A stretch of DNA of 64,000 nt, from assembly GCA_003605115.1 (NCBI GenBank), contig QZKY01000014.1, positions 1-64,000 on the forward strand, written 5' to 3'. The notes beneath the pieces were generated by a model. That model made no database searches, was not told where the DNA came from, and saw only the letters and a program-made list of their open reading frames with translations. This document shows positions 1-64,000 of this stretch, in pieces. The translations under genes were made by a program, and so were the position numbers. Position 1 is the stretch's first letter; each line of letters begins with the position of its first letter. The stretch comes from Oxalobacter sp. GTDB lineage: Bacteria > Pseudomonadota > Gammaproteobacteria > Burkholderiales > Burkholderiaceae_D.

Positions 1-126
1 GGCGCCCACCATCAAGGCGACAAGTATCCCCATCAGCACCAACAGCACCAGCAACGCAAATCCCAAAGTCAGCTTGTGGAATAAAAAATCTTGCCAGCGA
101 TGTCCGTGAGTTTGATGCTTTCTCAT
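1..126 (-). CDS. pstC: Phosphate ABC transporter permease PstC, N-terminal 42 residues (cut by window edge)
   Basis: The reverse strand opens with an ATG at 126 and stays open to the window edge. The peptide has a short basic, His-rich cytoplasmic head and then a long Leu/Val/Ala-rich membrane segment, as at the start of PstC permeases. It lies directly downstream of pstS on the same strand, the usual pstS-pstC order. PstC with PstA forms the inner-membrane channel of the high-affinity phosphate importer. Only the first membrane helix is visible, so the call rests mainly on context. Confidence 0.8.
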   Translation of the reverse strand, partial: MRKHQTHGHRWQDFLFHKLTLGFALLVLLVLMGILVALMVGA

Positions 127-341
127 AACGCCTGCCTCTGTTGCGCACGATTCATTTTGACGTGTCGCCACAGTCATGATGGTGCGCGTTGCTGCTTGTG
201 TGTTCATATGCCCATCTCAATCCCATGCGATCTGGGACATCCGGGTTCCGGAAAATGTGTTACTTCAATTGACGCAAGTCGCAAAAGTGCAGCGGATCAC
301 GCTCTATTACACAAACTGCATGGCTTGACGAAAGCGTCTGT

Positions 342-377
342 AAGAAAAAATCGCCACCCCAAAATGCGGGGTGGCGA
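342..377 (-). terminator. Hairpin with U-tract between pstS and pstC
   Basis: Inverted repeat TCGCCACCCC (351-360) and GGGGTGGCGA (368-377) with a 7-nt loop. Read on the minus strand it is followed by TTTTTTCTT. It lies just after the pstS stop and before pstC. A partial terminator here would let PstS, needed in excess in the periplasm, be made in larger amounts than the permease. Confidence 0.8.
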
Positions 378-387
378 TGGTCAGGTA

Positions 388-1425
388 TTACCACACGGCC
401 TTGCCGGCGTTATCCTTGATTTGCTTCTTCCATACAGCCTGCACTTGCTTGACAACGGCAGGCGGCATCGCAACATAATCCAGCTCGGTCGCCATGGCGC
501 CACCGTTCTTGAAGGACCAGTCGAAGAACTTCAAGACTTCTTTACCGCGCGCTGCATCCGCTTGTTTCTTGTACACCAGAATGAAGGACGCACCAGCAAT
601 CGGCCAGCTCTTGGCGCCAGGTTGATCCGTCAACACCACACCGAAGCCCGGGGTCTTGCTCCATTGCGCACCGGCTGCGGTGGCCTTGAAGCTGGCATCA
701 CTCGGTTGTACGAATTTGCCATTCCTGTTTTGCAATTGGGTGTGCGGGATATTGTTTTTCTTGGCGTAGGCATATTCAACATAACCAATGGCGCCTTTGA
801 TGCGCTGCACGTTTGCGGCAACACCTTCGTTACCCTTGCCACCCACACCGGTTGGCCACTTCACTGCGGTACCCGAACCGACCGTGCTCTTGAACGCCGG
901 GCTGACTTTGGAAAGATAGTCTGTCCACAGGAACGATGTGCCGGACCCGTCCGCACGATGTACGACGGTAATGTCCTGGCTTGGGAGCGTGATGCCTTTG
1001 TTGAGGCTCACAATTTTCGGGTCATTCCACTGCTTGATTTTGCCAAGATAAATATCCGCCAATATCTTGCCGGTCATCTTCAGTTGACCTGGTTTGACAC
1101 CCTCCACGTTCACCACAGGCACCACGCCACCCATAATCGCAGGAAACTGGATCAAACCAGACTTCTCCAGGTCTTCTGCTTTCAGCGGCATGTCCGATGC
1201 GCCGAAATCAACGGTCTTGGCCTTGATTTGCTTGATGCCACCACCGGAACCGATGGATTGGTAATTCATGCTATTGCCCGACACATCCTTGTACGCTTGC
1301 GCCCACTTGGCGTAAATCGGGTAAGGGAAAGTCGCGCCTGCACCGGTAATTTCTGCTGCCATTACAGAAGAAGCGACTACTGATGTTGCCAATACTGCTG
1401 TTGCAAATAATTTATGAAATTTCAT
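388..1425 (-). CDS. pstS: Phosphate-binding periplasmic protein PstS
   Basis: 345 residues. PstS captures orthophosphate in the periplasm and passes it to PstCAB. The N-terminus is a signal peptide (MKFHKLFATAVLATS..., cleavage after VMA near residue 23). The mature part starts with EITGAGATFPYPIYAKW, and GSGTSFLWTDYLSK is a phosphate-contacting loop typical of PstS. The start at 1425 is preferred over longer options because AAGGAG lies just upstream and the signal peptide begins there. A near-perfect Pho box lies about 50 nt upstream. Length and motifs fit the family fully. Confidence 0.97.
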   Translation of the reverse strand: MKFHKLFATAVLATSVVASSVMAAEITGAGATFPYPIYAKWAQAYKDVSGNSMNYQSIGSGGGIKQIKAKTVDFGASDMPLKAEDLEKSGLIQFPAIMGGVVPVVNVEGVKPGQLKMTGKILADIYLGKIKQWNDPKIVSLNKGITLPSQDITVVHRADGSGTSFLWTDYLSKVSPAFKSTVGSGTAVKWPTGVGGKGNEGVAANVQRIKGAIGYVEYAYAKKNNIPHTQLQNRNGKFVQPSDASFKATAAGAQWSKTPGFGVVLTDQPGAKSWPIAGASFILVYKKQADAARGKEVLKFFDWSFKNGGAMATELDYVAMPPAVVKQVQAVWKKQIKDNAGKAVW

Positions 1426-1475
1426 ATGAGTCTCCTTTTTATCCACAATGGATAGCACGGACTTTACACACGGCA

Positions 1476-1494
1476 TGTGACAGTTTTATGACAG
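1476..1494 (-). promoter_or_regulatory. Pho box of pstS
   Basis: On the minus strand CTGTCATAAAACTGTCACA, two CTGTCA repeats 11 bp apart, matches the enterobacterial PhoB consensus at essentially every position. About 9 bp further is TAAAGT, a plausible -10. This predicts PhoB-dependent induction of pstS under phosphate limitation. Confidence 0.9.
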
Positions 1495-1548
1495 ACGCAT
1501 ATTCAAAAGCATTTTTTCTATCTGACGCAAAACCTGCACACCCCAGGC

Positions 1549-1582
1549 CTGTCATCGCATTGTCATAATTGCTTAATAGAAT
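1549..1582 (+). promoter_or_regulatory. Pho box and -10 of the agt operon
   Basis: CTGTCAT at 1549-1555 and TTGTCAT at 1560-1566 are direct repeats with an 11-bp period. After exactly 10 bp comes TAGAAT (1577-1582), a good -10. The geometry matches PhoB-activated promoters, where the box replaces the -35. It faces away from the pstS box, so the two units form a divergent Pho-controlled pair. A start near 1589 leaves only about 20 nt of leader. Confidence 0.75.
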
Positions 1583-1608
1583 CAAATAAAATTATCAATA
1601 CATTGCGC

Positions 1609-2736
1609 ATGACAAACAAAAGGGTTCTCTTTCTCAGCGTATCCGCAGGTGCAGGACATGTACGCGCTGCAGAAGCACTCCGCGCTTATGTCAGCCTGAA
1701 CACTCCAGAAGTAAGCGTTGTTCACATGGATGCCATGCATTTTGTTTCATGGTGTCTGCGCAAGCTTTACGTTGATCTGTATATTTTTCTTGTCAAATCG
1801 GCGCCCGCACTTTGGGGGCAGGTATATCGTCTGACCAACCGCATCAAGCCTGATGCCGCTTTGGATAAATGTCGCCGCTGGATTGAAAGACTGAATAGCA
1901 AGCGTTTCATCAAGGCTATTCTGGATTTCAAGCCGGACGTCATTGTTTGCACTCATTTCTTTCCTGCAGAAATTCTTTCACAGTTAATCGCAGATGGCCT
2001 GCTGCATTGTCCGGTATGGGTACAGGTTACGGATTTTGACTTGCATCGCATGTGGGTGCAAAAAAACATGACCGGGTATTTGGTTCCCAATTCAGAAATT
2101 GCGCATCTGGTACACATGCATGGTGTTGCGCCTGATGCCATTCACATCACGGGCATTCCTCTGATGCCGGCATTCACGGAAGCGGCACGTCGCGACGTGT
2201 GCGCGAAAGACTTTGACATGAATCGCACATCCATCACTCTGTTGCTCATGGGCGGCGGAGCGGGGATCGGCCAGTTAAGCACAGCAGCAGAACAATTGCT
2301 CAACATGCAAAGCGACATTCAGATCATTGCCGTCGCCGGGAAAAACCTGTCCTTGCTGAATGAGCTGAATCTCCTTGCCGCACAGTATCCAGGACGCTTA
2401 AAAGCGGTGGGATACACCAATGAAATTGAACGCTTGATGCACTCTGCCGATTTGGCGATAACCAAACCCGGCGGCTTGACGGTCTCCGAATGTCTTGCCA
2501 TGGGATTGCCCATGATCGTGATATCCCCCGTCCCAGGTCAAGAAGAGCACAACGCCAATTATTTGCTTGAACAAGGCGTCGCGCTGAAAGCTTTTGATAT
2601 GCATGCCTTGAAATACCGCGTGCACTTCTTGCTCACGCACCCTGAAAAATTACACGAGATGCGAGCCAATGCCAAATTGCTGGGACGTCCTACAGCCACA
2701 GGCAGCGTCATCAACACCATCATGAAAGGTTTGTAA
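1609..2736 (+). CDS. agt: Diacylglycerol glycosyltransferase, MGDG synthase type (GT28, Agt-like)
   Basis: 375 residues from the ATG at 1609; an in-frame TTG two codons earlier is possible and no clear ribosome site is visible. The N-terminus VLFLSVSAGAGHVRAAEAL is the acceptor-side signature of the MGDG-synthase/processive glycosyltransferase family. The C-terminal half has GGGAGIGQL and the nucleotide-sugar site ITKPGGLTVSECLAMGLPMI. Family members transfer glucose, galactose or glucuronate to diacylglycerol on the inner membrane. With a Pho box in front and a PlcP gene nearby, the likely role is replacement of phospholipids by glycolipids during phosphate starvation. The sugar donor cannot be told from sequence. 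Confidence 0.85.
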   Translation: MTNKRVLFLSVSAGAGHVRAAEALRAYVSLNTPEVSVVHMDAMHFVSWCLRKLYVDLYIFLVKSAPALWGQVYRLTNRIKPDAALDKCRRWIERLNSKRFIKAILDFKPDVIVCTHFFPAEILSQLIADGLLHCPVWVQVTDFDLHRMWVQKNMTGYLVPNSEIAHLVHMHGVAPDAIHITGIPLMPAFTEAARRDVCAKDFDMNRTSITLLLMGGGAGIGQLSTAAEQLLNMQSDIQIIAVAGKNLSLLNELNLLAAQYPGRLKAVGYTNEIERLMHSADLAITKPGGLTVSECLAMGLPMIVISPVPGQEEHNANYLLEQGVALKAFDMHALKYRVHFLLTHPEKLHEMRANAKLLGRPTATGSVINTIMKGL

Positions 2737-2742
2737 AAGCAA

Positions 2743-3207
2743 ATGGCATCACATGACTCCTTACAGCTCGCCTTGACAATAGCTTGCGTCATTGTCTTGG
2801 CGTTCTTTTTTGCACAAGTCGAAATACACATTGAAGGAGATGCGGGCTGGGCAGAAAACTTGCCAACCTGGCGCATAGAAAATCATTGGGCGCTCGATCT
2901 TTTTTGGGGAGGCCGCCCCATGACAGGCTACCACGCGTGGGTATTCGTATTCATCACCATTTTTTTTCACTACCCCCTTTTCTTCGCAGCGCAGTGGTCG
3001 TTGCAACTGGAGGCGCGCGTCATCGCAACCATCATGCTGTTTTGGTTGCTGGAGGATTTTTTGTGGTTTGTTTTAAACCCTGCATTTGGGTGGCAGCGAT
3101 TTCGCCAGGAGTTTGTTTCCTGGCACAAGCACTGGGTTTGCGGCGCCCCCATTGAATACTGGATTTTTTCAGTAATTTGCACACTGCTGTTTTGGTATTC
3201 GCACTGA
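2743..3207 (+). CDS. Unknown 4-TM membrane protein in the agt operon
   Basis: 154 residues, starting 6 nt after the agt stop, so almost surely co-transcribed and under the same Pho box. Four hydrophobic segments are visible (about residues 8-24, 65-85, 92-114 and 138-152), rich in Trp, Phe and His. Conserved-looking polar clusters (WLLEDFLWFVLNP, WHKHWVCG) sit at membrane edges. I do not recognise the family. Position suggests a part in glycolipid synthesis, transport or membrane adaptation to low phosphate; this is inference from context only. Confidence 0.8.
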   Translation: MASHDSLQLALTIACVIVLAFFFAQVEIHIEGDAGWAENLPTWRIENHWALDLFWGGRPMTGYHAWVFVFITIFFHYPLFFAAQWSLQLEARVIATIMLFWLLEDFLWFVLNPAFGWQRFRQEFVSWHKHWVCGAPIEYWIFSVICTLLFWYSH

Positions 3208-3256
3208 TCTTTTATGCGCGCAACTATCTCCCCAAGAAAAGCCGTCATGCGCCGCA

Positions 3257-3997
3257 CTAGACGTGCGCCGTTCGCACGTCTGCGGGAACACTCCTCCTGC
3301 TGTGCGCAACTTTCCCGCCCAGTTGAAGTGCGTGACGCACTCGTTCGCAAAGCTCTGCGGGTGTTCGAGAAATCAACTCGCTCGGGATTTCGTATTTTCC
3401 GGTCAACCTGTCAAAGTTTTCAAAGCCATAAGACACCATGAATGGATGCATGCCTGTTTGGACAGCCGATAAAAAATCCTTGTGCTCATCCCCGCACATG
3501 TATGACAAAGCAGGATTAACACTGAACTGCTCTCTCAGCAGACGAAATTGCGCCGTCTTGGTATCACTCAGCGGGACGTGCGCAAAAAAATCCAACTTGC
3601 TGACGTCCACATCATGTCGCTTGAAAAGCTGGTTGAGCGTTTCCAGTGGTTCATTGGTGATGTTACGCGTCACCAAACCGACAATGACATTGGGTGCGGC
3701 AATCAGACTTTTAATCAGATCAGCCACGCCTGGATACAGCTTTGCCTCCTTTCGATACACCTCCGTCAGCGAATCCACGATTTTTCTGCGGCTCTTCTGG
3801 CTGAGGTTTCTTTTGATAAAGGAGGGGAATTCCTTTAGCCCCCCAAGATATTTGAACAAATGGTGACGCTTTTGAAAACTTTCCTCATCCCCAAGGGACA
3901 AGCCATGCAGGGAGAATGCCTCTTCAATCGCCGGGTAGGCATCAATCGTCGTGCCATCTGCGTCAAAAATAATCAGCCGCTTATTGCTTTTGTACAT
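3257..3997 (-). CDS. HAD-superfamily hydrolase, Pho-box controlled
   Basis: 246 residues from the ATG at 3997, chosen for the AAAGGAG just upstream. The predicted transcript also begins inside the longer reading frame (ATG at 4057), which excludes it. HAD motif I is FDADGTTIDA near the N-terminus, LVTRNIT fits motif II, and GDEHKDF is motif IV (GDxxxD). The helical segment between motifs I and II resembles cap type C1, as in phosphoglycolate-phosphatase-like enzymes. The substrate is unknown. The neighbours (agt, plcP, pstS) and a Pho box suggest phosphate scavenging or removal of a phosphate from a lipid intermediate. Confidence 0.85.
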   Translation of the reverse strand: MYKSNKRLIIFDADGTTIDAYPAIEEAFSLHGLSLGDEESFQKRHHLFKYLGGLKEFPSFIKRNLSQKSRRKIVDSLTEVYRKEAKLYPGVADLIKSLIAAPNVIVGLVTRNITNEPLETLNQLFKRHDVDVSKLDFFAHVPLSDTKTAQFRLLREQFSVNPALSYMCGDEHKDFLSAVQTGMHPFMVSYGFENFDRLTGKYEIPSELISRTPAELCERVRHALQLGGKVAHSRRSVPADVRTAHV

Positions 3998-4052
3998 AGT
4001 CTCCTTTTCCAGATCATCAATCATTTTCATCGGCTTGTAGCGCCTTGGTTCA

Positions 4053-4086
4053 ATCATAAAATTGCATTGCTACAGAAATGTGACAT
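4053..4086 (-). promoter_or_regulatory. Pho-box-like promoter of the HAD hydrolase gene
   Basis: On the minus strand ATGTCAC and CTGTAGC are separated by ATTT (4069-4086), half-sites 11 bp apart. Ten bp downstream is TATGAT (4053-4058), a strong -10. By eye 13 of 18 positions fit the Pho-box consensus, and the spacing equals that at agt. Confidence 0.6.
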
Positions 4087-4200
4087 GCGGTGGAAAGTTG
4101 AAACAGACAAGCTGGCGGACATTCCTGTCGCCATGGCGCAGCGAAACGGGCGTTGTTGAACATTTCAATGAAGGAAATATTTATCGGTAAGCGATGAGAT

Positions 4201-4968
4201 ATGCGAGAAAAAACAACCAAAACCCCTAAAGTTCACTTTAGAAGTATTTTTATCAGTGACGTGCATCTGGGGTCAAAAGCCTGCCAGGCTGAGTTACTCA
4301 ACAATTTTTTAAAGCGTCATTCCTGTGACAATTTGTATTTGCTCGGTGACATCATCGATGGATGGCGCTTAAAGAAGCGCTTTTACTGGCCAGAATCACA
4401 TAACCACGTCATCCGACAACTGATCAACAAGCAACGACACAAAGCCAATATTGTCTACGTGCTCGGCAATCACGATGGCTTTCTGAAACGCTGGACGGCA
4501 GACATCATGATGGACGGGATTACGCTCTGCAATGAAGCCACGCATATCGGCGTGGATGGGAAGAGGTATCTACTGATTCACGGCGACGTGTTTGATACCG
4601 CCTTAAACGTCTCTCGATGGATGACGCATATTGGCGATTCCGCTTACGATCTGCTCATCTTCGTTAATAGAATCATCAACAGAATCCGCCGCTTTTTCAG
4701 AATGCGCCACTACAGCTTGAGCATGCGCATCAAGCAAAACGTGAGACAGGCAGTCAACTTTGTGCGGCGATATGAATCCATACTGCTTAACTACTGTGCA
4801 TCCAGGCAATATGATGGCGTGATATGTGGACACATCCACCACGCCAACATCGTTCAAGACGGGCATCTTTGCTACATGAATCCTGGCGACTGGCAGGAAA
4901 GCTGCTCTGCACTGGTGGAGCATGTGGACGGCACATTTGAACTGGTTTACTGGAACGAACGGCGGTAA
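4201..4968 (+). CDS. plcP: PlcP-type metallophosphoesterase (phospholipase C of lipid remodelling)
   Basis: 255 residues, calcineurin-like metallophosphoesterase. Metal-binding motifs appear in order: SDVHLGS (about residue 20), LLGDIIDGW (about 48), VLGNHDGFLKRW (about 88), LIHGDVFD (about 123) and GHIHHANI (about 210). The spacing and the GDIIDGW/GNHD forms fit the PlcP branch, often mislabelled UDP-2,3-diacylglucosamine hydrolase (LpxH). PlcP cleaves phosphatidylethanolamine and phosphatidylglycerol to diacylglycerol, the substrate of Agt; plcP-agt pairing is known from marine bacteria and rhizobia. I see no convincing Pho box directly upstream. LpxH is the alternative, but the context favours PlcP. 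Confidence 0.8.
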   Translation: MREKTTKTPKVHFRSIFISDVHLGSKACQAELLNNFLKRHSCDNLYLLGDIIDGWRLKKRFYWPESHNHVIRQLINKQRHKANIVYVLGNHDGFLKRWTADIMMDGITLCNEATHIGVDGKRYLLIHGDVFDTALNVSRWMTHIGDSAYDLLIFVNRIINRIRRFFRMRHYSLSMRIKQNVRQAVNFVRRYESILLNYCASRQYDGVICGHIHHANIVQDGHLCYMNPGDWQESCSALVEHVDGTFELVYWNERR

Positions 4969-5052
4969 TTTACGATGTACCATTTCCTTCATTTTTACTA
5001 CACCCCAAGAATTTTTTACTGCACTTACTGAATTGACCGCGGCCAATCCCTG

Positions 5053-5070
5053 ATGTCATCACCCAGTCAT
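5053..5070 (+). promoter_or_regulatory. Pho-box-like repeats before the PstS/OmpA fusion gene
   Basis: ATGTCAT (5053-5059) and CAGTCAT (5064-5070) lie 11 bp apart, and a further half-site CTGTCAA follows at 5077. About 13 of 18 positions fit the consensus. No clear -10 stands at the ideal distance; TAAAAA at 5092 would serve the third half-site. Weaker than the pstS and agt boxes. Confidence 0.5.
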
Positions 5071-5134
5071 ACTCAACTGTCAACATGCCAATAAAAACAT
5101 TGGACAACATTTGAATATGAAACGGGAGGGGTGC

Positions 5135-6664
5135 ATGAGTACGAGCAAAACAGGCATTTGTATTAACACAGAGAACTGCACGCTTGCCAGGCAGGAGAAA
5201 CCTATTCGCCTCCGTTCCGGACAAATTGAACCTTGTCCTGAGTGTGGTGTTGCTGTATGCGTTTTCGAGAAAAAATCCATTGGCGCTTTCAAACCCGCAA
5301 GACTCGCTGCATACGCTACGGCATTGTGTGCCGTATTTTTTGTAGCGATCTGGGTTATATCCTCGCCCCCGGCAGCGGCGACGCGGTCTGCCAATGCTGT
5401 AGCGCAAAAATCGGACAAGATGTTGCGTTTTGCAGGATCCAATACCATCGGCAGTGAGTTGATGCCTGCACTTGCAGAGGCATACATGAAACAACATGGC
5501 ATAACAGAAGTGAAGCGGATCCAGGGCGCTTCATCAGATGAAGTGACCCTGATCGACGCCAAAAATCCCTCTCCAAACACCACGATCGACATCGCATCGC
5601 ACGGCTCCACCACAGCTTTCATAGAACTGTCCAAGTACTCGGCAGACATTGGCATGGCTTCACGAAAAATCAAGCTGGGCGAGGTGAAGACGGTGACGTC
5701 GCTCGGTGACATGACATCACCCGCCAACGAACACATTCTGGCACTGGATGGCGTCGCCGTCATCGTCAACCGGAATAACGCGATCAGATCACTTGCCAAA
5801 GAACAGATTGCCGCCATTTTCGCGGGAGTGATTACGGATTGGGTTGAATTAGGTGGTCGGCCAGGAAAAATCACGTTGTATGCGCGCGACCACAAGTCCG
5901 GCACTTTTGATACCTTTCAAAGCCTCGTGCTTGAAAATCTGAAGCTCAGCGAAGAAGCACGACGTTTTGAAGACAGCACCTTGCTTTCCGAAAGAGTGGC
6001 GCAGGATGAGTCTGGCATTGGATTCGTTGGCTTGCCATTTGTCAAGAACGCGCGCGCGCTGGCCGTATCGGAAAGGGGCACGACGCCATTACTCCCGAAC
6101 AGGTTAACGATTGGAACGGAAGACTATCCGCTGGCAAGACGATTGTATCTGTACACGCCGACAGCGCGTGAGAATCCGCACATTCGCAAATTTACCGACT
6201 TTGTTTTGTCGAGAGCGGGACAGGAGATTGTCAAACAATATGGCTTTGTCGAACAAAACCTGCTGCTCACAAAGACCAATTCCCTGCCGGACGCGCCGAT
6301 CGAATACACCCAACTTACCTCTGGTGCCCAACGTTTGACGCTGAACTTCCGCTTTTTGCCTGGCTCACACAAACTCGACAATAAAGCCGTGCGCGACATT
6401 GATCGCGTCATTGAATTTGTTGAAAACGCAAAGGCCGCTGACAAACCTATCATGTTGTTTGGCTTTTCCGATGCATTGGGCGACGATTCGATCAATCTGA
6501 AGTTGTCCCAGGATCGTGCGAAAGCGGTAGCCGATGAATTGACCCGGCGAGGCGTGAAGTTGGCACATGTCATCGGTTACGGCGCCAAGCTTCCGGTGGC
6601 CAGCAACAACTCAAAGGAAGGTCGCGAACGGAACCGGCGCGTGGAAATCTGGGTCAAAAATTAA
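5135..6664 (+). CDS. PstS-like substrate-binding domain fused to OmpA peptidoglycan-binding domain
   Basis: 509 residues from the ATG at 5135, which has GGGAGG upstream. Order: a cytoplasmic head with a CPECG knuckle (one half of a zinc ribbon, about residues 34-38), one membrane helix (about 53-73), a periplasmic phosphate-binding-like domain beginning LRFAGSNTIGSELMPALAEAY with a DHKSGTFDTF loop, then an OmpA-C domain from about residue 395 (GSHKLDNKAV..., ending GREGRNRRVEIWV). It is therefore anchored in the inner membrane and able to bind peptidoglycan. It may hold phosphate or another oxyanion near the wall, or act as a sensor. Pho-box-like repeats upstream support a phosphate role; the ligand is not proven. 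Confidence 0.85.
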   Translation: MSTSKTGICINTENCTLARQEKPIRLRSGQIEPCPECGVAVCVFEKKSIGAFKPARLAAYATALCAVFFVAIWVISSPPAAATRSANAVAQKSDKMLRFAGSNTIGSELMPALAEAYMKQHGITEVKRIQGASSDEVTLIDAKNPSPNTTIDIASHGSTTAFIELSKYSADIGMASRKIKLGEVKTVTSLGDMTSPANEHILALDGVAVIVNRNNAIRSLAKEQIAAIFAGVITDWVELGGRPGKITLYARDHKSGTFDTFQSLVLENLKLSEEARRFEDSTLLSERVAQDESGIGFVGLPFVKNARALAVSERGTTPLLPNRLTIGTEDYPLARRLYLYTPTARENPHIRKFTDFVLSRAGQEIVKQYGFVEQNLLLTKTNSLPDAPIEYTQLTSGAQRLTLNFRFLPGSHKLDNKAVRDIDRVIEFVENAKAADKPIMLFGFSDALGDDSINLKLSQDRAKAVADELTRRGVKLAHVIGYGAKLPVASNNSKEGRERNRRVEIWVKN

Positions 6665-6688
6665 GCGGCACTGTTTGCATCACACATC

Positions 6689-6722
6689 AAAAAAACGGCA
6701 GCCTCATCGGCTGCCGTTTTTT
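6689..6722. terminator. Bidirectional intrinsic terminator
   Basis: ACGGCAGCC (6695-6703) and GGCTGCCGT (6709-6717) form a 9-bp stem, with an A-run before and a T-run after. It can end both the fusion gene (+) and lgt (-), which converge here. Confidence 0.9.
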
Positions 6723-6760
6723 GTGCCTCAAGACACGTTGTAACGATTTAACCACGCAAC

Positions 6761-7771
6761 CTAATGCGGTATCTCGTGCAGCATTTCATGCAGGAACTCG
6801 TAGGTGAAGTAACCTACCATCAAGGTAAGGGCAACAATGACAATCGTTGCCACAACATGTCCTGCCATCCAGTGTGCTGCACGCATGCTTTGTTGCTGCG
6901 CCATGCGACAAAACGCGTATTCCTCGACTGGTTGAGGATCTTTCACGATTCCCGGACGGTCATACGCAACGGCAACGTATCCAAACTTTTTATACGCAAC
7001 CCAGAAAAATACGCCGCTTGCGATAACCATCGGAACCGACAGCATCTGCCCCGCAGAAATCGAGATGCCGGCAAATGACACCACATAATCCGGCTCACGA
7101 AAATATTCGGTGATGAAACGCGCGCTGCCATAGAGCAACAAAAACATCCCGCACACGCTCCAGCGCGGGCGCGCCTTGCGCGAGAATAGCCAGAACAGCA
7201 CGAAGAACAGCAAGCCATCCACCAGTGCCTGATACAGCGGCGAGGGATGGCGCGGCAGATTATCCACGTTCGGCCAGATCATCGCCCACGGCAAGGATGC
7301 ATCTGCAACGCGTCCGTGCAATTCGGCGTTGATGAAATTGCCGATACGCCCAAACGCATGCCCCAGCGGCACCATGGGCGCAATGAAATCCAGCGTATCA
7401 AACGGATGACGGCCATTCTTGCGACCCCACAACCACATCGCCACAACAACACCTAAAAAGCCGCCATGGAAGGACATGCCGCCTTGCCATATCGCGAAGA
7501 TTTCCAGTGGATGCGACAAAAAATAGAGGGGTTGATAGAAAAGCACTTCCCCCAAACGCGCGCCGATGAAGACGCCCCACACACCATAGAACAAGATGGA
7601 ATCGAGATCGTCTGAAGTCCATTTCATCGCAGCCATGTGCGGCTGCTTGATGCGCAGCTTCCCCAACAAAATAAATTGTGCGAAAGCGGCTATGTACATC
7701 AATCCATACCAATGGAGGGACAACGGCCCGATCACGATCGCCACTGGATCGGGCATGGGGTGAATCAACAT
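6761..7771 (-). CDS. lgt: Prolipoprotein diacylglyceryl transferase
   Basis: 336 residues, polytopic inner-membrane protein. Lgt moves diacylglycerol from phosphatidylglycerol to the lipobox cysteine of prolipoproteins. Typical features are HWYGLMYIAAF near the N-terminus, MSFHGGFLGV, the signature GRIGNFINAELHGR and SARFITEYFREPD. The usual Lgt ends around residue 270. This one continues about 65 residues past the normal last helix and adds a further membrane segment (VVATIVIVALTLMVGYF) with a His/Glu-rich end. The extension is of unknown function. Convergent with the gene to its left. Confidence 0.95.
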   Translation of the reverse strand: MLIHPMPDPVAIVIGPLSLHWYGLMYIAAFAQFILLGKLRIKQPHMAAMKWTSDDLDSILFYGVWGVFIGARLGEVLFYQPLYFLSHPLEIFAIWQGGMSFHGGFLGVVVAMWLWGRKNGRHPFDTLDFIAPMVPLGHAFGRIGNFINAELHGRVADASLPWAMIWPNVDNLPRHPSPLYQALVDGLLFFVLFWLFSRKARPRWSVCGMFLLLYGSARFITEYFREPDYVVSFAGISISAGQMLSVPMVIASGVFFWVAYKKFGYVAVAYDRPGIVKDPQPVEEYAFCRMAQQQSMRAAHWMAGHVVATIVIVALTLMVGYFTYEFLHEMLHEIPH

Positions 7772-8056
7772 GATGGGAACTCTTGATGCAGGATAGAAAA
7801 ATGCGCTTACTGCGCGAGCAGGACAAGAGGCGGATTATACGCCTGCATAAATCAGAAAGCGACGCTTGTCTTTCCGTCCATTTCAATATCCACGCAACAT
7901 CATGCCTATTTTCTACGCCATCTGCTATGCCAATCCGTATAATGAGCGCCAGAAAAATACCCCTCTCATGCATGTGTCTTTTGTGTGATTGTTGTGCGCC
8001 TTTTCGCTTTTCTTGCTTCTTCGCTGCAGTCAATCTGCTTAAAAACAAGGCTATTT

Positions 8057-9409
8057 ATGGAATCGATTGTTCGCTTCGTCACCATCGTCAACGATATTGT
8101 CTGGGGTCCCCCCATGCTGGTGCTGATTCTCGGCACAGGGTTTTTTCTGCAAGTGCGCCTCAAGTTCATGCCGATTTTTCGCATTGGTACAGGCTTTGCC
8201 ATGATTTGGAAAGGTCGCCACACCGAAGCCGGCGCAAAGGGTGAAATCACGCCCTTTGCTGCCTTGATGACCGCGCTGGCGGCGACGGTTGGTACGGGCA
8301 ACATCGTTGGCGTGGCAACCGCCATCTCGATGGGTGGCCCCGGCGCCTTATTCTGGATGTGGATGACGGCGCTCGTTGGCATGGCTACCAAATATGCCGA
8401 AGTCGTACTCGCCGTGCACTACCGCGAAACGGATGACAAAGGTGAACAAGCTGGTGGCCCGATGTTCGCCATCAAAAACGGCCTTGGCAAGCACTGGCGC
8501 TGGCTCGGCACCTTGTTTGCGATCTTCGGTGGACTGGCTGGCTTTGGCATCGGCAACATGGTGCAGGCGAATGGTGTTGCGGATGTCTTGAAAGTGACCT
8601 TTGGCGTCAGCCCCTGGATTTCTGGCGTGGTGATGATGGTGTTAACCGGATTGGTACTGCTCGGCGGCATTCGCCGCATCGGCTCTGTCGCTGAAAAACT
8701 GGTGCCATTCATGTGCGTGGTTTACATCGTCGTTGCTTTCGTTATTTTTGCTTTGTATATAGATCGCATCCCTGACGCGCTTGCGCTCGTCTTCAGCCAC
8801 GCCTTCACGCCAGCCGCGGCCACGGGTGGGTTCTCCGGCGCGGCTGTCATGCTGGCGATGCGTTATGGCGTGGCGCGCGGCGTGTTCTCCAACGAAGCAG
8901 GCATGGGTACTGCCGGCATTGCGCAAGCAGCGGGGATGACGAAAAGTTCTGTCGAATCCGGCTTGATCGGGATGATGGGGACGTTCATCGATACCCTTAT
9001 CGTTTGCACCATGACCGGACTGGTGATCATTGTCACCGGGGTGTGGAGCAGCGGCGCAAACGGCGCTGCCTTGAGTTCCAGTGCTTTTGAAACGGCACTG
9101 CCCGGTTTTGGTCAATATATTCTGGCGATTTCGCTGGTGCTCTTTGCCTACACCACCATTCTCGGCTGGGCGTATTACGGCGAGAAATGCTGGGAGTATT
9201 TGGTTGGCTCAGCCGTTGAAATACCTTATCGCATACTGTGGACGATTTTCGTGATGGTCGGCGCTGTCACGCATCTGAACTTTGTGTGGTTGGTTGCGGA
9301 CACGCTCAACGCATTGATGGCGATTCCCAACTTGATTTCCTTGCTGCTGCTTTCCCCCGTGGTGGCGAGTTTGACGAAGACGTATTTTGAGAAGCACAAG
9401 CCTTCTTGA
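8057..9409 (+). CDS. Sodium:alanine/glycine symporter (AGCS family)
   Basis: 450 residues from the ATG at 8057, behind AAGG. Family signatures are GEITPFAALMTALAATVGTGNIVGVATAI near residue 65, GGPMFAIKNGLG, and RGVFSNEAGMGTAGIAQAA. About eleven membrane segments. Members import alanine or glycine with Na+. A TATAAT at 7938-7943 may be its -10. It stands alone, so no pathway partner is evident. Confidence 0.93.
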   Translation: MESIVRFVTIVNDIVWGPPMLVLILGTGFFLQVRLKFMPIFRIGTGFAMIWKGRHTEAGAKGEITPFAALMTALAATVGTGNIVGVATAISMGGPGALFWMWMTALVGMATKYAEVVLAVHYRETDDKGEQAGGPMFAIKNGLGKHWRWLGTLFAIFGGLAGFGIGNMVQANGVADVLKVTFGVSPWISGVVMMVLTGLVLLGGIRRIGSVAEKLVPFMCVVYIVVAFVIFALYIDRIPDALALVFSHAFTPAAATGGFSGAAVMLAMRYGVARGVFSNEAGMGTAGIAQAAGMTKSSVESGLIGMMGTFIDTLIVCTMTGLVIIVTGVWSSGANGAALSSSAFETALPGFGQYILAISLVLFAYTTILGWAYYGEKCWEYLVGSAVEIPYRILWTIFVMVGAVTHLNFVWLVADTLNALMAIPNLISLLLLSPVVASLTKTYFEKHKPS

Positions 9410-9420
9410 GTCATCCCAAT

Positions 9421-9452
9421 AAAAAACCGCCCCAGTCTAAGTTGGGGCGGTT
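9421..9452 (-). terminator. Terminator after the secreted coiled-coil gene
   Basis: AACCGCCCCA (9425-9434) and TGGGGCGGTT (9443-9452) form a 10-bp stem. The U-tract is on the minus-strand side, so it mainly ends the leftward gene at 9513. It may slow the rightward symporter transcript too. Confidence 0.8.
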
Positions 9453-9512
9453 GCTGGAAGTACCTCTGTTCGCGTCTACTCGTAAAACGGAGCGCGCCGA
9501 AACGATCCCGAC

Positions 9513-10955
9513 TTATTTACGTTTTGATTTGGACGAATGGTGTTTGCTCTCATGCGTTGGTTTCTTCGTCTGCGCCAACTCGTGGCTTGATACAGCGGGC
9601 GCCGCATGCGGTGCCGTCGTCTGCCCTGACGAAGCTCCCGACCCTGTGCACCCATAAGAGACACCAGCGCACAACTTCGTCGGAACGCCTGACAGTCCAT
9701 TCGGTGCCAATTCACTCATGCGTTTTTTGATGGCGCTTAAATCGATGATTTGACCACCGAAATGCAGCGACGGCGCGTCAGGTGAAAAATCAGGCATGTT
9801 GATAGCGAAATCAAACGGGAAGTGCACAATCGCAGTATTGATATTGCCGAAAACACCCTCGATCTTTGCCAGCTCTGGGATGCGCAAACTTTGGTTCAAG
9901 TGCAATCGTTTCTCGATGGCTGCCAACTCTTTCTCGCCTTGCCGCTTGATGGAATCGACCAGTTTGCCAACGCCAAATACCTTGGCGGCTTTCCATAAAG
10001 TCTTGCTGAGCGCGTGCTCAATGGCGTCTTCAATGGCCTTGCCGCCATTAAGAATCGTTTGCATGCTCACCTTGACTTCGTAGTGAGAAATTCTCACTGG
10101 GTTTTTCCAGGTTGGATCAGGATAAGGAAAGGAGGCGCCAAATTTTTTACCAAGTAGCGAGTGCAAATCACGCAAAGCCTCCGTCGACTCCTGAATACGC
10201 TTCACCAATGCTTCCACTTTGTCGCTGATGGCTTCGAGCGTCTCAAAATCCGCATCCAGTTTTTTGAGGGCTCCGATGTCCGGCGCATTCGTCAAAGCAA
10301 GTTTGACGACTTTGTCAAGATCTCTCACACCAGCATCCAATGTATCTGCCTTGCTGTCCGCAGCATGTTGCATACAGACCATTCTGTCCTGCACAGCATT
10401 GCTCACACAGGTCTGCGCAACGCTGGTGTAAGTGGGCATGGGTTCCGCAAAAATTTTCCGGAAGCGCTCGGCATCGGTGTCGATTTTCTGGATCTGCGTA
10501 TCGGCCTTTTCGATGCGCGGTTTGTAAGGTTCCACCGCATGTTCAACTTCTTCCGCTTTGGCGCGCGCCGCAGAAACTTCCTTGAGTGCCACATCGATTT
10601 GTTGCTTGGCTTTTTTGGCATCTGCCCGGAATTGCGGCACAGCTTGGGCCGTGTTCAGCAAGCTATCGAGTAACTTGAGTTCTGTCTCCAGTTTTTTCAA
10701 ATCGGATGCCAGAATGCCTGGCACTGCGAGCAACTTTTTCGTCGTCCAGAGTATTTTGTGAATGTCTTGCAGCCTCGTGTGCAGCGCCATCATGTCCTTG
10801 TTGAGCTGCGTGGCGTCCGCATCCAGACGGGCTAGGTTGGGAGATTTTTGGGGGGTGGCTGCCATCCCATCACGCATGATGCCTGTCGTCAAAACGACGG
10901 CCATCAACATGCAAACTACGAAAGATTTTTTTATGCCTTTTTCATTCATCGTCAT
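9513..10955 (-). CDS. Exported coiled-coil protein of unknown function
   Basis: 480 residues. An N-terminal signal peptide (KKSFVVCMLMAVVLTTGIM, probable cleavage after GMA) is followed by some 250 residues of Lys/Glu/Ala/Leu heptad-like sequence (for example ARAKAEEVEHAVEPYK), likely one or two long coiled coils. A compact C-terminal part follows (HFPFDFAINMPDFSPDAPSLHFG), then a Ser/His/Lys-rich tail (KHHSSKSKRK). Four Cys lie in pairs (CVSNAV...MVCMQ and LCAGVSYGC). No enzyme motif is seen and I do not recognise the family. The second Met (10949) is equally possible as start given AAGGGG. Single gene with its own terminator. Confidence 0.85.
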   Translation of the reverse strand: MTMNEKGIKKSFVVCMLMAVVLTTGIMRDGMAATPQKSPNLARLDADATQLNKDMMALHTRLQDIHKILWTTKKLLAVPGILASDLKKLETELKLLDSLLNTAQAVPQFRADAKKAKQQIDVALKEVSAARAKAEEVEHAVEPYKPRIEKADTQIQKIDTDAERFRKIFAEPMPTYTSVAQTCVSNAVQDRMVCMQHAADSKADTLDAGVRDLDKVVKLALTNAPDIGALKKLDADFETLEAISDKVEALVKRIQESTEALRDLHSLLGKKFGASFPYPDPTWKNPVRISHYEVKVSMQTILNGGKAIEDAIEHALSKTLWKAAKVFGVGKLVDSIKRQGEKELAAIEKRLHLNQSLRIPELAKIEGVFGNINTAIVHFPFDFAINMPDFSPDAPSLHFGGQIIDLSAIKKRMSELAPNGLSGVPTKLCAGVSYGCTGSGASSGQTTAPHAAPAVSSHELAQTKKPTHESKHHSSKSKRK

Positions 10956-11053
10956 CCCCTTCGAATGGTCATATCCAATTGGTGCACATCCTCGTGGATT
11001 CTACAGCGAAGAAGCGCCCTTTATGACAGCTTGACGGTTTTTTTGCCCGCAAT

Positions 11054-11171
11054 GACGCATCTTAGGCTTTGATTTCCGGCGCGTAGCGCTCAATCTTTGT
11101 CCCCGCCAGAGCCGCACCATGTCGCATCAAAACGCTTATTTCCTTGTGACTAAGCTTTTTTAAGATGCGTC
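11054..11171. repeat. 11-bp perfect inverted repeat bounding about 118 bp
   Basis: GACGCATCTTA (11054-11064) and TAAGATGCGTC (11161-11171) are perfect reverse complements with 96 bp between, inside the 530-bp non-coding stretch 10956-11486. No reading frame explains it. It could be a small mobile palindrome, a structured RNA or a pair of protein sites. Confidence 0.55.
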
Positions 11172-11271
11172 GGCATAGAAAAACACCACCATCCTCCAAC
11201 CTTTTCCACACACCGCCTGCGCGTGATTGCTTGTCATTTTTACGCCATAAAAACCTGCAACGCCAATGATT

Positions 11272-11350
11272 CCTTGACCCGAGTTGTCAAGGTGCTCACT
11301 TTTTTCTTACGCAAAATCCCTTCGCATCCGGTCTCCCGCGTGAGCACCTT
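11272..11350 (+). promoter_or_regulatory. Two mutually exclusive hairpins upstream of a small secreted protein gene
   Basis: CCTTGAC (11272-11278) pairs with GTCAAGG (11286-11292). Overlapping it, AAGGTGCTCAC (11289-11299) pairs perfectly with GTGAGCACCTT (11340-11350). Both cannot form at once. TTTTTT follows the shorter one by 8 nt. This is the layout of an attenuator or RNA switch, but the distance to the gene (11487) is about 135 nt. Confidence 0.4.
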
Positions 11351-11486
11351 TTCGCGCCTTCATAAGAATGCGTCGATTTATAACAAATGTAATACTTTGT
11401 TTCCCCTTCTCTTGCGAAATCCATTCCTCCCTATAGTGCAGACAAAGGTCAAACAAAACGTTTCACATCCCGCACAGGAGATCATT

Positions 11487-11798
11487 ATGAAACTCGCTAA
11501 AAAAATCATTGCTGTCACCGTTATTTCCACCGCCGCGTTTGGCGTCTCCGGCAAGGCGTCTGCCCACAGCGGCGCCGCAATCGCCGCCATTGCTGTTGGC
11601 GGCTTAATTGTTGGCTCCGCGCTGTCCGCTCATGCAGCTCCGGCACCTGTCGTCCAGCCTGCCCCTGTGGTTTACGCGCCCCAACCCGTTTATTACACTG
11701 CCCCGGTTTACTACCGTGGCGCGCCGTCTGTGCATTACCGCCACCATCCACGCCATTACAGCGGCTATTACCATCGCGATCACGGATATCACCGTTAA
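11487..11798 (+). CDS. Small exported Pro/Tyr/His-rich protein
   Basis: 103 residues from the ATG at 11487, behind AGGAG. Signal peptide MKLAKKIIAVTVISTAAFGV with cleavage near KASA. Next comes a Gly/Ala-rich hydrophobic stretch (AAIAAIAVGGLIVGSAL) that could be a second membrane-associating helix. A Pro/Val/Tyr repeat follows (APVVQPAPVVY, QPVYYTAPVYY), then a His/Tyr/Arg-rich tail (HYRHHPRHYSGYYHRDHGYHR, broken here only by length). Such proteins are common in Betaproteobacteria and mostly uncharacterised; the tail could bind metal. Confidence 0.8.
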   Translation: MKLAKKIIAVTVISTAAFGVSGKASAHSGAAIAAIAVGGLIVGSALSAHAAPAPVVQPAPVVYAPQPVYYTAPVYYRGAPSVHYRHHPRHYSGYYHRDHGYHR

Positions 11799-12042
11799 GA
11801 TTCTTTCAGCCCGCCCTTCCGCGCCGCAGTTCACCTTTTTTACCCTGCTCTCCTTCGGGGTTCTTCGCTGGAGGCGGTGATGTGAAAGGAATCATGCCTC
11901 CTTTCGCTTTGCCGTTCTCCCAGCGCCTTCCCCCATCCCGCAATTTGCTTAATTCACGGGCAAAATACAGCGCGAGAGTCTTCTCTCGTCTTATAATTCA
12001 CGCATATCCGATTTAACCTTGTTGTTTTGAAAGCCTATCTAT

Positions 12043-12225
12043 ATGCCAACCATCAATGTTCAACTTTTTGAGGGTCGCACTGTCGAACAAAAGCGTGCGT
12101 TTGTTAAAGCCATTACAGAAGCGACCTGCACCACATTAAATGTCAGCCCTGACAGCGTGGAAATCATCATGCAGGAAGTGAAGCGTGAAAATTGGGCAAC
12201 CGCCGGAAAATTGTGGAGCGATTAG
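12043..12225 (+). CDS. 4-oxalocrotonate tautomerase family protein
   Basis: 60 residues, the usual size. After removal of Met the catalytic Pro1 is exposed (MPTINVQLFEGRT), and the hydrophobic core VEIIMQEVKRENWATAG fits the family. Members catalyse keto-enol tautomerisation through Pro1. No aromatic catabolic genes are nearby, so the physiological substrate is unknown. Confidence 0.9.
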   Translation: MPTINVQLFEGRTVEQKRAFVKAITEATCTTLNVSPDSVEIIMQEVKRENWATAGKLWSD

Positions 12226-12332
12226 CCAAAACGCAAATCGCGGTATCATGGCGCACGGCTGGAGCAGTGCCCGGGAGGCGCCTGGATATTTCGCCCTTAT
12301 TTCATAAGTAATTAACTTCGTTGCGATCCACT

Positions 12333-13991
12333 ATGCAAGACTCTTACGCTCTTCAAGGTCTGGATTCCCGTCCGGAAGCCCATTACGGGATTTCGATCGA
12401 CATGCCCACCGTCATCGTCAAGGCAGCCAAAGCGCTTTTTGCCCAGGCTGAATGGGTGCAAGCCATTCCCAATCACCTGCTCCTGCGCGACGACAACCAG
12501 ATCAGCGTTTACTTTTACGAACTCGATGAAGAAGCCAGAAACTGGGTTTACGACCAGATGCTTGCGATCGGACATAAATCCTCCGCCAACCAACTGGCCG
12601 CCCTGCGTGAAGCCGAAAAAGATCCCAGCAGTGCCATCATCACGGATCTTGCCGTTTTCGCGCAGGCGCTCACTGCTTTCGTCAAACGCGACCCGATTGA
12701 TGGCTGGATATATGCCATCGGTGAAGATGGCGAATCGCTTCCCTGGCTGGTACGCAATATCTCGCTTGAGGAAATGTCCAACGGTCGCGAATGCGTGATG
12801 ATGGCGCTCACGGCCAATTCGGTAGCGATGAATAATAACGATTATTCGAAACCGAATGACAGAACCTACTTCTTCATGTCCGATGATCTCAAGCGCGGAA
12901 CCGTGGCTGAAATCCTGGCGCTCAAGGGCTTCATGAAGGAAACCCCGACCCTGAAACATGCCTACGTGGAATCGCTTGCGCGTTTCATGCGCTTTACACC
13001 ACAAGTCAACGAGCAATTCATCGCGCGCGGACACGCTTTGGAAGTCAACCTCGCACAGCAGTATCACAACCCCGAACGTCTTCGCCTTTCTGCACCGATG
13101 CGGGTAGTCAATGACGAGGCGATGGTTAATCGCAAGTTTTTTACAAGAACCGACTCGCCTTTCTGGAAATATCAAGGGCGCGATTTTTCTGCGATCCCCA
13201 TCCACCCCATGATTCTGTGTTTTAACCTGGAAACCCACTCGAGCATGTGGGTGCACGTGGACAATCTCACGGAGTACACATACGATCCTGGTTTGCGCGA
13301 AAAACTGATTTTGCCGCCTCATCACCGCGACTTGATCGATATTCTGACGCAAGACATGGATGTGCTGATGGAAGACATCATTGCGGGCAAATCCGGCGGC
13401 ACCACCATTCTGTGCAAAGGCGCGCCGGGGCTGGGCAAAACGCTAACGGCGGAAGTGTACGCCGAAGTCGTCGGCAGACCGCTTTACCGCGTTCACTCTG
13501 GTCAGTTGGGTATCAATTCGGCAGAAGTGGAAAAGAATCTCGAAACCATACTCAAGCGCGCGCAACGCTGGGGCGCTGTCTTGCTGATTGATGAGGCTGA
13601 CGTATATATCCGCACGCGTGGCAACGACATTGATCATAACGCCGTGGTCGCTTCATTCCTGCGCACATTGGAATACTTTCACGGTCTGTTATTCATGACC
13701 ACCAACCGCACGCAGGATGTGGACGACGCCATTGCCTCGCGCTGCATCGCTACCATTGTGTATGAAGCGCCTGCCGCCGAAGACGCCAAACGTATCTGGC
13801 GTGTGCTCTCCACGCAATTTGAATTCCCGCTTGAAGATCAACTGGTCGATGAGCTGGTGGGTCATTTCACCGCTGTCTCAGGACGCGACATCAAGGAACT
13901 GCTGAAGCTGACTGCCAAATGGTGTCGTCGAAAAGAAGTGCCGCCTTCCCTGGACGTCTTCCGTTCTTGCGCACAATTCCGCGGACTCTAA
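12333..13991 (+). CDS. AAA-family ATPase of unknown client
   Basis: 552 residues from the ATG at 12333 (an upstream in-frame TTG at 12321 is possible). The first ~330 residues show no motif I know. The C-terminal part is an AAA module with Walker A GAPGLGKTL (about residue 365), Walker B VLLIDEADVYI (about 418), a sensor region FMTTNRTQDVDDAIASRC and a helical lid containing VSGRDIKELLKL. The DDAIASRC arginine-finger pattern agrees with classical AAA remodelling ATPases. Followed directly by its own terminator, so a single-gene unit. Role unknown; remodelling of a protein complex is the family norm. Confidence 0.9.
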   Translation: MQDSYALQGLDSRPEAHYGISIDMPTVIVKAAKALFAQAEWVQAIPNHLLLRDDNQISVYFYELDEEARNWVYDQMLAIGHKSSANQLAALREAEKDPSSAIITDLAVFAQALTAFVKRDPIDGWIYAIGEDGESLPWLVRNISLEEMSNGRECVMMALTANSVAMNNNDYSKPNDRTYFFMSDDLKRGTVAEILALKGFMKETPTLKHAYVESLARFMRFTPQVNEQFIARGHALEVNLAQQYHNPERLRLSAPMRVVNDEAMVNRKFFTRTDSPFWKYQGRDFSAIPIHPMILCFNLETHSSMWVHVDNLTEYTYDPGLREKLILPPHHRDLIDILTQDMDVLMEDIIAGKSGGTTILCKGAPGLGKTLTAEVYAEVVGRPLYRVHSGQLGINSAEVEKNLETILKRAQRWGAVLLIDEADVYIRTRGNDIDHNAVVASFLRTLEYFHGLLFMTTNRTQDVDDAIASRCIATIVYEAPAAEDAKRIWRVLSTQFEFPLEDQLVDELVGHFTAVSGRDIKELLKLTAKWCRRKEVPPSLDVFRSCAQFRGL

Positions 13992-13999
13992 ACAATGTC

Positions 14000-14024
14000 G
14001 TCGCCAACACGGCGGCATTTTTTT
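14000..14024 (+). terminator. Intrinsic terminator of the AAA ATPase gene
   Basis: GTCGCC (14000-14005), loop AACAC, GGCGGC (14011-14016) with one G-T pair, then ATTTTTTT. It starts 9 nt after the stop codon. Confidence 0.75.
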
Positions 14025-14032
14025 GTGTTTTC

Positions 14033-14548
14033 CTATTGCGCTTTTTTAGGCAAAGACTTCGCTGGCACGTCCTGCAAAAACTTCAATAGGGTTTGAAGAA
14101 CGTGAACAATCGTTTGTTGACGCACCGCTTGCCTGTCGCCAGAAAAAACATTGCGGTCACTGTACATTCTGTTATTGGCAGCGCAGGCAATGCACACCGT
14201 CCCCACGGGCTTGCCCGGCACCGCACCTGTTGGGCCAGCAATGCCGGTCGTTGCAATCGCAACGTCGGCTTGTGTGTTGGCCAGCGCACCGCTCGCCATC
14301 GCTGAAGCAATCTCTTCGCTCACGGCACCATATTTGGCAATTTCGGCTGCGACAACACTCAGCATCTCAGTTTTGCATGCGTTTGAATAAGCAATAAATC
14401 CGCCATCAAACCACTCGGATGATCCGGGGATCTCAGTAATGGCTTGCGCCACACCGCCACCAGTGCAGGATTCCGCCGTAGCAAGCATCAGACCTTTTTC
14501 GCGCAATGTTTTCCCAACCTGGGTCGCCAAATCGAGGATGTCGTGCAT
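14033..14548 (-). CDS. pncC: Nicotinamide-nucleotide amidohydrolase (CinA C-terminal family)
   Basis: 171 residues. The start at 14548 is fixed by an ideal AAAGGAGGTGAC ribosome site. Family marks are LATAESCTGGGVAQAIT (catalytic Ser), WFDGGFIAYSNACKTEML, GVASAMASGAL-type helix and ATTGIAGPTG. PncC hydrolyses NMN to nicotinate mononucleotide in NAD salvage. It is the last gene of a thiL-pgpA-pncC operon, 32 nt after pgpA. The N-terminal CinA domain is absent, as in E. coli PncC. Confidence 0.93.
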   Translation of the reverse strand: MHDILDLATQVGKTLREKGLMLATAESCTGGGVAQAITEIPGSSEWFDGGFIAYSNACKTEMLSVVAAEIAKYGAVSEEIASAMASGALANTQADVAIATTGIAGPTGAVPGKPVGTVCIACAANNRMYSDRNVFSGDRQAVRQQTIVHVLQTLLKFLQDVPAKSLPKKAQ

Positions 14549-14580
14549 GTCACCTCCTTTTAAACACTTAGCTTGCGAGT

Positions 14581-15114
14581 TTAGTTTGCCAGTGTGCGCC
14601 AAAACGCCATGATGAGAAGCGTGTAGAACGCAGCAAGAATGTCATCCCACATCACACCGAAGCCGCCTTTGAGTTGCTGATCGAAGTAGCGAATGGGCGG
14701 TGGCTTCACCATGTCAAAAAAACGGAACAGAATAAACGCAACAAACTGTTCTATCGCGCCTGCTGGCGTCACAAACAGCAACACCAGCCAGAATGCCACC
14801 ATCTCATCCCACACCATGCTGCCGTGATCGGGTTTGCCCATGTCGCGACCAGTACGCTCGCACGCCCAAACCCCGATCAAAAAACCTGCCCCGATAATGA
14901 TATGCCACACCAGCGGCGTAAATATCTCCGGCCACAAGGTGAGCAGAAAATAATGCATCCCCCAGGCGATCAAGGTGCCCATCGTGCCGGGCATGATGGC
15001 GAGCATGCCACCACCGAATCCCAAAGCAATGAAATGCGCCGGATGGGAAAACAAAAAACGAAACGTGGGGACAAGCACCGTGTTGTCACCGCCTTCTATT
15101 TTGATGGTCGTCAT
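14581..15114 (-). CDS. pgpA: Phosphatidylglycerophosphatase A
   Basis: 177 residues, membrane protein that removes the terminal phosphate from phosphatidylglycerol phosphate. Motifs are HFIALGFGGGMLAIMPGTMGTL and CERTGRDMGKPDHGSMVWDEMVAFW, plus FRFFDMVKPPPIRYFD and the C-terminal GFGVMWDDILAAFYT, all classical for PgpA. Its ATG overlaps the thiL stop by 4 nt, indicating translational coupling. Confidence 0.96.
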   Translation of the reverse strand: MTTIKIEGGDNTVLVPTFRFLFSHPAHFIALGFGGGMLAIMPGTMGTLIAWGMHYFLLTLWPEIFTPLVWHIIIGAGFLIGVWACERTGRDMGKPDHGSMVWDEMVAFWLVLLFVTPAGAIEQFVAFILFRFFDMVKPPPIRYFDQQLKGGFGVMWDDILAAFYTLLIMAFWRTLAN

Positions 15115-16070
15115 TTTTTATTGAAATGATCAAAGGAAATCGCGTCGATGCCCACCGGTTCACCATGCGCATCGACCAAGCGCACCCCGGCAACCGCTTC
15201 GATAGCTCCCACGCGTGTTACTGGCACGTTCGAACGTTTGCCTGCATTCTCCACTTCACTGCGCTTTTCGGGGGGTGCCGTAAAACACAGTTCATAATCG
15301 TCGCCCCCCGCCAGCGCAAAGCGTCGACGCAAATCTTGCGACTGTGCTGCCAACATTGCTCCCGCCGGCAGCGCATCCACATCCAGCCTTGCCCCTTTGG
15401 CGGAGCGCTTCAGAATATGGCCGAGGTCACCGATCAAGCCATCCGAGATATCGATTGCTGCGCGTGCGATGCCGCGCAAGGCCATGCCGAGTGCCACGCG
15501 CGGTGTTGGCAGATGCAGGCGATTCGCCGCATTCAGATGCGTTGCTTCATCGAGGGACATTTCCTTCAAATAAGCTGCCAGTCCCAGCCGCGCATCGCCG
15601 AGCGTACCGGACACCCAGATATCGTCGCCGACTTGCGCGGCATCGCGCCGCAAGGCTTGGCCAATCGGCACTTCGCCAAACACCGTCACGCAAATGTTCA
15701 AGGAGCCACGCGTCGTGTCACCACCAATGAGCTCGCATCCATGCTGATCCGCCAATGCGAAAAACCCTTCTGAAAATGCTTTCAACCAAGTCTCATCGGG
15801 TGCGGGCAAAGCCAAGGCCATTGTGCAGGCAAACGGTTTCGCCCCCATCGCCGCCAGATCGGAAAGATTCACTGCCAGACTTTTGTGTCCGAGCATTCTC
15901 GGATCGGCATCCGCAAAGAAATGCGTGCCTGACACCAGCATGTCGCAGGAAATGGCGATGTGCATGCCGGGCGCGGGTGTCATCAGGGCACAATCGTCAC
16001 CGACGCCCAGCGTCACATTAGGCGTCGGGCGCGTGAAATATTTGGCGATCAAATCGAATTCTGAAAGCAT
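15111..16070 (-). CDS. thiL: Thiamine-monophosphate kinase
   Basis: 319 residues. Phosphorylates thiamine monophosphate to the diphosphate. Conserved parts include SEFDLIAKYF at the N-terminus, LGVGDDCAL, the Mg-ATP loop around DMLVSGTHF, NLSDLAAMGAKP, GGDTTRG, DISDGL and ALAGGDDYELCF. First gene of the thiL-pgpA-pncC unit. Thiamine diphosphate is also the cofactor of the oxalyl-CoA decarboxylase and phosphoketolase in this window. Confidence 0.97.
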   Translation of the reverse strand: MLSEFDLIAKYFTRPTPNVTLGVGDDCALMTPAPGMHIAISCDMLVSGTHFFADADPRMLGHKSLAVNLSDLAAMGAKPFACTMALALPAPDETWLKAFSEGFFALADQHGCELIGGDTTRGSLNICVTVFGEVPIGQALRRDAAQVGDDIWVSGTLGDARLGLAAYLKEMSLDEATHLNAANRLHLPTPRVALGMALRGIARAAIDISDGLIGDLGHILKRSAKGARLDVDALPAGAMLAAQSQDLRRRFALAGGDDYELCFTAPPEKRSEVENAGKRSNVPVTRVGAIEAVAGVRLVDAHGEPVGIDAISFDHFNKK

Positions 16071-16116
16071 GGAATCATTCTACGTGAAATTATGCTGCCA
16101 TTTAGAATTTGCCTGG

Positions 16117-16153
16117 CGAAAAAAAACCTGCCGGGCTGTTGCACGGCAGGTTT
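16117..16153 (-). terminator. Terminator after sucD
   Basis: AAACCTGCC and GGCAGGTTT (about 16125-16133 and 16145-16153) form a stem. On the minus strand it is followed by a T-run (complement of 16119-16126). Lies about 60 nt past the sucD stop. Confidence 0.85.
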
Positions 16154-16214
16154 AATGTTGAAACACTGCGGAACCACGTCGTGCCAAGCAGACACGGTTC
16201 CCAGCTGATGATAA

Positions 16215-17096
16215 TTACTTCTTCCAAGCCGCCATCAAAGTCTTGGCCATTTCGCCCGGGTTACGCGCCACCATGATGCCGCATGCTTCCATGACAGCAA
16301 TCTTTTCTTGCGCCGTGCCCTTGCCGCCGGAAATAATCGCACCGGCGTGACCCATGCGTTTGCCTTCCGGAGCCGTTGCACCCGCGATGAAGCCAACCAC
16401 TGGCTTCTTCATGTTGGCTTTGACCCATTCGGCTGCGGTTTCTTCGTCGTTACCGCCGATTTCACCGACCATGATCACGGCTTCGGTTTGCGGATCGTCG
16501 TTGAACATCTTGAGCACGTCAATGTGCTTTAAGCCGTTCACGGGATCGCCACCCACGCCGACCACCGTTGACGTGCCCACGCCCAGCGCACCCAATTGAC
16601 CCGCTGCTTCATAGGTCAGCGTACCGGACTTGGAAACCACACCAATCGGACCCTTCTTGAAAATGTGACCCGGCATAATGCCGATTTTGATTTCGTCAGA
16701 AGTGATGATGCCAGGGCAGTTCGGCCCAAGCAAAATGGTCTTCTTGCCTTGCATCTTGTGGCGGGTACGAATCATGTCGCGCACCGGAATGCCTTCGGTA
16801 ATGCAGATGACCATTTCCATGCCAGCGTCAACCGCTTCGTCAATGGCTGCAGCAGCGAACGGCGGCGGAACATAAATGACGGAAACGTTCGCACCCGTTT
16901 GCGCTTTGGCTTCTGCGACATTATTAAATACCGGCATATCCAGGAAGGTGGTGCCACCTTTTTTCGGGGTCACACCGCCGACATAGCACTGCTTGCCGAA
17001 CGCATAAGCTTGCGACATTTCAGCATGGAAAGCACCTGTCTTGCCGGTGATGCCCTGCACAATGACGCGGGTATTTTTATTGATGAGAATAGACAT
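16215..17096 (-). CDS. sucD: Succinyl-CoA synthetase alpha subunit
   Basis: 293 residues. The N-terminal CoA-binding domain has [19 protein letters not shown] and [25 protein letters not shown] follow, and [18 protein letters not shown] holds the phospho-histidine. With SucC it makes succinate and ATP (or GTP) from succinyl-CoA, reversibly. Starts 2 nt after the sucC stop, the normal sucCD arrangement. Confidence 0.98.
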
Positions 17097-17098
17097 GA

Positions 17099-18265
17099 TT
17101 ATTGACCCTTTGCAGCGTTAATCGCCTTCTGCGCGGCATCGCTCATGCCATCTGCAGAGATGATTGGCAGGCCAGACTTGGCCAGAATTTCCTTACCCTT
17201 ATCGACATTGGTGCCTTCGAGACGCACCACCAGCGGTACGGTGAGTTCCACTTGACGCGCCGCTTCGACAATGCCGTTTGCAATGATGTCGCACTTCATG
17301 ATGCCGCCGAAAATGTTCACCAGAATGCACTTGACCTTCGGGTTCGCCAGCATGATCTTGAATGCTTCGGTGACTTTCTCGGTCGTCGCACCACCGCCAA
17401 CGTCGAGGAAGTTGGCCGGAGCACCACCGAACAGCTTGATGGTATCCATCGTTGCCATCGCCAGACCTGCGCCGTTCACCATGCAACCAATGTTGCCGTC
17501 GAGTGCGATGTAGGTAAGGTCGAACTTGGAGGCTGCAATTTCATCCGGATCTTCTTCATCCAGATCGCGCATCGCAACAATAGCGGGTTGACGATACAGT
17601 CCGTTGGAATCGAAATTGAATTTGGCATCCAGCGCGATCACTTTATCGTCGCCTGTCAGAATCAAGGGATTGATTTCTGCCAGTGAAGCGTCCGTCTCAT
17701 CGAATGCCTTGTAAAGACTTTGCATGAACTTGCAAGCATCTTTGACGGCTACTTCCGGCACACCAATTTTGCGTGCAACGTCTTCGCCTTCGGCATCGGT
17801 CAAACCCGTGTCCGGATTAACAAACACTTTGTGAATCAACTCGGGGGTGTCGTGCGCCACATCTTCAATGTTCATCCCGCCTTCTGAGGAGGCCATCAAA
17901 CACACGCGCTGCGTGCCACGATCCACCACCATGCCAACATACAATTCTTTCTTGATGTCTGCGCCTTCTTCAACCAGCAAGCGCTTGACCAAACGGCCTT
18001 CCGGACCCGTTTGATGCGTCACTAGCGTCATGCCGAGAATCTCGGATGCAAACTTTTTAACTTCGTCGATTGACTTGGCGACTTTCACACCGCCGCCTTT
18101 TCCGCGTCCGCCTGCGTGAATCTGCGCTTTTACGACCCAAACTTTGCCGCCGAGACTCTCTGCCGCCTTGACCGCTTCGTCAACGCTGAAACACGGAACA
18201 CCGCGCGGCGTCGTTACGCCGTACTTGCGCAGTATCTCTTTGCCTTGATATTCATGAATATTCAT
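17099..18265 (-). CDS. sucC: Succinyl-CoA synthetase beta subunit
   Basis: 388 residues from the ATG at 18265 ([16 protein letters not shown], the universal SucC start; longer frames are rejected). ATP-grasp residues are visible in [17 protein letters not shown] and [12 protein letters not shown], and [16 protein letters not shown] and [14 protein letters not shown] complete the family pattern. It lies downstream of frc on the same strand, separated by a hairpin. In oxalotrophs succinyl-CoA can prime oxalate activation, so the adjacency may be functional. Confidence 0.98.
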
Positions 18266-18343
18266 ACTCGTCCTTAGTGTTGAGAGCTCAGGTAGCCCGC
18301 CGGATAGCTTTTCCCGGCAATGCATGTACTGCTCTTAAAAGGT

Positions 18344-18369
18344 AGATGGGCGACTTTCGTCGCCCATCT
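18344..18369 (-). terminator. Strong hairpin after frc
   Basis: AGATGGGCGAC (18344-18354) and GTCGCCCATCT (18359-18369), an 11-bp perfect stem with a 4-nt loop. Minus-strand readout is followed by ACCTTTTAAG, a modest U-tract, so some readthrough into sucCD is possible. Confidence 0.8.
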
Positions 18370-18408
18370 TGCTACATTAAAACATTACTGCTGATGAGAC
18401 TGGCAGTA

Positions 18409-19701
18409 TTATTTCTTGCGACGCTCTGGTACGGAGAAGCCACCGTCTTCGGTCATGGCTTTGATCTTCTCATCCGAGAAGCCGCAAACGTTCTTCAAGA
18501 TGTCCTCGGTGTGCTCGCCGAGCAGCGGAGCGCGGGTGATTTCCGGCACCAGACCATCGGAGAGTTTGACCGGCATACCAACAGTCCAGTAGTTGCCACG
18601 AACTTCGTCCTTGACTTCCACCCACATCTTGCGATGTGCAACGTGCGGGTCTTTGGAGTTGTCTTCGGTGGTCATGACCGGACCGCAAGGGAAGTCCTTG
18701 TCGTTGAACAGTTTGGTCAGTTCGAACTTGGTGTAGTCCTTCGCGAAGTCTGCGATGATCTTCCACAGTTCGTTCTGGTTTTTGCGGCGGTCACCGATCT
18801 TCAGGAAGCGCGGGTCATTCTTGAGCGCTTCGCCACCGATCATTTCGCACAATTGCGGGAAGATGGCTTCTTGCAGAACCATGTAGCAATAGTCGTTCGC
18901 GCCGAAAGGTTTGCAAGGAATGCAGTTACCGAGCTGGCCACCACCGGAGTCGAGACCTGCACGCGGTACGTAGGTCATGCCCAGGGTCGGACGGCTGTAC
19001 TCGGACAATTCGCCCTTGCCACCCATCAAACGGCCATGGTCACGATATTTCACGCGGCACAGGTTCATGACGCCGTCGGTCATCGCAACTTCAACGATTT
19101 GACCCTTGCCGCCATTGTGGGTACGCTGATACAGCGCAGCGCAGATACCGATACACAGATGCAGACCGGTACCGGTGTCACCCACTTGCGAGCCGGTGAT
19201 CATCGGAGGACCTTCCGGGAAACCCGTGGTGGACATGGAGCCCGACATAGCTTGAGCGATTGGCTCGTAAGCCTTGAAGTTCGAATACGGGCCAGTTGCG
19301 CCGAAGCCTTTCAGCGTCGCATAGATCAGGCCAGGATTCAGTTCAGCCAGCTTTTCATACGGATAACCGAAACGATCCAGAACGCCAGGACCAAAGTTTT
19401 CCATAACAACGTCGGACTTCTTGATCAGCGCTTCGAAAGCTTCGCAACCAGATTTGCTCTTCATGTTAACAGTGATGGAGCGCTTGTTGCTGTTCAGCAT
19501 TGTGAAGTACAAGCTGTCGATCCACTTGCCATCTTTGTCTTTCTCATGGCACAACTGAACGCGGGTGATGTCACCCGTGCCCGGCGGCTCAAACTTGACA
19601 ACGTCAGCGCCCAGCCAAGCGAGCAACTGAGCAGCCGTCGGGCCTGCCTGTACGTGGGTCATATCCAGAATCCGGACGCCCTCTAATGCATATTTACCCA
19701 T
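18409..19701 (-). CDS. frc: Formyl-CoA:oxalate CoA-transferase
   Basis: 430 residues, class III CoA-transferase. It moves CoA from formyl-CoA to oxalate, giving oxalyl-CoA for Oxc and free formate. Family residues are present: Gln18 in THVQAGP, nucleophile Asp175 in GSQVGDTGTG, and the glycine loop GGGQ at 253-256. LLGEHTEDILK ends the core. GGAGG precedes the ATG. Compared with O. formigenes Frc (from memory) it is plainly homologous but differs throughout, including around the glycine loop, so succinyl-CoA or another donor cannot be excluded. The presence of oxc in the same window and a shared operator support the oxalate role. Confidence 0.9.
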   Translation of the reverse strand: MGKYALEGVRILDMTHVQAGPTAAQLLAWLGADVVKFEPPGTGDITRVQLCHEKDKDGKWIDSLYFTMLNSNKRSITVNMKSKSGCEAFEALIKKSDVVMENFGPGVLDRFGYPYEKLAELNPGLIYATLKGFGATGPYSNFKAYEPIAQAMSGSMSTTGFPEGPPMITGSQVGDTGTGLHLCIGICAALYQRTHNGGKGQIVEVAMTDGVMNLCRVKYRDHGRLMGGKGELSEYSRPTLGMTYVPRAGLDSGGGQLGNCIPCKPFGANDYCYMVLQEAIFPQLCEMIGGEALKNDPRFLKIGDRRKNQNELWKIIADFAKDYTKFELTKLFNDKDFPCGPVMTTEDNSKDPHVAHRKMWVEVKDEVRGNYWTVGMPVKLSDGLVPEITRAPLLGEHTEDILKNVCGFSDEKIKAMTEDGGFSVPERRKK

Positions 19702-19951
19702 AATTAACTTCCTCCAATGAATCAGTTAGTTGTAACTTAAAGCGTTTTTAGACGCCATTTTAATTTAACAACAAAGGGAACCCTTCCCCGGTTGATCCTG
19801 CATGCTTCTATCTTCATTACAGCACATCGACACACAAAAGTGTTTCCAAAGTGAAACGATGCTTATAACCTATCCATACCCCCCTTTTTTGCCTTGTCGC
19901 CATGCGGCAGAAACACAATTCAAAAGGCAGGACATTTTTAAGCTAATCGTC

Positions 19952-19994
19952 ATCATAGCGGTTCTGCCACCCTTACATTCTTGACCGTCGTCAA
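19952..19994 (-). promoter_or_regulatory. frc promoter with class-II-spaced palindromic operator
   Basis: TTGAC-CGTC-GTCAA (19981-19994) is a perfect 5+5 palindrome of FNR/Crp shape. On the minus strand TATGAT (19952-19957) stands about 30 bp from its centre, the distance for an activator bound at -41.5. A start near 19945 would give frc an unusually long leader of about 240 nt. The stretch 19702-19951 holds no gene. Confidence 0.65.
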
Positions 19995-20018
19995 TTTTCA
20001 AAATCAGTTTCCTTTTTC

Positions 20019-20032
20019 TTGACCTTAGTCAA
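20019..20032. promoter_or_regulatory. Second TTGAC-N4-GTCAA operator between frc and the Crp-type gene
   Basis: TTGACCTTAGTCAA, centre 38 bp from the first site. It would lie near -80 for frc and about 50 nt before the regulator's start, so it may serve both activation of frc and autoregulation. It differs from the oxc operator (read as TTGACCTAAGTCAA) only in the central bases. Confidence 0.65.
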
Positions 20033-20078
20033 TTTTCTGGATACCCTTACGCACTGCACCCTGTTTACGTAAGGTTTT

Positions 20079-20687
20079 ATGGCGCTCATTTCAAACCATC
20101 CAGAAAAGAATATTATTCGTGTTCAGTTGACGCAGACGGCGATCCTGAAAGACATGACGCCCAGTGAACTCGCGGATCTGGAACCCTATTTAGCCGTGGA
20201 GGATTACGTCAAAGGTGATTGTCTCTTGCACCAGGGGGATCGCGATCTGGACGTCATTTTCGTTTTGGACGGTATTTTGAAGCGCGCCGTGGCCAATCAA
20301 AATGCAAAAGAAATGATCCTGCGCTTTACCAGCGAGCGCAACATGGAAGCCACTTATGCCTCCTGGCGACTGAACCGCTCCGCACCGTTCAGTTTGTATG
20401 CCGTCACGAAAACCCGGGTCGCCAAGCTCCCTTTGCCACAGTGGGTTGCCTTTATCGAGAGTTACCCCAAGATCAAGCAGCGTTTTGAAATGGAAGTGCT
20501 CAACATCATGAGCAGCATCATGGCTCATACCATCACCTTGCATTTGCTGGATGCCCCAGGTCGCGTACACCGTTTTTTGCGCAAACACCCTGAACTCTAT
20601 GACCGGATGCCCAAGAAGGAACTGGCTTCCTATTTGAACCTGTCGGCGGAAACCCTTAGCCGCCTGAAAAATCAGGGCAAGATTTAG
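20079..20687 (+). CDS. Crp/Fnr-family transcription regulator, probable regulator of oxalate genes
   Basis: 202 residues. Cyclic-nucleotide-binding-like barrel at 20-125 (KGDCLLHQGDRDLDVIFVLDG), a dimer helix at about 130-155, then a helix-turn-helix at the very C-terminus (KKELASYLNLSAETLSRLKNQ). The recognition helix has Glu191, Ser194 and Arg195 in the same E-x-x-S-R order that FNR uses to read TTGA half-sites. Only one Cys is present, so it is not an Fe-S oxygen sensor; the effector is unknown. Divergent from frc, with two TTGAC-N4-GTCAA palindromes between. A small inverted repeat (CCTTACG 20045, CGTAAGG 20068) may cover its ribosome site. The link to oxalate is inference from operators and position. 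Confidence 0.9.
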   Translation: MALISNHPEKNIIRVQLTQTAILKDMTPSELADLEPYLAVEDYVKGDCLLHQGDRDLDVIFVLDGILKRAVANQNAKEMILRFTSERNMEATYASWRLNRSAPFSLYAVTKTRVAKLPLPQWVAFIESYPKIKQRFEMEVLNIMSSIMAHTITLHLLDAPGRVHRFLRKHPELYDRMPKKELASYLNLSAETLSRLKNQGKI

Positions 20688-20752
20688 CGGCGAACCCCGT
20701 AAGCACATACACTCATGCTGCACATGACCTTACTTGATTCCTACAAATCACC

Positions 20753-22111
20753 ATGAATATAGTCATCCTCGCTGCCGGCATGGGAAAACGCATGCATTCC
20801 GATTTACCCAAGGTACTACATCCCTTGGCGGGCAAACCTCTGTTGGCGCATGTGATTGAGACGGCACGCTCACTCTCCCCGACCAGATTGTGTGTCGTCT
20901 ATGGTCATGGCGGTGATCAGGTTCCCCAGGCTGTAAAAGCAAATGACATTGCCTTTGCGCTCCAGAACCCCCAATTGGGAACAGGTCATGCTGTCATGCA
21001 AGCCTTACCCCACCTGGATAGCACCGCCCCGACGCTGGTGCTGTACGGCGATGTCCCCCTTACCTCCGCAGCCACCTTGCGCCAATTGCTTAAGGTGGCC
21101 GGCCAGGACAATCTGGCCATCCTGACGGTCAATCTCGATGACCCCACTGGTTACGGTCGCATCATTCGCCAGGACGGTCAGATTGCTCGGATTGTCGAGC
21201 AAAAGGATGCCAGCGCGGCAGAAAAGGCCGTCACCGAAATCAACACGGGGATCATGGTCATCCCCACGCCCAAACTCAAGGAATGGCTTGCTGCGCTCTC
21301 AAACAACAATGCCCAAAAAGAGTATTACCTCACGGACATTGTTGCGATGGCCGTGCGCGATGGCGTTTCCGTCGTCTCAGCGCAGCCTGGCGCTATTTGG
21401 GAAACCCTGGGTGTGAACAGCAAAGTGCAACTGGCTGAACTGGAACGCATCCACCAGCGCAGTGTCGCCAACAGTCTGCTGGAACAGGGTGTCACGCTGG
21501 CGGATCCCGCCCGCATCGATGTGCGTGGCACGCTCACTTGCGGGCGCGACGTTTTCATCGACGTCAACTGTATTTTTATCGGACAGGTCACGCTGGGCAA
21601 TGGCGTCACGATTAACGCGAACTGCGTGATCAAGGATGCGATGATCATGAATGGAACGCTGGTTCGCGAGTTCAGTCACATCGATGAAGCTGAAGTGGGT
21701 TCCCATTCCATCATCGGCCCCTACGCCCGCTTGCGTCCCGGCGCCTGTTTGGGCGAAGAGGTTCACATCGGCAACTTCGTGGAAATCAAGAACAGCACCA
21801 TCGCCGCCGGATCCAAAGCCAATCATTTGGCTTATGTGGGCGATTCCACTGTCGGCGCACGCGTCAACATCGGGGCAGGTGCCATCACCTGTAATTTCGA
21901 CGGGGCGAACAAGCACGAAACCATCATTGAGGACGACGCTTTCATTGGCACCAATGTCGAACTGGTTGCCCCCTTGCGCGTCGGCAAAGGCGCCACCATT
22001 GGCGCAGGAACGACCCTCACACGTGATGCGCCAGATGGCGCACTGGTCGTCACGCGCGCCAAAGCCACCATGCGGGAAGGCTGGAAGCGCCCTGAAAAAA
22101 TCAAAAAGTAA
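20753..22111 (+). CDS. glmU: Bifunctional UDP-GlcNAc pyrophosphorylase / GlcN-1-P acetyltransferase
   Basis: 452 residues. The N-terminal uridyltransferase has [24 protein letters not shown] and YGDVPL. The C-terminal left-handed beta helix (from about residue 250) has hexapeptide repeats, [17 protein letters not shown], and the acetyltransferase residues around [11 protein letters not shown] and [11 protein letters not shown]. Makes UDP-GlcNAc for peptidoglycan and LPS; glmS lies 10 kb downstream. Single gene here. Confidence 0.98.
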
Positions 22112-22210
22112 CGCCCTCTCCAACAGGCTGTTGAATTCCCGCGTCAACCAGCCTCGCTATTGAAAATAGCCTTCACAAGCTTTAACCCATATCAATCCGA
22201 AAACCTTTCC

Positions 22211-22235
22211 CCATTGCATGATTGCCATGCAATGG
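22211..22235. promoter_or_regulatory. 25-bp palindrome upstream of phosphoketolase
   Basis: CCATTGCATG and CATGCAATGG form a perfect 10-bp inverted repeat around a 5-nt spacer, within the 313-bp gap 22112-22424. No U-tract follows, so an operator for a dimeric regulator is likelier than a terminator. A shorter palindrome CAACAG-G-CTGTTG lies at 22121-22133. Nothing else is recognised in the gap. Confidence 0.5.
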
Positions 22236-22424
22236 TGTATTGTCTGTAAACAGTAGTTTCTCTTTGCTCCACCAGGCGAGTTGTCTGCTGTTTCATGGCT
22301 TGTACGCAGCGCTTCACAACTTAGGCTTGGCTTGAGTTGCTTCACTTATGTTGCCTCACTTAACCGGCGCATCGCACCGTCTCGCACCCTGCGCTGGCTT
22401 TTCAACTTGAAAAGGAACAGGAAG

Positions 22425-24869
22425 ATGAATTCAATAGCGAAAAAGACAAAAACAACGCCCCCCGCGACGAAGAACACCCCGCTCTCACCGGATATGTTGA
22501 AAAAAATGGACGCCTACTTTAGAGCGGCCAACTACCTGTCCGTTGGGCAGATCTATTTGCTGGATAACGCGATGCTCAGAAAACCTTTGCGCATCGAGCA
22601 CGTCAAGCCGCGCTTGCTCGGGCACTGGGGAACCGTGCCGGGATTGAACTTCATCTATGTCCACTGCAATCGCGTGATCAAAGAACATGATCTGAACATG
22701 ATCTACATCACGGGCCCCGGTCACGGCGGCCCCGGCCTGGTTGCCAACACTTATCTTGAAGGCTCTTACAGCGAGTTTTATCCAAATGTGTCACAAGACG
22801 AAGAGGGCATGCAAAAACTGTTTAAGCAGTTTTCCTTCCCCGGTGGTATTCCCAGTCACGTCGCTGCCGAAACGCCAGGCTCGATCCATGAGGGTGGCGA
22901 ACTCGGCTACGCGCTGTCTCACGCCTACGGCGCCGCTTTCGACAATCCGGATCTGATTGTGACCTGCGTCGTCGGTGACGGCGAAGCAGAAACGGGCCCG
23001 CTGGCAACCAGCTGGCATTCAAACAAATTCCTGAACCCTGTGCATGATGGCGCGGTTCTCCCCATCTTGCATCTCAACGATGGCAAAATCGCTGGCCCGT
23101 GCATTCTGGCGCGGATCTCTCATGAAGAACTCGATGCCCTGTTCAAAGGCTACGGCCACAAGGTGTATTACGTCGAAGGCGATGACCCAGTGGAAATGCA
23201 TCAAAAGATGGCCGCCACAATGGATGCCATCATCGCTGAAATCAAGCACATCCAGCAGGAAGCACGCACCAAGGGATTCAAGCAACGTCCCATCTGGCCA
23301 ATGATTGTCTTGCGCTCCCCCAAGGGTTGGACCGGTCCGAAAGTGGTCGATGGCAAAAAAGTGGAGGGCACCTTCCGCTCCCATCAAGTACCGCTCTCCG
23401 AACTCGCGAAAGTGCCGAGCCACTTGAGGCAGCTCGAACAGTGGATGAAGAGTTACAAGCATAACGAACTCTTCGATAAAAACGGTGCTCTGCTCCCTGA
23501 GTTGGCGGAGCTTGCGCCCAAAGGCCAACGACGCATGGGCGCGAACCCGCACGCCAACGGCGGCATTCTGATGCGCGACTTGAAAATGCCGGACTTCCGC
23601 AAATACGAATTCAAGTTCGACAAACCCGGCACGGTAGAAGCCGAAGCCACGCGCATCCAGGGTGCCTTCATTCGCGATGTGATGAAGCAGAATATGAGCA
23701 ACTTCCGCGTGTTCAGTCCCGACGAAAACAATTCCCAGCGCTGGAATGCGGTCATGGAAGTGACCAAACGCACTTGGACAGAGTCCATCTATCCATTTGA
23801 CGACAGCCTCGCTCCGGATGGTCGCGTAATGGAAATGTTGAGCGAACACCAGTGCCAGGGCTGGCTCGAGGGTTATCTGCTGACCGGCCGCCACGGGTTC
23901 TTCTCCTGCTATGAAGCATTCATTCACGTTGTCGACTCGATGTTCAACCAGCATGCGAAGTGGCTGGAAATCTCGCGCCGCATCTCGTGGCGTCGCCCGA
24001 TTCCATCACTGAACTATCTCTTGTCCTCACACGTCTGGCGCCAGGATCACAATGGCTTGAGTCACCAAAATCCGGGCTTCCTGGATCACGTGATGAACAA
24101 AAAGGCGAGCATTACCCGCGTTTATCTTCCGCCGGATGCCAATACCTTGCTGTCGGTCACGGATCATTGCTTGCGCAGTCGCCATTACGTCAACGTGGTG
24201 GTCGCCGGCAAGCAGCCTGCACTGCAATACCTGACGATGGATGAAGCCATCAAGCATTGCACGGTCGGCGTCGGCATCTGGGATTGGGCAAGCAACGACC
24301 ACGGCGGTGAGCCCGATGTCGTCATGGCATGCTGCGGTGATGTGCCCACCCTGGAAACCCTGGCTGCAACCGAAATCATGCGCGAGCACATGCCGGGTTT
24401 GAAGGTGCGCGTCGTCAATGTCGTTGACTTGATGACCTTGCAGCCGCAAAGCGAACATCCTCACGGTTTGTCTGACAAGGATTTCGACATGATCTTCACC
24501 AAGGACAAACCCATCGTTTTCGCTTTTCATGGCTATCCGTGGCTGATCCACCGCCTGACTTACCGTCGCACCAATCACGGCAACCTGCATGTGCGCGGCT
24601 ACAAGGAAGAAGGCACCACCACCACGCCGTTCGATATGGTGGTGATGAATGATCTGGATCGCTACCATCTGGTCATGGATGTCATTGACCGTCTGCCACA
24701 ACTCGGTTCCAGTGCCGCGTATCTGCAAAAAATGTTGCGCGACAAGCTCCTGGATCACAAAGCCTACGTCGCGGAACACGGCGAAGACATGCCGGAAATC
24801 CAGAACTGGAAATGGGGTGCGGGAAGTTCGCTGATTAGCGCTCCGAGGAAAAAGTCACGTCGCAAATAA
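22425..24869 (+). CDS. xfp: Xylulose-5-phosphate/fructose-6-phosphate phosphoketolase
   Basis: 814 residues from the ATG at 22425, behind AGGAACAGGAAG; the frame upstream lacks family similarity. ThDP-dependent enzyme splitting xylulose-5-P (or fructose-6-P) with phosphate into acetyl-P and glyceraldehyde-3-P (or erythrose-4-P). Visible: [23 protein letters not shown], the ThDP motif [19 protein letters not shown], and DENNSQRW with the GFFSCYEAF region. It offers a direct route from pentose phosphates to acetyl-P. No pta/ackA is adjacent. Confidence 0.96.
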
Positions 24870-24903
24870 CGCTACATAGCCAAAATTTGTACGCTTGGCT
24901 GCA

Positions 24904-24953
24904 AGAAAAAACAGGTTCGGTTCTTGATTGGAACCGAACCTGTTCTGTTTTTT
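24904..24953. terminator. Bidirectional terminator between xfp and the ABC operon
   Basis: AACAGGTTCGGTTC (24910-24923) and GAACCGAACCTGTT (24931-24944): a 14-bp perfect stem with a 7-nt loop, with AAAAA on the left and TTTTTT close on the right. It ends both convergent transcripts. Confidence 0.93.
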
Positions 24954-25030
24954 GAACTGTTCATTGTCACCCTCAACCAGCCGCGCTTCGGACAAAGCGT
25001 CTGCGTTCACAACAGCTTTTCAAGATTCCT

Positions 25031-25693
25031 TCACAGCTGCCTGCCATCTTTGAGCGTAATTACCGTATCGGCCATCGCCATCACATCCGGATCGTGGGTC
25101 GCGATAATCAAGGTGGTGCCATTGTTGCGGCACAGCGAGAACGTCAATTCAATCAACTGTTTGCCGTTCCCGGAATCCAGGCTGGCCGTGGGCTCGTCTG
25201 CCAGCAGAATGGCGGGGGAGTGAGCGATAGCGCGTGCAAAAGCAATGCGCTGCGATTCACCGGCAGAAAGCTCCACTGGCATCGCCTTGTCGTAACCGGC
25301 AAGGCCAAATGTCTCCAGCAAAACGGCGATGCGTCTCCCTTGTTCGCTTCCCCGGATATTGTTCAGCTCAAGCGGCACTTGCAAATTTTCCGCCACCGTC
25401 AGCCAGGGCAGCAAATTGCTTGCCTGAAAAACAAACCCGACTTCGCGTTTTCTGAACTGCGCGCGCTTGCTTGCGCTGAGCGCTCCAATGTTGATGCCGT
25501 TGAAAAGGATCGCTCCGCTGTCCGGCGTTTCCAATGTGCCGATACAGTTGAGCAGGGTCGTTTTCCCCGAGCCGGAACGTCCCGCGAGAATCACGCCTTC
25601 CCCTTTCTGCACTGAAAATGAAATGCCCGAAATCGCAGCAACGTGGCCACGCCCTGAAAGGAATTGTTTGGAGACGTTTTGCAATTGAATCAT
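25031..25693 (-). CDS. ABC transporter ATP-binding protein, LolD/MacB type
   Basis: 220 residues from the ATG at 25693, 2 nt past the permease stop. Walker A GRSGSGKTT, Q-loop FVFQASNLLPWLT, a signature helix VELSAGESQRIAFARA (Ser-Ala-Gly-Glu instead of LSGGE), Walker B ILLADEPTASLD and switch His in ATHD. These match the MacB/LolD/FtsE group, which power mechanotransmission or lipoprotein release rather than classical import. Last gene of the 28.5-25.0 kb leftward operon with an FtsX-type permease, a prenyl-synthase-like gene and a methyltransferase. The substrate is unknown. Confidence 0.93.
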   Translation of the reverse strand: MIQLQNVSKQFLSGRGHVAAISGISFSVQKGEGVILAGRSGSGKTTLLNCIGTLETPDSGAILFNGINIGALSASKRAQFRKREVGFVFQASNLLPWLTVAENLQVPLELNNIRGSEQGRRIAVLLETFGLAGYDKAMPVELSAGESQRIAFARAIAHSPAILLADEPTASLDSGNGKQLIELTFSLCRNNGTTLIIATHDPDVMAMADTVITLKDGRQL

Positions 25694-25695
25694 GA

Positions 25696-26865
25696 TCAGA
25701 CGCTCCTCAGGATATCCGCCGGATTCTTCCGCAGCACGTAAACCATCGGCCACACCGCCGCCAGCAAACCAAACAGCACGGCAACCAGTGGTGGCGCGAA
25801 TAGCGTGAATCCCGTAAGTCGCGGGATGAGAATACTGGAGACGGCAAAGTACTGGTTATGTGAGATGTAAGCGCTCATGTCAATCCCGACGCTCGCAAAA
25901 ATATTCACAAACACCGCACCGATGAGCGCGCCCAAGACTGCGGCACAAAACGTCAGCAAGCCAATTTGCATGAGCAGGAGTAGTGCTGTGTCGCGTGACG
26001 TGAAGCCCATCGCTTTCATGATGCCATGTTCGCGTAGATTCTTCAGCGTGAAAATCAGAAAGGCGCAGGCCGTGCCAATGGAAACGATGGCGAATACCAG
26101 AAAGATGACGATACGCATGCAGAAATCGTTCATGTCGATCAATTCCTTCAGATCAGGCATGAATTCGTTCCATGTGGCAAAAGTAGCCGAAGGCAATACA
26201 CTTCGGTATTGCATGACGATGGCTTCAGGCGAAGCATCCGCTTCCAGAAAAACGGCGACGGAAAGTTTGTCTTCACGCGATGGCAAGGCTCGCGCGGGAA
26301 TGAACGCAACGCCATGATCGAGCACAGTCACGCCTGTCTTGTAAGCGCCGACTATCTTCAGATTTGTCAGGCGCACGCCCTGTCGATCCATCACGCTGAC
26401 ACTGTCACCAACACCTGCCTGAAGTCGCTTGAGAATGCTTTCGCTGAGAAAAATCGTTTCTTCACCTTGCTTTGTTTCGTCAGCAAGGTAAGCGCCTTGC
26501 GCCGTTTTTTTCCAGTACGCGGCTACCCGCTTTTCCTGATCGGGATGCACGCCAATCAGATCGACGGGTTCCATACCTTTTCCAAAACGCAACAGCACGG
26601 GCAAGCGCTGTCGCACCAGCACCTGCTTGACGCCCGGCACACTGAGTAGCGGCACATCTGTCGCTGCAATGTCGTTGCCCGCGATGTGCCCTGCATACAG
26701 TCCGGTCGAATTGCGGATCATCGCATCGTTCGTCCCCACCGCCAGCGCCAACAGAAATACCAGCGCCGCCACCGCTGAAACAATCATGAAGGAGAGCACG
26801 ACCGTCGCCCGCCAGGAACGCCAAAGAATCAACCCGGATAATTTGAACAGAAAGGAGGCTCTCAT
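25696..26865 (-). CDS. FtsX/LolC-like ABC permease
   Basis: 389 residues. One N-terminal membrane helix (VVLSFMIVSAVAALVFLLALAV), a periplasmic MacB-type domain of about 220 residues, then three C-terminal helices separated by the coupling motif LREHGIMKAMGFTSRD, typical of LolC/E and MacB permeases. The end KNPADILRSV is the standard FtsX-domain tail. Only one permease gene is present, so a homodimer is expected. No LolA or outer-membrane partner is next to it. Role inferred: moving a lipid or lipoprotein, or signalling across the membrane, for the linked redox cluster. Confidence 0.9.
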   Translation of the reverse strand: MRASFLFKLSGLILWRSWRATVVLSFMIVSAVAALVFLLALAVGTNDAMIRNSTGLYAGHIAGNDIAATDVPLLSVPGVKQVLVRQRLPVLLRFGKGMEPVDLIGVHPDQEKRVAAYWKKTAQGAYLADETKQGEETIFLSESILKRLQAGVGDSVSVMDRQGVRLTNLKIVGAYKTGVTVLDHGVAFIPARALPSREDKLSVAVFLEADASPEAIVMQYRSVLPSATFATWNEFMPDLKELIDMNDFCMRIVIFLVFAIVSIGTACAFLIFTLKNLREHGIMKAMGFTSRDTALLLLMQIGLLTFCAAVLGALIGAVFVNIFASVGIDMSAYISHNQYFAVSSILIPRLTGFTLFAPPLVAVLFGLLAAVWPMVYVLRKNPADILRSV

Positions 26866-26885
26866 ATTTTTAGTATGGACATGTT

Positions 26886-27893
26886 TCAGTCCATTTTAAC
26901 GCCGATGCGATTCGCAATAAAACTGGCAGCGGGTCGCACAAACGACTGGTGCTCATCGAGAAACAACTGCCGCAAACCGCTTTCCAGCGTCGTCATGGCC
27001 AGCGTTTTCATTCGGACGAACAATTCCGGGCAAGATGCATAGAAGCGATCGATCGTTTGTTCGCACGAAACGCCATTCCGCATCTGCTCACAAAGCGACG
27101 CCGACTCCTGATGAACGATGACAGACGCTACATAATTGTGTCGCTGTTCATGCACATCAATGAAAAGATCGACGATATCATCGAATATCTGACAACCAAT
27201 GCCAATTTGGTGAAGCGCCTCCTGTACTGATTGAACCTCCGCTTGCGCTTTGTTGGTGATTTCCTTTTCGAAAAGCGCGGGAATCGCCCAAGTGGACTGG
27301 AAGAGTATGCCGGTTTTGAGATGGTGAATCTTGCTCAGAATAACGTCGGGCGCCAGGCGTTCCTCCTGCGCTCCGATACCGCCCTCTTCCGACGCTTCCT
27401 GCACGCCGCTTCGCGTCAGCGCTTGCAGAGATGCGGTGCTTGCCTGCAGCGCGAGGTCAACAGAAAAATCATGCGCGCGGCAATAGTCTTGCAAGATGGC
27501 GAACAAAACGCGATCCGCAACCATGATGTCGAGCACGGAACGAAAGCGATGCGCCTGTGGCGGCAGATCAGTTTCAAGTGTGACTTTATATTCATCATCC
27601 AGAAGATTGTCGCAACCCGTCACCATGCCGCGCAAACATTGATTGACCGCCGCGTAAAGAATGCGTCGCTCTGAAGGAATGCCAGTACGATAGTAGGAAT
27701 AGAGAAAAAGCGTCGAGAAAAAATTGCGCGGCAGCGAAAAGCTCGCCTGATCCGTCGGCACCAATTGAATCGCGCTCCCATTGAGTATCGTTCCCGCCGT
27801 TCTCCAGAAACGCTCCAGCCCGGCGCGAAGCTCGGATTCCAACGTGCTGATCACGCCGTAGTGTTGTGCGAAAAGGGTAAATGGATTGGTCAT
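26886..27893 (-). CDS. Class I isoprenoid-synthase-like protein (divergent polyprenyl synthetase)
   Basis: 335 residues. Two Asp-rich motifs characteristic of trans-prenyl diphosphate synthases are recognisable: CDNLLDDE (Asp95, Asp99, Asp100; an altered first motif) and IFDDIVD (Asp238, 239, 242; a normal second motif). Much of the rest differs from the true octaprenyl synthase IspB encoded at 34390 in this window, so the product is probably different. Its start codon overlaps the methyltransferase stop by 4 nt. A prenyl synthase plus a UbiE-like methyltransferase recalls hepS-menG-hepT and suggests a dedicated quinone or lipid. This is inference. Confidence 0.8.
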   Translation of the reverse strand: MTNPFTLFAQHYGVISTLESELRAGLERFWRTAGTILNGSAIQLVPTDQASFSLPRNFFSTLFLYSYYRTGIPSERRILYAAVNQCLRGMVTGCDNLLDDEYKVTLETDLPPQAHRFRSVLDIMVADRVLFAILQDYCRAHDFSVDLALQASTASLQALTRSGVQEASEEGGIGAQEERLAPDVILSKIHHLKTGILFQSTWAIPALFEKEITNKAQAEVQSVQEALHQIGIGCQIFDDIVDLFIDVHEQRHNYVASVIVHQESASLCEQMRNGVSCEQTIDRFYASCPELFVRMKTLAMTTLESGLRQLFLDEHQSFVRPAASFIANRIGVKMD

Positions 27894-28546
27894 GCGGGCT
27901 TTGTTGTTGAAAACACGGCGATATAGCCGAAATATTCGGCGACGATTTTTGGCGGCATGAAGCCCGCTGCTTCAATCAAACCCGGCAACACGCCGCGAAT
28001 GTTTTCACCGATCTGCGGCTGCATGAGCACCCAGCGTGACGCGTGTGAAATCAGCAAGCCGAAAAACGTCGTGGGCTTGTGCATGTCCGCAATCATCAAT
28101 CTGCCGCCGGGCTTCAGCACACGAAATGCTTCCTGCAAACTTTGCTGTTTCAAATCCAGCGGCACATGATGATAGAAGAGACTGGAGATCACGGCATCGA
28201 AAGACGCGTCGGGGAAATGAAGATTTTCTGCAGCCATCGCTTCAAAACGGCAGTGCGGCGCGCCGCGCTTTTCGCGTGCCGCCGCGATCATCCTGCCAGC
28301 GGCGTCAATGCCGACAATATAGCCGCCCTTGTCAGGATCCAGCAATTGACTGATCTTGTGGCAAAGCAGGCCGGTGCCGCAACCCAGATCGAGAATGGCA
28401 TCGGACGGTTGAGGGGCAATCGCCCGAATCAATGTATCGTCGTACTCCGCTTGCTTGCTGAAAAGGCATAGCGGTTCCAGCACGTCGTAAACCGACGCAG
28501 CATAATCAAGCGTACGACCTTTGGTTGGTATGGATGAAATCGTCAT
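27890..28546 (-). CDS. SAM-dependent methyltransferase, UbiE-like
   Basis: 218 residues with AAGGAAAGG upstream of the ATG. Motif I is LDLGCGTGLLCHKI, the acidic post-I residue is in VGIDAAGRMI, DAVISSLFYHHV is motif II, and VLKPGGRLMIADMHKP is motif III. It resembles UbiE/MenG-type quinone methyltransferases but lacks their full signature. First gene of the leftward operon, head-to-head with the small-protein/apbE/rnfCD operon. The prenyl-synthase gene next to it hints at an isoprenoid substrate. Confidence 0.87.
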   Translation of the reverse strand: MTISSIPTKGRTLDYAASVYDVLEPLCLFSKQAEYDDTLIRAIAPQPSDAILDLGCGTGLLCHKISQLLDPDKGGYIVGIDAAGRMIAAAREKRGAPHCRFEAMAAENLHFPDASFDAVISSLFYHHVPLDLKQQSLQEAFRVLKPGGRLMIADMHKPTTFFGLLISHASRWVLMQPQIGENIRGVLPGLIEAAGFMPPKIVAEYFGYIAVFSTTKPA

Positions 28547-28579
28547 GTGAACCTTTCCTTAGTGCTTCCTGAGCGCGTT

Positions 28580-28618
28580 CTTAACATGTTCTTAACGCAC
28601 GCTTAACACTTTCTTAAA
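28580..28618 (+). promoter_or_regulatory. Four CTTAAC-type repeats with exact 11-bp period
   Basis: CTTAAC at 28580, 28591 and 28602 and CTTAAA at 28613, each 11 bp apart. Weaker matches continue the phase to the left (CTGAGC 28569, CTTAGT 28558). Helically phased direct repeats are the hallmark of OmpR/PhoB-family response regulators; the hexamer is close to PmrA/QseB-type boxes. A candidate -10 (CATATT, 28627) stands 8 bp to the right, suiting activation of the rightward operon. The array lies in the 272-bp gap between the two divergent operons. Confidence 0.75.
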
Positions 28619-28818
28619 CTTTGCAGCATATTTACGTTGAACCCGTGAAATGCGTTCGACGATTGTAATTCACTTCAAGCTTTTTTGTAGATGCTGGTCA
28701 ATGGACATGTGTGTGCGTCAGCGAGATCGGTATTTTTGCAGTATCATCACTGCACAGTTTGTAGTCCATATAGGAGTTCGGCGCTGTATGTTATTGAGAA
28801 CAACCGCAAGGAGAAGTT

Positions 28819-29109
28819 ATGACACAAGTAATACAATCCATTAAAAATGTTGCGCTGTTTCTGTTCGGTGTAAGCGTAATTGTGGCTGGCGCTAAAGTGA
28901 ACGATGCCAACGCACAAGCAAAGGAAGAAGCGGCACAGGCGAGAGCGGCAGAAGTCGCTGAAAAGGCAAAGGCACAGGTAGCCGCCGAACGTGCAAGGTC
29001 TGCGAAATCCACAACTACAGTAGAAAAGGCAAAGCCAGAAAAGGCAAGCGCCTCCAAACATAAAGTAAAAGTTGACTCCAAATTCAAATTTGATTCCGAC
29101 CCAAAATAA
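28819..29109 (+). CDS. Small exported Lys/Ala/Glu-rich protein
   Basis: 96 residues behind an AAGGAG site. A hydrophobic N-terminus (VALFLFGVSVIVAGA) ends with a possible signal-peptidase site near ANA-QA. The rest is highly charged: a run of Ala/Lys/Glu/Arg likely forming one helix (residues ~34-65), then a Lys/Ser-rich end. No Cys, no haem or FMN motif. First gene of the operon with apbE, rnfC and rnfD, 18 nt before apbE. Function unknown. Confidence 0.75.
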   Translation: MTQVIQSIKNVALFLFGVSVIVAGAKVNDANAQAKEEAAQARAAEVAEKAKAQVAAERARSAKSTTTVEKAKPEKASASKHKVKVDSKFKFDSDPK

Positions 29110-29127
29110 ACATATTGCGACGGCAAG

Positions 29128-30063
29128 ATGAACGATTTTTTGTACAAGGTACAAACGCGCTTCTTGTTTCACGCGGATGTGCGCATCAAGATTCCAGCGG
29201 CATGTACGGACGACCACTTCGACGCACTCTTTGACATCCTTGAGCGCATCGACAAACGCTACAACTCTTACCAAAAGGGGTCTTATTTCGATTTGATCAA
29301 TCAGCACGCGGGAAATTTCGTCACAGTCGATGACGAAGTGATTCGCATGCTCAAACAGGTAAAAGAATTTTCTGCTTTCTTTGATGGGCGCTATGCCATT
29401 ACGGTTATGCCCCTCATTCGCCTCTGGGGGTTTTACAAGGGCAATGTACGGCGTGTGCCTACCCCTGACGAAATAGCGCACGTGTTGCCACTGGTAGATG
29501 ACGACAAGATTGATATTCTCGGCAACGATGTTCGCATTGCAAAAGGGCAGGAAATCGTCACGGGTTCCTTCATCAAGTCTTATGCGGTGGATCAGTTGAT
29601 GAAGAAGATGCGCGAGATGCGGATCAGCGATGCAATTGTGAATGCCGGTGGCAGTACGATCATGGCACTCAATAATACCAGTCATCCTTTCTGGCAAACG
29701 AGTGTCGATATACCCGGAAAGAACGATCCGCTATTTCTGCTCAACATCGCCAACCAGGCTTACTCCACCTCCGCGCAAGGGGACAGTTTTGTTGAAATTG
29801 ACGGTAAACGCTATGGGCATATACTGAACCCCAAAACGGGATATCCTTCAATAAATCGGATGGTGGGCGTTGTCACCGATAGTGCGATGTTGGGTGATAT
29901 GCTGTCGACTGGGCTCTTCAATGAAACGCGAACCGAGTTTCTGCAAAAAATGCAGCAACTCCAGCAGCACTATCCGAACTTGGCCATTGAAGGGTTTCTG
30001 ATGGATGAAGCAGGACAGCTTATACAGACGGCGGGATTTGAGGCGCATAAAGAACCCGCGTAA
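29128..30063 (+). CDS. apbE: FAD:protein FMN transferase, ApbE-like, without signal peptide
   Basis: 311 residues. ApbE joins FMN through a phosphoester to Thr/Ser of target proteins. Visible: the early RYNSYQKGS region, GSFIKSYAVDQ (usually GxxxKGYAxD), NAGGSTIM, YGHILNPKTGYP and the C-terminal DSAMLGDMLSTGLF with the metal-binding Asp. It begins MNDFLYKVQTRFLF with no signal peptide or lipobox, unlike most ApbE lipoproteins, so it probably works in the cytoplasm. Directly upstream of rnfC and rnfD, its expected clients, although RnfD lacks an obvious FMN-acceptor Thr. Confidence 0.88.
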   Translation: MNDFLYKVQTRFLFHADVRIKIPAACTDDHFDALFDILERIDKRYNSYQKGSYFDLINQHAGNFVTVDDEVIRMLKQVKEFSAFFDGRYAITVMPLIRLWGFYKGNVRRVPTPDEIAHVLPLVDDDKIDILGNDVRIAKGQEIVTGSFIKSYAVDQLMKKMREMRISDAIVNAGGSTIMALNNTSHPFWQTSVDIPGKNDPLFLLNIANQAYSTSAQGDSFVEIDGKRYGHILNPKTGYPSINRMVGVVTDSAMLGDMLSTGLFNETRTEFLQKMQQLQQHYPNLAIEGFLMDEAGQLIQTAGFEAHKEPA

Positions 30064-30075
30064 AGGAGCGCATGC

Positions 30076-31350
30076 ATGTTGCAATTTGCATCCACCAAAA
30101 TCGTCACAAAAGCGAAGCCGATCGAAACGCTGGCGGAGTCTGCGTTTTTGCACCTGCCACTCTCTGCTTATCATGGCCACTTTGCCCACCCGGTTGTGCA
30201 AGCCGGCGACATGGTATTGAAATACCAGTTGATCGCCAAAGCCGGCGATCCTTTCTCTGCCAATGTTCACGCACCAGTTTCGGGGCGTGTGGTCGGGGTG
30301 CAGAAATTTCCAGATTGTGGCGGAGGCATGACGTCGATGCTGGTCCTGCAAAACGATTTTGCGGGGGCGTGCATCGACTTCCCTGCGATTCCATCAGACG
30401 ATCCGCCCGCAGACACCATCCTGGATTTGCTGTCAGCCGCTGGCGTGATCGGCGCGGGCGGCGCACAGTTTCCGACAGCGCTGAAATATCGCGCTGCTGG
30501 ACAACACATTCAGGCCTTCATCATTAACGGTACGGAATGCGAGCCTTATCTGACGGCAGATTACGTGCTGATGCGCGAACGCACTGCGTCGTTGTTCGAA
30601 GGCATTCGCCTCGTCAACACGTTTTTGCAAGCCAAGGAAGTCGTGATCGTGATCGAAGATCACAATCATGAACTGCTCACCGTATTTGCGCCCTATCTCG
30701 CGCAAGCGCGCTATGCAGGCATTCGCATGCAGGTGGTGATGGAAGAATATCCGCAGGGCAGTGAACGGCAGATCGTTTTTGCCGTCACTGGTCGCGAAAT
30801 GGCGCCGCCGCTGCATCCTTCCCGTGAAGGGTTTGTGGTCAGCAATGCAGGCACTGTCGTCGCAGCGTACCACGCACTGGCAGAACGCTTGCCAGTGGTG
30901 AATCGCATTGTCACCGTTTCCGGCGACGGCCTCCAGCAGGCCGGTAATTATGAAGTCCCCATCGGGACGCCCGTCGGCTATCTGCTCAATCAGCTCGGGA
31001 TTACGCCGGAACATTACACCATTGTGTTGGGCGGGCCGATGATGGGTCGACATGTGACAGACTGGGCGTCACCTGTCACCAAAGGTAGCGGGGGTATTCT
31101 TGTTTTGCCGCGTGATCCCGTCAAACGAGAAAACTGCATTGGCTGTAGCAGATGTGTTGAAGCCTGTCCGATGCGTTTGATGCCGCTGAAATACGACGAG
31201 GGATGGCGGCGCAGCAATCTCGCCATGCTGAAAAATTATCAGCTCCCTGTGTGTATCGAGTGTGGCGCATGTGAATATGTGTGCCCGTCCAATGTGCCGC
31301 TGGTGGCTTCCATCAAGGCCGGCAAGCTACTGCTTAGAAAAGAGGGGTGA
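30076..31350 (+). CDS. rnfC: RnfC-like electron transport subunit
   Basis: 424 residues, AAAGGAG upstream. N-terminal barrel-sandwich part (about 35-75), then an NADH/FMN-binding region with VIGAGGAQFPTALKYRA and EEYPQGSERQIVFAVTGREM. Two [4Fe-4S] motifs follow: CIGCSRCVEACP (Cys354/357/360/364) and CIECGACEYVCP (Cys393/396/399/403). In Rnf complexes RnfC is the peripheral NADH-side subunit. It lacks the long C-terminal extension of E. coli RsxC. Its stop codon nearly touches rnfD. No rnfA, B, E or G is present on either side. Confidence 0.92.
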   Translation: MLQFASTKIVTKAKPIETLAESAFLHLPLSAYHGHFAHPVVQAGDMVLKYQLIAKAGDPFSANVHAPVSGRVVGVQKFPDCGGGMTSMLVLQNDFAGACIDFPAIPSDDPPADTILDLLSAAGVIGAGGAQFPTALKYRAAGQHIQAFIINGTECEPYLTADYVLMRERTASLFEGIRLVNTFLQAKEVVIVIEDHNHELLTVFAPYLAQARYAGIRMQVVMEEYPQGSERQIVFAVTGREMAPPLHPSREGFVVSNAGTVVAAYHALAERLPVVNRIVTVSGDGLQQAGNYEVPIGTPVGYLLNQLGITPEHYTIVLGGPMMGRHVTDWASPVTKGSGGILVLPRDPVKRENCIGCSRCVEACPMRLMPLKYDEGWRRSNLAMLKNYQLPVCIECGACEYVCPSNVPLVASIKAGKLLLRKEG

Positions 31351-31352
31351 TC

Positions 31353-32435
31353 ATGAAAGCGCTCATCACCCCGCCCTTTATCAGACAGTCGGATTCCGTC
31401 ACCAAAATCATGGCGGATGTCCTTTTTGCGCTGCTACCATGCTGCGTGATGGCATGGGTCGCTTTCGGTTGGACACCTGTCATCGTTATTCTGGTCGCTT
31501 GCGGTAGTGCGGTGCTGACCGAACTCTTGTTTTTTCGTTTGTGTTCATGCTTTGGTTTCGGTAATACCGATGCCGTTGCTGATGGTTCATCACTCGTGAC
31601 CGGCACTTTGCTGGCATGTACGCTGGCGCCCTTCACGCCGCTGTATGTGGTGGCGTTCGGTGGCGTGATGGCGGTGCTCTTCGGCAAGCTGCTGCATGGC
31701 GGACTTGGCCGAAATCGCTTCAACCCCGCCTTGGTCGGCAGAGAATTCATGACGGTGTTTTTCCCGGCGGTGATGACATCAGGTGCTATCTGGTACAACG
31801 AAGAAGCGGTGAAATTTTCCAGCCTGAATGTACTGCACAATGAATTTTTTGACGCGCTCATTTTCAAAGGCAGTGGCGCAGTCGGCGAGTACTCCCCACT
31901 ATTGTTGGTGCTGGGTGGCCTCTATCTGCTGCTGCGTAATCGCATTAGCTGGCATATCCCCACCGCGCTCACGGTGACTTTTACGCTACTTTTTGTGGCC
32001 GTTTCACAAGGGGATTACAGTTTTTCGCTGGGGGGGGTGCTACTGGGCGCCATCTATATGGCGACGGATATGCCTTCCAGTGCTTCCACACGCACAGGCC
32101 AGATTTACTACGGTGCGATGATTGGCGCGGTGGCCGTGCTGTGCATCGCCTGTGACGTGCAGCATGCTTACATGTCCTATGCCATTTTGCTGCTCAATGC
32201 ATTCGTCGTACCAATCAATTGGGTCTTCAGGACGCGTGTCTGGGGAGAAAAGGTGCATTGGCCGCAGCGTCTGGTGCAAGGTGCCGGGCTGACCCTTGCC
32301 ATTCTGGGCGCAGCATGGGGGCTCACCTGGCTGCACGCCAAAGACTGGATGATCCATCTAATCTTGCTCTATATTGTCTGGAGCATAGGGGGGTTCATTT
32401 TCCGCCAATTCCGGCCGGACGCCGCTGCCCCATAA
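31353..32435 (+). CDS. rnfD: RnfD-like membrane subunit
   Basis: 360 residues from the ATG at 31353 with AGAGGGG upstream. About nine to ten membrane helices. RnfD/NqrB landmarks are LVTGTLLACTLAP, LGRNRFNPALVGREF and ATDMPSSASTRTGQI. In canonical RnfD the FMN-carrying Thr sits in an SGAT or SQAT motif in the loop that follows; here the only similar string is SGAI (residues 143-146), with Ile in place of Thr. Either FMN is not bound covalently or the site lies elsewhere. Last gene of the operon. Confidence 0.9.
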   Translation: MKALITPPFIRQSDSVTKIMADVLFALLPCCVMAWVAFGWTPVIVILVACGSAVLTELLFFRLCSCFGFGNTDAVADGSSLVTGTLLACTLAPFTPLYVVAFGGVMAVLFGKLLHGGLGRNRFNPALVGREFMTVFFPAVMTSGAIWYNEEAVKFSSLNVLHNEFFDALIFKGSGAVGEYSPLLLVLGGLYLLLRNRISWHIPTALTVTFTLLFVAVSQGDYSFSLGGVLLGAIYMATDMPSSASTRTGQIYYGAMIGAVAVLCIACDVQHAYMSYAILLLNAFVVPINWVFRTRVWGEKVHWPQRLVQGAGLTLAILGAAWGLTWLHAKDWMIHLILLYIVWSIGGFIFRQFRPDAAAP

Positions 32436-32575
32436 GCTTCCACGCCCGAACCTCCAACCCGCAAGCACAAAGCCCCTAAAATTCAGACATTTGACGGTAG
32501 AATAGCGGGCTTGCCCTGCCGTTTCGAGAATTGGGGCAATTATTACTCTGTCCATTACCTCAAAAGACTACTTTT

Positions 32576-34393
32576 ATGTGCGGCATTGTCGGCGCGATTG
32601 CGCAACGCAACATCACTCCTGTCCTGATTGAAGGTCTCAAACGCCTGGAATACCGTGGCTACGACTCTTGCGGTCTGGCGCTACGCATCGATGGCGAATT
32701 GCAGCGCGCCCGCAGCACCTCCCGCGTAGCCGACCTGGAAAAACAAGTCGCGGACACCCAGCAAAGCGGCGTGCTCGGCATCGCCCACACACGCTGGGCG
32801 ACCCACGGCGCACCGACCTCGAACAATGCCCACCCGCATTTTTCCCGTGGCCGTATCGCGCTGGTGCATAACGGCATCATCGAAAATCACGATGAATTGC
32901 GCGCTGAATTAAAAACACTTGGCTTTACGTTTGAAAGCCAAACCGACACCGAAGTCATCGCACATCTCGTTGAACACCTCTATGCTGGCGACCTGTGTGA
33001 GGCCGTCAAGCAAGCCATCAAGCGCCTGACGGGTGCTTATGCCATTGCCGTTATTTGCCGCGATGAGCCGAACCGCATGGTGGGGGCACGCGCTGGGTCA
33101 CCCCTGATCGTTGGCGTGGGCAAAGGTGAAAACTTCCTCGCCTCCGACGCGATGGCGCTCGCCGGCACCACGGACCAAATCATTTATCTGGAAGAAGGCG
33201 ATGTCGTCGATCTGAATTTGAACGACTACCACATCACCGACGTGTATGGCAAACCGGTCAAACGCGAAGTTCGCTCCGTGCAAGCCTATACCGCCGCTGC
33301 GGAACTCGGCCCGTACCGCCATTACATGCAAAAAGAAATTTTTGAGCAACCGCGCGCCATCGCGGACACGCTCGAAGGCGTGGAAGGCATCGTGCCGGAT
33401 TTGTTCGGCGATCAAGCAGCGGTTGTTTTCAAAAAAATAGACTCCTTGTTGATCCTGGCCTGCGGCACCAGTTATTACGCTGGCCTCACTGCAAAATATT
33501 GGCTGGAATCCATCGCGAAAATTCCGGTCAATGTCGAAATTGCCAGCGAATATCGCTATCGCGACAGCGTGCCCAACCCCAACACCCTGGTCGTCACCAT
33601 CACCCAAAGCGGCGAAACGGCGGACACGCTGGCCGCCTTGCGCCATGCCAGCGAACAAGGCATGAAGCATACGCTGACCATTTGCAACGTTGCCACCAGT
33701 GCGATGGTGCGCGAATGCGCACTCGCCTACATCACCCGCGCCGGCATTGAAGTCGGCGTGGCTTCCACCAAAGCTTTCACCACGCAATTGGCCGCACTGT
33801 TCTTGCTGACCCTCACGCTAGCCAAGATGAAAGGTCGCCTCACCGCAGAACAGGAAACCGAACATTTGCGCGCGATGCGCCATTTGCCTGTTGCGATTTC
33901 GGCTGCACTTGCGCTGGAACCGCAAATCATCGCTTGGGCAGAAAGTTTCGCCCGGATGGAAAATGCACTGTTCCTGGGACGCGGCGTGCATTATCCGATT
34001 GCACTGGAAGGTGCGCTCAAGCTCAAGGAAATCTCGTATATTCACGCCGAAGCGTATCCGGCGGGCGAATTGAAACATGGCCCGCTGGCGCTGGTCACCG
34101 AAGAAATGCCGGTCGTGACCATTGCCCCCAACGATGACTTGATCGACAAACTCAAATCCAACATGCAGGAAGTGCGCGCGCGTGGCGGGCAGCTCTTCGT
34201 GTTTGCCGATGCCGATTCGCGCATCATGCCGAGCGAAGGCATCCATGTGATCCGTTTGCCAGAACATTACGGCATGCTCTCGCCAATCTTGCATGTCGTT
34301 CCGCTGCAATTGCTGGCTTATCACACGGCGCTGGTGCGCGGTACCGATGTGGACAAGCCGCGCAATCTGGCGAAATCCGTCACCGTGGAATGA
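32576..34393 (+). CDS. glmS: Glutamine:fructose-6-phosphate aminotransferase
   Basis: 605 residues from the ATG at 32576, which exposes the catalytic Cys2 ([12 protein letters not shown]). Amidotransferase residues HTRWATHG and HNGIIEN are present, followed by two SIS domains ([38 protein letters not shown]) and the C-terminal LAKSVTVE. Makes glucosamine-6-phosphate, first step to UDP-GlcNAc. I see no ribozyme-like structure upstream. The stop overlaps the ispB start. Confidence 0.97.
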
Positions 34394-35370
34394 TGACCGG
34401 CAATAACGGTAACGCGCCCATCTTGTCGGTCGTCTCCGACATGGCATCTGTTGATCGCATCATCCGCGAGCAATTGCACTCGGATGTAGCGCTTATCAAT
34501 CAGATTGGCGAATACATTGTTAACGCCGGTGGCAAACGAATCCGCCCCTCTCTCTTGCTCCTCTTTGCCAAGGCTTTGGGTTATTCAGGCGAGCATCATC
34601 ACACGCTCGCTGCGATGATAGAGCTCATTCACACCTCGACGCTGCTGCATGACGACGTCGTCGATGAATCTTCCCTGCGGCGCGGTCAGCCCACCGCGAA
34701 TGCGCTTTTTGGCAACGCCGCTTCGGTGCTGGTCGGGGATTTCATTTATACCCGCACCTTCCAAATGATGCTTGCAGTAGAAAACATGCGCATCATGCAC
34801 ATCATGGCTAACGCCACCAATATCATTGCCGAGGGCGAAGTCATGCAGTTGATGAGCCTTCGGGATGCGAGCGTCACCGAAGCGCAGTACATGCAGGTCA
34901 TCCACGCAAAAACGGCCGCACTTTTCGAGGCTGCCACTACCATTGGCGCCCTGATCGCAGGCGCACCCGAACCCACCATTACCGCAGCCGCTGAGTATGG
35001 CAAACAGTTTGGCATTGCCTTTCAATTGGTCGACGATGCCCTAGATTACACCGGCAATGCCGACGATATTGGCAAGAGCCTGGGCGACGATTTACGTGAA
35101 GGCAAAATGACCTTGCCCTTGATACGCCTGATGCAAACCGGTACCGACAAACAAGCTCAGCTCGTCAGACAATGCATCGAAAACGGCAACAACGACAACT
35201 TTGATGCTATCGTTGAAGCACTATCATCGTCTGACAGCATCCAGTACGCCCGAGGGCTCGCGCAGCATGCTGCACAGGCCGCTGCGCGCGCCATCACGCC
35301 GCTTCCCCATAGCCAATTCAAGGAAACTTTGCTAGAATTGGCGGCTTTCGCGGCGGATCGAAATCACTGA
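34390..35370 (+). CDS. ispB: Octaprenyl diphosphate synthase
   Basis: 326 residues. [12 protein letters not shown], the first Asp-rich motif [10 protein letters not shown] followed by RRGQPTAN, and the second QLVDDALDY are all canonical, in contrast to the divergent paralogue at 26886. Makes the C40 side chain of ubiquinone. Starts by ATGA-type overlap with glmS. In most Betaproteobacteria ispB sits upstream of rplU; here the rplU-rpmA-obg block is 6 kb away. Confidence 0.95.
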
Positions 35371-35380
35371 CCCGCCCAAG

Positions 35381-35459
<79 letters not shown>

Positions 35460-35507
35460 AAATCGCTCCCCCTTTTCCCATTATCAATACCGGCCATTCA
35501 GACCGAT

Positions 35508-36281
35508 ATGTACAGCAGCTTCTATTTTCCCGACCGGGTAAAGTACGACTCGCCGGAACGCGCTGGGCTGGCGTTCGAGCCATTGTTCTTCAACAGCGCC
35601 GACGGCACACTACTGTCTGGCTGGTTCATACCGGCGCAAGAAGTGGGCAACCCGCTGGAAGCAAAAGGCACGGTGCTGCACATGCATGGCAATGCGCACA
35701 ACATGACGATGCAGTGGCAGTATGTGCAATGGGTACCGGAGCACGGTTATAACGTCTTTGTATTCGACTATCGTGGCTATGGTCAGTCGCACGGCACACC
35801 GGAACCGAAGGGCGTGTTTGAAGATGCCGTTGCTGCCCTTGATTATGTCCGCTCGCGTGCCGACATCGACACAGACAAACTCTTCGTATTCGGCCAAAGC
35901 CTGGGCGGCATGATCGCCATTGCTTCCGTCGGTGCCAGCCCGCAAGGCGTGCGTGCGGTACTGGCCGAGGCACCCTTCCATTCTTACACGGCACTGGCTG
36001 ACGACAGGACGCCGGGCGAGGGTGCAATCGTGGACGAAACCTGGAGCGCAAGCACACATGTCGCCAAACTGGCGCCAATTCCATTGCTACTCATCCATGG
36101 CACGAGCGACAGAGTGGTGCCTTATTCACATTCGGAAATGCTGCTGGCCGAAGCGCATGAGCCGAAGCAGTTGGTAACGGTCGCGGGCGGCGACCACCTC
36201 GACATTATGACCGACCGTTACGGCACGACGTATCAGGACATGATGGTCGACTTCTTTGCGCGCGCACTGCAAAAAACCTGA
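35508..36281 (+). CDS. Alpha/beta hydrolase (active copy of a tandem pair)
   Basis: 257 residues. Typical fold signs: LSGWFIPA, HMHGNAHNMTMQW (oxyanion region), FDYRGYGQSHGT, nucleophile elbow FGQSLGGM with Ser, acid in IHGTSDRVVP and His in GGDHLDIM. It resembles the bem46/YfhR-type serine hydrolases of unknown substrate. No signal peptide. Follows tRNA-Pro by 50 nt with no clear ribosome site. A paralogue of the same length starts 171 nt downstream. Confidence 0.88.
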   Translation: MYSSFYFPDRVKYDSPERAGLAFEPLFFNSADGTLLSGWFIPAQEVGNPLEAKGTVLHMHGNAHNMTMQWQYVQWVPEHGYNVFVFDYRGYGQSHGTPEPKGVFEDAVAALDYVRSRADIDTDKLFVFGQSLGGMIAIASVGASPQGVRAVLAEAPFHSYTALADDRTPGEGAIVDETWSASTHVAKLAPIPLLLIHGTSDRVVPYSHSEMLLAEAHEPKQLVTVAGGDHLDIMTDRYGTTYQDMMVDFFARALQKT

Positions 36282-36452
36282 ACCTCTCGTATCATCGTAC
36301 ACAGCGCATGCGGATTTCCTTCCCTGCCAATAGCCCAATACCGTATTTTGAGATGCTACAATTCGCAGGTTATCGACCATAGCAAGCTATGCCATACACG
36401 CCGTAAGGCCATTTGCTCTGCCGTTTTTTCACCTTTTTTCTTCATCGACATT

Positions 36453-37226
36453 ATGTATAGACGCATCTTTTACCCTGACAACATCCAAGCGACCACGCCG
36501 GAAAAATTTGGTCTTGATTATGAGCGTGTCTACTTCAACAGCGAAGATGGCACGCGTTTGATTGGCTGGTTTATTCCTGCGACAACGGTTTCCAGTCCGA
36601 AAGAAGCCAAGGGCACGGTCATCCACATGCACAACTACTCGGGCAATATCTCGTCGAACTGGCACTTTGCCGGCTGGCTGCCCGACCAAGGCTATAACCT
36701 GTTCACCTTTGACTATCGCGGCTTTGGCAAATCCATGGGCACCACCGAACCCAAAGGCGTTCTGGAAGACGCGGTTGCCGCCATCACTTATCTGCGTTCG
36801 CGCACCGATATCGACACCAGCAAAATTTGTATCTTCGGGCAAGGCCTTGGCGGTACCCTGGCCATTGCAGCAACAGTCCTCAACCCACAAGGCATACGCG
36901 CGGTTGCCGCGGAATCTACCTTTTATTCCTATTCCTCAGTGGTTGACGACCGGCGCCCCGGCGAAGGTTACGGCTACGAGAAGGACGACATCTACAGCGG
37001 CGGCCATTACGTGTCGAAACTTGCTGTTCCGCTGCTGCTCATCCACGGCGAGCGCGATGAAATTACTTATCCCTCCCACTCCGAGCGCCTGCTGGCAGAA
37101 GCAACCTGCCCCAAGGAACTGTTATTGATTGCTCACGGACGCCACCTGGCTGCCATGACGGAGCACTATAACGGCTGGTATCAGACGCGTATTCTGGAAC
37201 TGTATGAGAATGCGCTGAAGAAGTAA
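36453..37226 (+). CDS. Alpha/beta hydrolase paralogue lacking the nucleophilic serine
   Basis: 257 residues from the ATG at 36453 (MYRRIFYPDN aligns with MYSSFYFPDR of the upstream copy; the longer frame is not conserved). Same order of motifs: IGWFIPA, HMHNYSGNIS, FDYRGFGKSMGT, IHGERDEITYPSHSE and HGRHLAAM. The elbow reads FGQGLGGT: Gly (GGC) replaces the catalytic Ser (AGC), a one-base change. Acid and His seem kept. It is thus probably not a serine hydrolase; it may bind without catalysis or pair with its neighbour. A terminator follows. Confidence 0.87.
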   Translation: MYRRIFYPDNIQATTPEKFGLDYERVYFNSEDGTRLIGWFIPATTVSSPKEAKGTVIHMHNYSGNISSNWHFAGWLPDQGYNLFTFDYRGFGKSMGTTEPKGVLEDAVAAITYLRSRTDIDTSKICIFGQGLGGTLAIAATVLNPQGIRAVAAESTFYSYSSVVDDRRPGEGYGYEKDDIYSGGHYVSKLAVPLLLIHGERDEITYPSHSERLLAEATCPKELLLIAHGRHLAAMTEHYNGWYQTRILELYENALKK

Positions 37227-37240
37227 GCCTCTTCAGGAAT

Positions 37241-37271
37241 AAAAAACCGGCACTTGTGTGCCGGTTTTTTT
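37241..37271 (+). terminator. Terminator after the hydrolase pair
   Basis: ACCGGCAC and GTGCCGGT around TTGT, flanked by AAAAAA and TTTTTTT. Symmetric, so it could work both ways. Confidence 0.9.
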
Positions 37272-37297
37272 ATGCTCAAACACAATCATCGACCCAA

Positions 37298-37438
37298 GGA
37301 AACGCTGAGAACCGTCGTGAGCGGTTGGAGGGCAAGGCGCACGGCGCGCAGGAACCGGAGTGTACTTAGACGTACATGAGGATTCCGAGCACCGCGCAAC
37401 GCAGCCATCCGACCGCACAACAGGTTGTCAGCGTTTCC
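37298..37438. repeat. 141-bp dispersed palindromic element with terminal inverted repeats
   Basis: Ends are GGAAACGCTGA (37298-37308) and TCAGCGTTTCC (37428-37438). Inside are further symmetrical blocks, with TGTAC-N6-GTACA near the centre. No reading frame uses it. The right half recurs in diverged form at 48821-48900, so it is a family rather than a one-off. It lies between two convergent terminators. Confidence 0.75.
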
Positions 37439-37441
37439 GTA

Positions 37442-37478
37442 AAAAAGAAATGCCCCTTGAATTGACATTCAAGGGGCA
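37442..37478 (-). terminator. Terminator of oxc
   Basis: TGCCCCTTGAA (37451-37461) and TTCAAGGGGCA (37468-37478), 11-bp perfect stem, 6-nt loop. Minus-strand readout continues into TTTCTTTTTT. Confidence 0.92.
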
Positions 37479-37536
37479 TCACCTGCAAGTCGGAAGCTGC
37501 CTGGTCAGACCAGTTCAGCTTCCTGTTGCGTATTGC

Positions 37537-39246
37537 TTAGGCCTTCTTCTTGCGCTCGATGTTCAAGCCAGAAATACGGCCAGACTCAACGCCTGAATCC
37601 GGATCCAGAACTGCATTGATCACGGTCGGCTTGCGGGACTTGAGCGAAGCTTCCAGAGCAGCGGTCAACTCTTCCGGGGTGGTGGCTTGTACACCAACGC
37701 CGCCGAAAGCGGTTGCCATCATGTCGTAACGAGCGCCAGGAACGAATGCGGTCGGGGACGGATCGTCGTAGCCGCCAGCATTGGGTTCGTTACCCTTGTA
37801 GATACCGCCGTTGTTCATGATGATAACGGTGATCGGCAGGTTGTAACGGCACATGGTTTCAACTTCCATGCCGGAGAAGCCGAATGCGGAGTCGCCTTCG
37901 ATCGCCACAACCGGCTCGCCGGTCGAAATCGCTGCGCCGATAGAACCACCCATACCGATACCCATGATGCCCCAGGTGCCGGAGTCAACACGCTTGCGTG
38001 GCAGGTATTGGTCGATGATCATACGGCCGTTATCCAGTGCGTTAGCACCTTCGTTCACGAGCACAACGTTCGGGTTTTTCGCCAGAACGTCACGCACAGC
38101 GCCCAGAGAATTGCGATAGTTCATCATGCCAGGAGCGGTTTGAGCCTTCAGGGTCGGTGCCAGCTTGTCCTTGCTACCTTGAACGCGTTCAGCGATACCG
38201 CCCATCCATGCTGCGTCGGCTTTTGGCATGCCTTTGAGTGCAGCGCGCAATTGACCAACAACCGAAGCGATGTCACCAACAACCGGTGCAGCGATCGGTA
38301 CGTTGCTGTCGATTTCGTTCGGCAGGATATCGACTTGGATGAATTTCTTCAGCTGGTTACCCCAGGTCGGGCCAGAGCCGTTGCCGAGCAGCCAGTTCAG
38401 ACGTGCACCGAGAATCAAGCAAACGTCGCATTCTGGCAGAACGTAGGAACGTGCCGGGCCAGCATTTTGCGGGTGGTTGTCGGACAGCAAGCCTTTTGCC
38501 ATGGACATCGGCAGGAAAGGAATGCCAGTTTCTTCAACCAGTGCCTTGATGTCAGCGTCGCACTGAGCGTAAGCAGCACCCTTGCCCAACAGGATCAGCG
38601 GCTTCTTCGCGCCCTTGAGCAGGTCAGCAGCGCGCTTGATAGCAGCTGCATCAGCAGGTTGCTTCGGCGTCGGATCAACCGGTGAAAACATCAGTTTTGC
38701 TGCGTCAGCAGCTGGCATGGTGCCGGTGAGCGCTTCATGCGACAGATCGATATAGACTGCGCCCGGACGGCCGGAAACGGCGGTACGGTATGCGCGGGCG
38801 ATAGCAACCGGGAAATCGCGGAGATTGTTCACACGGAAAGCTGCCTTAACGTGTTGACGTGCGGCCCACAGTTGATCCATTTCTTCGAAGGCACCTTGTT
38901 GCAGGTCGGTGTTACGGCGGCCAGCAGCACCGCTCATCAGAATCATCGGCCAGCCGTTGGTGGTGGCGTTCGCAGCACCAGCCAGACCGTTCAAGCAGCC
39001 AGGCGCCGGGGTGGTGATACAAACACCTGGCACGCCAGTCAGATAACCAGAAACACCTGCTGCCATAGCGGCATTCGTTTCATGACGGAAGCCAAACCAC
39101 TTTCCGCCATCTGCCTGCCAGGAACGTACCAGTGCCGTGATTGGAATGCCGGGGATGCCATACAGGTTCTTGATGCCGTTGTTCTTTAGGCTCTCAATCA
39201 TCATATAAAATGCATCAACCAATTCTACTTCTTTCTCATTACTCAT
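37537..39246 (-). CDS. oxc: Oxalyl-CoA decarboxylase
   Basis: 569 residues from the ATG at 39246 (O. formigenes enzyme: 568). ThDP-dependent; converts oxalyl-CoA to formyl-CoA and CO2. Present are Glu56 (FGFRHE), which activates ThDP, the [13 protein letters not shown]...MNN ThDP motif, Tyr in GGIYKGNE, and Ser in DSGVESGRI. Position 120, Tyr in the O. formigenes enzyme (GDYEE), is Phe here (GAFEE). SD AGAGG lies 8 nt upstream, within a small inverted repeat. Partner of frc, 18 kb away; the shared TTGAC-N4-GTCAA operator links them. Confidence 0.95.
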
Positions 39247-39347
39247 AAGAGGGTCCTCTTCTTCGGTTATTGATGGAACGCAGGGTGCTTTTATTAATAA
39301 AATGCATAGTGCTTCGTAAGTATGCCGTATAGAACGCAAAAGCTTGG

Positions 39348-39361
39348 TTGACTTAGGTCAA
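39348..39361 (-). promoter_or_regulatory. TTGAC-N4-GTCAA operator of oxc
   Basis: Perfect palindrome (minus strand TTGACCTAAGTCAA). A -10-like CATACT (39319-39324) stands about 30 bp from its centre, as for an activator at -41.5. The same palindrome occurs twice before frc. Confidence 0.7.
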
Positions 39362-39557
39362 GTTGCCAGATTTTCGGCAATCGGAAATCAGAAAAGCCCG
39401 CTTGTTTCACCACAATCAACATTAACCCTGTCAGCCGCAATGAAGAACCAAGCGTCTTGTGTTGCCGGAAAATCTGTGTGATCTGCCCATAGTTTTTGCA
39501 CCCGTTTGAAGGCAGGTTGAGGGTTTGGCATATGAATCCATGACCGACGCCAGCAAA

Positions 39558-41108
39558 TCAGGAAACCGTACGCTTAAAATCTTTGAGTCGGAATCCCATC
39601 ACCAGCAAGGCACCAAAGTAGGCGACGCCGCAAGCAATCAGTAATACGCATACTGCACCAACGCGCTTCATCGGTGCCGATTGCAGCGCCATCCAGTCAA
39701 AAAGCCCTCCTACCCACAGGGATACTCCCGCGAGCAAAAACAAGGCGCCGCCAAGTTTGACCAGAAATAATTCCCATCCGGGCAAGGGTCTGTAAATGCC
39801 GCGTCGCCGCAAGCCCCAAAACAGAAATCCGGCATTGATGCACGCCCCCAAACCAATGGCGAGCGACAGTCCTGCGTGATCGATCAAGGGCACAAACAAG
39901 AGGTTCATCAACTGCGTCGCGATGAGCACGCCGACCGCAATTTTCACCGGGGTCTTGATATCTTGCTTCGCATAATAGCCAGGGGCGAGGATGCGCACCA
40001 GAATCAGGCCGATCAAGCCCACACCATAGGCAACCACCGCGTTGCTCGTCATCTGTACGTCATGCGCGTTGAATTTGCCGTAATGAAAGAGCACAGACGT
40101 CAGTGGTGTCGCTATCGTCAGCAGCATCACTGCTGCCGGGAGCGCCAGCATAAATGTCAGACGCAATCCCCAATCGAGCAAGGAAGAGTATTCCTCCATG
40201 TCGCCATCGGCATTCGCCTTGGAGAGGCTGGGCAGCAAAATGGTTCCCAGTGCCACGCCCAGGAGCGCCGAGGGGAATTCCATCAAGCGATCTGCGTAGG
40301 AGAGCCAGGACACGCTGCCCTGATCGAGGCGCGAGGCAATGTTCGTGTTAATCATCAGACTGATTTGCGCGACCGACACAGCAAAGGTCGCGGGGAGCAT
40401 TTGCTTCAGCACGCGTTGTACGCCTGCATCGCGGAACGGCACCAGCGGGTTGACAGTAAAACGGGGCAGCATCCCAATTTTGGCCAGCGCCGGAAGCTGT
40501 ATTCCCAATTGCAACATCCCACCGATCAAGACCGCAATCGCCAGGGCATACACTGGCTGTGCCATGCGTGGCGCCAAGAAGAGTGCCGCCACAATAAAAG
40601 ACAGGTTCAGCAACACGGGCGTAAACGCAGGTATCTTGAACTCGCGCCAGGTGTTCAGTACCCCGCCCGACAAGGCGACGAGTGACATAAACAGGATGTA
40701 CGGAAACATGACGCGCGTCATCCAGACGGCGGCGGAAAAGGCTTGCGGATCGGATTTCAATCCGGTCGCAATCGCATAGACAACCCAGGAAGCGCCCACT
40801 ATCCCCACAACGCAGGTTAGCAACAATACCCAGACCAGTGCCGAGGCAACATGGTCAATGAGCGTGCGCGCCGCCTTCTCACCTTGCTGGTTTTTGTACT
40901 CGGCCAGAATGGGGACAAAGGCTTGCGAAAATGCGCCCTCGGCAAAAAGACGGCGCAACAAGTTGGGAATGCGAAAGGCAACAAAAAACGCGTCCGTAAA
41001 AACCGAGGCGCCAAAAGCCCGCGCTATCAGGAACTCGCGGATCAGCCCCGTGATGCGCGACAACATTGTCAAACCGGAAATTGTCGCGAGCGTCTTTAGG
41101 AGGTTCAT
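39558..41108 (-). CDS. murJ: Lipid II flippase MurJ
   Basis: 516 residues, about 14 membrane helices. The N-terminus LLKTLATISGLTMLSRITGLIREFLIARAFGAS, then FRIPNLLRRLFAEGAFSQAFVP, is diagnostic. Flips the peptidoglycan precursor lipid II. Transcribed toward oxc, divergent from rplU. No strong ribosome site is visible. Confidence 0.97.
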   Translation of the reverse strand: MNLLKTLATISGLTMLSRITGLIREFLIARAFGASVFTDAFFVAFRIPNLLRRLFAEGAFSQAFVPILAEYKNQQGEKAARTLIDHVASALVWVLLLTCVVGIVGASWVVYAIATGLKSDPQAFSAAVWMTRVMFPYILFMSLVALSGGVLNTWREFKIPAFTPVLLNLSFIVAALFLAPRMAQPVYALAIAVLIGGMLQLGIQLPALAKIGMLPRFTVNPLVPFRDAGVQRVLKQMLPATFAVSVAQISLMINTNIASRLDQGSVSWLSYADRLMEFPSALLGVALGTILLPSLSKANADGDMEEYSSLLDWGLRLTFMLALPAAVMLLTIATPLTSVLFHYGKFNAHDVQMTSNAVVAYGVGLIGLILVRILAPGYYAKQDIKTPVKIAVGVLIATQLMNLLFVPLIDHAGLSLAIGLGACINAGFLFWGLRRRGIYRPLPGWELFLVKLGGALFLLAGVSLWVGGLFDWMALQSAPMKRVGAVCVLLIACGVAYFGALLVMGFRLKDFKRTVS

Positions 41109-41300
41109 GCTGCCGGATTATCGCGGATTTTTGCCAAAGGAACCACTGATTTCATCTGTGCCCAAGCTCCCACGCTCATACGTAGGCAATTTTCTCTCCT
41201 TTTGCGCTATCTCCAAGCGCTTTTTGGTATTTCAGGCAACAATCCCAGCCTCTGGCTCACATTACTTGCTTTCACCCCCATGTGGGCACCCCAGACGCTT

Positions 41301-41329
41301 TTGACTCCCTTGCCAAGTGTCTGTATAAT
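41301..41329 (+). promoter_or_regulatory. Sigma-70 promoter of rplU-rpmA
   Basis: TTGACT (41301-41306), 17-bp spacer, TATAAT (41324-41329). Nearly consensus, as expected for ribosomal genes. It lies in the 305-bp murJ-rplU gap, which holds nothing else I recognise. Confidence 0.88.
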
Positions 41330-41413
41330 TTGGGGTTTTCCCGTTTCGGGTCGCAGATTGCGAAAGGGGCGGGGAAAGAAATTTTCTTTCATTCATTTTC
41401 GATGAGGTTTCTC

Positions 41414-41725
41414 ATGTACGCGGTCATAAAAACCGGCGGCAAACAATACAAAGTTGCTGCTGGTGAAAAATTAAAAATAGAACAGATACCGGCAGACATT
41501 GGATCCGAAATCACGCTCGATCAGGTTCTCGCAGTGGGAGCCGGTGATACCATTAAATTTGGTACGCCTTTGGTTGCAGGTGCTACGGTTCAAGCTACGG
41601 TGTTGGCGCAAGGTCGCCATGACAAGGTAAAGATTTTCAAGATGCGCCGTCGCAAGCACTATCAAAAGCGTCAAGGTCATCGCCAAAACTATACCGAATT
41701 GCAAATCGTGTCGATCAACGCTTAA
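41414..41725 (+). CDS. rplU: 50S ribosomal protein L21
   Basis: 103 residues, full length. [24 protein letters not shown] at the N-terminus and [17 protein letters not shown] near the C-terminus are typical. GAGG precedes the ATG; the ATG four codons earlier gives a non-family head. First gene of rplU-rpmA-obg. Confidence 0.98.
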
Positions 41726-41773
41726 GCGCGATCAAACACACTTAGCGAACCCACTGGAACACAGGAGTCAGAC

Positions 41774-42031
41774 ATGGCACACAAAAAAGGCGGCGGCACT
41801 ACGCGCAACGGCCGGGATTCACAGGCAAAGCGTTTGGGCACCAAGGTTTATGGCGGTGAAGCTATCAATGCAGGCGGCATTATCGTTCGTCAACGCGGCA
41901 CCAAAATTGCAGCTGGCGAGAACGTTGGTATTGGCAAAGACCATACCTTGTTCGCGCTGATTGACGGCAAGGTAAAATTCGTCGTCAAAGGCGAAGCTGG
42001 CAAGCGTTTCGCAACCGTTGTCCCCGCATAA
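41774..42031 (+). CDS. rpmA: 50S ribosomal protein L27
   Basis: 85 residues. [22 protein letters not shown], then the conserved [27 protein letters not shown]27 reaches the peptidyl-transferase centre. AGGAG upstream. A terminator between rpmA and obg reduces transcription into obg. Confidence 0.98.
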
Positions 42032-42067
42032 GCATCACATTTTTTGAAGGCGCAAGCCTTTTAAGAC

Positions 42068-42105
42068 AAAAGGCTCTGCCTGAATCGGTAGAGCCTTTTT
42101 TATTT
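42068..42105 (+). terminator. Terminator after rpmA
   Basis: AAAGGCTCT (42068-42076) and AGAGCCTTT (42090-42098), inner GCC/GGT pairs, followed by TTTTATTTTT. Confidence 0.88.
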
Positions 42106-42109
42106 TTAA

Positions 42110-43264
<1,155 letters not shown>

Positions 43265-43284
43265 CGCCATTTCCCACCACTGCC

Positions 43285-44403
43285 ATGAAATCGGTTATCC
43301 AGAAAGCGAAGCGCGTCATCATCAAGGTTGGCTCGACCCTGGTGACCAACGATGGCAAAGGTCTTGATCATGCCGCCATCGCCAAATGGGCGGAGCAAAT
43401 TGCTCACTTGCGCACCCTCGGCAAGGAAGTCGTGCTCGTCAGTTCCGGCGCCATTGCGGAAGGAATGCAACGGCTGGGATTTGAAAAACGCCCTACCGGC
43501 GTCCATGAATTGCAAGCTTGCGCCGCTGTCGGTCAAATGGGGCTCGTGCAAATTTACGAAACCAGTTTTCGGGTTCATGGCATTCGCACTGCGCAAGTCT
43601 TGCTGACACACGCGGATCTCGCTGATCGCGAGCGTTATCTGAATGCGCGCTCAACGCTTTTCACGCTTTTGCAACTCGGCGTCGTGCCAATCATCAATGA
43701 AAACGACACGGTCGTGACCGATGAAATCAAGTTCGGTGACAACGACACGCTGGGCGCGCTCGTCGCCAATCTTATCGAAGCGGATGCCCTCATCATTCTC
43801 ACCGATCAACGCGGCCTGTACAGCGCAGACCCACGCAAAGACCCGAACGCGACGCTCATTCAGAATGCAAAGGCTGGCGATACGGCACTGGAAGCCATGG
43901 CGGGCGGCAGCGGCTCGAACATCGGTCGTGGCGGCATGCTCACGAAAGTGCTGGCCGCGAAACGCGCGGCGAGTTCCGGCGCACATACCGTCATTGCCTG
44001 GGGACGCGAAGAAAATGTCCTGTCTCGTCTTGCAGCGGGTGAAATCATCGGATCGCAACTCCTTGCGCAAACCGGCCACTTGACAGCCCGTAAGCAATGG
44101 ATGGCGGATCATCTGCACACGGCTGGTCGCGTTGCGCTCGACCCGGGAGCGACACGTAAAGTTTCCGAAGAAGGCAAATCGCTACTGCCGATTGGTGTGG
44201 CCGCCATCGAAGGCGAATTCGGCCGCGGCGAAGTCATTACCCTGACCGATGAAAATGGTCGGGAAATTGCGCGTGGCTTGACCAACTACTCCAGCGATGA
44301 AGCGCGACGCATCATGCGTCATCAATCCGCTGAAATCGAATCGATTCTGGGCTATGTCGGCGAAGAAGAATTGATCCATCGCGACAACATGGTCTTGCTC
44401 TAA
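43285..44403 (+). CDS. proB: Glutamate 5-kinase
   Basis: 372 residues. Kinase domain with [47 protein letters not shown], and [16 protein letters not shown]-terminal PUA domain from about residue 280. First step of proline synthesis. Starts 20 nt after obg. Its stop overlaps the end of the convergent GGDEF/EAL gene by 4 nt. Confidence 0.97.
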
Positions 44404-47066
44404 GCTTCGCTACCACTATTTTTCGGCGGCGTTTTTTCTGCCAGATACACAGCAAAATTATCTGCGCTCATCGGCCTGGCGAAATGATATCCCTGCCCCT
44501 CGTCGCATTCATGTTCGCGTAACCACGCGACGGCCATCTCGTTTTCAACGCCCTCCGCAATGGTTTTCAGCCCCAGGCTTTTCGCCATCTGAATAATGGC
44601 GCGCACAATCGCCGCATCGTCAAAATTGGAAATAAGGTTTCGCGTAAACGAACGATCAATCTTTAATTTATTCACGGCAAATCGTTTTAAATACGACAAG
44701 CTCGAGTACCCTGTGCCGAAATCGTCAATTGAGAGACTAACGCCAAGCTGCTTGAGGCGCCTCACGGTTTCCAGCGTGCTTTCCGCATTGGTCAACAAAA
44801 TGGTTTCCGTCAATTCAAGCTCCACCCGCGCGGGATCGATCCCCGATAAATCAATGGCGCTTTTAACGGATTTTTCCAGTTCATGCCTGCGAAACTGAAC
44901 CGCCGACAAGTTGACTGCTATTTGAAAATCAGGATAGCCATTTTTCTGCCACACCGCCCCTTGCTGACAAGCCTCATGCAGCACCCATTCGCCGATCGGC
45001 ACGATCAATCCGGTATCTTCGGCCAAGGGTATAAAACGCCCCGGATCCAGCATACCGAGTTCGGGATGATTCCATCGCAACAAAGCTTCAGCACCCAGCA
45101 CGTCACCCGTATGCAAATCCACGAGCGGCTGGTAATGCAACACCAGTTCGTTACGCTCCACTGCTCGTCGCAAACGACTGCCGAGATTCAGCCATTCGTA
45201 CGCCTTCGTGTGCATGTCTTCGTCGAAAAAGCAAAATCCGTTTCGACCCATTGCCTTCGCCTGATACATAGCAATATCCGCGTTTCGCATCAGTCTGTCG
45301 AAGTCTCTTCCATCTTCCGGGTACATGGCAACACCCGCAGAGACGGAGGTCGTCAACTCGTTCCCTTCAATTTCAAATGGCTCCTGCATGGCCAGCATGA
45401 CCTGAGACAGAATTTTGTCAACGGTCTCCGCATTCTTCAGCCCGGGAATGACAATCAAAAACTCATCGCCACCTTGCCGACTGATGGTCACCTCTCTTGC
45501 CAGAGCCCCCTTGAGTCGTTTTGCAGTGGCTTTCAGCAAACCATCTCCGGCGGCATGTCCGAGAGAGTCGTTAATGCTTTTAAAATTATCCAGATCCAGT
45601 AAAAGCAACGCAACTTTCGACGCTTCATCCTCGCTGTAATCAACCGCCTGCGCAAATCGCTCTTGCGCATACAGGCGATTGGGCAACCCCGTCAGAGGAT
45701 CGTGATACGCCAGGAATTGTATTCGCGCCTCGGCCTCTTTTCTTGAAGTGACATCTTCAACACTGGAAAGAATGTAGCGTTCACCAGAACGCTCGATCAA
45801 ACTTCCAATAATCCGAACGGTAATACGCTCTCCTGTCTTCCTGATGAACTCCTTTTCACAAGGATCCATTTCGCCAGTTTCCAGCAACTTTTCCCGCTGC
45901 GCCAATTCTTGAACTTCACTCTCCTGCACGGCAATCGCTTTCGTGGAAAGCCGCGTGACTTCCTGCGTGGTATACCCCAAGATGTCAGCGAATGCCTGAT
46001 TCGCATCAATGATGTTGTCGTCCAGCGTGCACAACATCAAGCCCACAGTCGTGCTTTCAAACAGCATTCTGTTGTAACGTTCGCTGGTACGCAAAGCTTC
46101 CAGCGTCGCGGAAAGCTCTGCTGTCTTGGACTGCACTTTTCTTCTGAGCGTCCAACTCACCAGCCCCAGCGTTCCCGCCACACACAGCACAGCGAACAGC
46201 GAATACAGCATGTATTTCGCATAGCGCATTTCAGGTCGCGCACTCAAAGGAACGCCCTTCCATCGCTCATCAATGGCGTTTTGCTCTCCCTTGGAAATTT
46301 TTTCGAACCCCTGTTCTATGTACAAACGCAGGGCCTTGTCACCTTTGCGTGTCCCCCAGTGAAACTGTCCCGAATACAGCGTCGCAGTGTGTCGATACTC
46401 ACCTTCCAGATTTTTCTTGAACAAGAAATACAGCGCCGGAGGTTTTTCCATGCAAAAGACGCGAATTTCGTCACGCGCCGCCGCATCGATGATGGATTCA
46501 TAGCTCGGATATTGACGCAGATTGGTAATGCCCTGCGATTTCAGCCACGCAGTAGTGGCGCCGCCATCCTTGACGCCTATTGCAAATCCGCGCAAATCAT
46601 TCAAGCCGTGGATGCCGCTGATGGTGTTATGAAAAAAAACGACCGTTTCAAGCGGCGCGTAGGGTTTGGAAAATTCCAGCAACTTTTCCCGCTCAGGTGT
46701 TTTGAAAGCCGTATCCATGACATCGGCCTGCCCCGTATACATGGTTTGCTGCGCAAGGTGCCAATCCATCGCGTGGATGTGCACAGGCACGCCTGTTTTT
46801 TTGGACCACAATTCCCATTTGTCTTTCAGTATGCCCTGCAACACACCTTCCTTGTTGCGGAAAATATAGGGCGGGTAATTGTCGTCCATCACGACCTTGA
46901 TGACAGCAGGCCGCTCCGGTCGAAGATCAGATGAAAATTCGGGATCAATGCCAGTTTGGGCGAGAGCGCTGTGCGAAAGAGCGCTTGCCATGAACAGGCA
47001 TACCATCCCTGCACACCACTTGGTGATTGCGTTGATCGACAATGAGAAGGAATCGGAGTGAGCCAT
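44400..47066 (-). CDS. Periplasmic-sensor PAS-GGDEF-EAL protein
   Basis: 888 residues from the ATG at 47066; the alternative start at 47084 is TTG. Signal peptide, a family-3 solute-binding domain ([16 protein letters not shown]...), a membrane helix ([21 protein letters not shown], about 290), a PAS domain with PAC ([13 protein letters not shown]), GGDEF domain with an intact RQGGDEF, and EAL domain with intact [17 protein letters not shown] and KIDRSF. It should make or break cyclic-di-GMP in response to a small periplasmic ligand, probably an amino acid; the net activity is unknown. Single gene. Confidence 0.95.
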
Positions 47067-47193
47067 GCAAACGCGATCCTGCAACAGTGGTGTTTCAGCC
47101 CATGCAGACTGGTCTGATGGAACTATAAAGGAATTGCCGCTAATTGCATCGTTGTTGCAGGTCGAATCTTCATGTCTTTGATTTTGGATAAAT

Positions 47194-48738
47194 CTAGAGC
47201 CTCATCAAGTACTCAAATGCACTCAATGATGCTTTTGCACCATCGCCCATCGCGATGATGATTTGCTTGAAATGAGAATTTGTTGCATCGCCCGCTGCAA
47301 ACACGCCTGGCACTGAGGTGCAACCGCGACTGTCCACAATAATTTCACCCCTCTCGCTTAACGCCACACTGTTTTGCAGCCAGGCAGTATTGGGTGTTAA
47401 TCCAATTTGCACAAAAACACCTTCCAGATCCAAACGCGCATCCTCGTTTGTCTGTCCATCGCTATATTTGAATCCGTTCACTTTTCCTTCGTCACCCGTG
47501 ATTTCGCGGAAGGTCGCATTTTTGACCAGCCTGACATTGGGTAATGTCAGCATTTTTTCGCGCAACACCTTGTCTGCACGCAGTTCGTCGCCACGAATCA
47601 TCACCGTGACATGTTCTACGATACCCGCCAGATCGATTGCGGCTTCAACAGCAGAATTGCCGCCTCCCACCACCGCAACGCGCTTGCCTTTGAACAGCGG
47701 CCCATCGCAATGCGGGCAATACGCAACACCTTTGCCGCGATATTCGCGTTCCCCCGGAATCGCCAACTCGCGCCAACGCGCCCCGGGTGCCAGAATCACG
47801 GTCTTTGATTTGAGCGACGCACCATTTTCAAGTTTTATTTCAATCAATTCGCCGGGCACCAGCGCAACGGCACGCTGCACATTCATGACATCGACACCCA
47901 GGCTTTTCACATTGTGTTCAAGCGTCGCCGCCAGTTTGGCACCATCGGTTTCTTTGATCGCAATCAGGTTTTCAATCGCCAGCGTATCCAGCACTTGTCC
48001 GCCGAATCGTTCGGCGATCAATCCTGTACGTATGCCTTTTCGTGCTGCATAAATCGCAGCCGATGCGCCTGCGGGTCCGCCGCCGACAATCAGCACATCG
48101 TAAGGCGCTTTTGCTGCCAAATCCTGTGCGGCACGCGCTGTTGCACCGGTATCGACTTTGGCCAGTATTTCGTCAACCGTCATGCGACCTTGCCCAAACA
48201 GTTCACCGTTCAAAAAAATGGCTGGCACGGCCATGATGCTGCGTTGCTTGACTTCTTCCTGAAACAAAGCGCCGTCGATCATCACGTTCGATATCGCCGG
48301 ATTCAGCGCCGCCATCGTGTTGAGCGCCTGCACCACTTCAGGACAGTTGTGACATGAGAGGGAAATGTAGGTTTCAAAATTCAATGGGCCTGGCAGCGCA
48401 CGAATTTGCTCGATCACTTGCGTTTCCACCTTGGGAGGATGGCCGCCGATATGCAGCAGACCCAACACCAGCGAGGTGAACTCATGCCCCATTGGAATGC
48501 CGGCAAAGCTTGCGCCCTTCCCGCCACCGGCATGTGTCAAACGAAACGACGGCGTTCGCTCCGTAACATCACGTTTTTGCGTGATGCTGATCTTGTCGGT
48601 CAACCCCGCGATGTCATTCAACATCGAAAGCATTTCGCGTGATTTTTCACCCTCGTCCACAAACACCGTAATGTCCACCGAACGCTTGAGGTTTGCGAGA
48701 TAGGTTTGGAGTTGTGCTTTTAAATTGTTATCCAGCAT
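47194..48738 (-). CDS. ahpF: Alkyl hydroperoxide reductase subunit F
   Basis: 514 residues. The N-terminal tandem thioredoxin-like domain holds CHNCPEV (redox pair). The C-terminal thioredoxin-reductase-like part has [17 protein letters not shown] (FAD), CPHCDGP (active disulfide) and [15 protein letters not shown] (NADH). Reduces AhpC. Downstream of ahpC, separated by 160 nt that carry a repeat. Confidence 0.97.
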
Positions 48739-48820
48739 GCGGGGCTTTCATGACGCGAAAATTTCCCGGAGCGCTCCCGGAAAAATCTTGTTTTTGTTGT
48801 AGGGAATGCCAAGAACCCCG

Positions 48821-48900
48821 CGTGTACAAAAACACACTTGAGGATTCGAAGCGCCCTGCAACGCAGCCATGCGACCACGCAGCAGGTTCGTCAGCGTTTT
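48821..48900. repeat. Diverged half-copy of the 37.3-kb palindromic element
   Basis: Shares GTGTAC...CTTGAGGATTC, GCAACGCAGCCAT, GCGACC and AGCAGGTT...GTCAGCGTTTTC with 37369-37438, by eye. The left terminal repeat is missing. Sits between ahpC and ahpF and ends at the ahpC stop codon. Confidence 0.65.
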
Positions 48901-48901
48901 C

Positions 48902-49468
48902 TTAGATCTTGCCGACCAGCTCGAGTGAGGGCGCCAGTGTCGCATCGCCCTCTTTCCACTTCGCCGGACAAACTTCGCCCGGATGGTTTGCGACATACTG
49001 CGCGGCTTTTACTTTGCGCAACAGTTCAGAGGCATCACGGCCAATGCCGCCCGCATTGATTTCAATGATCTGAATTTTTCCGTTCGGGTCAATCACGAAA
49101 GTGCCGCGCTCAGCCATACCCGCACTTTCAATCATCACGCCGAAATTACGGGAGATGATGCCGGTAGGATCGCCCACCATCGGGAATTTGATTTTTTTGA
49201 TGGTATCCGAGGTGTCGTGCCATGCCTTGTGGGTGAAGTGCGTATCCGTCGATACGGAATAAACTTCCACACCCATCTTCTGAAATTCCGGATAACAATC
49301 GGCCACATCACCCAGTTCGGTCGGACACACAAACGTAAAGTCAGCCGGATAGAAAAAAACGATAGACCACTTTCCTTTCAAATCAGCATCGCTCACTTTG
49401 ATGAATTGACCATTGTGGAATGCAGTGGCTTTAAAAGGTTTCACTTCGGTATTGATGAGAGACGTCAT
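48902..49468 (-). CDS. ahpC: Alkyl hydroperoxide reductase subunit C (peroxiredoxin)
   Basis: 188 residues from the ATG at 49468 behind AGGAG. Peroxidatic Cys in [12 protein letters not shown], resolving Cys in [11 protein letters not shown], catalytic Arg region and the C-terminal domain typical of AhpC1 peroxiredoxins. Reduces H2O2 and organic peroxides with AhpF. Confidence 0.98.
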
Positions 49469-50106
49469 TTTATTCTCCTGTTTTTTGAAATGCCGGAGGT
49501 GTTCTGGCAATGTTTTTCATGTTCTATTCCAGTAGCGGCGTCGTGCATGGTGACAACGGCTGCTGTACATATCGAAAAACGATCAACGATTTTTGTTACT
49601 CTCCAAAATCTTTTTTACGTTGAACGTCGATTGCGATTTCATTTAAACACAATTCCAAAAAACCTGCTTTCCCCCACCTCATGTAGGGATTTATCCCTTT
49701 ATCGCCGATGGCGGCGCACTTAAACATCTCAAACAGCGACGCCACATCGTCGCACTGATTTGCCTGAAAAATTATTTCGCCCCTGAGCAACATGGGGAAG
49801 GAAGCGAGCGCCCAAACCCGACCGGCCCGACAGTGCCCGACCCCACATTTCATTATTTTTTAGCCATTACCCCCCTCCCTTTTTCAGCCCTTCCCTCAAA
49901 ATGACAGGCTTTCCCACCCCTAATCCATTCATGGCCACCCAAGCGATCTGGGTAGCATCTGATTATCAGGAGAAAGGCTTGCCGTATATCAAGCGAAAGA
50001 ACCTGCCCCCCCCTATAATCGTCTGGAGCGCCGCCGTTTAGATGACGGCAGGCAAGTCGTACCCGGTGACGTTTAATGCAGCATGCGACATCATGGAGGA
50101 GTTACC
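49469..50106. other. 638-bp intergenic region, ahpC-cheV
   Basis: No gene is convincing. A minus-strand frame (49596-49853, 85 codons, containing MRWGKAGFLELCLNEI) has no well-placed ribosome site and no family I know; it could be a remnant. A TATAAT at 50014-50019 lies 88 nt before cheV, without a clear -35. Both divergent promoters must lie here. Confidence 0.5.
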
Positions 50107-51084
50107 ATGTTCGATGGAAAATCGTTTCAGCAAGAAGTCGATGAGCGCACCAATCTCACCGGCACGAACAAATTTGAGATGCTGCTTTTCCGCCTTGGCA
50201 GGGCGCCGGACAGCGACGTGGCCGAACTTTTTGGCATCAACGTCTTCAAGGTGCGCGAAATCATCGCCATGCCCGAAGTCACCGCAATTGCTGGCTCCTT
50301 GCCCCACATGCTGGGTGTCGTCAATATTCGAGGGCTCGTCCTCCCCGTCATCGATCTTCCGGCCGTTGTGGGCTGCTCTCCCAGAACCGGCTTGAACATC
50401 ATGCTGGTCACGGAATTTGCGCAAACCGCCCAGGCATTTGCCGTCGAATCGGTGGAAGACATCATCCGCCTCGACTGGAATCAAGTCCTCCCCGCCGAAT
50501 CCGGTGTCGCCCACGGCATGGTCACCAGCATCGCTCGCCTGGACACCAATATCGACAGCCCTAGACTCGTGCAGGTTTTGGACGTCGAAGCCATTCTGCG
50601 GCAAATGTCGCCGGGATCCGTCAACGCCATCGAGGCAGAACAGGCCGGCGCCACCGTCAAGATGACCCCTGGCTCCGTCATTCTCGCTGCCGACGATTCA
50701 CATGTCGCACGCACCATGCTTGATCAAGGTTTGACCGCGATGGGACTCCCCTTCATCATGACCAAGAGCGGCAAGGAAGCCTGGGAGAAATTGCAGTCCC
50801 TTTTCAAAGAAACGACGGCTGAAGGCAAAAACATTATGGACAGAGTCGCGCTGGTGCTCACCGATCTGGAAATGCCGGAGATGGATGGTTTTACGCTCAC
50901 ACGCAACATCAAGAGCGACAATCGTTTCAGCAAAATCCCCGTCGTGATTCACTCCTCACTCACCGGAACGGCCAACGAAGCGCACGTTCGAAATGTTGGC
51001 GCCGATGCCTATGTCGCCAAATTCGATGCGCCCGAACTAGCAAAAGCCTTGCGCACGGCCTTAAAGCAACCCGAACCCACGTAA
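50107..51084 (+). CDS. cheV: Chemotaxis protein CheV (CheW domain + receiver)
   Basis: 325 residues from the ATG at 50107 behind GGAGGAG. CheW-like coupling domain at about 10-165 (FEMLLFRLG, VNIRGLVLPVIDLPAVVG) and a C-terminal receiver domain with acidic pocket AADDSH, phosphoacceptor Asp in LVLTDLEMPEMDGF and conserved Lys in YVAKFD. Couples chemoreceptors to CheA with phosphorylation-controlled adaptation. Isolated from other che genes here. Confidence 0.94.
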   Translation: MFDGKSFQQEVDERTNLTGTNKFEMLLFRLGRAPDSDVAELFGINVFKVREIIAMPEVTAIAGSLPHMLGVVNIRGLVLPVIDLPAVVGCSPRTGLNIMLVTEFAQTAQAFAVESVEDIIRLDWNQVLPAESGVAHGMVTSIARLDTNIDSPRLVQVLDVEAILRQMSPGSVNAIEAEQAGATVKMTPGSVILAADDSHVARTMLDQGLTAMGLPFIMTKSGKEAWEKLQSLFKETTAEGKNIMDRVALVLTDLEMPEMDGFTLTRNIKSDNRFSKIPVVIHSSLTGTANEAHVRNVGADAYVAKFDAPELAKALRTALKQPEPT

Positions 51085-51098
51085 GCTTTGGGGCGTAA

Positions 51099-51134
51099 AA
51101 AAACCGCCCATGGTTGACGCCACGGGCGGTTTTT
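51099..51134. terminator. Bidirectional terminator between cheV and trpB
   Basis: AAACCGCCC (51101-51109) and GGGCGGTTT (51124-51132), A-run left, T-run right. Serves two convergent genes. Confidence 0.9.
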
Positions 51135-51149
51135 ATTTGAGACGTGCTA

Positions 51150-52349
51150 TTACAAGCCCAATTTTTCCGACACAAAATCTGCGTCTTTGTCACCGCGACC
51201 GGAGAGGTTCACCAGAATCGCGGTTTCCTTCGGCAAACCTTTTGCAATTTTCATGGCGTATGCGACTGCGTGCGAGCTTTCCAGCGCCGGAATGATGCCT
51301 TCGGTGCGCGACAGTGTGATGAACGCATCCAGACATTCATCGTCGGTGATCGATTCGTACTGCACACGACCGATGTCCTTCAGGTAGCAGTGCTGGGGCC
51401 CCACGCCCGGATAATCCAACCCGGATGCGATGGAATGCACGGGCAAGGGCACACCGTTAGCATCTTGCAACGTGTAACACTTGAAGCCGTGAATCGTGCC
51501 TTTGGTTCCCAGCGTCATCGTTGCAGCATGATCCGGCGTATCCAGCCCCTTGCCCGCAGGCTCCACGCCGATCAGCTTCACCTTCTCATCCTGCAAAAAT
51601 TCCGTGAACATGCCAATGGCATTCGAGCCACCGCCGACGCACGCCGTCACGATATCGGGCAAGCGCCCTTCCTGCGCGAGAAATTGCGCGCGCGCTTCCT
51701 TGCCCACGACGCTCTGGAAATCGCGCACCATCTTCGGAAAAGGATGCGGGCCAACGACCGAACCAATCGCATAGAGGAAATTCACCGGGTCTTTCATGTA
51801 TTCATCGAAAGCGCTATCCACAGCATCCTTCAATGTCTTCGTGCCGCGCGAGACGGGAATCACATTGCAACCGAGGATTTTCATCTTCGTGACGTTCGGG
51901 TGTTCCTTCTTGATGTCGATTTCACCCATGTGAATTTCGCATGGCAGTCCAACCAATGCGCACGCCGTTGCCAGCGCCACGCCATGCTGCCCCGCGCCGG
52001 TTTCCGCCAGCACCTTGGTCTTGCCCATGTACTTCGCAAGCAGCGCTTGGCCGAGGCAGTGATTGATCTTGTGCGCGCCAGTGTGGTTCAAATCTTCGCG
52101 CTTCAAGAAAATGCGCGCGCCGCCCTGACGTGCCGTCAGGCGTCTGGCGAAATAAAGCGGGCTGGGACGGCCGACATAATATTTGTACAATTCCGCCAAC
52201 TCGTTCTGAAAATCCTTGGTCTGCCGAACGGTTTCATAGGCATCGCTGATTTGATCCATGATGGCTTTCAACTCTGGCGGCACGATCTGGCCACCGTATT
52301 CACCGAAGTAGCCGTCCTTGTCCGGCATTTCCAAAAAGGGGTACGTCAT
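51150..52349 (-). CDS. trpB: Tryptophan synthase beta chain
   Basis: 399 residues. PLP lysine in [15 protein letters not shown], Glu in AETGAGQHG, phosphate-binding GGGSNAIG, and SGRGDKD near the end: all canonical TrpB. Converts indole and serine to tryptophan. Unusually, neither trpF nor trpA is next to it; it is bordered by cheV and a toxin-antitoxin pair. Partners may lie outside the window. Confidence 0.97.
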
Positions 52350-52488
52350 GATGTCTCCTTGTGCTGCATGTTTGAAAAGGCAAGCGCGTCATAATCACGC
52401 GAAACCGCTATTTTATTGCATTACGGAGGGGTTTTAACCTGATCCGCATGTATTCGCCCCAAATCATTATCTTTTCCACCATAATCGC

Positions 52489-52523
52489 TTGACTTTGGTC
52501 GTCTCGTAAATACAATGTATTTA
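52489..52523 (+). promoter_or_regulatory. brnTA promoter with overlapping palindromic operator
   Basis: TTGACT (52489-52494), 16-bp spacer, TACAAT (52511-52516). TAAATAC-AAT-GTATTTA (52507-52523) is a perfect palindrome over the -10, fitting autorepression by BrnA. The expected transcription start coincides with the brnT ATG, implying a leaderless mRNA. Confidence 0.75.
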
Positions 52524-52810
52524 TGGTTAAATTTGAATGGACTTCTGCCAAAGCCAGCACCAACCTCAGAAAGCATGGCGTTTCCTTCGAAGAAGCGGAG
52601 ACCGTTTTTTACGACGAATTTGCCGTCCAGTTTTTTGACGAGCAGCATTCGGCGGACGAGGAAAGATTCCTGCTGCTTGGCATGAGCGCACAAGCCAGAC
52701 TCCTTCTGGTTTGTCACTGCGAACGGGGCAACGGCGATGTCATCCGAATCATTTCGGCAAGACGTGCCACCAAACGTGAGCGTGCATTTTACGGAGGCGG
52801 AAAAACATGA
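52523..52810 (+). CDS. brnT: BrnT-family toxin
   Basis: 95 residues. FEWTSAKASTNLRKHGVSFEEAETVF and IRIISARRATKRERAFY are the BrnT hallmarks; RelE-fold ribonuclease that inhibits translation. No ribosome site is seen, in line with the predicted leaderless transcript. Overlaps brnA by 4 nt. First gene of an accessory patch. Confidence 0.93.
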   Translation: MVKFEWTSAKASTNLRKHGVSFEEAETVFYDEFAVQFFDEQHSADEERFLLLGMSAQARLLLVCHCERGNGDVIRIISARRATKRERAFYGGGKT

Positions 52811-53028
52811 AAACAGAATACGATTTGTCAAAAATGAAGTCGCGCAAGAATCCTTACGCGTCCAAACTCAAAAAGCCCGTCACGATGCGACTATCGGAAG
52901 ATGTCATCAGCTATTTCAAAAGCATGGCAGATGAAGCGGGCGTGCCATACCAGAGCCTCATCAACCTTTACCTGCGCGATTGCGTGATGCAGCACCGGAA
53001 GGTTCACATCGCATGGCAATCGGAATGA
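52807..53028 (+). CDS. brnA: BrnA-family antitoxin
   Basis: 73 residues. Basic N-terminus (KMKSRKNPYASKLKKPVTMRLSEDVISYFK) with a ribbon-helix-helix pattern, then AGVPYQSLINLYLRDC. Neutralises BrnT and represses the operon. Start GGAGGCGGAAAAACATG gives a good ribosome site inside brnT. Confidence 0.92.
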   Translation: MKTEYDLSKMKSRKNPYASKLKKPVTMRLSEDVISYFKSMADEAGVPYQSLINLYLRDCVMQHRKVHIAWQSE

Positions 53029-53106
53029 CGACCAGCCCACGCCGACACTTGATGCACTATTTTTGCAGCACCTTTTTATACCAACCCTATAATCTTGAGA
53101 TGAACG

Positions 53107-53448
53107 ATGAGTAAATTACCAAACTGCCCCAAATGCCAATCCACCCTGACCTATGAAGACGGCAGCAACTTCGTTTGCCCGGAATGCGGCCATGAATGGT
53201 CGGCCACCGCCACCGCGCCCGCAGAAGAAGTCGCGAAAGTGTACAAAGATGCGAGCGGCAACGTGCTGCAGGACGGCGACACCATCACCGTCATCAAGGA
53301 TTTGAAAATCAAAGGCACCTCGCAAGTGGTGAAGGTCGGCACCAAGGTGCGCAACATTCGTCTAGTCGAAGGCGACCACGACATCGACTGCAAGATTGAT
53401 GGGATTGGCCCGATGAAGCTGAAATCGGAGTTTGTGAGGAAGGCGTAG
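53107..53448 (+). CDS. PhnA/YjdM-family zinc-ribbon protein
   Basis: 113 residues. Zinc ribbon CPKCQ...CPECGHEW followed by the PhnA domain ([37 protein letters not shown]). Named after phosphonate genes, but the E. coli homologue is not a proven phosphonate enzyme. TATAAT at 53088-53093 gives a leader of only a few bases. Confidence 0.93.
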
Positions 53449-53455
53449 GGTACTA

Positions 53456-54352
53456 ATGGATTTTCGTACACTCTTTGAAAAGACGATCTCCGAAGCATTA
53501 AAGCTTTTGCAAAATCCAACTTGGACTGCAAAAGACTTCTGCCACTACACGAGTCTTCAAGGACTAATAGGCATTTTAGAAAGCAATGAAATCTGGCTTT
53601 CTGACCATAGATTTGTCAATGACAAGCATGAGTATGAGTATGGGAGAGCGCTAGCTATTTCGGTAATATCTGAAGCCATGCAAACTGAGGCGGATGATGA
53701 TTTTAGGAAATTCCTCATAGAATTGAGTAACTCCTTCACCAAAACAAGCCCAATCGGCATCTATATTGCATCAATGTCTTTTTCCCCTGATAAATTAGAT
53801 CAGTGGAAAGGCTACGGAAATAGCAACGAGAGTGTCTGCATTAAGTTTGCTGGTGATTTTGAGTTATGGAATACAGGACATACACACCCAACACATATAA
53901 GGCAACAAACCATTATCTACGACGAAAAACAGCAGATTCAATTGATCAAAAAAATCATCCAACCCTACAAAGAAAATTTCGAAGCATTTAAGAATTTCAC
54001 CTACCCTTTTTTGATCGATTTGAGTGGGCTAATCCAAAGTCAATTTATTCTGTTTAAACATAGAGAATACGCATCCGAGAACGAACTGAGAATAACCATT
54101 GCTAACTTAGGCCAGATTCTTAGAAAAAAGAAGCCTATGCATCGAATCGCAAAGGGCATGATTGTTCCGTACATTACAACCAAGTACATATCAACAGAAG
54201 CCGACCCACCGCTCAACAAATTGCCTATAAAAGAAATAGTGGTAAGCCCAACGTCTAACCCTGATTTATTGGAAAGTCTAAAAGTTTTCGTTACTAATAT
54301 GGGCTACACAGATATTAAAGTAGTTGAATCAGCAATAAAGTTTCGCGGTTGA
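53456..54352 (+). CDS. DUF2971-like protein
   Basis: 298 residues starting 7 nt after phnA. The N-terminal pattern FCHYTSLQGLIGILESNEIWLSDHRFVNDKHEYEYG fits DUF2971; MSFSPDKLDQWKGYGN and FKHREYASENELRI match later family blocks. The gene is visibly AT-rich compared with its neighbours (many AAA, ATT and TTA codons), a sign of recent transfer. Members often occur in defence or mobile regions; biochemical role unknown. Confidence 0.75.
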   Translation: MDFRTLFEKTISEALKLLQNPTWTAKDFCHYTSLQGLIGILESNEIWLSDHRFVNDKHEYEYGRALAISVISEAMQTEADDDFRKFLIELSNSFTKTSPIGIYIASMSFSPDKLDQWKGYGNSNESVCIKFAGDFELWNTGHTHPTHIRQQTIIYDEKQQIQLIKKIIQPYKENFEAFKNFTYPFLIDLSGLIQSQFILFKHREYASENELRITIANLGQILRKKKPMHRIAKGMIVPYITTKYISTEADPPLNKLPIKEIVVSPTSNPDLLESLKVFVTNMGYTDIKVVESAIKFRG

Positions 54353-54819
54353 AAGAAAATTGAAGGGGCAGCGTCAAATTTATTTTTGACCTCATCACAT
54401 GCCGCGCAAAATCCATCCGCTTAGACGCTGCCGCTGGCAGAAAGCAAAAGCGGAATAGAAACAAAATTTGTCCGAGCGCAGCGAGTTTATTTTGTTTCCC
54501 GCTTTTGCGCACTGACAGCGGGCGAAGCCCCAAAGGGCGCGTCTCGCGGTCGCTTTCTTTGGCTTACCTTTCTTGGCGAGACAAGAAAGGTAAGTAGCTG
54601 CCGGGCTACCCCCGGCAAGCTCGATTCACAGTAAAGCTCATTTCACTTCGAGAACGGAAAAATTCGGGGTCAGAGTCAAAATTCGCTGCGCGATATTTGA
54701 CTGCTGACCCCGGTTTTTCCTGCACCCACTTTATTTCGAACGCTGCACCCCCAACCCTTTTGACTCCGGCCGCTTCGCTTAACATTCGCTACGCTCATGT
54801 TAGCCTACGCCGCAATGGG
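54353..54819. repeat. 467-bp cluster of palindromic repeats
   Basis: Three palindromes without genes: a 13-bp perfect stem CTTACCTTTCTTG / CAAGAAAGGTAAG (54563-54575, 54582-54594); a 48-nt element CGGGGTCAG...CTGACCCCG (54665-54712) with inner AGTCAAA/TTTGACT; and CAATGGGC-TACC-GCCCATTG (54813-54832), which reaches over the ampG stop. GTCAAA-N6-TTTGAC near 54370 looks like a worn copy of the second. Confidence 0.8.
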
Positions 54820-56082
54820 CTACCGCCCATTGTCTCTCCACGGCGCGACCTTCGGCAACAACAACATCCCCGGCAATGCCAGCACAAAGCAAATATTGAA
54901 AAACATGAACCATCCCGTCACGTCCACAATATACCCGGCAGAGGCATTGATGAAAGTGCGGGGCACGGCCATCAAACTGGTGAAGAGCGCAAACTGCGTC
55001 GCCGTGTAACGCGGATCCGTGGTGCGCGCCATGTAAGCGACGAAAGCCGTTGTGCCCAAGCCCACGCCGAAAGCTTCGACGCCAATCACGATAGCCAGCA
55101 GCAACGGATCTGCGCCGACGGTCGCTAGCCAGGAAAATCCGAGAATCGCGACCGCCTGCACGACACCGAACACCCACAGTGCGCGATTGATGCCGAGGTT
55201 GATCATCCATACGCCGCCGAGCAAGCCGCCGATGAGACTCGCCCAGAATCCGGTTGTCTTCGCGATGACTCCAATTTGCGTCATCGAAAAACCCATGTCG
55301 AGATAAAACTTGGTCGCGAGCGATGTCGCCAGACTGTCGCCGAGTTTGTAAAAGAAGATGAACCCCAGCACCAGGCACACGCCTTTCCATCCGTCTCGTC
55401 CGAGAAATTCTTTGAACGGCAAGACCACGGCTTCGCGCATGGTGGCGGGCGGCTTGCCGTAAACCTGCGGCTCGCTCACCACGAAAGTACAGGCGAGACC
55501 CGGCAGCATGAAGGCGGCCGTAATCCAGAACACCATCGCCCAAGGCATCATGTCGGCCAGGATTAAGGACAGCGCCCCCGGCACGAGACTGGCCACCTTG
55601 TACGCATTGACAAACACCGCACTCCCCAGACCTTGCTCGTTGTCCGGCAAGAGTTCGCGACGATAGGCGTCGATCACAATATCCTGACTCGCTGACAAAA
55701 ACGAAATGACGGAGGCCATCACCACAATCAGCGTCAGGTTTTCCAGCGGGTCAAACATGCCCATCGCGCCAATCGACAGCAACAGGATAACTTGCGTTAA
55801 CGCCATCCAGCCGCGCCGCCGACCCATCTTGCCGAAGCTGAAGCGATCCATCAGCGGCGACCACAGAAATTTCCACGTATAGGGAAACATCACGAGCGTC
55901 ATCAGACCAAGCGTCTTCACGTTCAAGCCGGCCTTGGCAAGCCAGGCTTGCAGCAAAGTCAGGAGAACAAATAAGGGGAGGCCGGAGGTGAACCCGAGAA
56001 AGACACAAATCAGGGTTCGACGATTGAGCGCAGCGCGCCAGGGCAATTTATTTTTTGCAGTGTTGGCCGTCTTGTCGGACAT
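54820..56082 (-). CDS. ampG: Muropeptide permease AmpG (MFS)
   Basis: 420 residues, about 12 helices. GFTSGLPLFVLLTLLQAWL, PYTWKFLWSPLMDRF, MGRRRGWMALTQ and SASQDIVIDAYRRELLP are AmpG signatures. Imports anhydro-muropeptides for cell-wall recycling. Short gap (8 nt) after metW, so probably co-transcribed from metX, although the function is unrelated. Confidence 0.93.
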   Translation of the reverse strand: MSDKTANTAKNKLPWRAALNRRTLICVFLGFTSGLPLFVLLTLLQAWLAKAGLNVKTLGLMTLVMFPYTWKFLWSPLMDRFSFGKMGRRRGWMALTQVILLLSIGAMGMFDPLENLTLIVVMASVISFLSASQDIVIDAYRRELLPDNEQGLGSAVFVNAYKVASLVPGALSLILADMMPWAMVFWITAAFMLPGLACTFVVSEPQVYGKPPATMREAVVLPFKEFLGRDGWKGVCLVLGFIFFYKLGDSLATSLATKFYLDMGFSMTQIGVIAKTTGFWASLIGGLLGGVWMINLGINRALWVFGVVQAVAILGFSWLATVGADPLLLAIVIGVEAFGVGLGTTAFVAYMARTTDPRYTATQFALFTSLMAVPRTFINASAGYIVDVTGWFMFFNICFVLALPGMLLLPKVAPWRDNGR

Positions 56083-56090
56083 GAGGGTCG

Positions 56091-56681
56091 TTATTTCCGC
56101 AACCTGAAAACCGCCAGCGTGCCGCGCATGTTCGGTAGAAAATGTACCGGCTGACCTTCATGCAAGGCCACGCACTCCAGCACTTTCAAGCCCACATGAT
56201 TGGCGAGCTCGGTGAAATCCCGAATGGTGGCGCATCGCACGTTCGGCGTGTCGTACCATTCGTAGGGCAATTCGCTGGAGACCGGCATGCGCCCGCAGAG
56301 CAAGGACATACGGTGCGGCCAATAGGCAAAATTCGGGAAGGAGACGATGGTTTCGCGCCCCACGCGCGCGAACTCGGCGAGCAGACCTTCGACGTTTTTC
56401 ATCATTTGCAGCGAAGACAAACACAAGACCGTGTCGAAAGCGTCATCTGCAAACAGACTCAAGCCTTTTTCCATGTTGTGCTCGATGACATTGATGCCGC
56501 GCCGCGCACAGGCCTTGATTCTTTCTGCGTCGATTTCGATGCCGTATCCCGTGCAGCCTTTGGTGGTGTGCAAATAATCCAGCATGGTGCCGTCGCCACA
56601 ACCGATGTCCAGCACGTGCGCATTGGGCGCAATGCGCTTGGAAACGAATGCCAGATCCGCGCGTAGGGATGTTTTTTTCAT
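56091..56681 (-). CDS. metW: Methionine biosynthesis protein MetW
   Basis: 196 residues. Methyltransferase-like fold: [34 protein letters not shown], ending in [13 protein letters not shown]-like sequence and [11 protein letters not shown]. In Proteobacteria without MetA, MetW works with MetX in homoserine acylation. Its start overlaps the metX stop by 4 nt. Confidence 0.95.
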
Positions 56682-57832
56682 GCCTTGACCTCCACCTGCA
56701 CTCGCGTGGCAATGTCGTCATACACGCGGTCATACCAGGCACGCAATAACTTGTGGTAGCGCACATCGTCGAGCAAGAACGCATCGTGTCCGTGTGGCGC
56801 GTCAACCTCTGCGTAAGTCACGTCACGACGACTTTGCAACAGGGCTTGCACAACCGCGCGACTGCACTCCGGCGAGAAGCGCCAATCCGTCGTAAACGAT
56901 ACCAGCAAAAACCTGGCTGTCACATTTTCAAACGCCTTCGCCAGATCGCCACCGTGACTGGCGGCCGGATCGAAGTAATCCAGCGCCTTGGTGATCAGCA
57001 GGTAAGTGTTTGCGTCGAAATACTCGGAAAATTTTTCGCCCTGATAGCGCAGATAAGATTCGATCTCAAAGTCGACGCCAAAATCGTATTGATATTTTCC
57101 GGTACGCAGCTCGCGACCGAATTTTTCCGCCATCACGTCGTTGGATAAATAGGTGATGTGCCCGATCATGCGCGCAACCGTCAAGCCGCGCTTGGGCACC
57201 ACGCCGTGCGCATAAAAATCACCGCCGTGAAAATCGGGGTCGGTCAAAATCGCTTGGCGCGCCACATCGTTGAAGGCTATGTTTTGCGCGGACAGTTTGT
57301 CGGTGGCGGCAATCACCACGCAGTTGCGCACGCGATCCGGGTACAGCATGCTCCAACTGAGCGCCTGCATGCCGCCCAGCGAGCCGCCCATCACGGCAGC
57401 GAGTTGCGTAATGCCCAGTGCGGCGATCAGCCGTGCTTGCGCATTGACCCAATCCTCCACCGTCACGACCGGGAAGTCTGCGCCATAGGGTTTGCCCGTT
57501 TGGGGATTCGTGTGCATGGGGCCCGTCGAACCGAAGCAAGACCCCAGGTTGTTGATACCGATGACAAAAAACCGATCCGTATCCAGCGTTTTGCCCGGGC
57601 CAACCATGTTGTCCCACCAGCCGATTTTGTTTGAATTATCGGCGTAGACGCCCGCAACATGATGCGAGGCATTCAAGGCATGACAGACCAGCACCGCGTT
57701 CGATTTGTCCGCATTGAGCGTGCCGTAGGTTTCATACATCAAGCTGTAATCGGCAATCGACTCGCCGCTCTGCAAGATGAGCGGGTCGGCAAAATGCATG
57801 GTTTGTGCCTGAACAATTCCGACGGAAGTCAT
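56678..57832 (-). CDS. metX: Homoserine O-acyltransferase MetX
   Basis: 384 residues from the ATG at 57832. Alpha/beta-hydrolase fold: [26 protein letters not shown], nucleophile elbow [10 protein letters not shown], Asp in [13 protein letters not shown] and His in PHGHDAFL. Acylates homoserine (acetyl or succinyl not decidable here) for methionine synthesis. Preceded by a SAM-II-like aptamer and terminator. Confidence 0.96.
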
Positions 57833-57849
57833 GGTTACTGATTGGTTGA

Positions 57850-57888
57850 AAAATAAAAAGCCCGATTGCGGCAGGCAAATCGGGCTTA
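57850..57888 (-). terminator. Riboswitch-controlled terminator before metX
   Basis: AGCCCGATT (minus-strand order) pairs with AATCGGGCT, followed by TTTTATTTTT. It lies after the aptamer and 18 nt before the metX start, so it is an expression platform, not an end-of-gene signal. The upstream ptsI transcript would also end here. Confidence 0.85.
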
Positions 57889-57895
57889 TTTTCAA

Positions 57896-57978
57896 GCTCG
57901 CTTTAGCCGCATTTATTCGGGAAACCCCTGCGCCCGCAAGCTGAAGGAAATGCCTTTCCTCGGTTCAAATCGGCGCAC
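57896..57978 (-). promoter_or_regulatory. SAM-II-type riboswitch aptamer
   Basis: On the minus strand GTGCGCCGATTTGAACCG begins the P1 stem (TGCGCC with GGCGCA) and loop, CTTGCGGGCGCA closes it, and AATAAATGCGGCTAAAGCG is the 3' pseudoknot strand. These match the SAM-II consensus (GCGCNGAUUU.AACC, UUGC..GCGC, AUAAAUGNNGCUAAA). Two small hairpins (GGAAAGGCATTTCC, GGGGTTTCCC) are inserted. SAM binding should favour the downstream terminator and switch off metX-metW. Confidence 0.85.
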
Positions 57979-58013
57979 TGCATTGTACCGCAAAACGGCT
58001 CGTCCGGAAGTGG

Positions 58014-59765
58014 CTACATCGCCCGAAGCTTGTACACCTCATGCTCTATGGCCGCAGGCTCGGTCATATTGAGCACCCTTTTTGCCTTGGTGGCAATCAG
58101 CGCCAAATCACTGTTCAGCACCTCCTGTTTTACGGCCAAAATTTGTGAGGGCTGCATGGAAAACTCTCGCAAACCCATTCCCAGCAAGAGTTTGGTATAT
58201 CGCGGTTCCCCCGCCATCTCGCCGCAAATGGACACCGGCGTGCCGCTTTTTTCGCCAGCACGTATCGTCATGGCCAGCATTTGCAATACGGCGGGGTGTA
58301 AAGGATTGTACAAATGTGCCACCTCGCGATCTGCACGGTCAATGGCCAGTGAATATTGAATCAGGTCATTGGTGCCAATCGAGAGAAAATCCATGCGGCT
58401 GATAAACATCGGCAAGGCCAGTACCGCAGCGGGGATTTCTATCATCGCGCCCACTTCAACATCCGGGTCGAAATTTTTGTTCGTGTTGCGCAATTGCGTC
58501 TTGGCCTGTTCAATCATCGCCAGGGTTTGGTCAATTTCAAACGCGTGAGCAATCATCGGGATCAGCAACTTCACCTTGCCGTATGCCGAGGCGCGCAAAA
58601 TCGCGCGTAATTGCGTCAGAAAGAGTTTTGGCTCTGCCAGACAGTAACGTATCGCGCGCAAGCCCAGAGCCGGATTCAATTCCGTCTGCTCGCCCGGATC
58701 GAGCTGCTTGTCCGCGCCGATATCGAGCGTGCGGATTGTCACGGGTCTGCCGCGCATCATTTCTACGGCTTTTCGATAGGCTTCGAACTGTTCTTCTTCG
58801 CCCGGCGTGTTGTTGGAGCCGCCCTGGCGCCCCAAAAACAGAAACTCGGAGCGAAACAGCCCCACGCCATTGGCACCGACATCCATCGCCGCCGTGCAGT
58901 CATTCGGCAATTCAATATTCGCCATCAGCGCGACAGGGGTACCATCCAGCGTCACTGCTGCGCTTTTTTTCAGTTTCTTGAGTTTTTTCTTGGCTTTTTG
59001 CAGCGTGGCTTGTCGCGTGCGATAGTACTCCAGCACCAGCGGCGAAGGATCCACAATCACCACGCCTGCATCGCCATCGATGACCACCCAGTCATCCTGC
59101 TCGATGAGTGAGGAAGCATTGTTCAAGCCCACCACCGCAGGAATGTCCATGCTGCGCGCCACAATGGCCGTGTGCGATTGCTGCGCGCCCAAATCGGTCA
59201 GAAATCCGTTGAACATGTGATCGCGGAACTGCATCATGTCCGCCGGGGAAATGTCGTGCGCCACCACCACCATCTGTACCTGCTCTGCTTCATCGAGGGC
59301 AACGGGCAGCAGCGGTTTGGCCGTACCGCGCAACACTTTCAGCACGCGCTCGGCAATTTGCTGAACGTCTGCCTTCCGTTCGCGGAGATAAGGTTCCTCC
59401 ATTTCTTCAAACTGCGCGACCAACTCGTCAACTTGCGTCACCAGCGCCCATTCCGCGTTATAGCGTCGCTCCCGTATGATATTGAGCGGCACTTGAGAAA
59501 TCTGCGGATCCGACAGGATCATGGCATGCACATCCAGGAACGCGCGCAACTCCGTCGGCGCGTCTTTGGGCATGTCGGTCCAGATGGTTTCCAGTTCGCG
59601 GTGTACTGTCGTGATGGCATTTTCCAGACGCTGTACTTCCGCCTCTGCTTCTTCCTGCGCAATCAGGTAATGCTGCACGTCCAGCGCGGCAGACGTGATC
59701 AGGTGCGCCCGCCCGATGGCGACGCCGCCTGAGACTGGTATGCCGTGGAGTGTGAAGGAAGCCAT
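58014..59765 (-). CDS. ptsI: PTS enzyme I
   Basis: 583 residues. Phospho-His in DLGAQQSHTAIVARSMDIPAVVG, then the PEP-binding barrel with GLFRSEFLFLGR, IRTLDIGADKQ, NPALGLRAIRY and GTNDLIQYSLAIDR, and active Cys in SICGEMAGE. Takes phosphate from PEP and gives it to HPr. Ends an EIIA-HPr-EI operon. Confidence 0.97.
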   Translation of the reverse strand: MASFTLHGIPVSGGVAIGRAHLITSAALDVQHYLIAQEEAEAEVQRLENAITTVHRELETIWTDMPKDAPTELRAFLDVHAMILSDPQISQVPLNIIRERRYNAEWALVTQVDELVAQFEEMEEPYLRERKADVQQIAERVLKVLRGTAKPLLPVALDEAEQVQMVVVAHDISPADMMQFRDHMFNGFLTDLGAQQSHTAIVARSMDIPAVVGLNNASSLIEQDDWVVIDGDAGVVIVDPSPLVLEYYRTRQATLQKAKKKLKKLKKSAAVTLDGTPVALMANIELPNDCTAAMDVGANGVGLFRSEFLFLGRQGGSNNTPGEEEQFEAYRKAVEMMRGRPVTIRTLDIGADKQLDPGEQTELNPALGLRAIRYCLAEPKLFLTQLRAILRASAYGKVKLLIPMIAHAFEIDQTLAMIEQAKTQLRNTNKNFDPDVEVGAMIEIPAAVLALPMFISRMDFLSIGTNDLIQYSLAIDRADREVAHLYNPLHPAVLQMLAMTIRAGEKSGTPVSICGEMAGEPRYTKLLLGMGLREFSMQPSQILAVKQEVLNSDLALIATKAKRVLNMTEPAAIEHEVYKLRAM

Positions 59766-59778
59766 GATGAATTATTGC

Positions 59779-60048
59779 TTATTCGTCTTCGTCAAATCGG
59801 TTATTGATCAGCGCGAGCAAAGCCTCAATGCATTCTTTTTCATCTTCGCCGTTTGCTTCAAGCTCAAGTTTCGCGCCTTTGCCTGCCGCGAGCATCATGA
59901 CACCCATGATGGATTTGGCATTGATGCGCTGCTTGTTGCGCGTCAGCCAGACGTCGCTCTTGAATTTGGCAGCCAGTTGGGTAAATTTGGCAGAGGCGCG
60001 GGCATGCAAGCCCAGCTTGTTGATAATTTCGATTTCTTTGCTGATCAT
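59779..60048 (-). CDS. ptsH: PTS phosphocarrier HPr
   Basis: 89 residues. Active His16 in KLGLHARASAKF and the Ser46 region INAKSIMGVMML, the site used by HPr kinase where present. 19 nt after EIIA and 13 nt before ptsI. No sugar EIIC is encoded nearby. Confidence 0.97.
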   Translation of the reverse strand: MISKEIEIINKLGLHARASAKFTQLAAKFKSDVWLTRNKQRINAKSIMGVMMLAAGKGAKLELEANGEDEKECIEALLALINNRFDEDE

Positions 60049-60067
60049 TTTTTTCTTCGTCTATGGC

Positions 60068-60457
60068 TTACCAATGTTTGACCTTGACGGCACCGCTGAT
60101 CGCGCCAGACAAGGCTTTTTCAACGACGGTACTCAAATCGTTTTGACGGTAGGTAATCGCCCGCAACAACATCGGCAGACTGATGCCCGCAATCACTTCT
60201 ATGCGACTGCTTACTGGCAGCGCGTTGCAACAATTTGATGGCGTGCCTCCCATCACATCCGTCATGACCAGCACACCAGAACCATCGTCCAGCCGCGCAA
60301 TAGCCTCCAGCGCAAGCGCATTCACTTCACAGGGATCCTGATCGGCGATCACGTCAATCACCTCCAGACGCTCCTGTTTTTCGGAAAACATGTGCGCCGC
60401 CGTGGTCATGAAAGCACTGCCCAGCGGAGCGTGTGTAATGAGAAGTATGCCTACCAT
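60068..60457 (-). CDS. PTS EIIA, mannose-family type
   Basis: 129 residues. MVGILLITHAPLGSAFMTTA holds the phospho-His (His9), and VLVMTDVMGGTPSN is the conserved second motif of EIIA-Man. Without EIIB/C partners it is probably a regulatory phosphate acceptor, as in other Betaproteobacteria whose PTS controls PHB, nitrogen or virulence functions. Confidence 0.93.
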   Translation of the reverse strand: MVGILLITHAPLGSAFMTTAAHMFSEKQERLEVIDVIADQDPCEVNALALEAIARLDDGSGVLVMTDVMGGTPSNCCNALPVSSRIEVIAGISLPMLLRAITYRQNDLSTVVEKALSGAISGAVKVKHW

Positions 60458-60576
60458 AACAATTCAACTGCCTCTGTTTTACTGTACGGGAACCAAGGCT
60501 CCATCTTAGTGGTTAAGCAAGAATCAAGCATTGATCTAATCGTGCAATGTTAACCGTTGATTCTATCGTGACCGCC

Positions 60577-61524
60577 TCATGCTTGCTTTTCCAGCGCATC
60601 CATGAACATCCCTGCAACATTGAACCCCGTTTGCTGCGTAATTTCACGAAAACAGGTCGGGCTGGTGACATTGACTTCAGTCAGCCAATCGCCGATCACA
60701 TCCAGCCCCACCAACAACAAACCGCGCTTGGCCAGGATCGGCGCGAGCGTCTCGGCAATTTCACGATCTCGCGCTGACAGGGCTTGCGCCACGCCTGTGC
60801 CACCTGCTGCGAGGTTGCCGCGCACTTCTCCCGCCTGCGGTATCCGCGCCAAGGCATACGGCACAACTTGGCCATCGATCAGCAAAATGCGTTTGTCGCC
60901 TAAAGCAATCTCCGGAATGTAGCGTTGCGCCATGATGGTTTTGCTGCCGTTACACGTCAGCGTTTCGATGACCGCGCCCAGGTTCATGCCATCTTCTTTC
61001 ACGCGAAACACGCCTGTGCCACCCATGCCATCCAGTGGTTTCAAAATAATGTCACGATGCAGGACGTGAAAATCACGCAATCTTTCTTCGTCGCTTGTCA
61101 CCAGCGTCGGCGCAATGAACTGCGGAAACTGCGCGATGGCGAGCTTTTCATTGTGGTTGCGAATCGCCACCGGTTTGTTGAACACGCGCGCGCCTTGCAA
61201 TTCCGCCAACTCCAGCAAATACGTCGCGTAGACATACTCCATGTCGAAGGGCGGATCCTTGCGTTTGACGATGGCGTTGAACGCTGTCAGCGGCTGGGCG
61301 ACGGGTGCATCGGCGGTGTACCACTGATGAGGGTCGCTGTCGGTCGGCGCCAAATGGATGCGAGATACCTTCGCAACAATCCCGCCATTATCCATCGCCA
61401 TGTCTTGCTGCTCAAACGCATACACTGCATGTCCGAGCTTCGCCGCTTCGACCATCATGGCATAGGTTGAGTCTTTCCAGATTTTGAAGCTCCCCAGCGG
61501 ATCAGCGAGAAATGCTATTTTCAT
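60577..61524 (-). CDS. gshB: Glutathione synthetase
   Basis: 315 residues. [20 protein letters not shown], then ATP-grasp residues in [15 protein letters not shown] and [21 protein letters not shown], and [10 protein letters not shown] near the end. Joins gamma-glutamylcysteine and glycine. Downstream of gshA, with a palindromic repeat in the 115-nt gap. Confidence 0.97.
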
Positions 61525-61560
61525 TTGGAATCATTTCAAGCGAAGTTTGTTTTTGCTTCT

Positions 61561-61624
61561 TTTGAAATTCTGGGGTCAGCGTAATTTTCGCTGCGCAAAA
61601 AAACTGCTGACCCCGAATTTCAAA
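61561..61624. repeat. 64-bp palindrome of the GGGGTCAG...CTGACCCC family
   Basis: Outer arms TTTGAAATTC (61561-61570) and GAATTTCAAA (61615-61624), inner arms GGGGTCAG (61572-61579) and CTGACCCC (61607-61614), with TTCGCTGCGC between. Second copy of the element at 54665. It sits between gshA and gshB. Confidence 0.8.
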
Positions 61625-61639
61625 AAAACACTATTTTCA

Positions 61640-62938
61640 TCAAAAATCTTCCGGATTCGGATCGGTCTTTTCCAATTCCACAGAAGCCGCAAGCAAGGCA
61701 AGCCTCGCCACGACGCCATACATATAGAAGCGATTTGGCGCAGTGGTGCCGGGCGTGGCGCGGAAATCGGGAATCGCATGTTGTTGCGCAAAAGCGAGCG
61801 GCACGAAGTGCGCACCGGGGGCATTCAGGTTTTCATTGATGTCACGCTCGGCATGCACCCGATAAAAGCCGCCCACCACATAGCGATCCATCATGTACAC
61901 CACAGGCTCGGCAACGGCATCGTTGATCCGTTCAAAGGAATGCACGCCTTCCTGCACAATCACTTCGTTCACTTCCAGCCCATCTTTCACCACCGCCATC
62001 TTGTTGCGCTGCTTACGATTGAGATCCTTAATTTCATTGGCATCGGTCACCGTCATGATACCCATGCCATAGGTTCCCGCGTCCGCTTTGACAATCACAA
62101 AAGGCGTTTCGGTTATTTTGTATTCCTTGTATTTGCGCCGAATGCGCATCAGCACTGAATTGACACTGTCGGCCAGACACTCCTCGCCTTCGCTATCGGC
62201 AAAATTGATTTGGCCGCACTTGGCAAAGAAGGGGTTCAACATCCATTGATCGACTCCCACCAAACGTGCGAAGCGCCGCACCACATCGTCGTACGCGGCA
62301 AAATGGTTGCTTTTGCGTCGCACGGTCCAGCCAGCGTGCAGCGGCGGCAGCAAAGTCTGTTCATGCAAATCTTCCAGTATGCCTGGCACACCCGCGCTTA
62401 AATCGTTGTTCAGTAAAATCGTGCAGGGATCAAAATCTTTCAAACCAAGGCGACGGCCATTTTTCGAGCGCACCAGCGGTTCCAGCACCAACATGTTCCC
62501 GTTCGGCAGTGCCACGGGTGTGGGCGCCTTGATTTCCGGCATCAAGGAACCGAGTCGCACGTTCAATCCGGTTTGCCGGAAAATCTTGATGAGCCGCGCA
62601 ATGTTTTGCAAATAAAAAGTGTTGCGCGTATGGTTTTCGGGAATGAGTAAGAGGTTTTTCGCGTCCGGACAATACTTGTCGATCGCTGCCATCGCCGCCT
62701 GCACAATCAGGGGCAGCATGTCGTTCGAGAGATTGTTGAATCCGCCCGGGAAAAGATTGGTATCGACTGGCGCGAGCTTGAACCCTGCATTGCGCAAATC
62801 GACTGAGCAATAAAAAGGAGGCGTGTGATCTTGCCATTCCAGACGAAACCAGCGTTCGATGCCGGGGGTCGCCTCCAATATCTTTTTTTCCAGATCGAGC
62901 AGCGGCCCATTCAGAGCGGTAATGAGATGTGGAACCAT
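61640..62938 (-). CDS. gshA: Glutamate-cysteine ligase (Thiobacillus/Burkholderiales type)
   Basis: 432 residues, AAAAAAGGAAATT before the ATG. It belongs to the proteobacterial GshA type unrelated to E. coli GshA in sequence. Visible: SVDLRNAGFKLAPVDTNLFPGGFNNL near the N-terminus, LLIPENHTRNTFYLQN, FVIVKADAGTYGMGI (ATP-grasp) and YMMDRYVVGGFYRVH. First step of glutathione synthesis; gshA-gshB order as expected. Confidence 0.94.
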   Translation of the reverse strand: MVPHLITALNGPLLDLEKKILEATPGIERWFRLEWQDHTPPFYCSVDLRNAGFKLAPVDTNLFPGGFNNLSNDMLPLIVQAAMAAIDKYCPDAKNLLLIPENHTRNTFYLQNIARLIKIFRQTGLNVRLGSLMPEIKAPTPVALPNGNMLVLEPLVRSKNGRRLGLKDFDPCTILLNNDLSAGVPGILEDLHEQTLLPPLHAGWTVRRKSNHFAAYDDVVRRFARLVGVDQWMLNPFFAKCGQINFADSEGEECLADSVNSVLMRIRRKYKEYKITETPFVIVKADAGTYGMGIMTVTDANEIKDLNRKQRNKMAVVKDGLEVNEVIVQEGVHSFERINDAVAEPVVYMMDRYVVGGFYRVHAERDINENLNAPGAHFVPLAFAQQHAIPDFRATPGTTAPNRFYMYGVVARLALLAASVELEKTDPNPEDF

Positions 62939-63116
62939 AATTTCCTTTTTTAGTGGGGCGTTCTTTTATTGGATTCTAGCGTTTCTCCGCCTAATTTCGG
63001 TCTTTTTTCGCACAAATAATCCGGGAGGTTCGTTTATATCAATGGCCATGCCACACCATTGTCGCTCTGTATCCACGCGTCCCAGCACTATCATGCCCCT
63101 CTGATCAACCCTGTGA

Positions 63117-63150
63117 GCAAAAAAAAGCGCCTCCGAAGAGGCGCTTGAGG
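63117..63150 (-). terminator. Terminator of amt
   Basis: AAGCGCCTC and GAGGCGCTT around a 3-nt loop (about 63125-63146). On the minus strand a T-run follows. It stands 45 nt past the amt stop; the remaining gap to gshA (62939-63116) shows nothing else. Confidence 0.9.
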
Positions 63151-63191
63151 TGACCGCTTTCGCAGCTAAGGACTTACAAAGCTTGCTTCTC

Positions 63192-64000
63192 TTACAGGTG
63201 GTACGCCGATTCGCCGTGGGTCGTAATGTCCAGACCTTCGCGCTCTTCCTCTTCCGGCACACGCAAGCCAATCACCAAATCCACCAGCTTGTAGGCAATG
63301 AAGGAAACAATCGCGGACCAGATAATGCAGACACCGACTGCCTGCGTTTGCACCCACACTTGACCGAGGATGGAATACGGGTCAGCAGAGGCCGCATTCG
63401 TTACGTAGTCAAAGAGGCCTTGTCCGCCCAGGGATGGGGAGGCAAACACGCCTGTCAACAAGGCGCCGAGGATACCGCCAACGCCATGCACACCGAACAC
63501 GTCAAGCGAGTCGTCCGCACCCAAAAGTTTCTTGAGCCCGGTCACACCCCACAGGCAGATGGCGCCTGCCAGCAAACCAATCACGAGAGCGCCCATCGGA
63601 CCGATGAACCCGCAAGCTGGTGTCACTGCAACCAGACCCGCAACCGCACCGGATGCTGCCCCCAGCAGGGAGGGTTTACGCTTGATGATCCATTCCGCGC
63701 CCACCCAGCTTACGGTAGCTGCCGCCGTTGCGAGCAAGGTATTGATGAAGGCGAGCGTTGAGATATCGTTCGCTTCCAGCGCAGACCCGGCGTTGAAACC
63801 AAACCAGCCGACCCACAGCAAAGCGGCGCCAATCATAGTCATCGTCAAGGAGTGCGGTGCCATGGAATCCTTGCCCAAACCGACGCGCTTGCCGATCAAA
63901 TATGCGCCAACCAAACCCGCCACCGCGGCATTGATGTGCACAACCGTGCCACCCGCAAAGTCCAGGGCACCTTTTTGGAACAGAAAGCCCGCCTTGGCCG
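63192..64000 (-). CDS. amt: Ammonium transporter, C-terminal part (cut by window edge)
   Basis: About 269 residues visible and open to the window edge; the frame includes FAGGTVVHINAAVAGLVGAYLIGKR, a family hallmark, so the ATG/GTG starts inside it are not real. Further marks are LLWVGWFGFNAGSAL, a conserved twin-His-type helix, FGVHGVGGILGALLTGVFA and the C-terminal DLVIGLRVPEEEEREGLD, which meets PII protein in the family. Imports ammonium; glnK is expected beyond the edge. Confidence 0.96.
   Translation of the reverse strand, partial: AKAGFLFQKGALDFAGGTVVHINAAVAGLVGAYLIGKRVGLGKDSMAPHSLTMTMIGAALLWVGWFGFNAGSALEANDISTLAFINTLLATAAATVSWVGAEWIIKRKPSLLGAASGAVAGLVAVTPACGFIGPMGALVIGLLAGAICLWGVTGLKKLLGADDSLDVFGVHGVGGILGALLTGVFASPSLGGQGLFDYVTNAASADPYSILGQVWVQTQAVGVCIIWSAIVSFIAYKLVDLVIGLRVPEEEEREGLDITTHGESAYHL

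Follow-up and report, generated by a model that had tools for sequence, protein, structure and literature searches.

The window, a stretch of 64,000 nucleotides from Oxalobacter sp. (contig QZKY01000014.1), carries two divergent operons with a repeat array between them (Table 1). The initial annotation had listed eight genes here in two head-to-head operons. Our ORF check of the window recovered all eight, each at its place and on its strand, and the divergent layout with them.

Table 1. Genes and repeat array of the divergent operons, in order along the window.
Feature	Position	Strand	Characteristics
ABC ATPase, LolD/MacB type	25031..25693	-	PF00005
FtsX/MacB-type ABC permease	25696..26865	-	PF02687 + PF12704
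Prenyl-synthase-like protein	26886..27893	-	DNLLDDE and DDIVD motifs (by eye)
SAM-dependent methyltransferase, UbiE/ArsM-like	27890..28546	-	PF13649, PF01209
Array CTTAAC-N5-CTTAAC-N5-CTTAAC-N5-CTTAAA	28580-28617	+	four CTTAA(C/A) hexamers, 11-bp period
Small protein, 96 aa	28819..29109	+	hydrophobic N-terminal segment, residues 11-25; Ala/Lys/Glu-rich linker; tail VEKAKPEKASASK
ApbE, FAD:protein FMN transferase	29128..30063	+	PF02424 above cut-off
RnfC	30076..31350	+	NADH/FMN domain and two 4Cys motifs for [4Fe-4S]
RnfD	31347..32435	+	separate subfamily; covalent-FMN threonine motif missing from its usual loop

Searches of the whole window genome (99.94% complete) returned RnfD/NqrB as a single copy, no match to PF02508 (RnfA/E) and no RnfG-type FMN_bind protein; control genomes gave matches in both of the latter searches. 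RnfB was not seen by eye among the ORFs at 20000-37500 of the window. With neither RnfA/E nor FMN_bind anywhere in the genome, there is therefore no Rnf pump. The initial annotation had said as much from rnfC and rnfD standing without rnfA, B, E or G, and had proposed looking for rnf genes elsewhere in the genome; on this point its interpretation stands, while its view of all eight genes as one module is not supported.

What is conserved is a unit of four genes, small protein-ApbE-RnfC-RnfD, and not the set of eight. This order recurs in O. formigenes HC-1 and in all seven Bacteroidota loci that we fetched, which a single pattern scan supplied as a sample, not as a census. Three further Oxalobacter-group genomes keep small protein-RnfC-RnfD without an adjoining ApbE, which lies at another site there. 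An RnfD of the same subfamily in Leptotrichia (L017) has neither ApbE nor RnfC within 10 kb; it is included in the tree and the threonine count given below but does not enter the operon counts. In all, 12 other loci were compared (L010, L011-L018, L061-L063), with flanks reaching at most about 10 kb and less than that in L014 and L015; from ten Pseudomonadota stretches (L064-L073), L064 was read gene by gene. We found no published description of the four-gene unit in the open-access literature. Three of its features had escaped the initial annotation: the loss of the RnfD threonine, an ApbE with no visible signal peptide and a small protein whose tail is conserved.

By tblastn, the genes for the prenyl-synthase-like protein and the methyltransferase occur at none of the 12 other loci, where the left operon matched nothing but ABC ATPases of a generic kind, at L013 and L061; joint occurrence of the two operons was thus found at none of the 12. 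The methyltransferase scored below the cut-off of all 25 NCBIfam models among the matches listed. The prenyl-synthase-like protein reached PF00348 only under the curated cut-off (24.9 versus 27 bits), and its AF2 model, made without an alignment, has a pLDDT of 37. Searches of 148 and 398 genomes, with the window genome in both and some genomes common to both, gave it no full-length relative in other genomes (best match 22.1 bits, partial), and none was found in plasmids or viral contigs. The permease matched 76 plasmid records, with about 24% identity and none covering 80% among the 15 listed; the searches with the ABC ATPase used 25031-25687, leaving its N-terminus two residues short.

Because the prenyl-synthase-like protein is an orphan in these searches and is absent at the other loci, comparison gives no support to the proposed link to a special quinone. 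We accordingly rate as highly improbable a single eight-gene redox/lipid module, with the methyltransferase and the prenyl-synthase-like protein making a dedicated quinone or isoprenoid carrier, the ABC transporter placing it and RnfCD feeding it. The one unusual repeat array lying between the divergent operons speaks for such a module, but the array is closer to the left operon, and two of the module's own genes are missing at all 12 other loci compared that have a window-type RnfD. The four left genes are probably a separate operon and not part of the unit discussed below.

The repeat itself, which had been noticed as a regulatory array, is real. A three-copy pattern with up to two mismatches gave three overlapping matches in the window versus 0.03 expected, and a pattern with stricter letters and up to three mismatches gave three matches genome-wide, all at the array (backward control, two). 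A role for it in both operons is putative. It precedes the ATG of the left operon (28546) by 34-71 bp and that of the right operon (28819) by about 200 bp; in O. formigenes, inspection by eye showed no similar repeat ahead of the small-protein gene. The array is probably the operator of a response regulator and resembles a PmrA/QseB box.

RnfC appears intact. It scores above the cut-off of TIGR01945 (379.8 versus 245.95), the cysteines C354, C357, C360, C364, C393, C396, C399 and C403 are invariant in 12/12 aligned rows including the window, and the NADH/FMN region is kept in the same number of rows. RnfD is a member of its family by PF03116 (232.4 versus a cut-off of 27.7), its sole Pfam match, with no fusion to PF00175, and falls below the cut-off of TIGR01946 (189.1 versus 207.05). 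Its fold was borne out by Foldseek (model pLDDT 74.7), the best matches being 8ahx_D, 8rbq_D, 9eri_D and 7zc6_D. In the RnfD tree, all 13 subfamily rows fall on one side of a branch with 100/100 support, opposite 29 other RnfDs. By this tree the window RnfD belongs to a separate clade among the RnfDs compared; the 29 are all Pseudomonadota, the best-scoring of one search, and no ordinary-type Bacteroidota RnfD is in the tree, which flags L017 as a long branch and was built with it. The window RnfD matched 63 plasmid records, with a best identity of 34% among the 40 matches listed.

Of the 29 comparison RnfDs, 27 have the motif for covalent FMN, D..[ST].A[ST], counted over the whole protein and not the loop alone; the other two read D..A.AT. 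The loop of the window subfamily contains it in none of 13 members. The window RnfD has one chance match to this wide motif, which falls outside the loop, at residue 241, and makes the whole-protein count of the subfamily 1/13, and the loops of L012 and L018 hold TPAT and TPAS without the Asp. Of four PDB alignments printed, three cover the loop, reading TTATPL or SGATAL. Judged by these alignments, the window RnfD has lost the covalent-FMN site of its Rnf/Nqr homologues.

Such a protein might still deliver electrons to quinone. RnfCD would then act in respiration as an NADH dehydrogenase with quinone as its acceptor, in the manner of NqrB, and with no periplasmic carrier; RnfD is homologous to NqrB, the NADH arm is intact, and a quinone acceptor could presumably do without covalent FMN. 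We regard this as improbable. The quinone site of NqrB uses two N-terminal amphipathic helices that are absent in RnfD, according to the available part of PMC12174285, and the window protein begins like RnfD. The conserved ApbE, the tailed small protein and the exported-looking flavoenzyme of Bacteroidota likewise point outward.

The ApbE of the unit is the only copy found in the window genome. Its S215, H231 and D257 align with S237, H253 and D281 of 7esa_A, the best PDB match. We take 7esa to be FmnB, in agreement with a residue offset of 20. At that offset the three 7esa_A residues match the FmnB catalytic triad, S257/H273/D301 (PMC12052999, as far as its accessible text goes). Exactly one ApbE was found in each of five genomes with a window-type RnfD and none in either of two congeners without it, so that its presence or absence tracks RnfCD in 7/7 genomes examined (completeness: G001 91%, G002 95%, G644 62%). 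By eye, no signal peptide is apparent in the ApbE of the window, HC-1, G008, G535 or G644, or in seven Bacteroidota sequences. On plasmids, ApbE matched 354 records; the 25 matches listed are all annotated or generic FMN transferases with 25-30% identity.

The small protein has no assigned family in Pfam/NCBIfam, its match to DUF7266 (17.9 bits) lying below the cut-off of 27.6. Its tail is nevertheless conserved across two phyla with the consensus E-[KNR]-[AS]-[STHG]-x-[ST]-x, in which the E and the S/T are invariant in 15/15 small proteins once the window's extension is trimmed, that is, 16 residues after the tail motif that none of the other 14 has. Five tails from rnfCD operons and three from proteins beside unlinked ApbE genes share 58% identity over 12 residues, a value reached by 0/5000 shuffles (mean 12%); among the sequences compared, those of G008 and G535 are almost identical to each other. 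Only one unrelated ORF of 5388 scanned, duplicates included, has the motif at its C-terminus, the motif having been derived from the very proteins used to test it. In Bacteroidota the tail overlaps the start codon of ApbE, a possible source of constraint on it at the level of DNA. That the ENAS tail is a mere by-product of this overlap is made less likely by the same tail in six Oxalobacter-group small proteins, which, given the starts chosen, have no overlap with the next gene.

The tail is shorter by one residue than the published ApbE motif, and different from it; the strict form Dxx[ST]GA[ST] occurs in none of the 15 small proteins. Because the wider D..[ST].A[ST] likewise finds no match in the 15 small proteins, 12 RnfC or eight nitroreductases, the target of ApbE is not established. 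Hydrophobicity and charge suggest a tail on the outside in most rows, a topology reading that is not decisive, with the C-side charge not below the N-side in 4/15. ApbE might instead act on a cytosolic target, as it does in the Klebsiella fumarate reductase pair, with the tail cytosolic or needed for assembly alone and RnfCD sending electrons outward without a covalent flavin. We think this doubtful: the three small proteins adjoining unlinked ApbE genes look exported, each having by eye an N-terminal signal-like segment that ends in AQA or ASA, and ApbE comes and goes with RnfCD in the seven genomes examined. In its favour are an enzyme with no visible signal peptide and the existence of cytosolic ApbEs (PMC12052999, available part).

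In six of the seven Bacteroidota loci a nitroreductase lipoprotein is encoded directly 3' of RnfD, with the lipoprotein call made by eye and Pfam run on one of them; at L014 a PNPOx lipoprotein takes its place. The window genome also has a lipoprotein nitroreductase, L023, which belongs to another subfamily (17-25% identity to the seven others) and has relatives of 75-76% identity in G001 and G002, which have no RnfD, of 38% in G644 and G073, and none in G008 or G535. We rejected it as a dedicated partner because its distribution does not follow RnfCD and its subfamily differs. Nor did we count as a partner the nitroreductase about 0.7 kb past RnfD in three Oxalobacter-group genomes, which has no signal peptide by eye and is separated from RnfD by an opposite-strand gene in at least two of the three.

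We propose that small-apbE-rnfC-rnfD is a 'half-Rnf', the NAD arm of Rnf alone, that probably runs one way and carries NADH electrons to the periplasm (probability roughly 0.55). The proposal starts from direct observation of gene content and order, threonine-motif loss, tail conservation and the co-occurrence of ApbE with RnfCD in the genomes examined; cofactors are assigned by homology, and the direction of electrons, their acceptor and the part of the small protein are what we infer. RnfC, with FMN and two [4Fe-4S] clusters, would oxidise NADH. Electrons would pass to RnfD through a riboflavin that is bound non-covalently close to the cytoplasm, and would exit towards the periplasm. There the small protein, with its hydrophobic segment, flexible linker and conserved tail, may stand in for the moving flavoprotein RnfG as a carrier or adaptor; the sole ApbE of the genome would serve this module. 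In Bacteroidota the usual acceptor may be the nitroreductase-family lipoprotein encoded next to RnfD. In solved complexes the route links NAD, RnfC, RnfD riboflavin, RnfD FMN and RnfG FMN (PMC12174285, available part). The half-Rnf thus pictured probably sends electrons outward across the membrane with no ion pumping, and a one-way path to the periplasm is the best reading of the locus; the initial annotation had also named the periplasm as a possible destination.

The most speculative part, possible at best, is that the invariant Ser/Thr of the tail receives FMN from ApbE; a peptide of seven residues can be flavinylated by ApbE, and most efficiently when it sits at a protein terminus (PMC12052999, in the text available). 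More tentatively still, the small proteins may be a new class of flavin carrier, in which a disordered linker joins a signal or membrane segment to the tail E-[KNR]-[AS]-[ST]-x-[ST], flavinylated by their own ApbE in the cytosol before export. An FMN arm of <120 residues would then replace RnfG and half of Rnf, its tethered FMN dipping into the empty pocket of the threonine-less RnfD and feeding periplasmic flavoenzymes. Against such an arm, the strict ApbE motif is absent from all 15 small proteins, and ApbE has no visible signal peptide while the tail seems to be outside in most rows.

If the half-Rnf reading is true, the NAD arm of Rnf can work as a stand-alone, uncoupled NADH outlet in Oxalobacter, a relative and Bacteroidota, and the genus Oxalobacter has an unsuspected possible route of NADH disposal. 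It would also offer a natural way to test which half of Rnf is the ion-pumping one, a matter under debate according to the accessible part of PMC12174285.

The unit resembles the Rnf complex (RnfABCDGE) in the NADH, FMN and two [4Fe-4S] motifs of RnfC and in the fold of RnfD. Unlike that complex, it stands in a genome without RnfA/E, an FMN_bind RnfG or the covalent-FMN threonine motif of RnfD, and because these are absent, half of the Rnf path and the ion-coupling core are missing. With the FmnB/PplA system of flavin-based extracellular electron transfer in Gram-positives, it would share the passage of NADH electrons to an extracytosolic flavin, and it shares an ApbE-family enzyme; it differs in a genome without a PplA-type FMN_bind protein and in having RnfC/RnfD instead of an NADH dehydrogenase and membrane subunits. 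Two-subunit Nqr/Rnf-like systems, as the available parts of PMC8238504 and PMC11334425 describe them, are linked to ApbE and have an NqrB/RnfD-type protein without a flavinylation site, for which a one-way outward flow from NAD(P)H was proposed. The window RnfD likewise has no such site of its own, with ApbE linked. In those systems, however, the membrane protein carries the NADH part as a fused PF00175 domain and has an NqrC/RnfG-like FMN_bind protein as its partner, whereas here the NADH part is a separate RnfC, FMN_bind is absent from the genome, ApbE has no visible signal peptide and a tailed small protein is present. Since the 2021 survey demanded that a target gene encode a signal peptide or lipidation site (same sources, same parts), clusters like this one should have escaped it, as they would any flavinylation survey that looks for signal peptides, RnfB or fused NAD domains. 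Finally, the motif published for flavin-tag technology, Dxx[ST]GA[ST] (PMC12052999, available part), contrasts with the natural tail E-[KNR]-[AS]-[STHG]-x-[ST]-x, which, if the reading is true, may be another target motif of ApbE, one that serves as a bare tail.

Of the eight ORFs that the initial annotation had placed in the window, all proved correctly positioned, and their families hold overall, except that the prenyl-like protein scores under the PF00348 cut-off and the RnfD under that of TIGR01946 (rnfD), the latter being far over the PF03116 cut-off. We searched the 2.32-Mb genome (17 contigs), which belongs to the same GTDB family as Oxalobacter, with four profiles that all gave matches in control genomes. 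PF03116 (RnfD/NqrB) and ApbE each matched once; PF02508 (RnfA/E, NqrD/E) and FMN_bind (RnfG, NqrC, PplA) did not match at all. The single PF03116 match and the absence of RnfA/E and FMN_bind bear out the earlier statement that the small protein, ApbE, RnfC and RnfD, here called the half-Rnf unit, are not an Rnf pump.

Coordinates of the features discussed
Feature	Location	Strand
Left operon (ABC ATPase, permease, prenyl-like protein, methyltransferase)	window 25031-28546	-
Low-G+C segment (small protein and ApbE)	window 28500-30000	
CTTAA(C/A) array	window 28580-28617	
Half-Rnf unit	window 28819-32435	+
Small protein	window 28819-29109	+
PNPOx lipoprotein, Labilibaculum MAG	L014:2767-3360	
Nitroreductases, Flavobacterium ustbae	L016:6635-7330 and 11070-11741	
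RnfD, Leptotrichia	L017:9473-11089	
Nitroreductase, genome of the window	L023:1264-2013 (G000:C3:164325-165071)	

RnfC is intact and RnfD still has the RnfD/NqrB fold. Where solved RnfD/NqrB proteins carry TTATPL or SGATAL, the RnfD of the window has AVKFSSLNVL (loop covered in three of four printed alignments). None of the 13 members of this RnfD subfamily has D..[ST].A[ST] in the flavin loop, a motif present in 27 of the 29 RnfDs used for comparison, which are the top-scoring loci outside the subfamily in a profile search of 398 Pseudomonadota; the other two read D..A.AT. Two Bacteroidota loops (L012, L018) hold TPAT and TPAS without the Asp, and in the window RnfD the motif occurs at residue 241, away from the loop and unrelated to it. 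Judging from these sequences, the covalent-flavin site has been lost in this subfamily, which splits from the comparison RnfDs on a long branch with 100/100 support.

A scan with six exact peptide patterns, which amounts to a sample, yielded nine further loci: O. formigenes HC-1 (69% RnfD identity), seven Bacteroidota (42-48%) and Leptotrichia (41%). Adjacent ApbE-RnfC-RnfD in the same order, with the small protein upstream of ApbE, was found in HC-1 and all seven Bacteroidota, and is absent from the Leptotrichia locus. The Leptotrichia RnfD (538 aa) has a long charged N-terminal extension and no RnfC or ApbE within 10 kb. With the RnfD profile, five of 343 genomes of the GTDB family matched, once each: that of the window and four from another genus of the family (g7), none being found in two congeners of the window genome. 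Among the 398 Pseudomonadota, 210 matched; the window genome, included in both searches, scored 543 bits and the next best 172, at a locus with rnfA and rnfB alongside by eye. Three g7 genomes (G008, G535, G644) have a unit of small protein-RnfC-RnfD and encode ApbE elsewhere, each time with its own small protein immediately upstream.

The presence of ApbE goes with RnfCD: all five genomes with this RnfD have exactly one, and the two congeners without it have none. Its triad aligns (S215, H231, D257), and no signal peptide was visible in the sequences inspected. The segment holding the small protein and ApbE has a G+C content of 46-48% versus about 53-56% on either side, which suggests a different history.

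All 15 small proteins have an N-terminal hydrophobic segment and carry [LVI]E-x(4-5)-E-[KNR]-[AS]-[STHG]-x-[ST]-x, in 14 at the very C-terminus; only that of the window extends further, by 16 residues. With this extension trimmed, every one of the 15 has E at -7 and S/T at -2. Over 12 residues, the five rnfCD-operon tails (window, HC-1, G008, G535, G644) are 58% identical to the three beside unlinked ApbE genes (shuffled 12%; 0/5000 as high), although G008 and G535 are near copies and the rows thus not independent. Oxalobacter-group tails, the window's included, and Bacteroidota tails share 33% (shuffled 8%; 0/5000). For the same two comparisons, identity falls block by block inward from the tail, first to 34% and 18%, then to 13% and 5%. 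Shortened by one residue, Dxx[ST]GA[ST] would resemble the tail; the motif itself matches none of the 15. The tailed small protein is the leading candidate for ApbE's target, since it precedes ApbE and also precedes RnfC wherever ApbE is unlinked.

The proposed eight-gene module did not survive comparison: by tblastn, methyltransferase and prenyl-like homologues are missing from all 12 other loci (L014 being short, 11 kb). Outside its own genome, the prenyl-like protein gave only partial matches of at most 22.1 bits in 148 relatives and the 398 Pseudomonadota, two sets that both count the window genome. We regard the left operon as a separate orphan that perhaps makes and exports a methylated isoprenoid. 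Between the operons stand four CTTAA(C/A) hexamers with spacers of exactly 5 bases, the only place in the genome matched by the repeat-pattern search; we take this array to resemble operators of PmrA/QseB-type response regulators.

In solved Rnf, according to PMC12174285, electrons move between NAD, RnfC FMN/FeS, RnfD riboflavin, RnfD FMN and RnfG FMN. The half-Rnf unit retains only the first part of this route, and its NADH electrons should therefore exit on the outer side or pass to quinone. Directly 3' of RnfD, six of the seven Bacteroidota loci (L011, L012, L013, L015, L016, L018) encode a nitroreductase-family lipoprotein. At the seventh (L014), a lipoprotein-like protein with a PNPOx domain and DAITGAT, a strict ApbE motif, lies directly upstream of the small protein and is possibly a flavinylated carrier or acceptor. 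Lipoprotein-like N-termini, read by eye, indicate that these neighbouring flavoproteins would face outward. In F. ustbae, the unit has a nitroreductase on either side, both with N-termini that look like signal peptides or lipoprotein signals. No exported flavoenzyme was seen adjoining it in the Oxalobacter group. A lipoprotein-like nitroreductase of the window genome was dropped as acceptor after testing; it belongs to another subfamily and is kept at 75-76% in the two congeners without RnfCD.

No description of the half-Rnf unit was found in the open-access literature searched. Among described systems, the nearest is the Nqr/Rnf-like two-subunit system, whose membrane subunit is also without a flavinylation site (PMC8238504, PMC11334425). 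Unlike that system, the half-Rnf unit uses RnfC, lacks FMN_bind, has an ApbE without visible signal and includes the tailed small protein.
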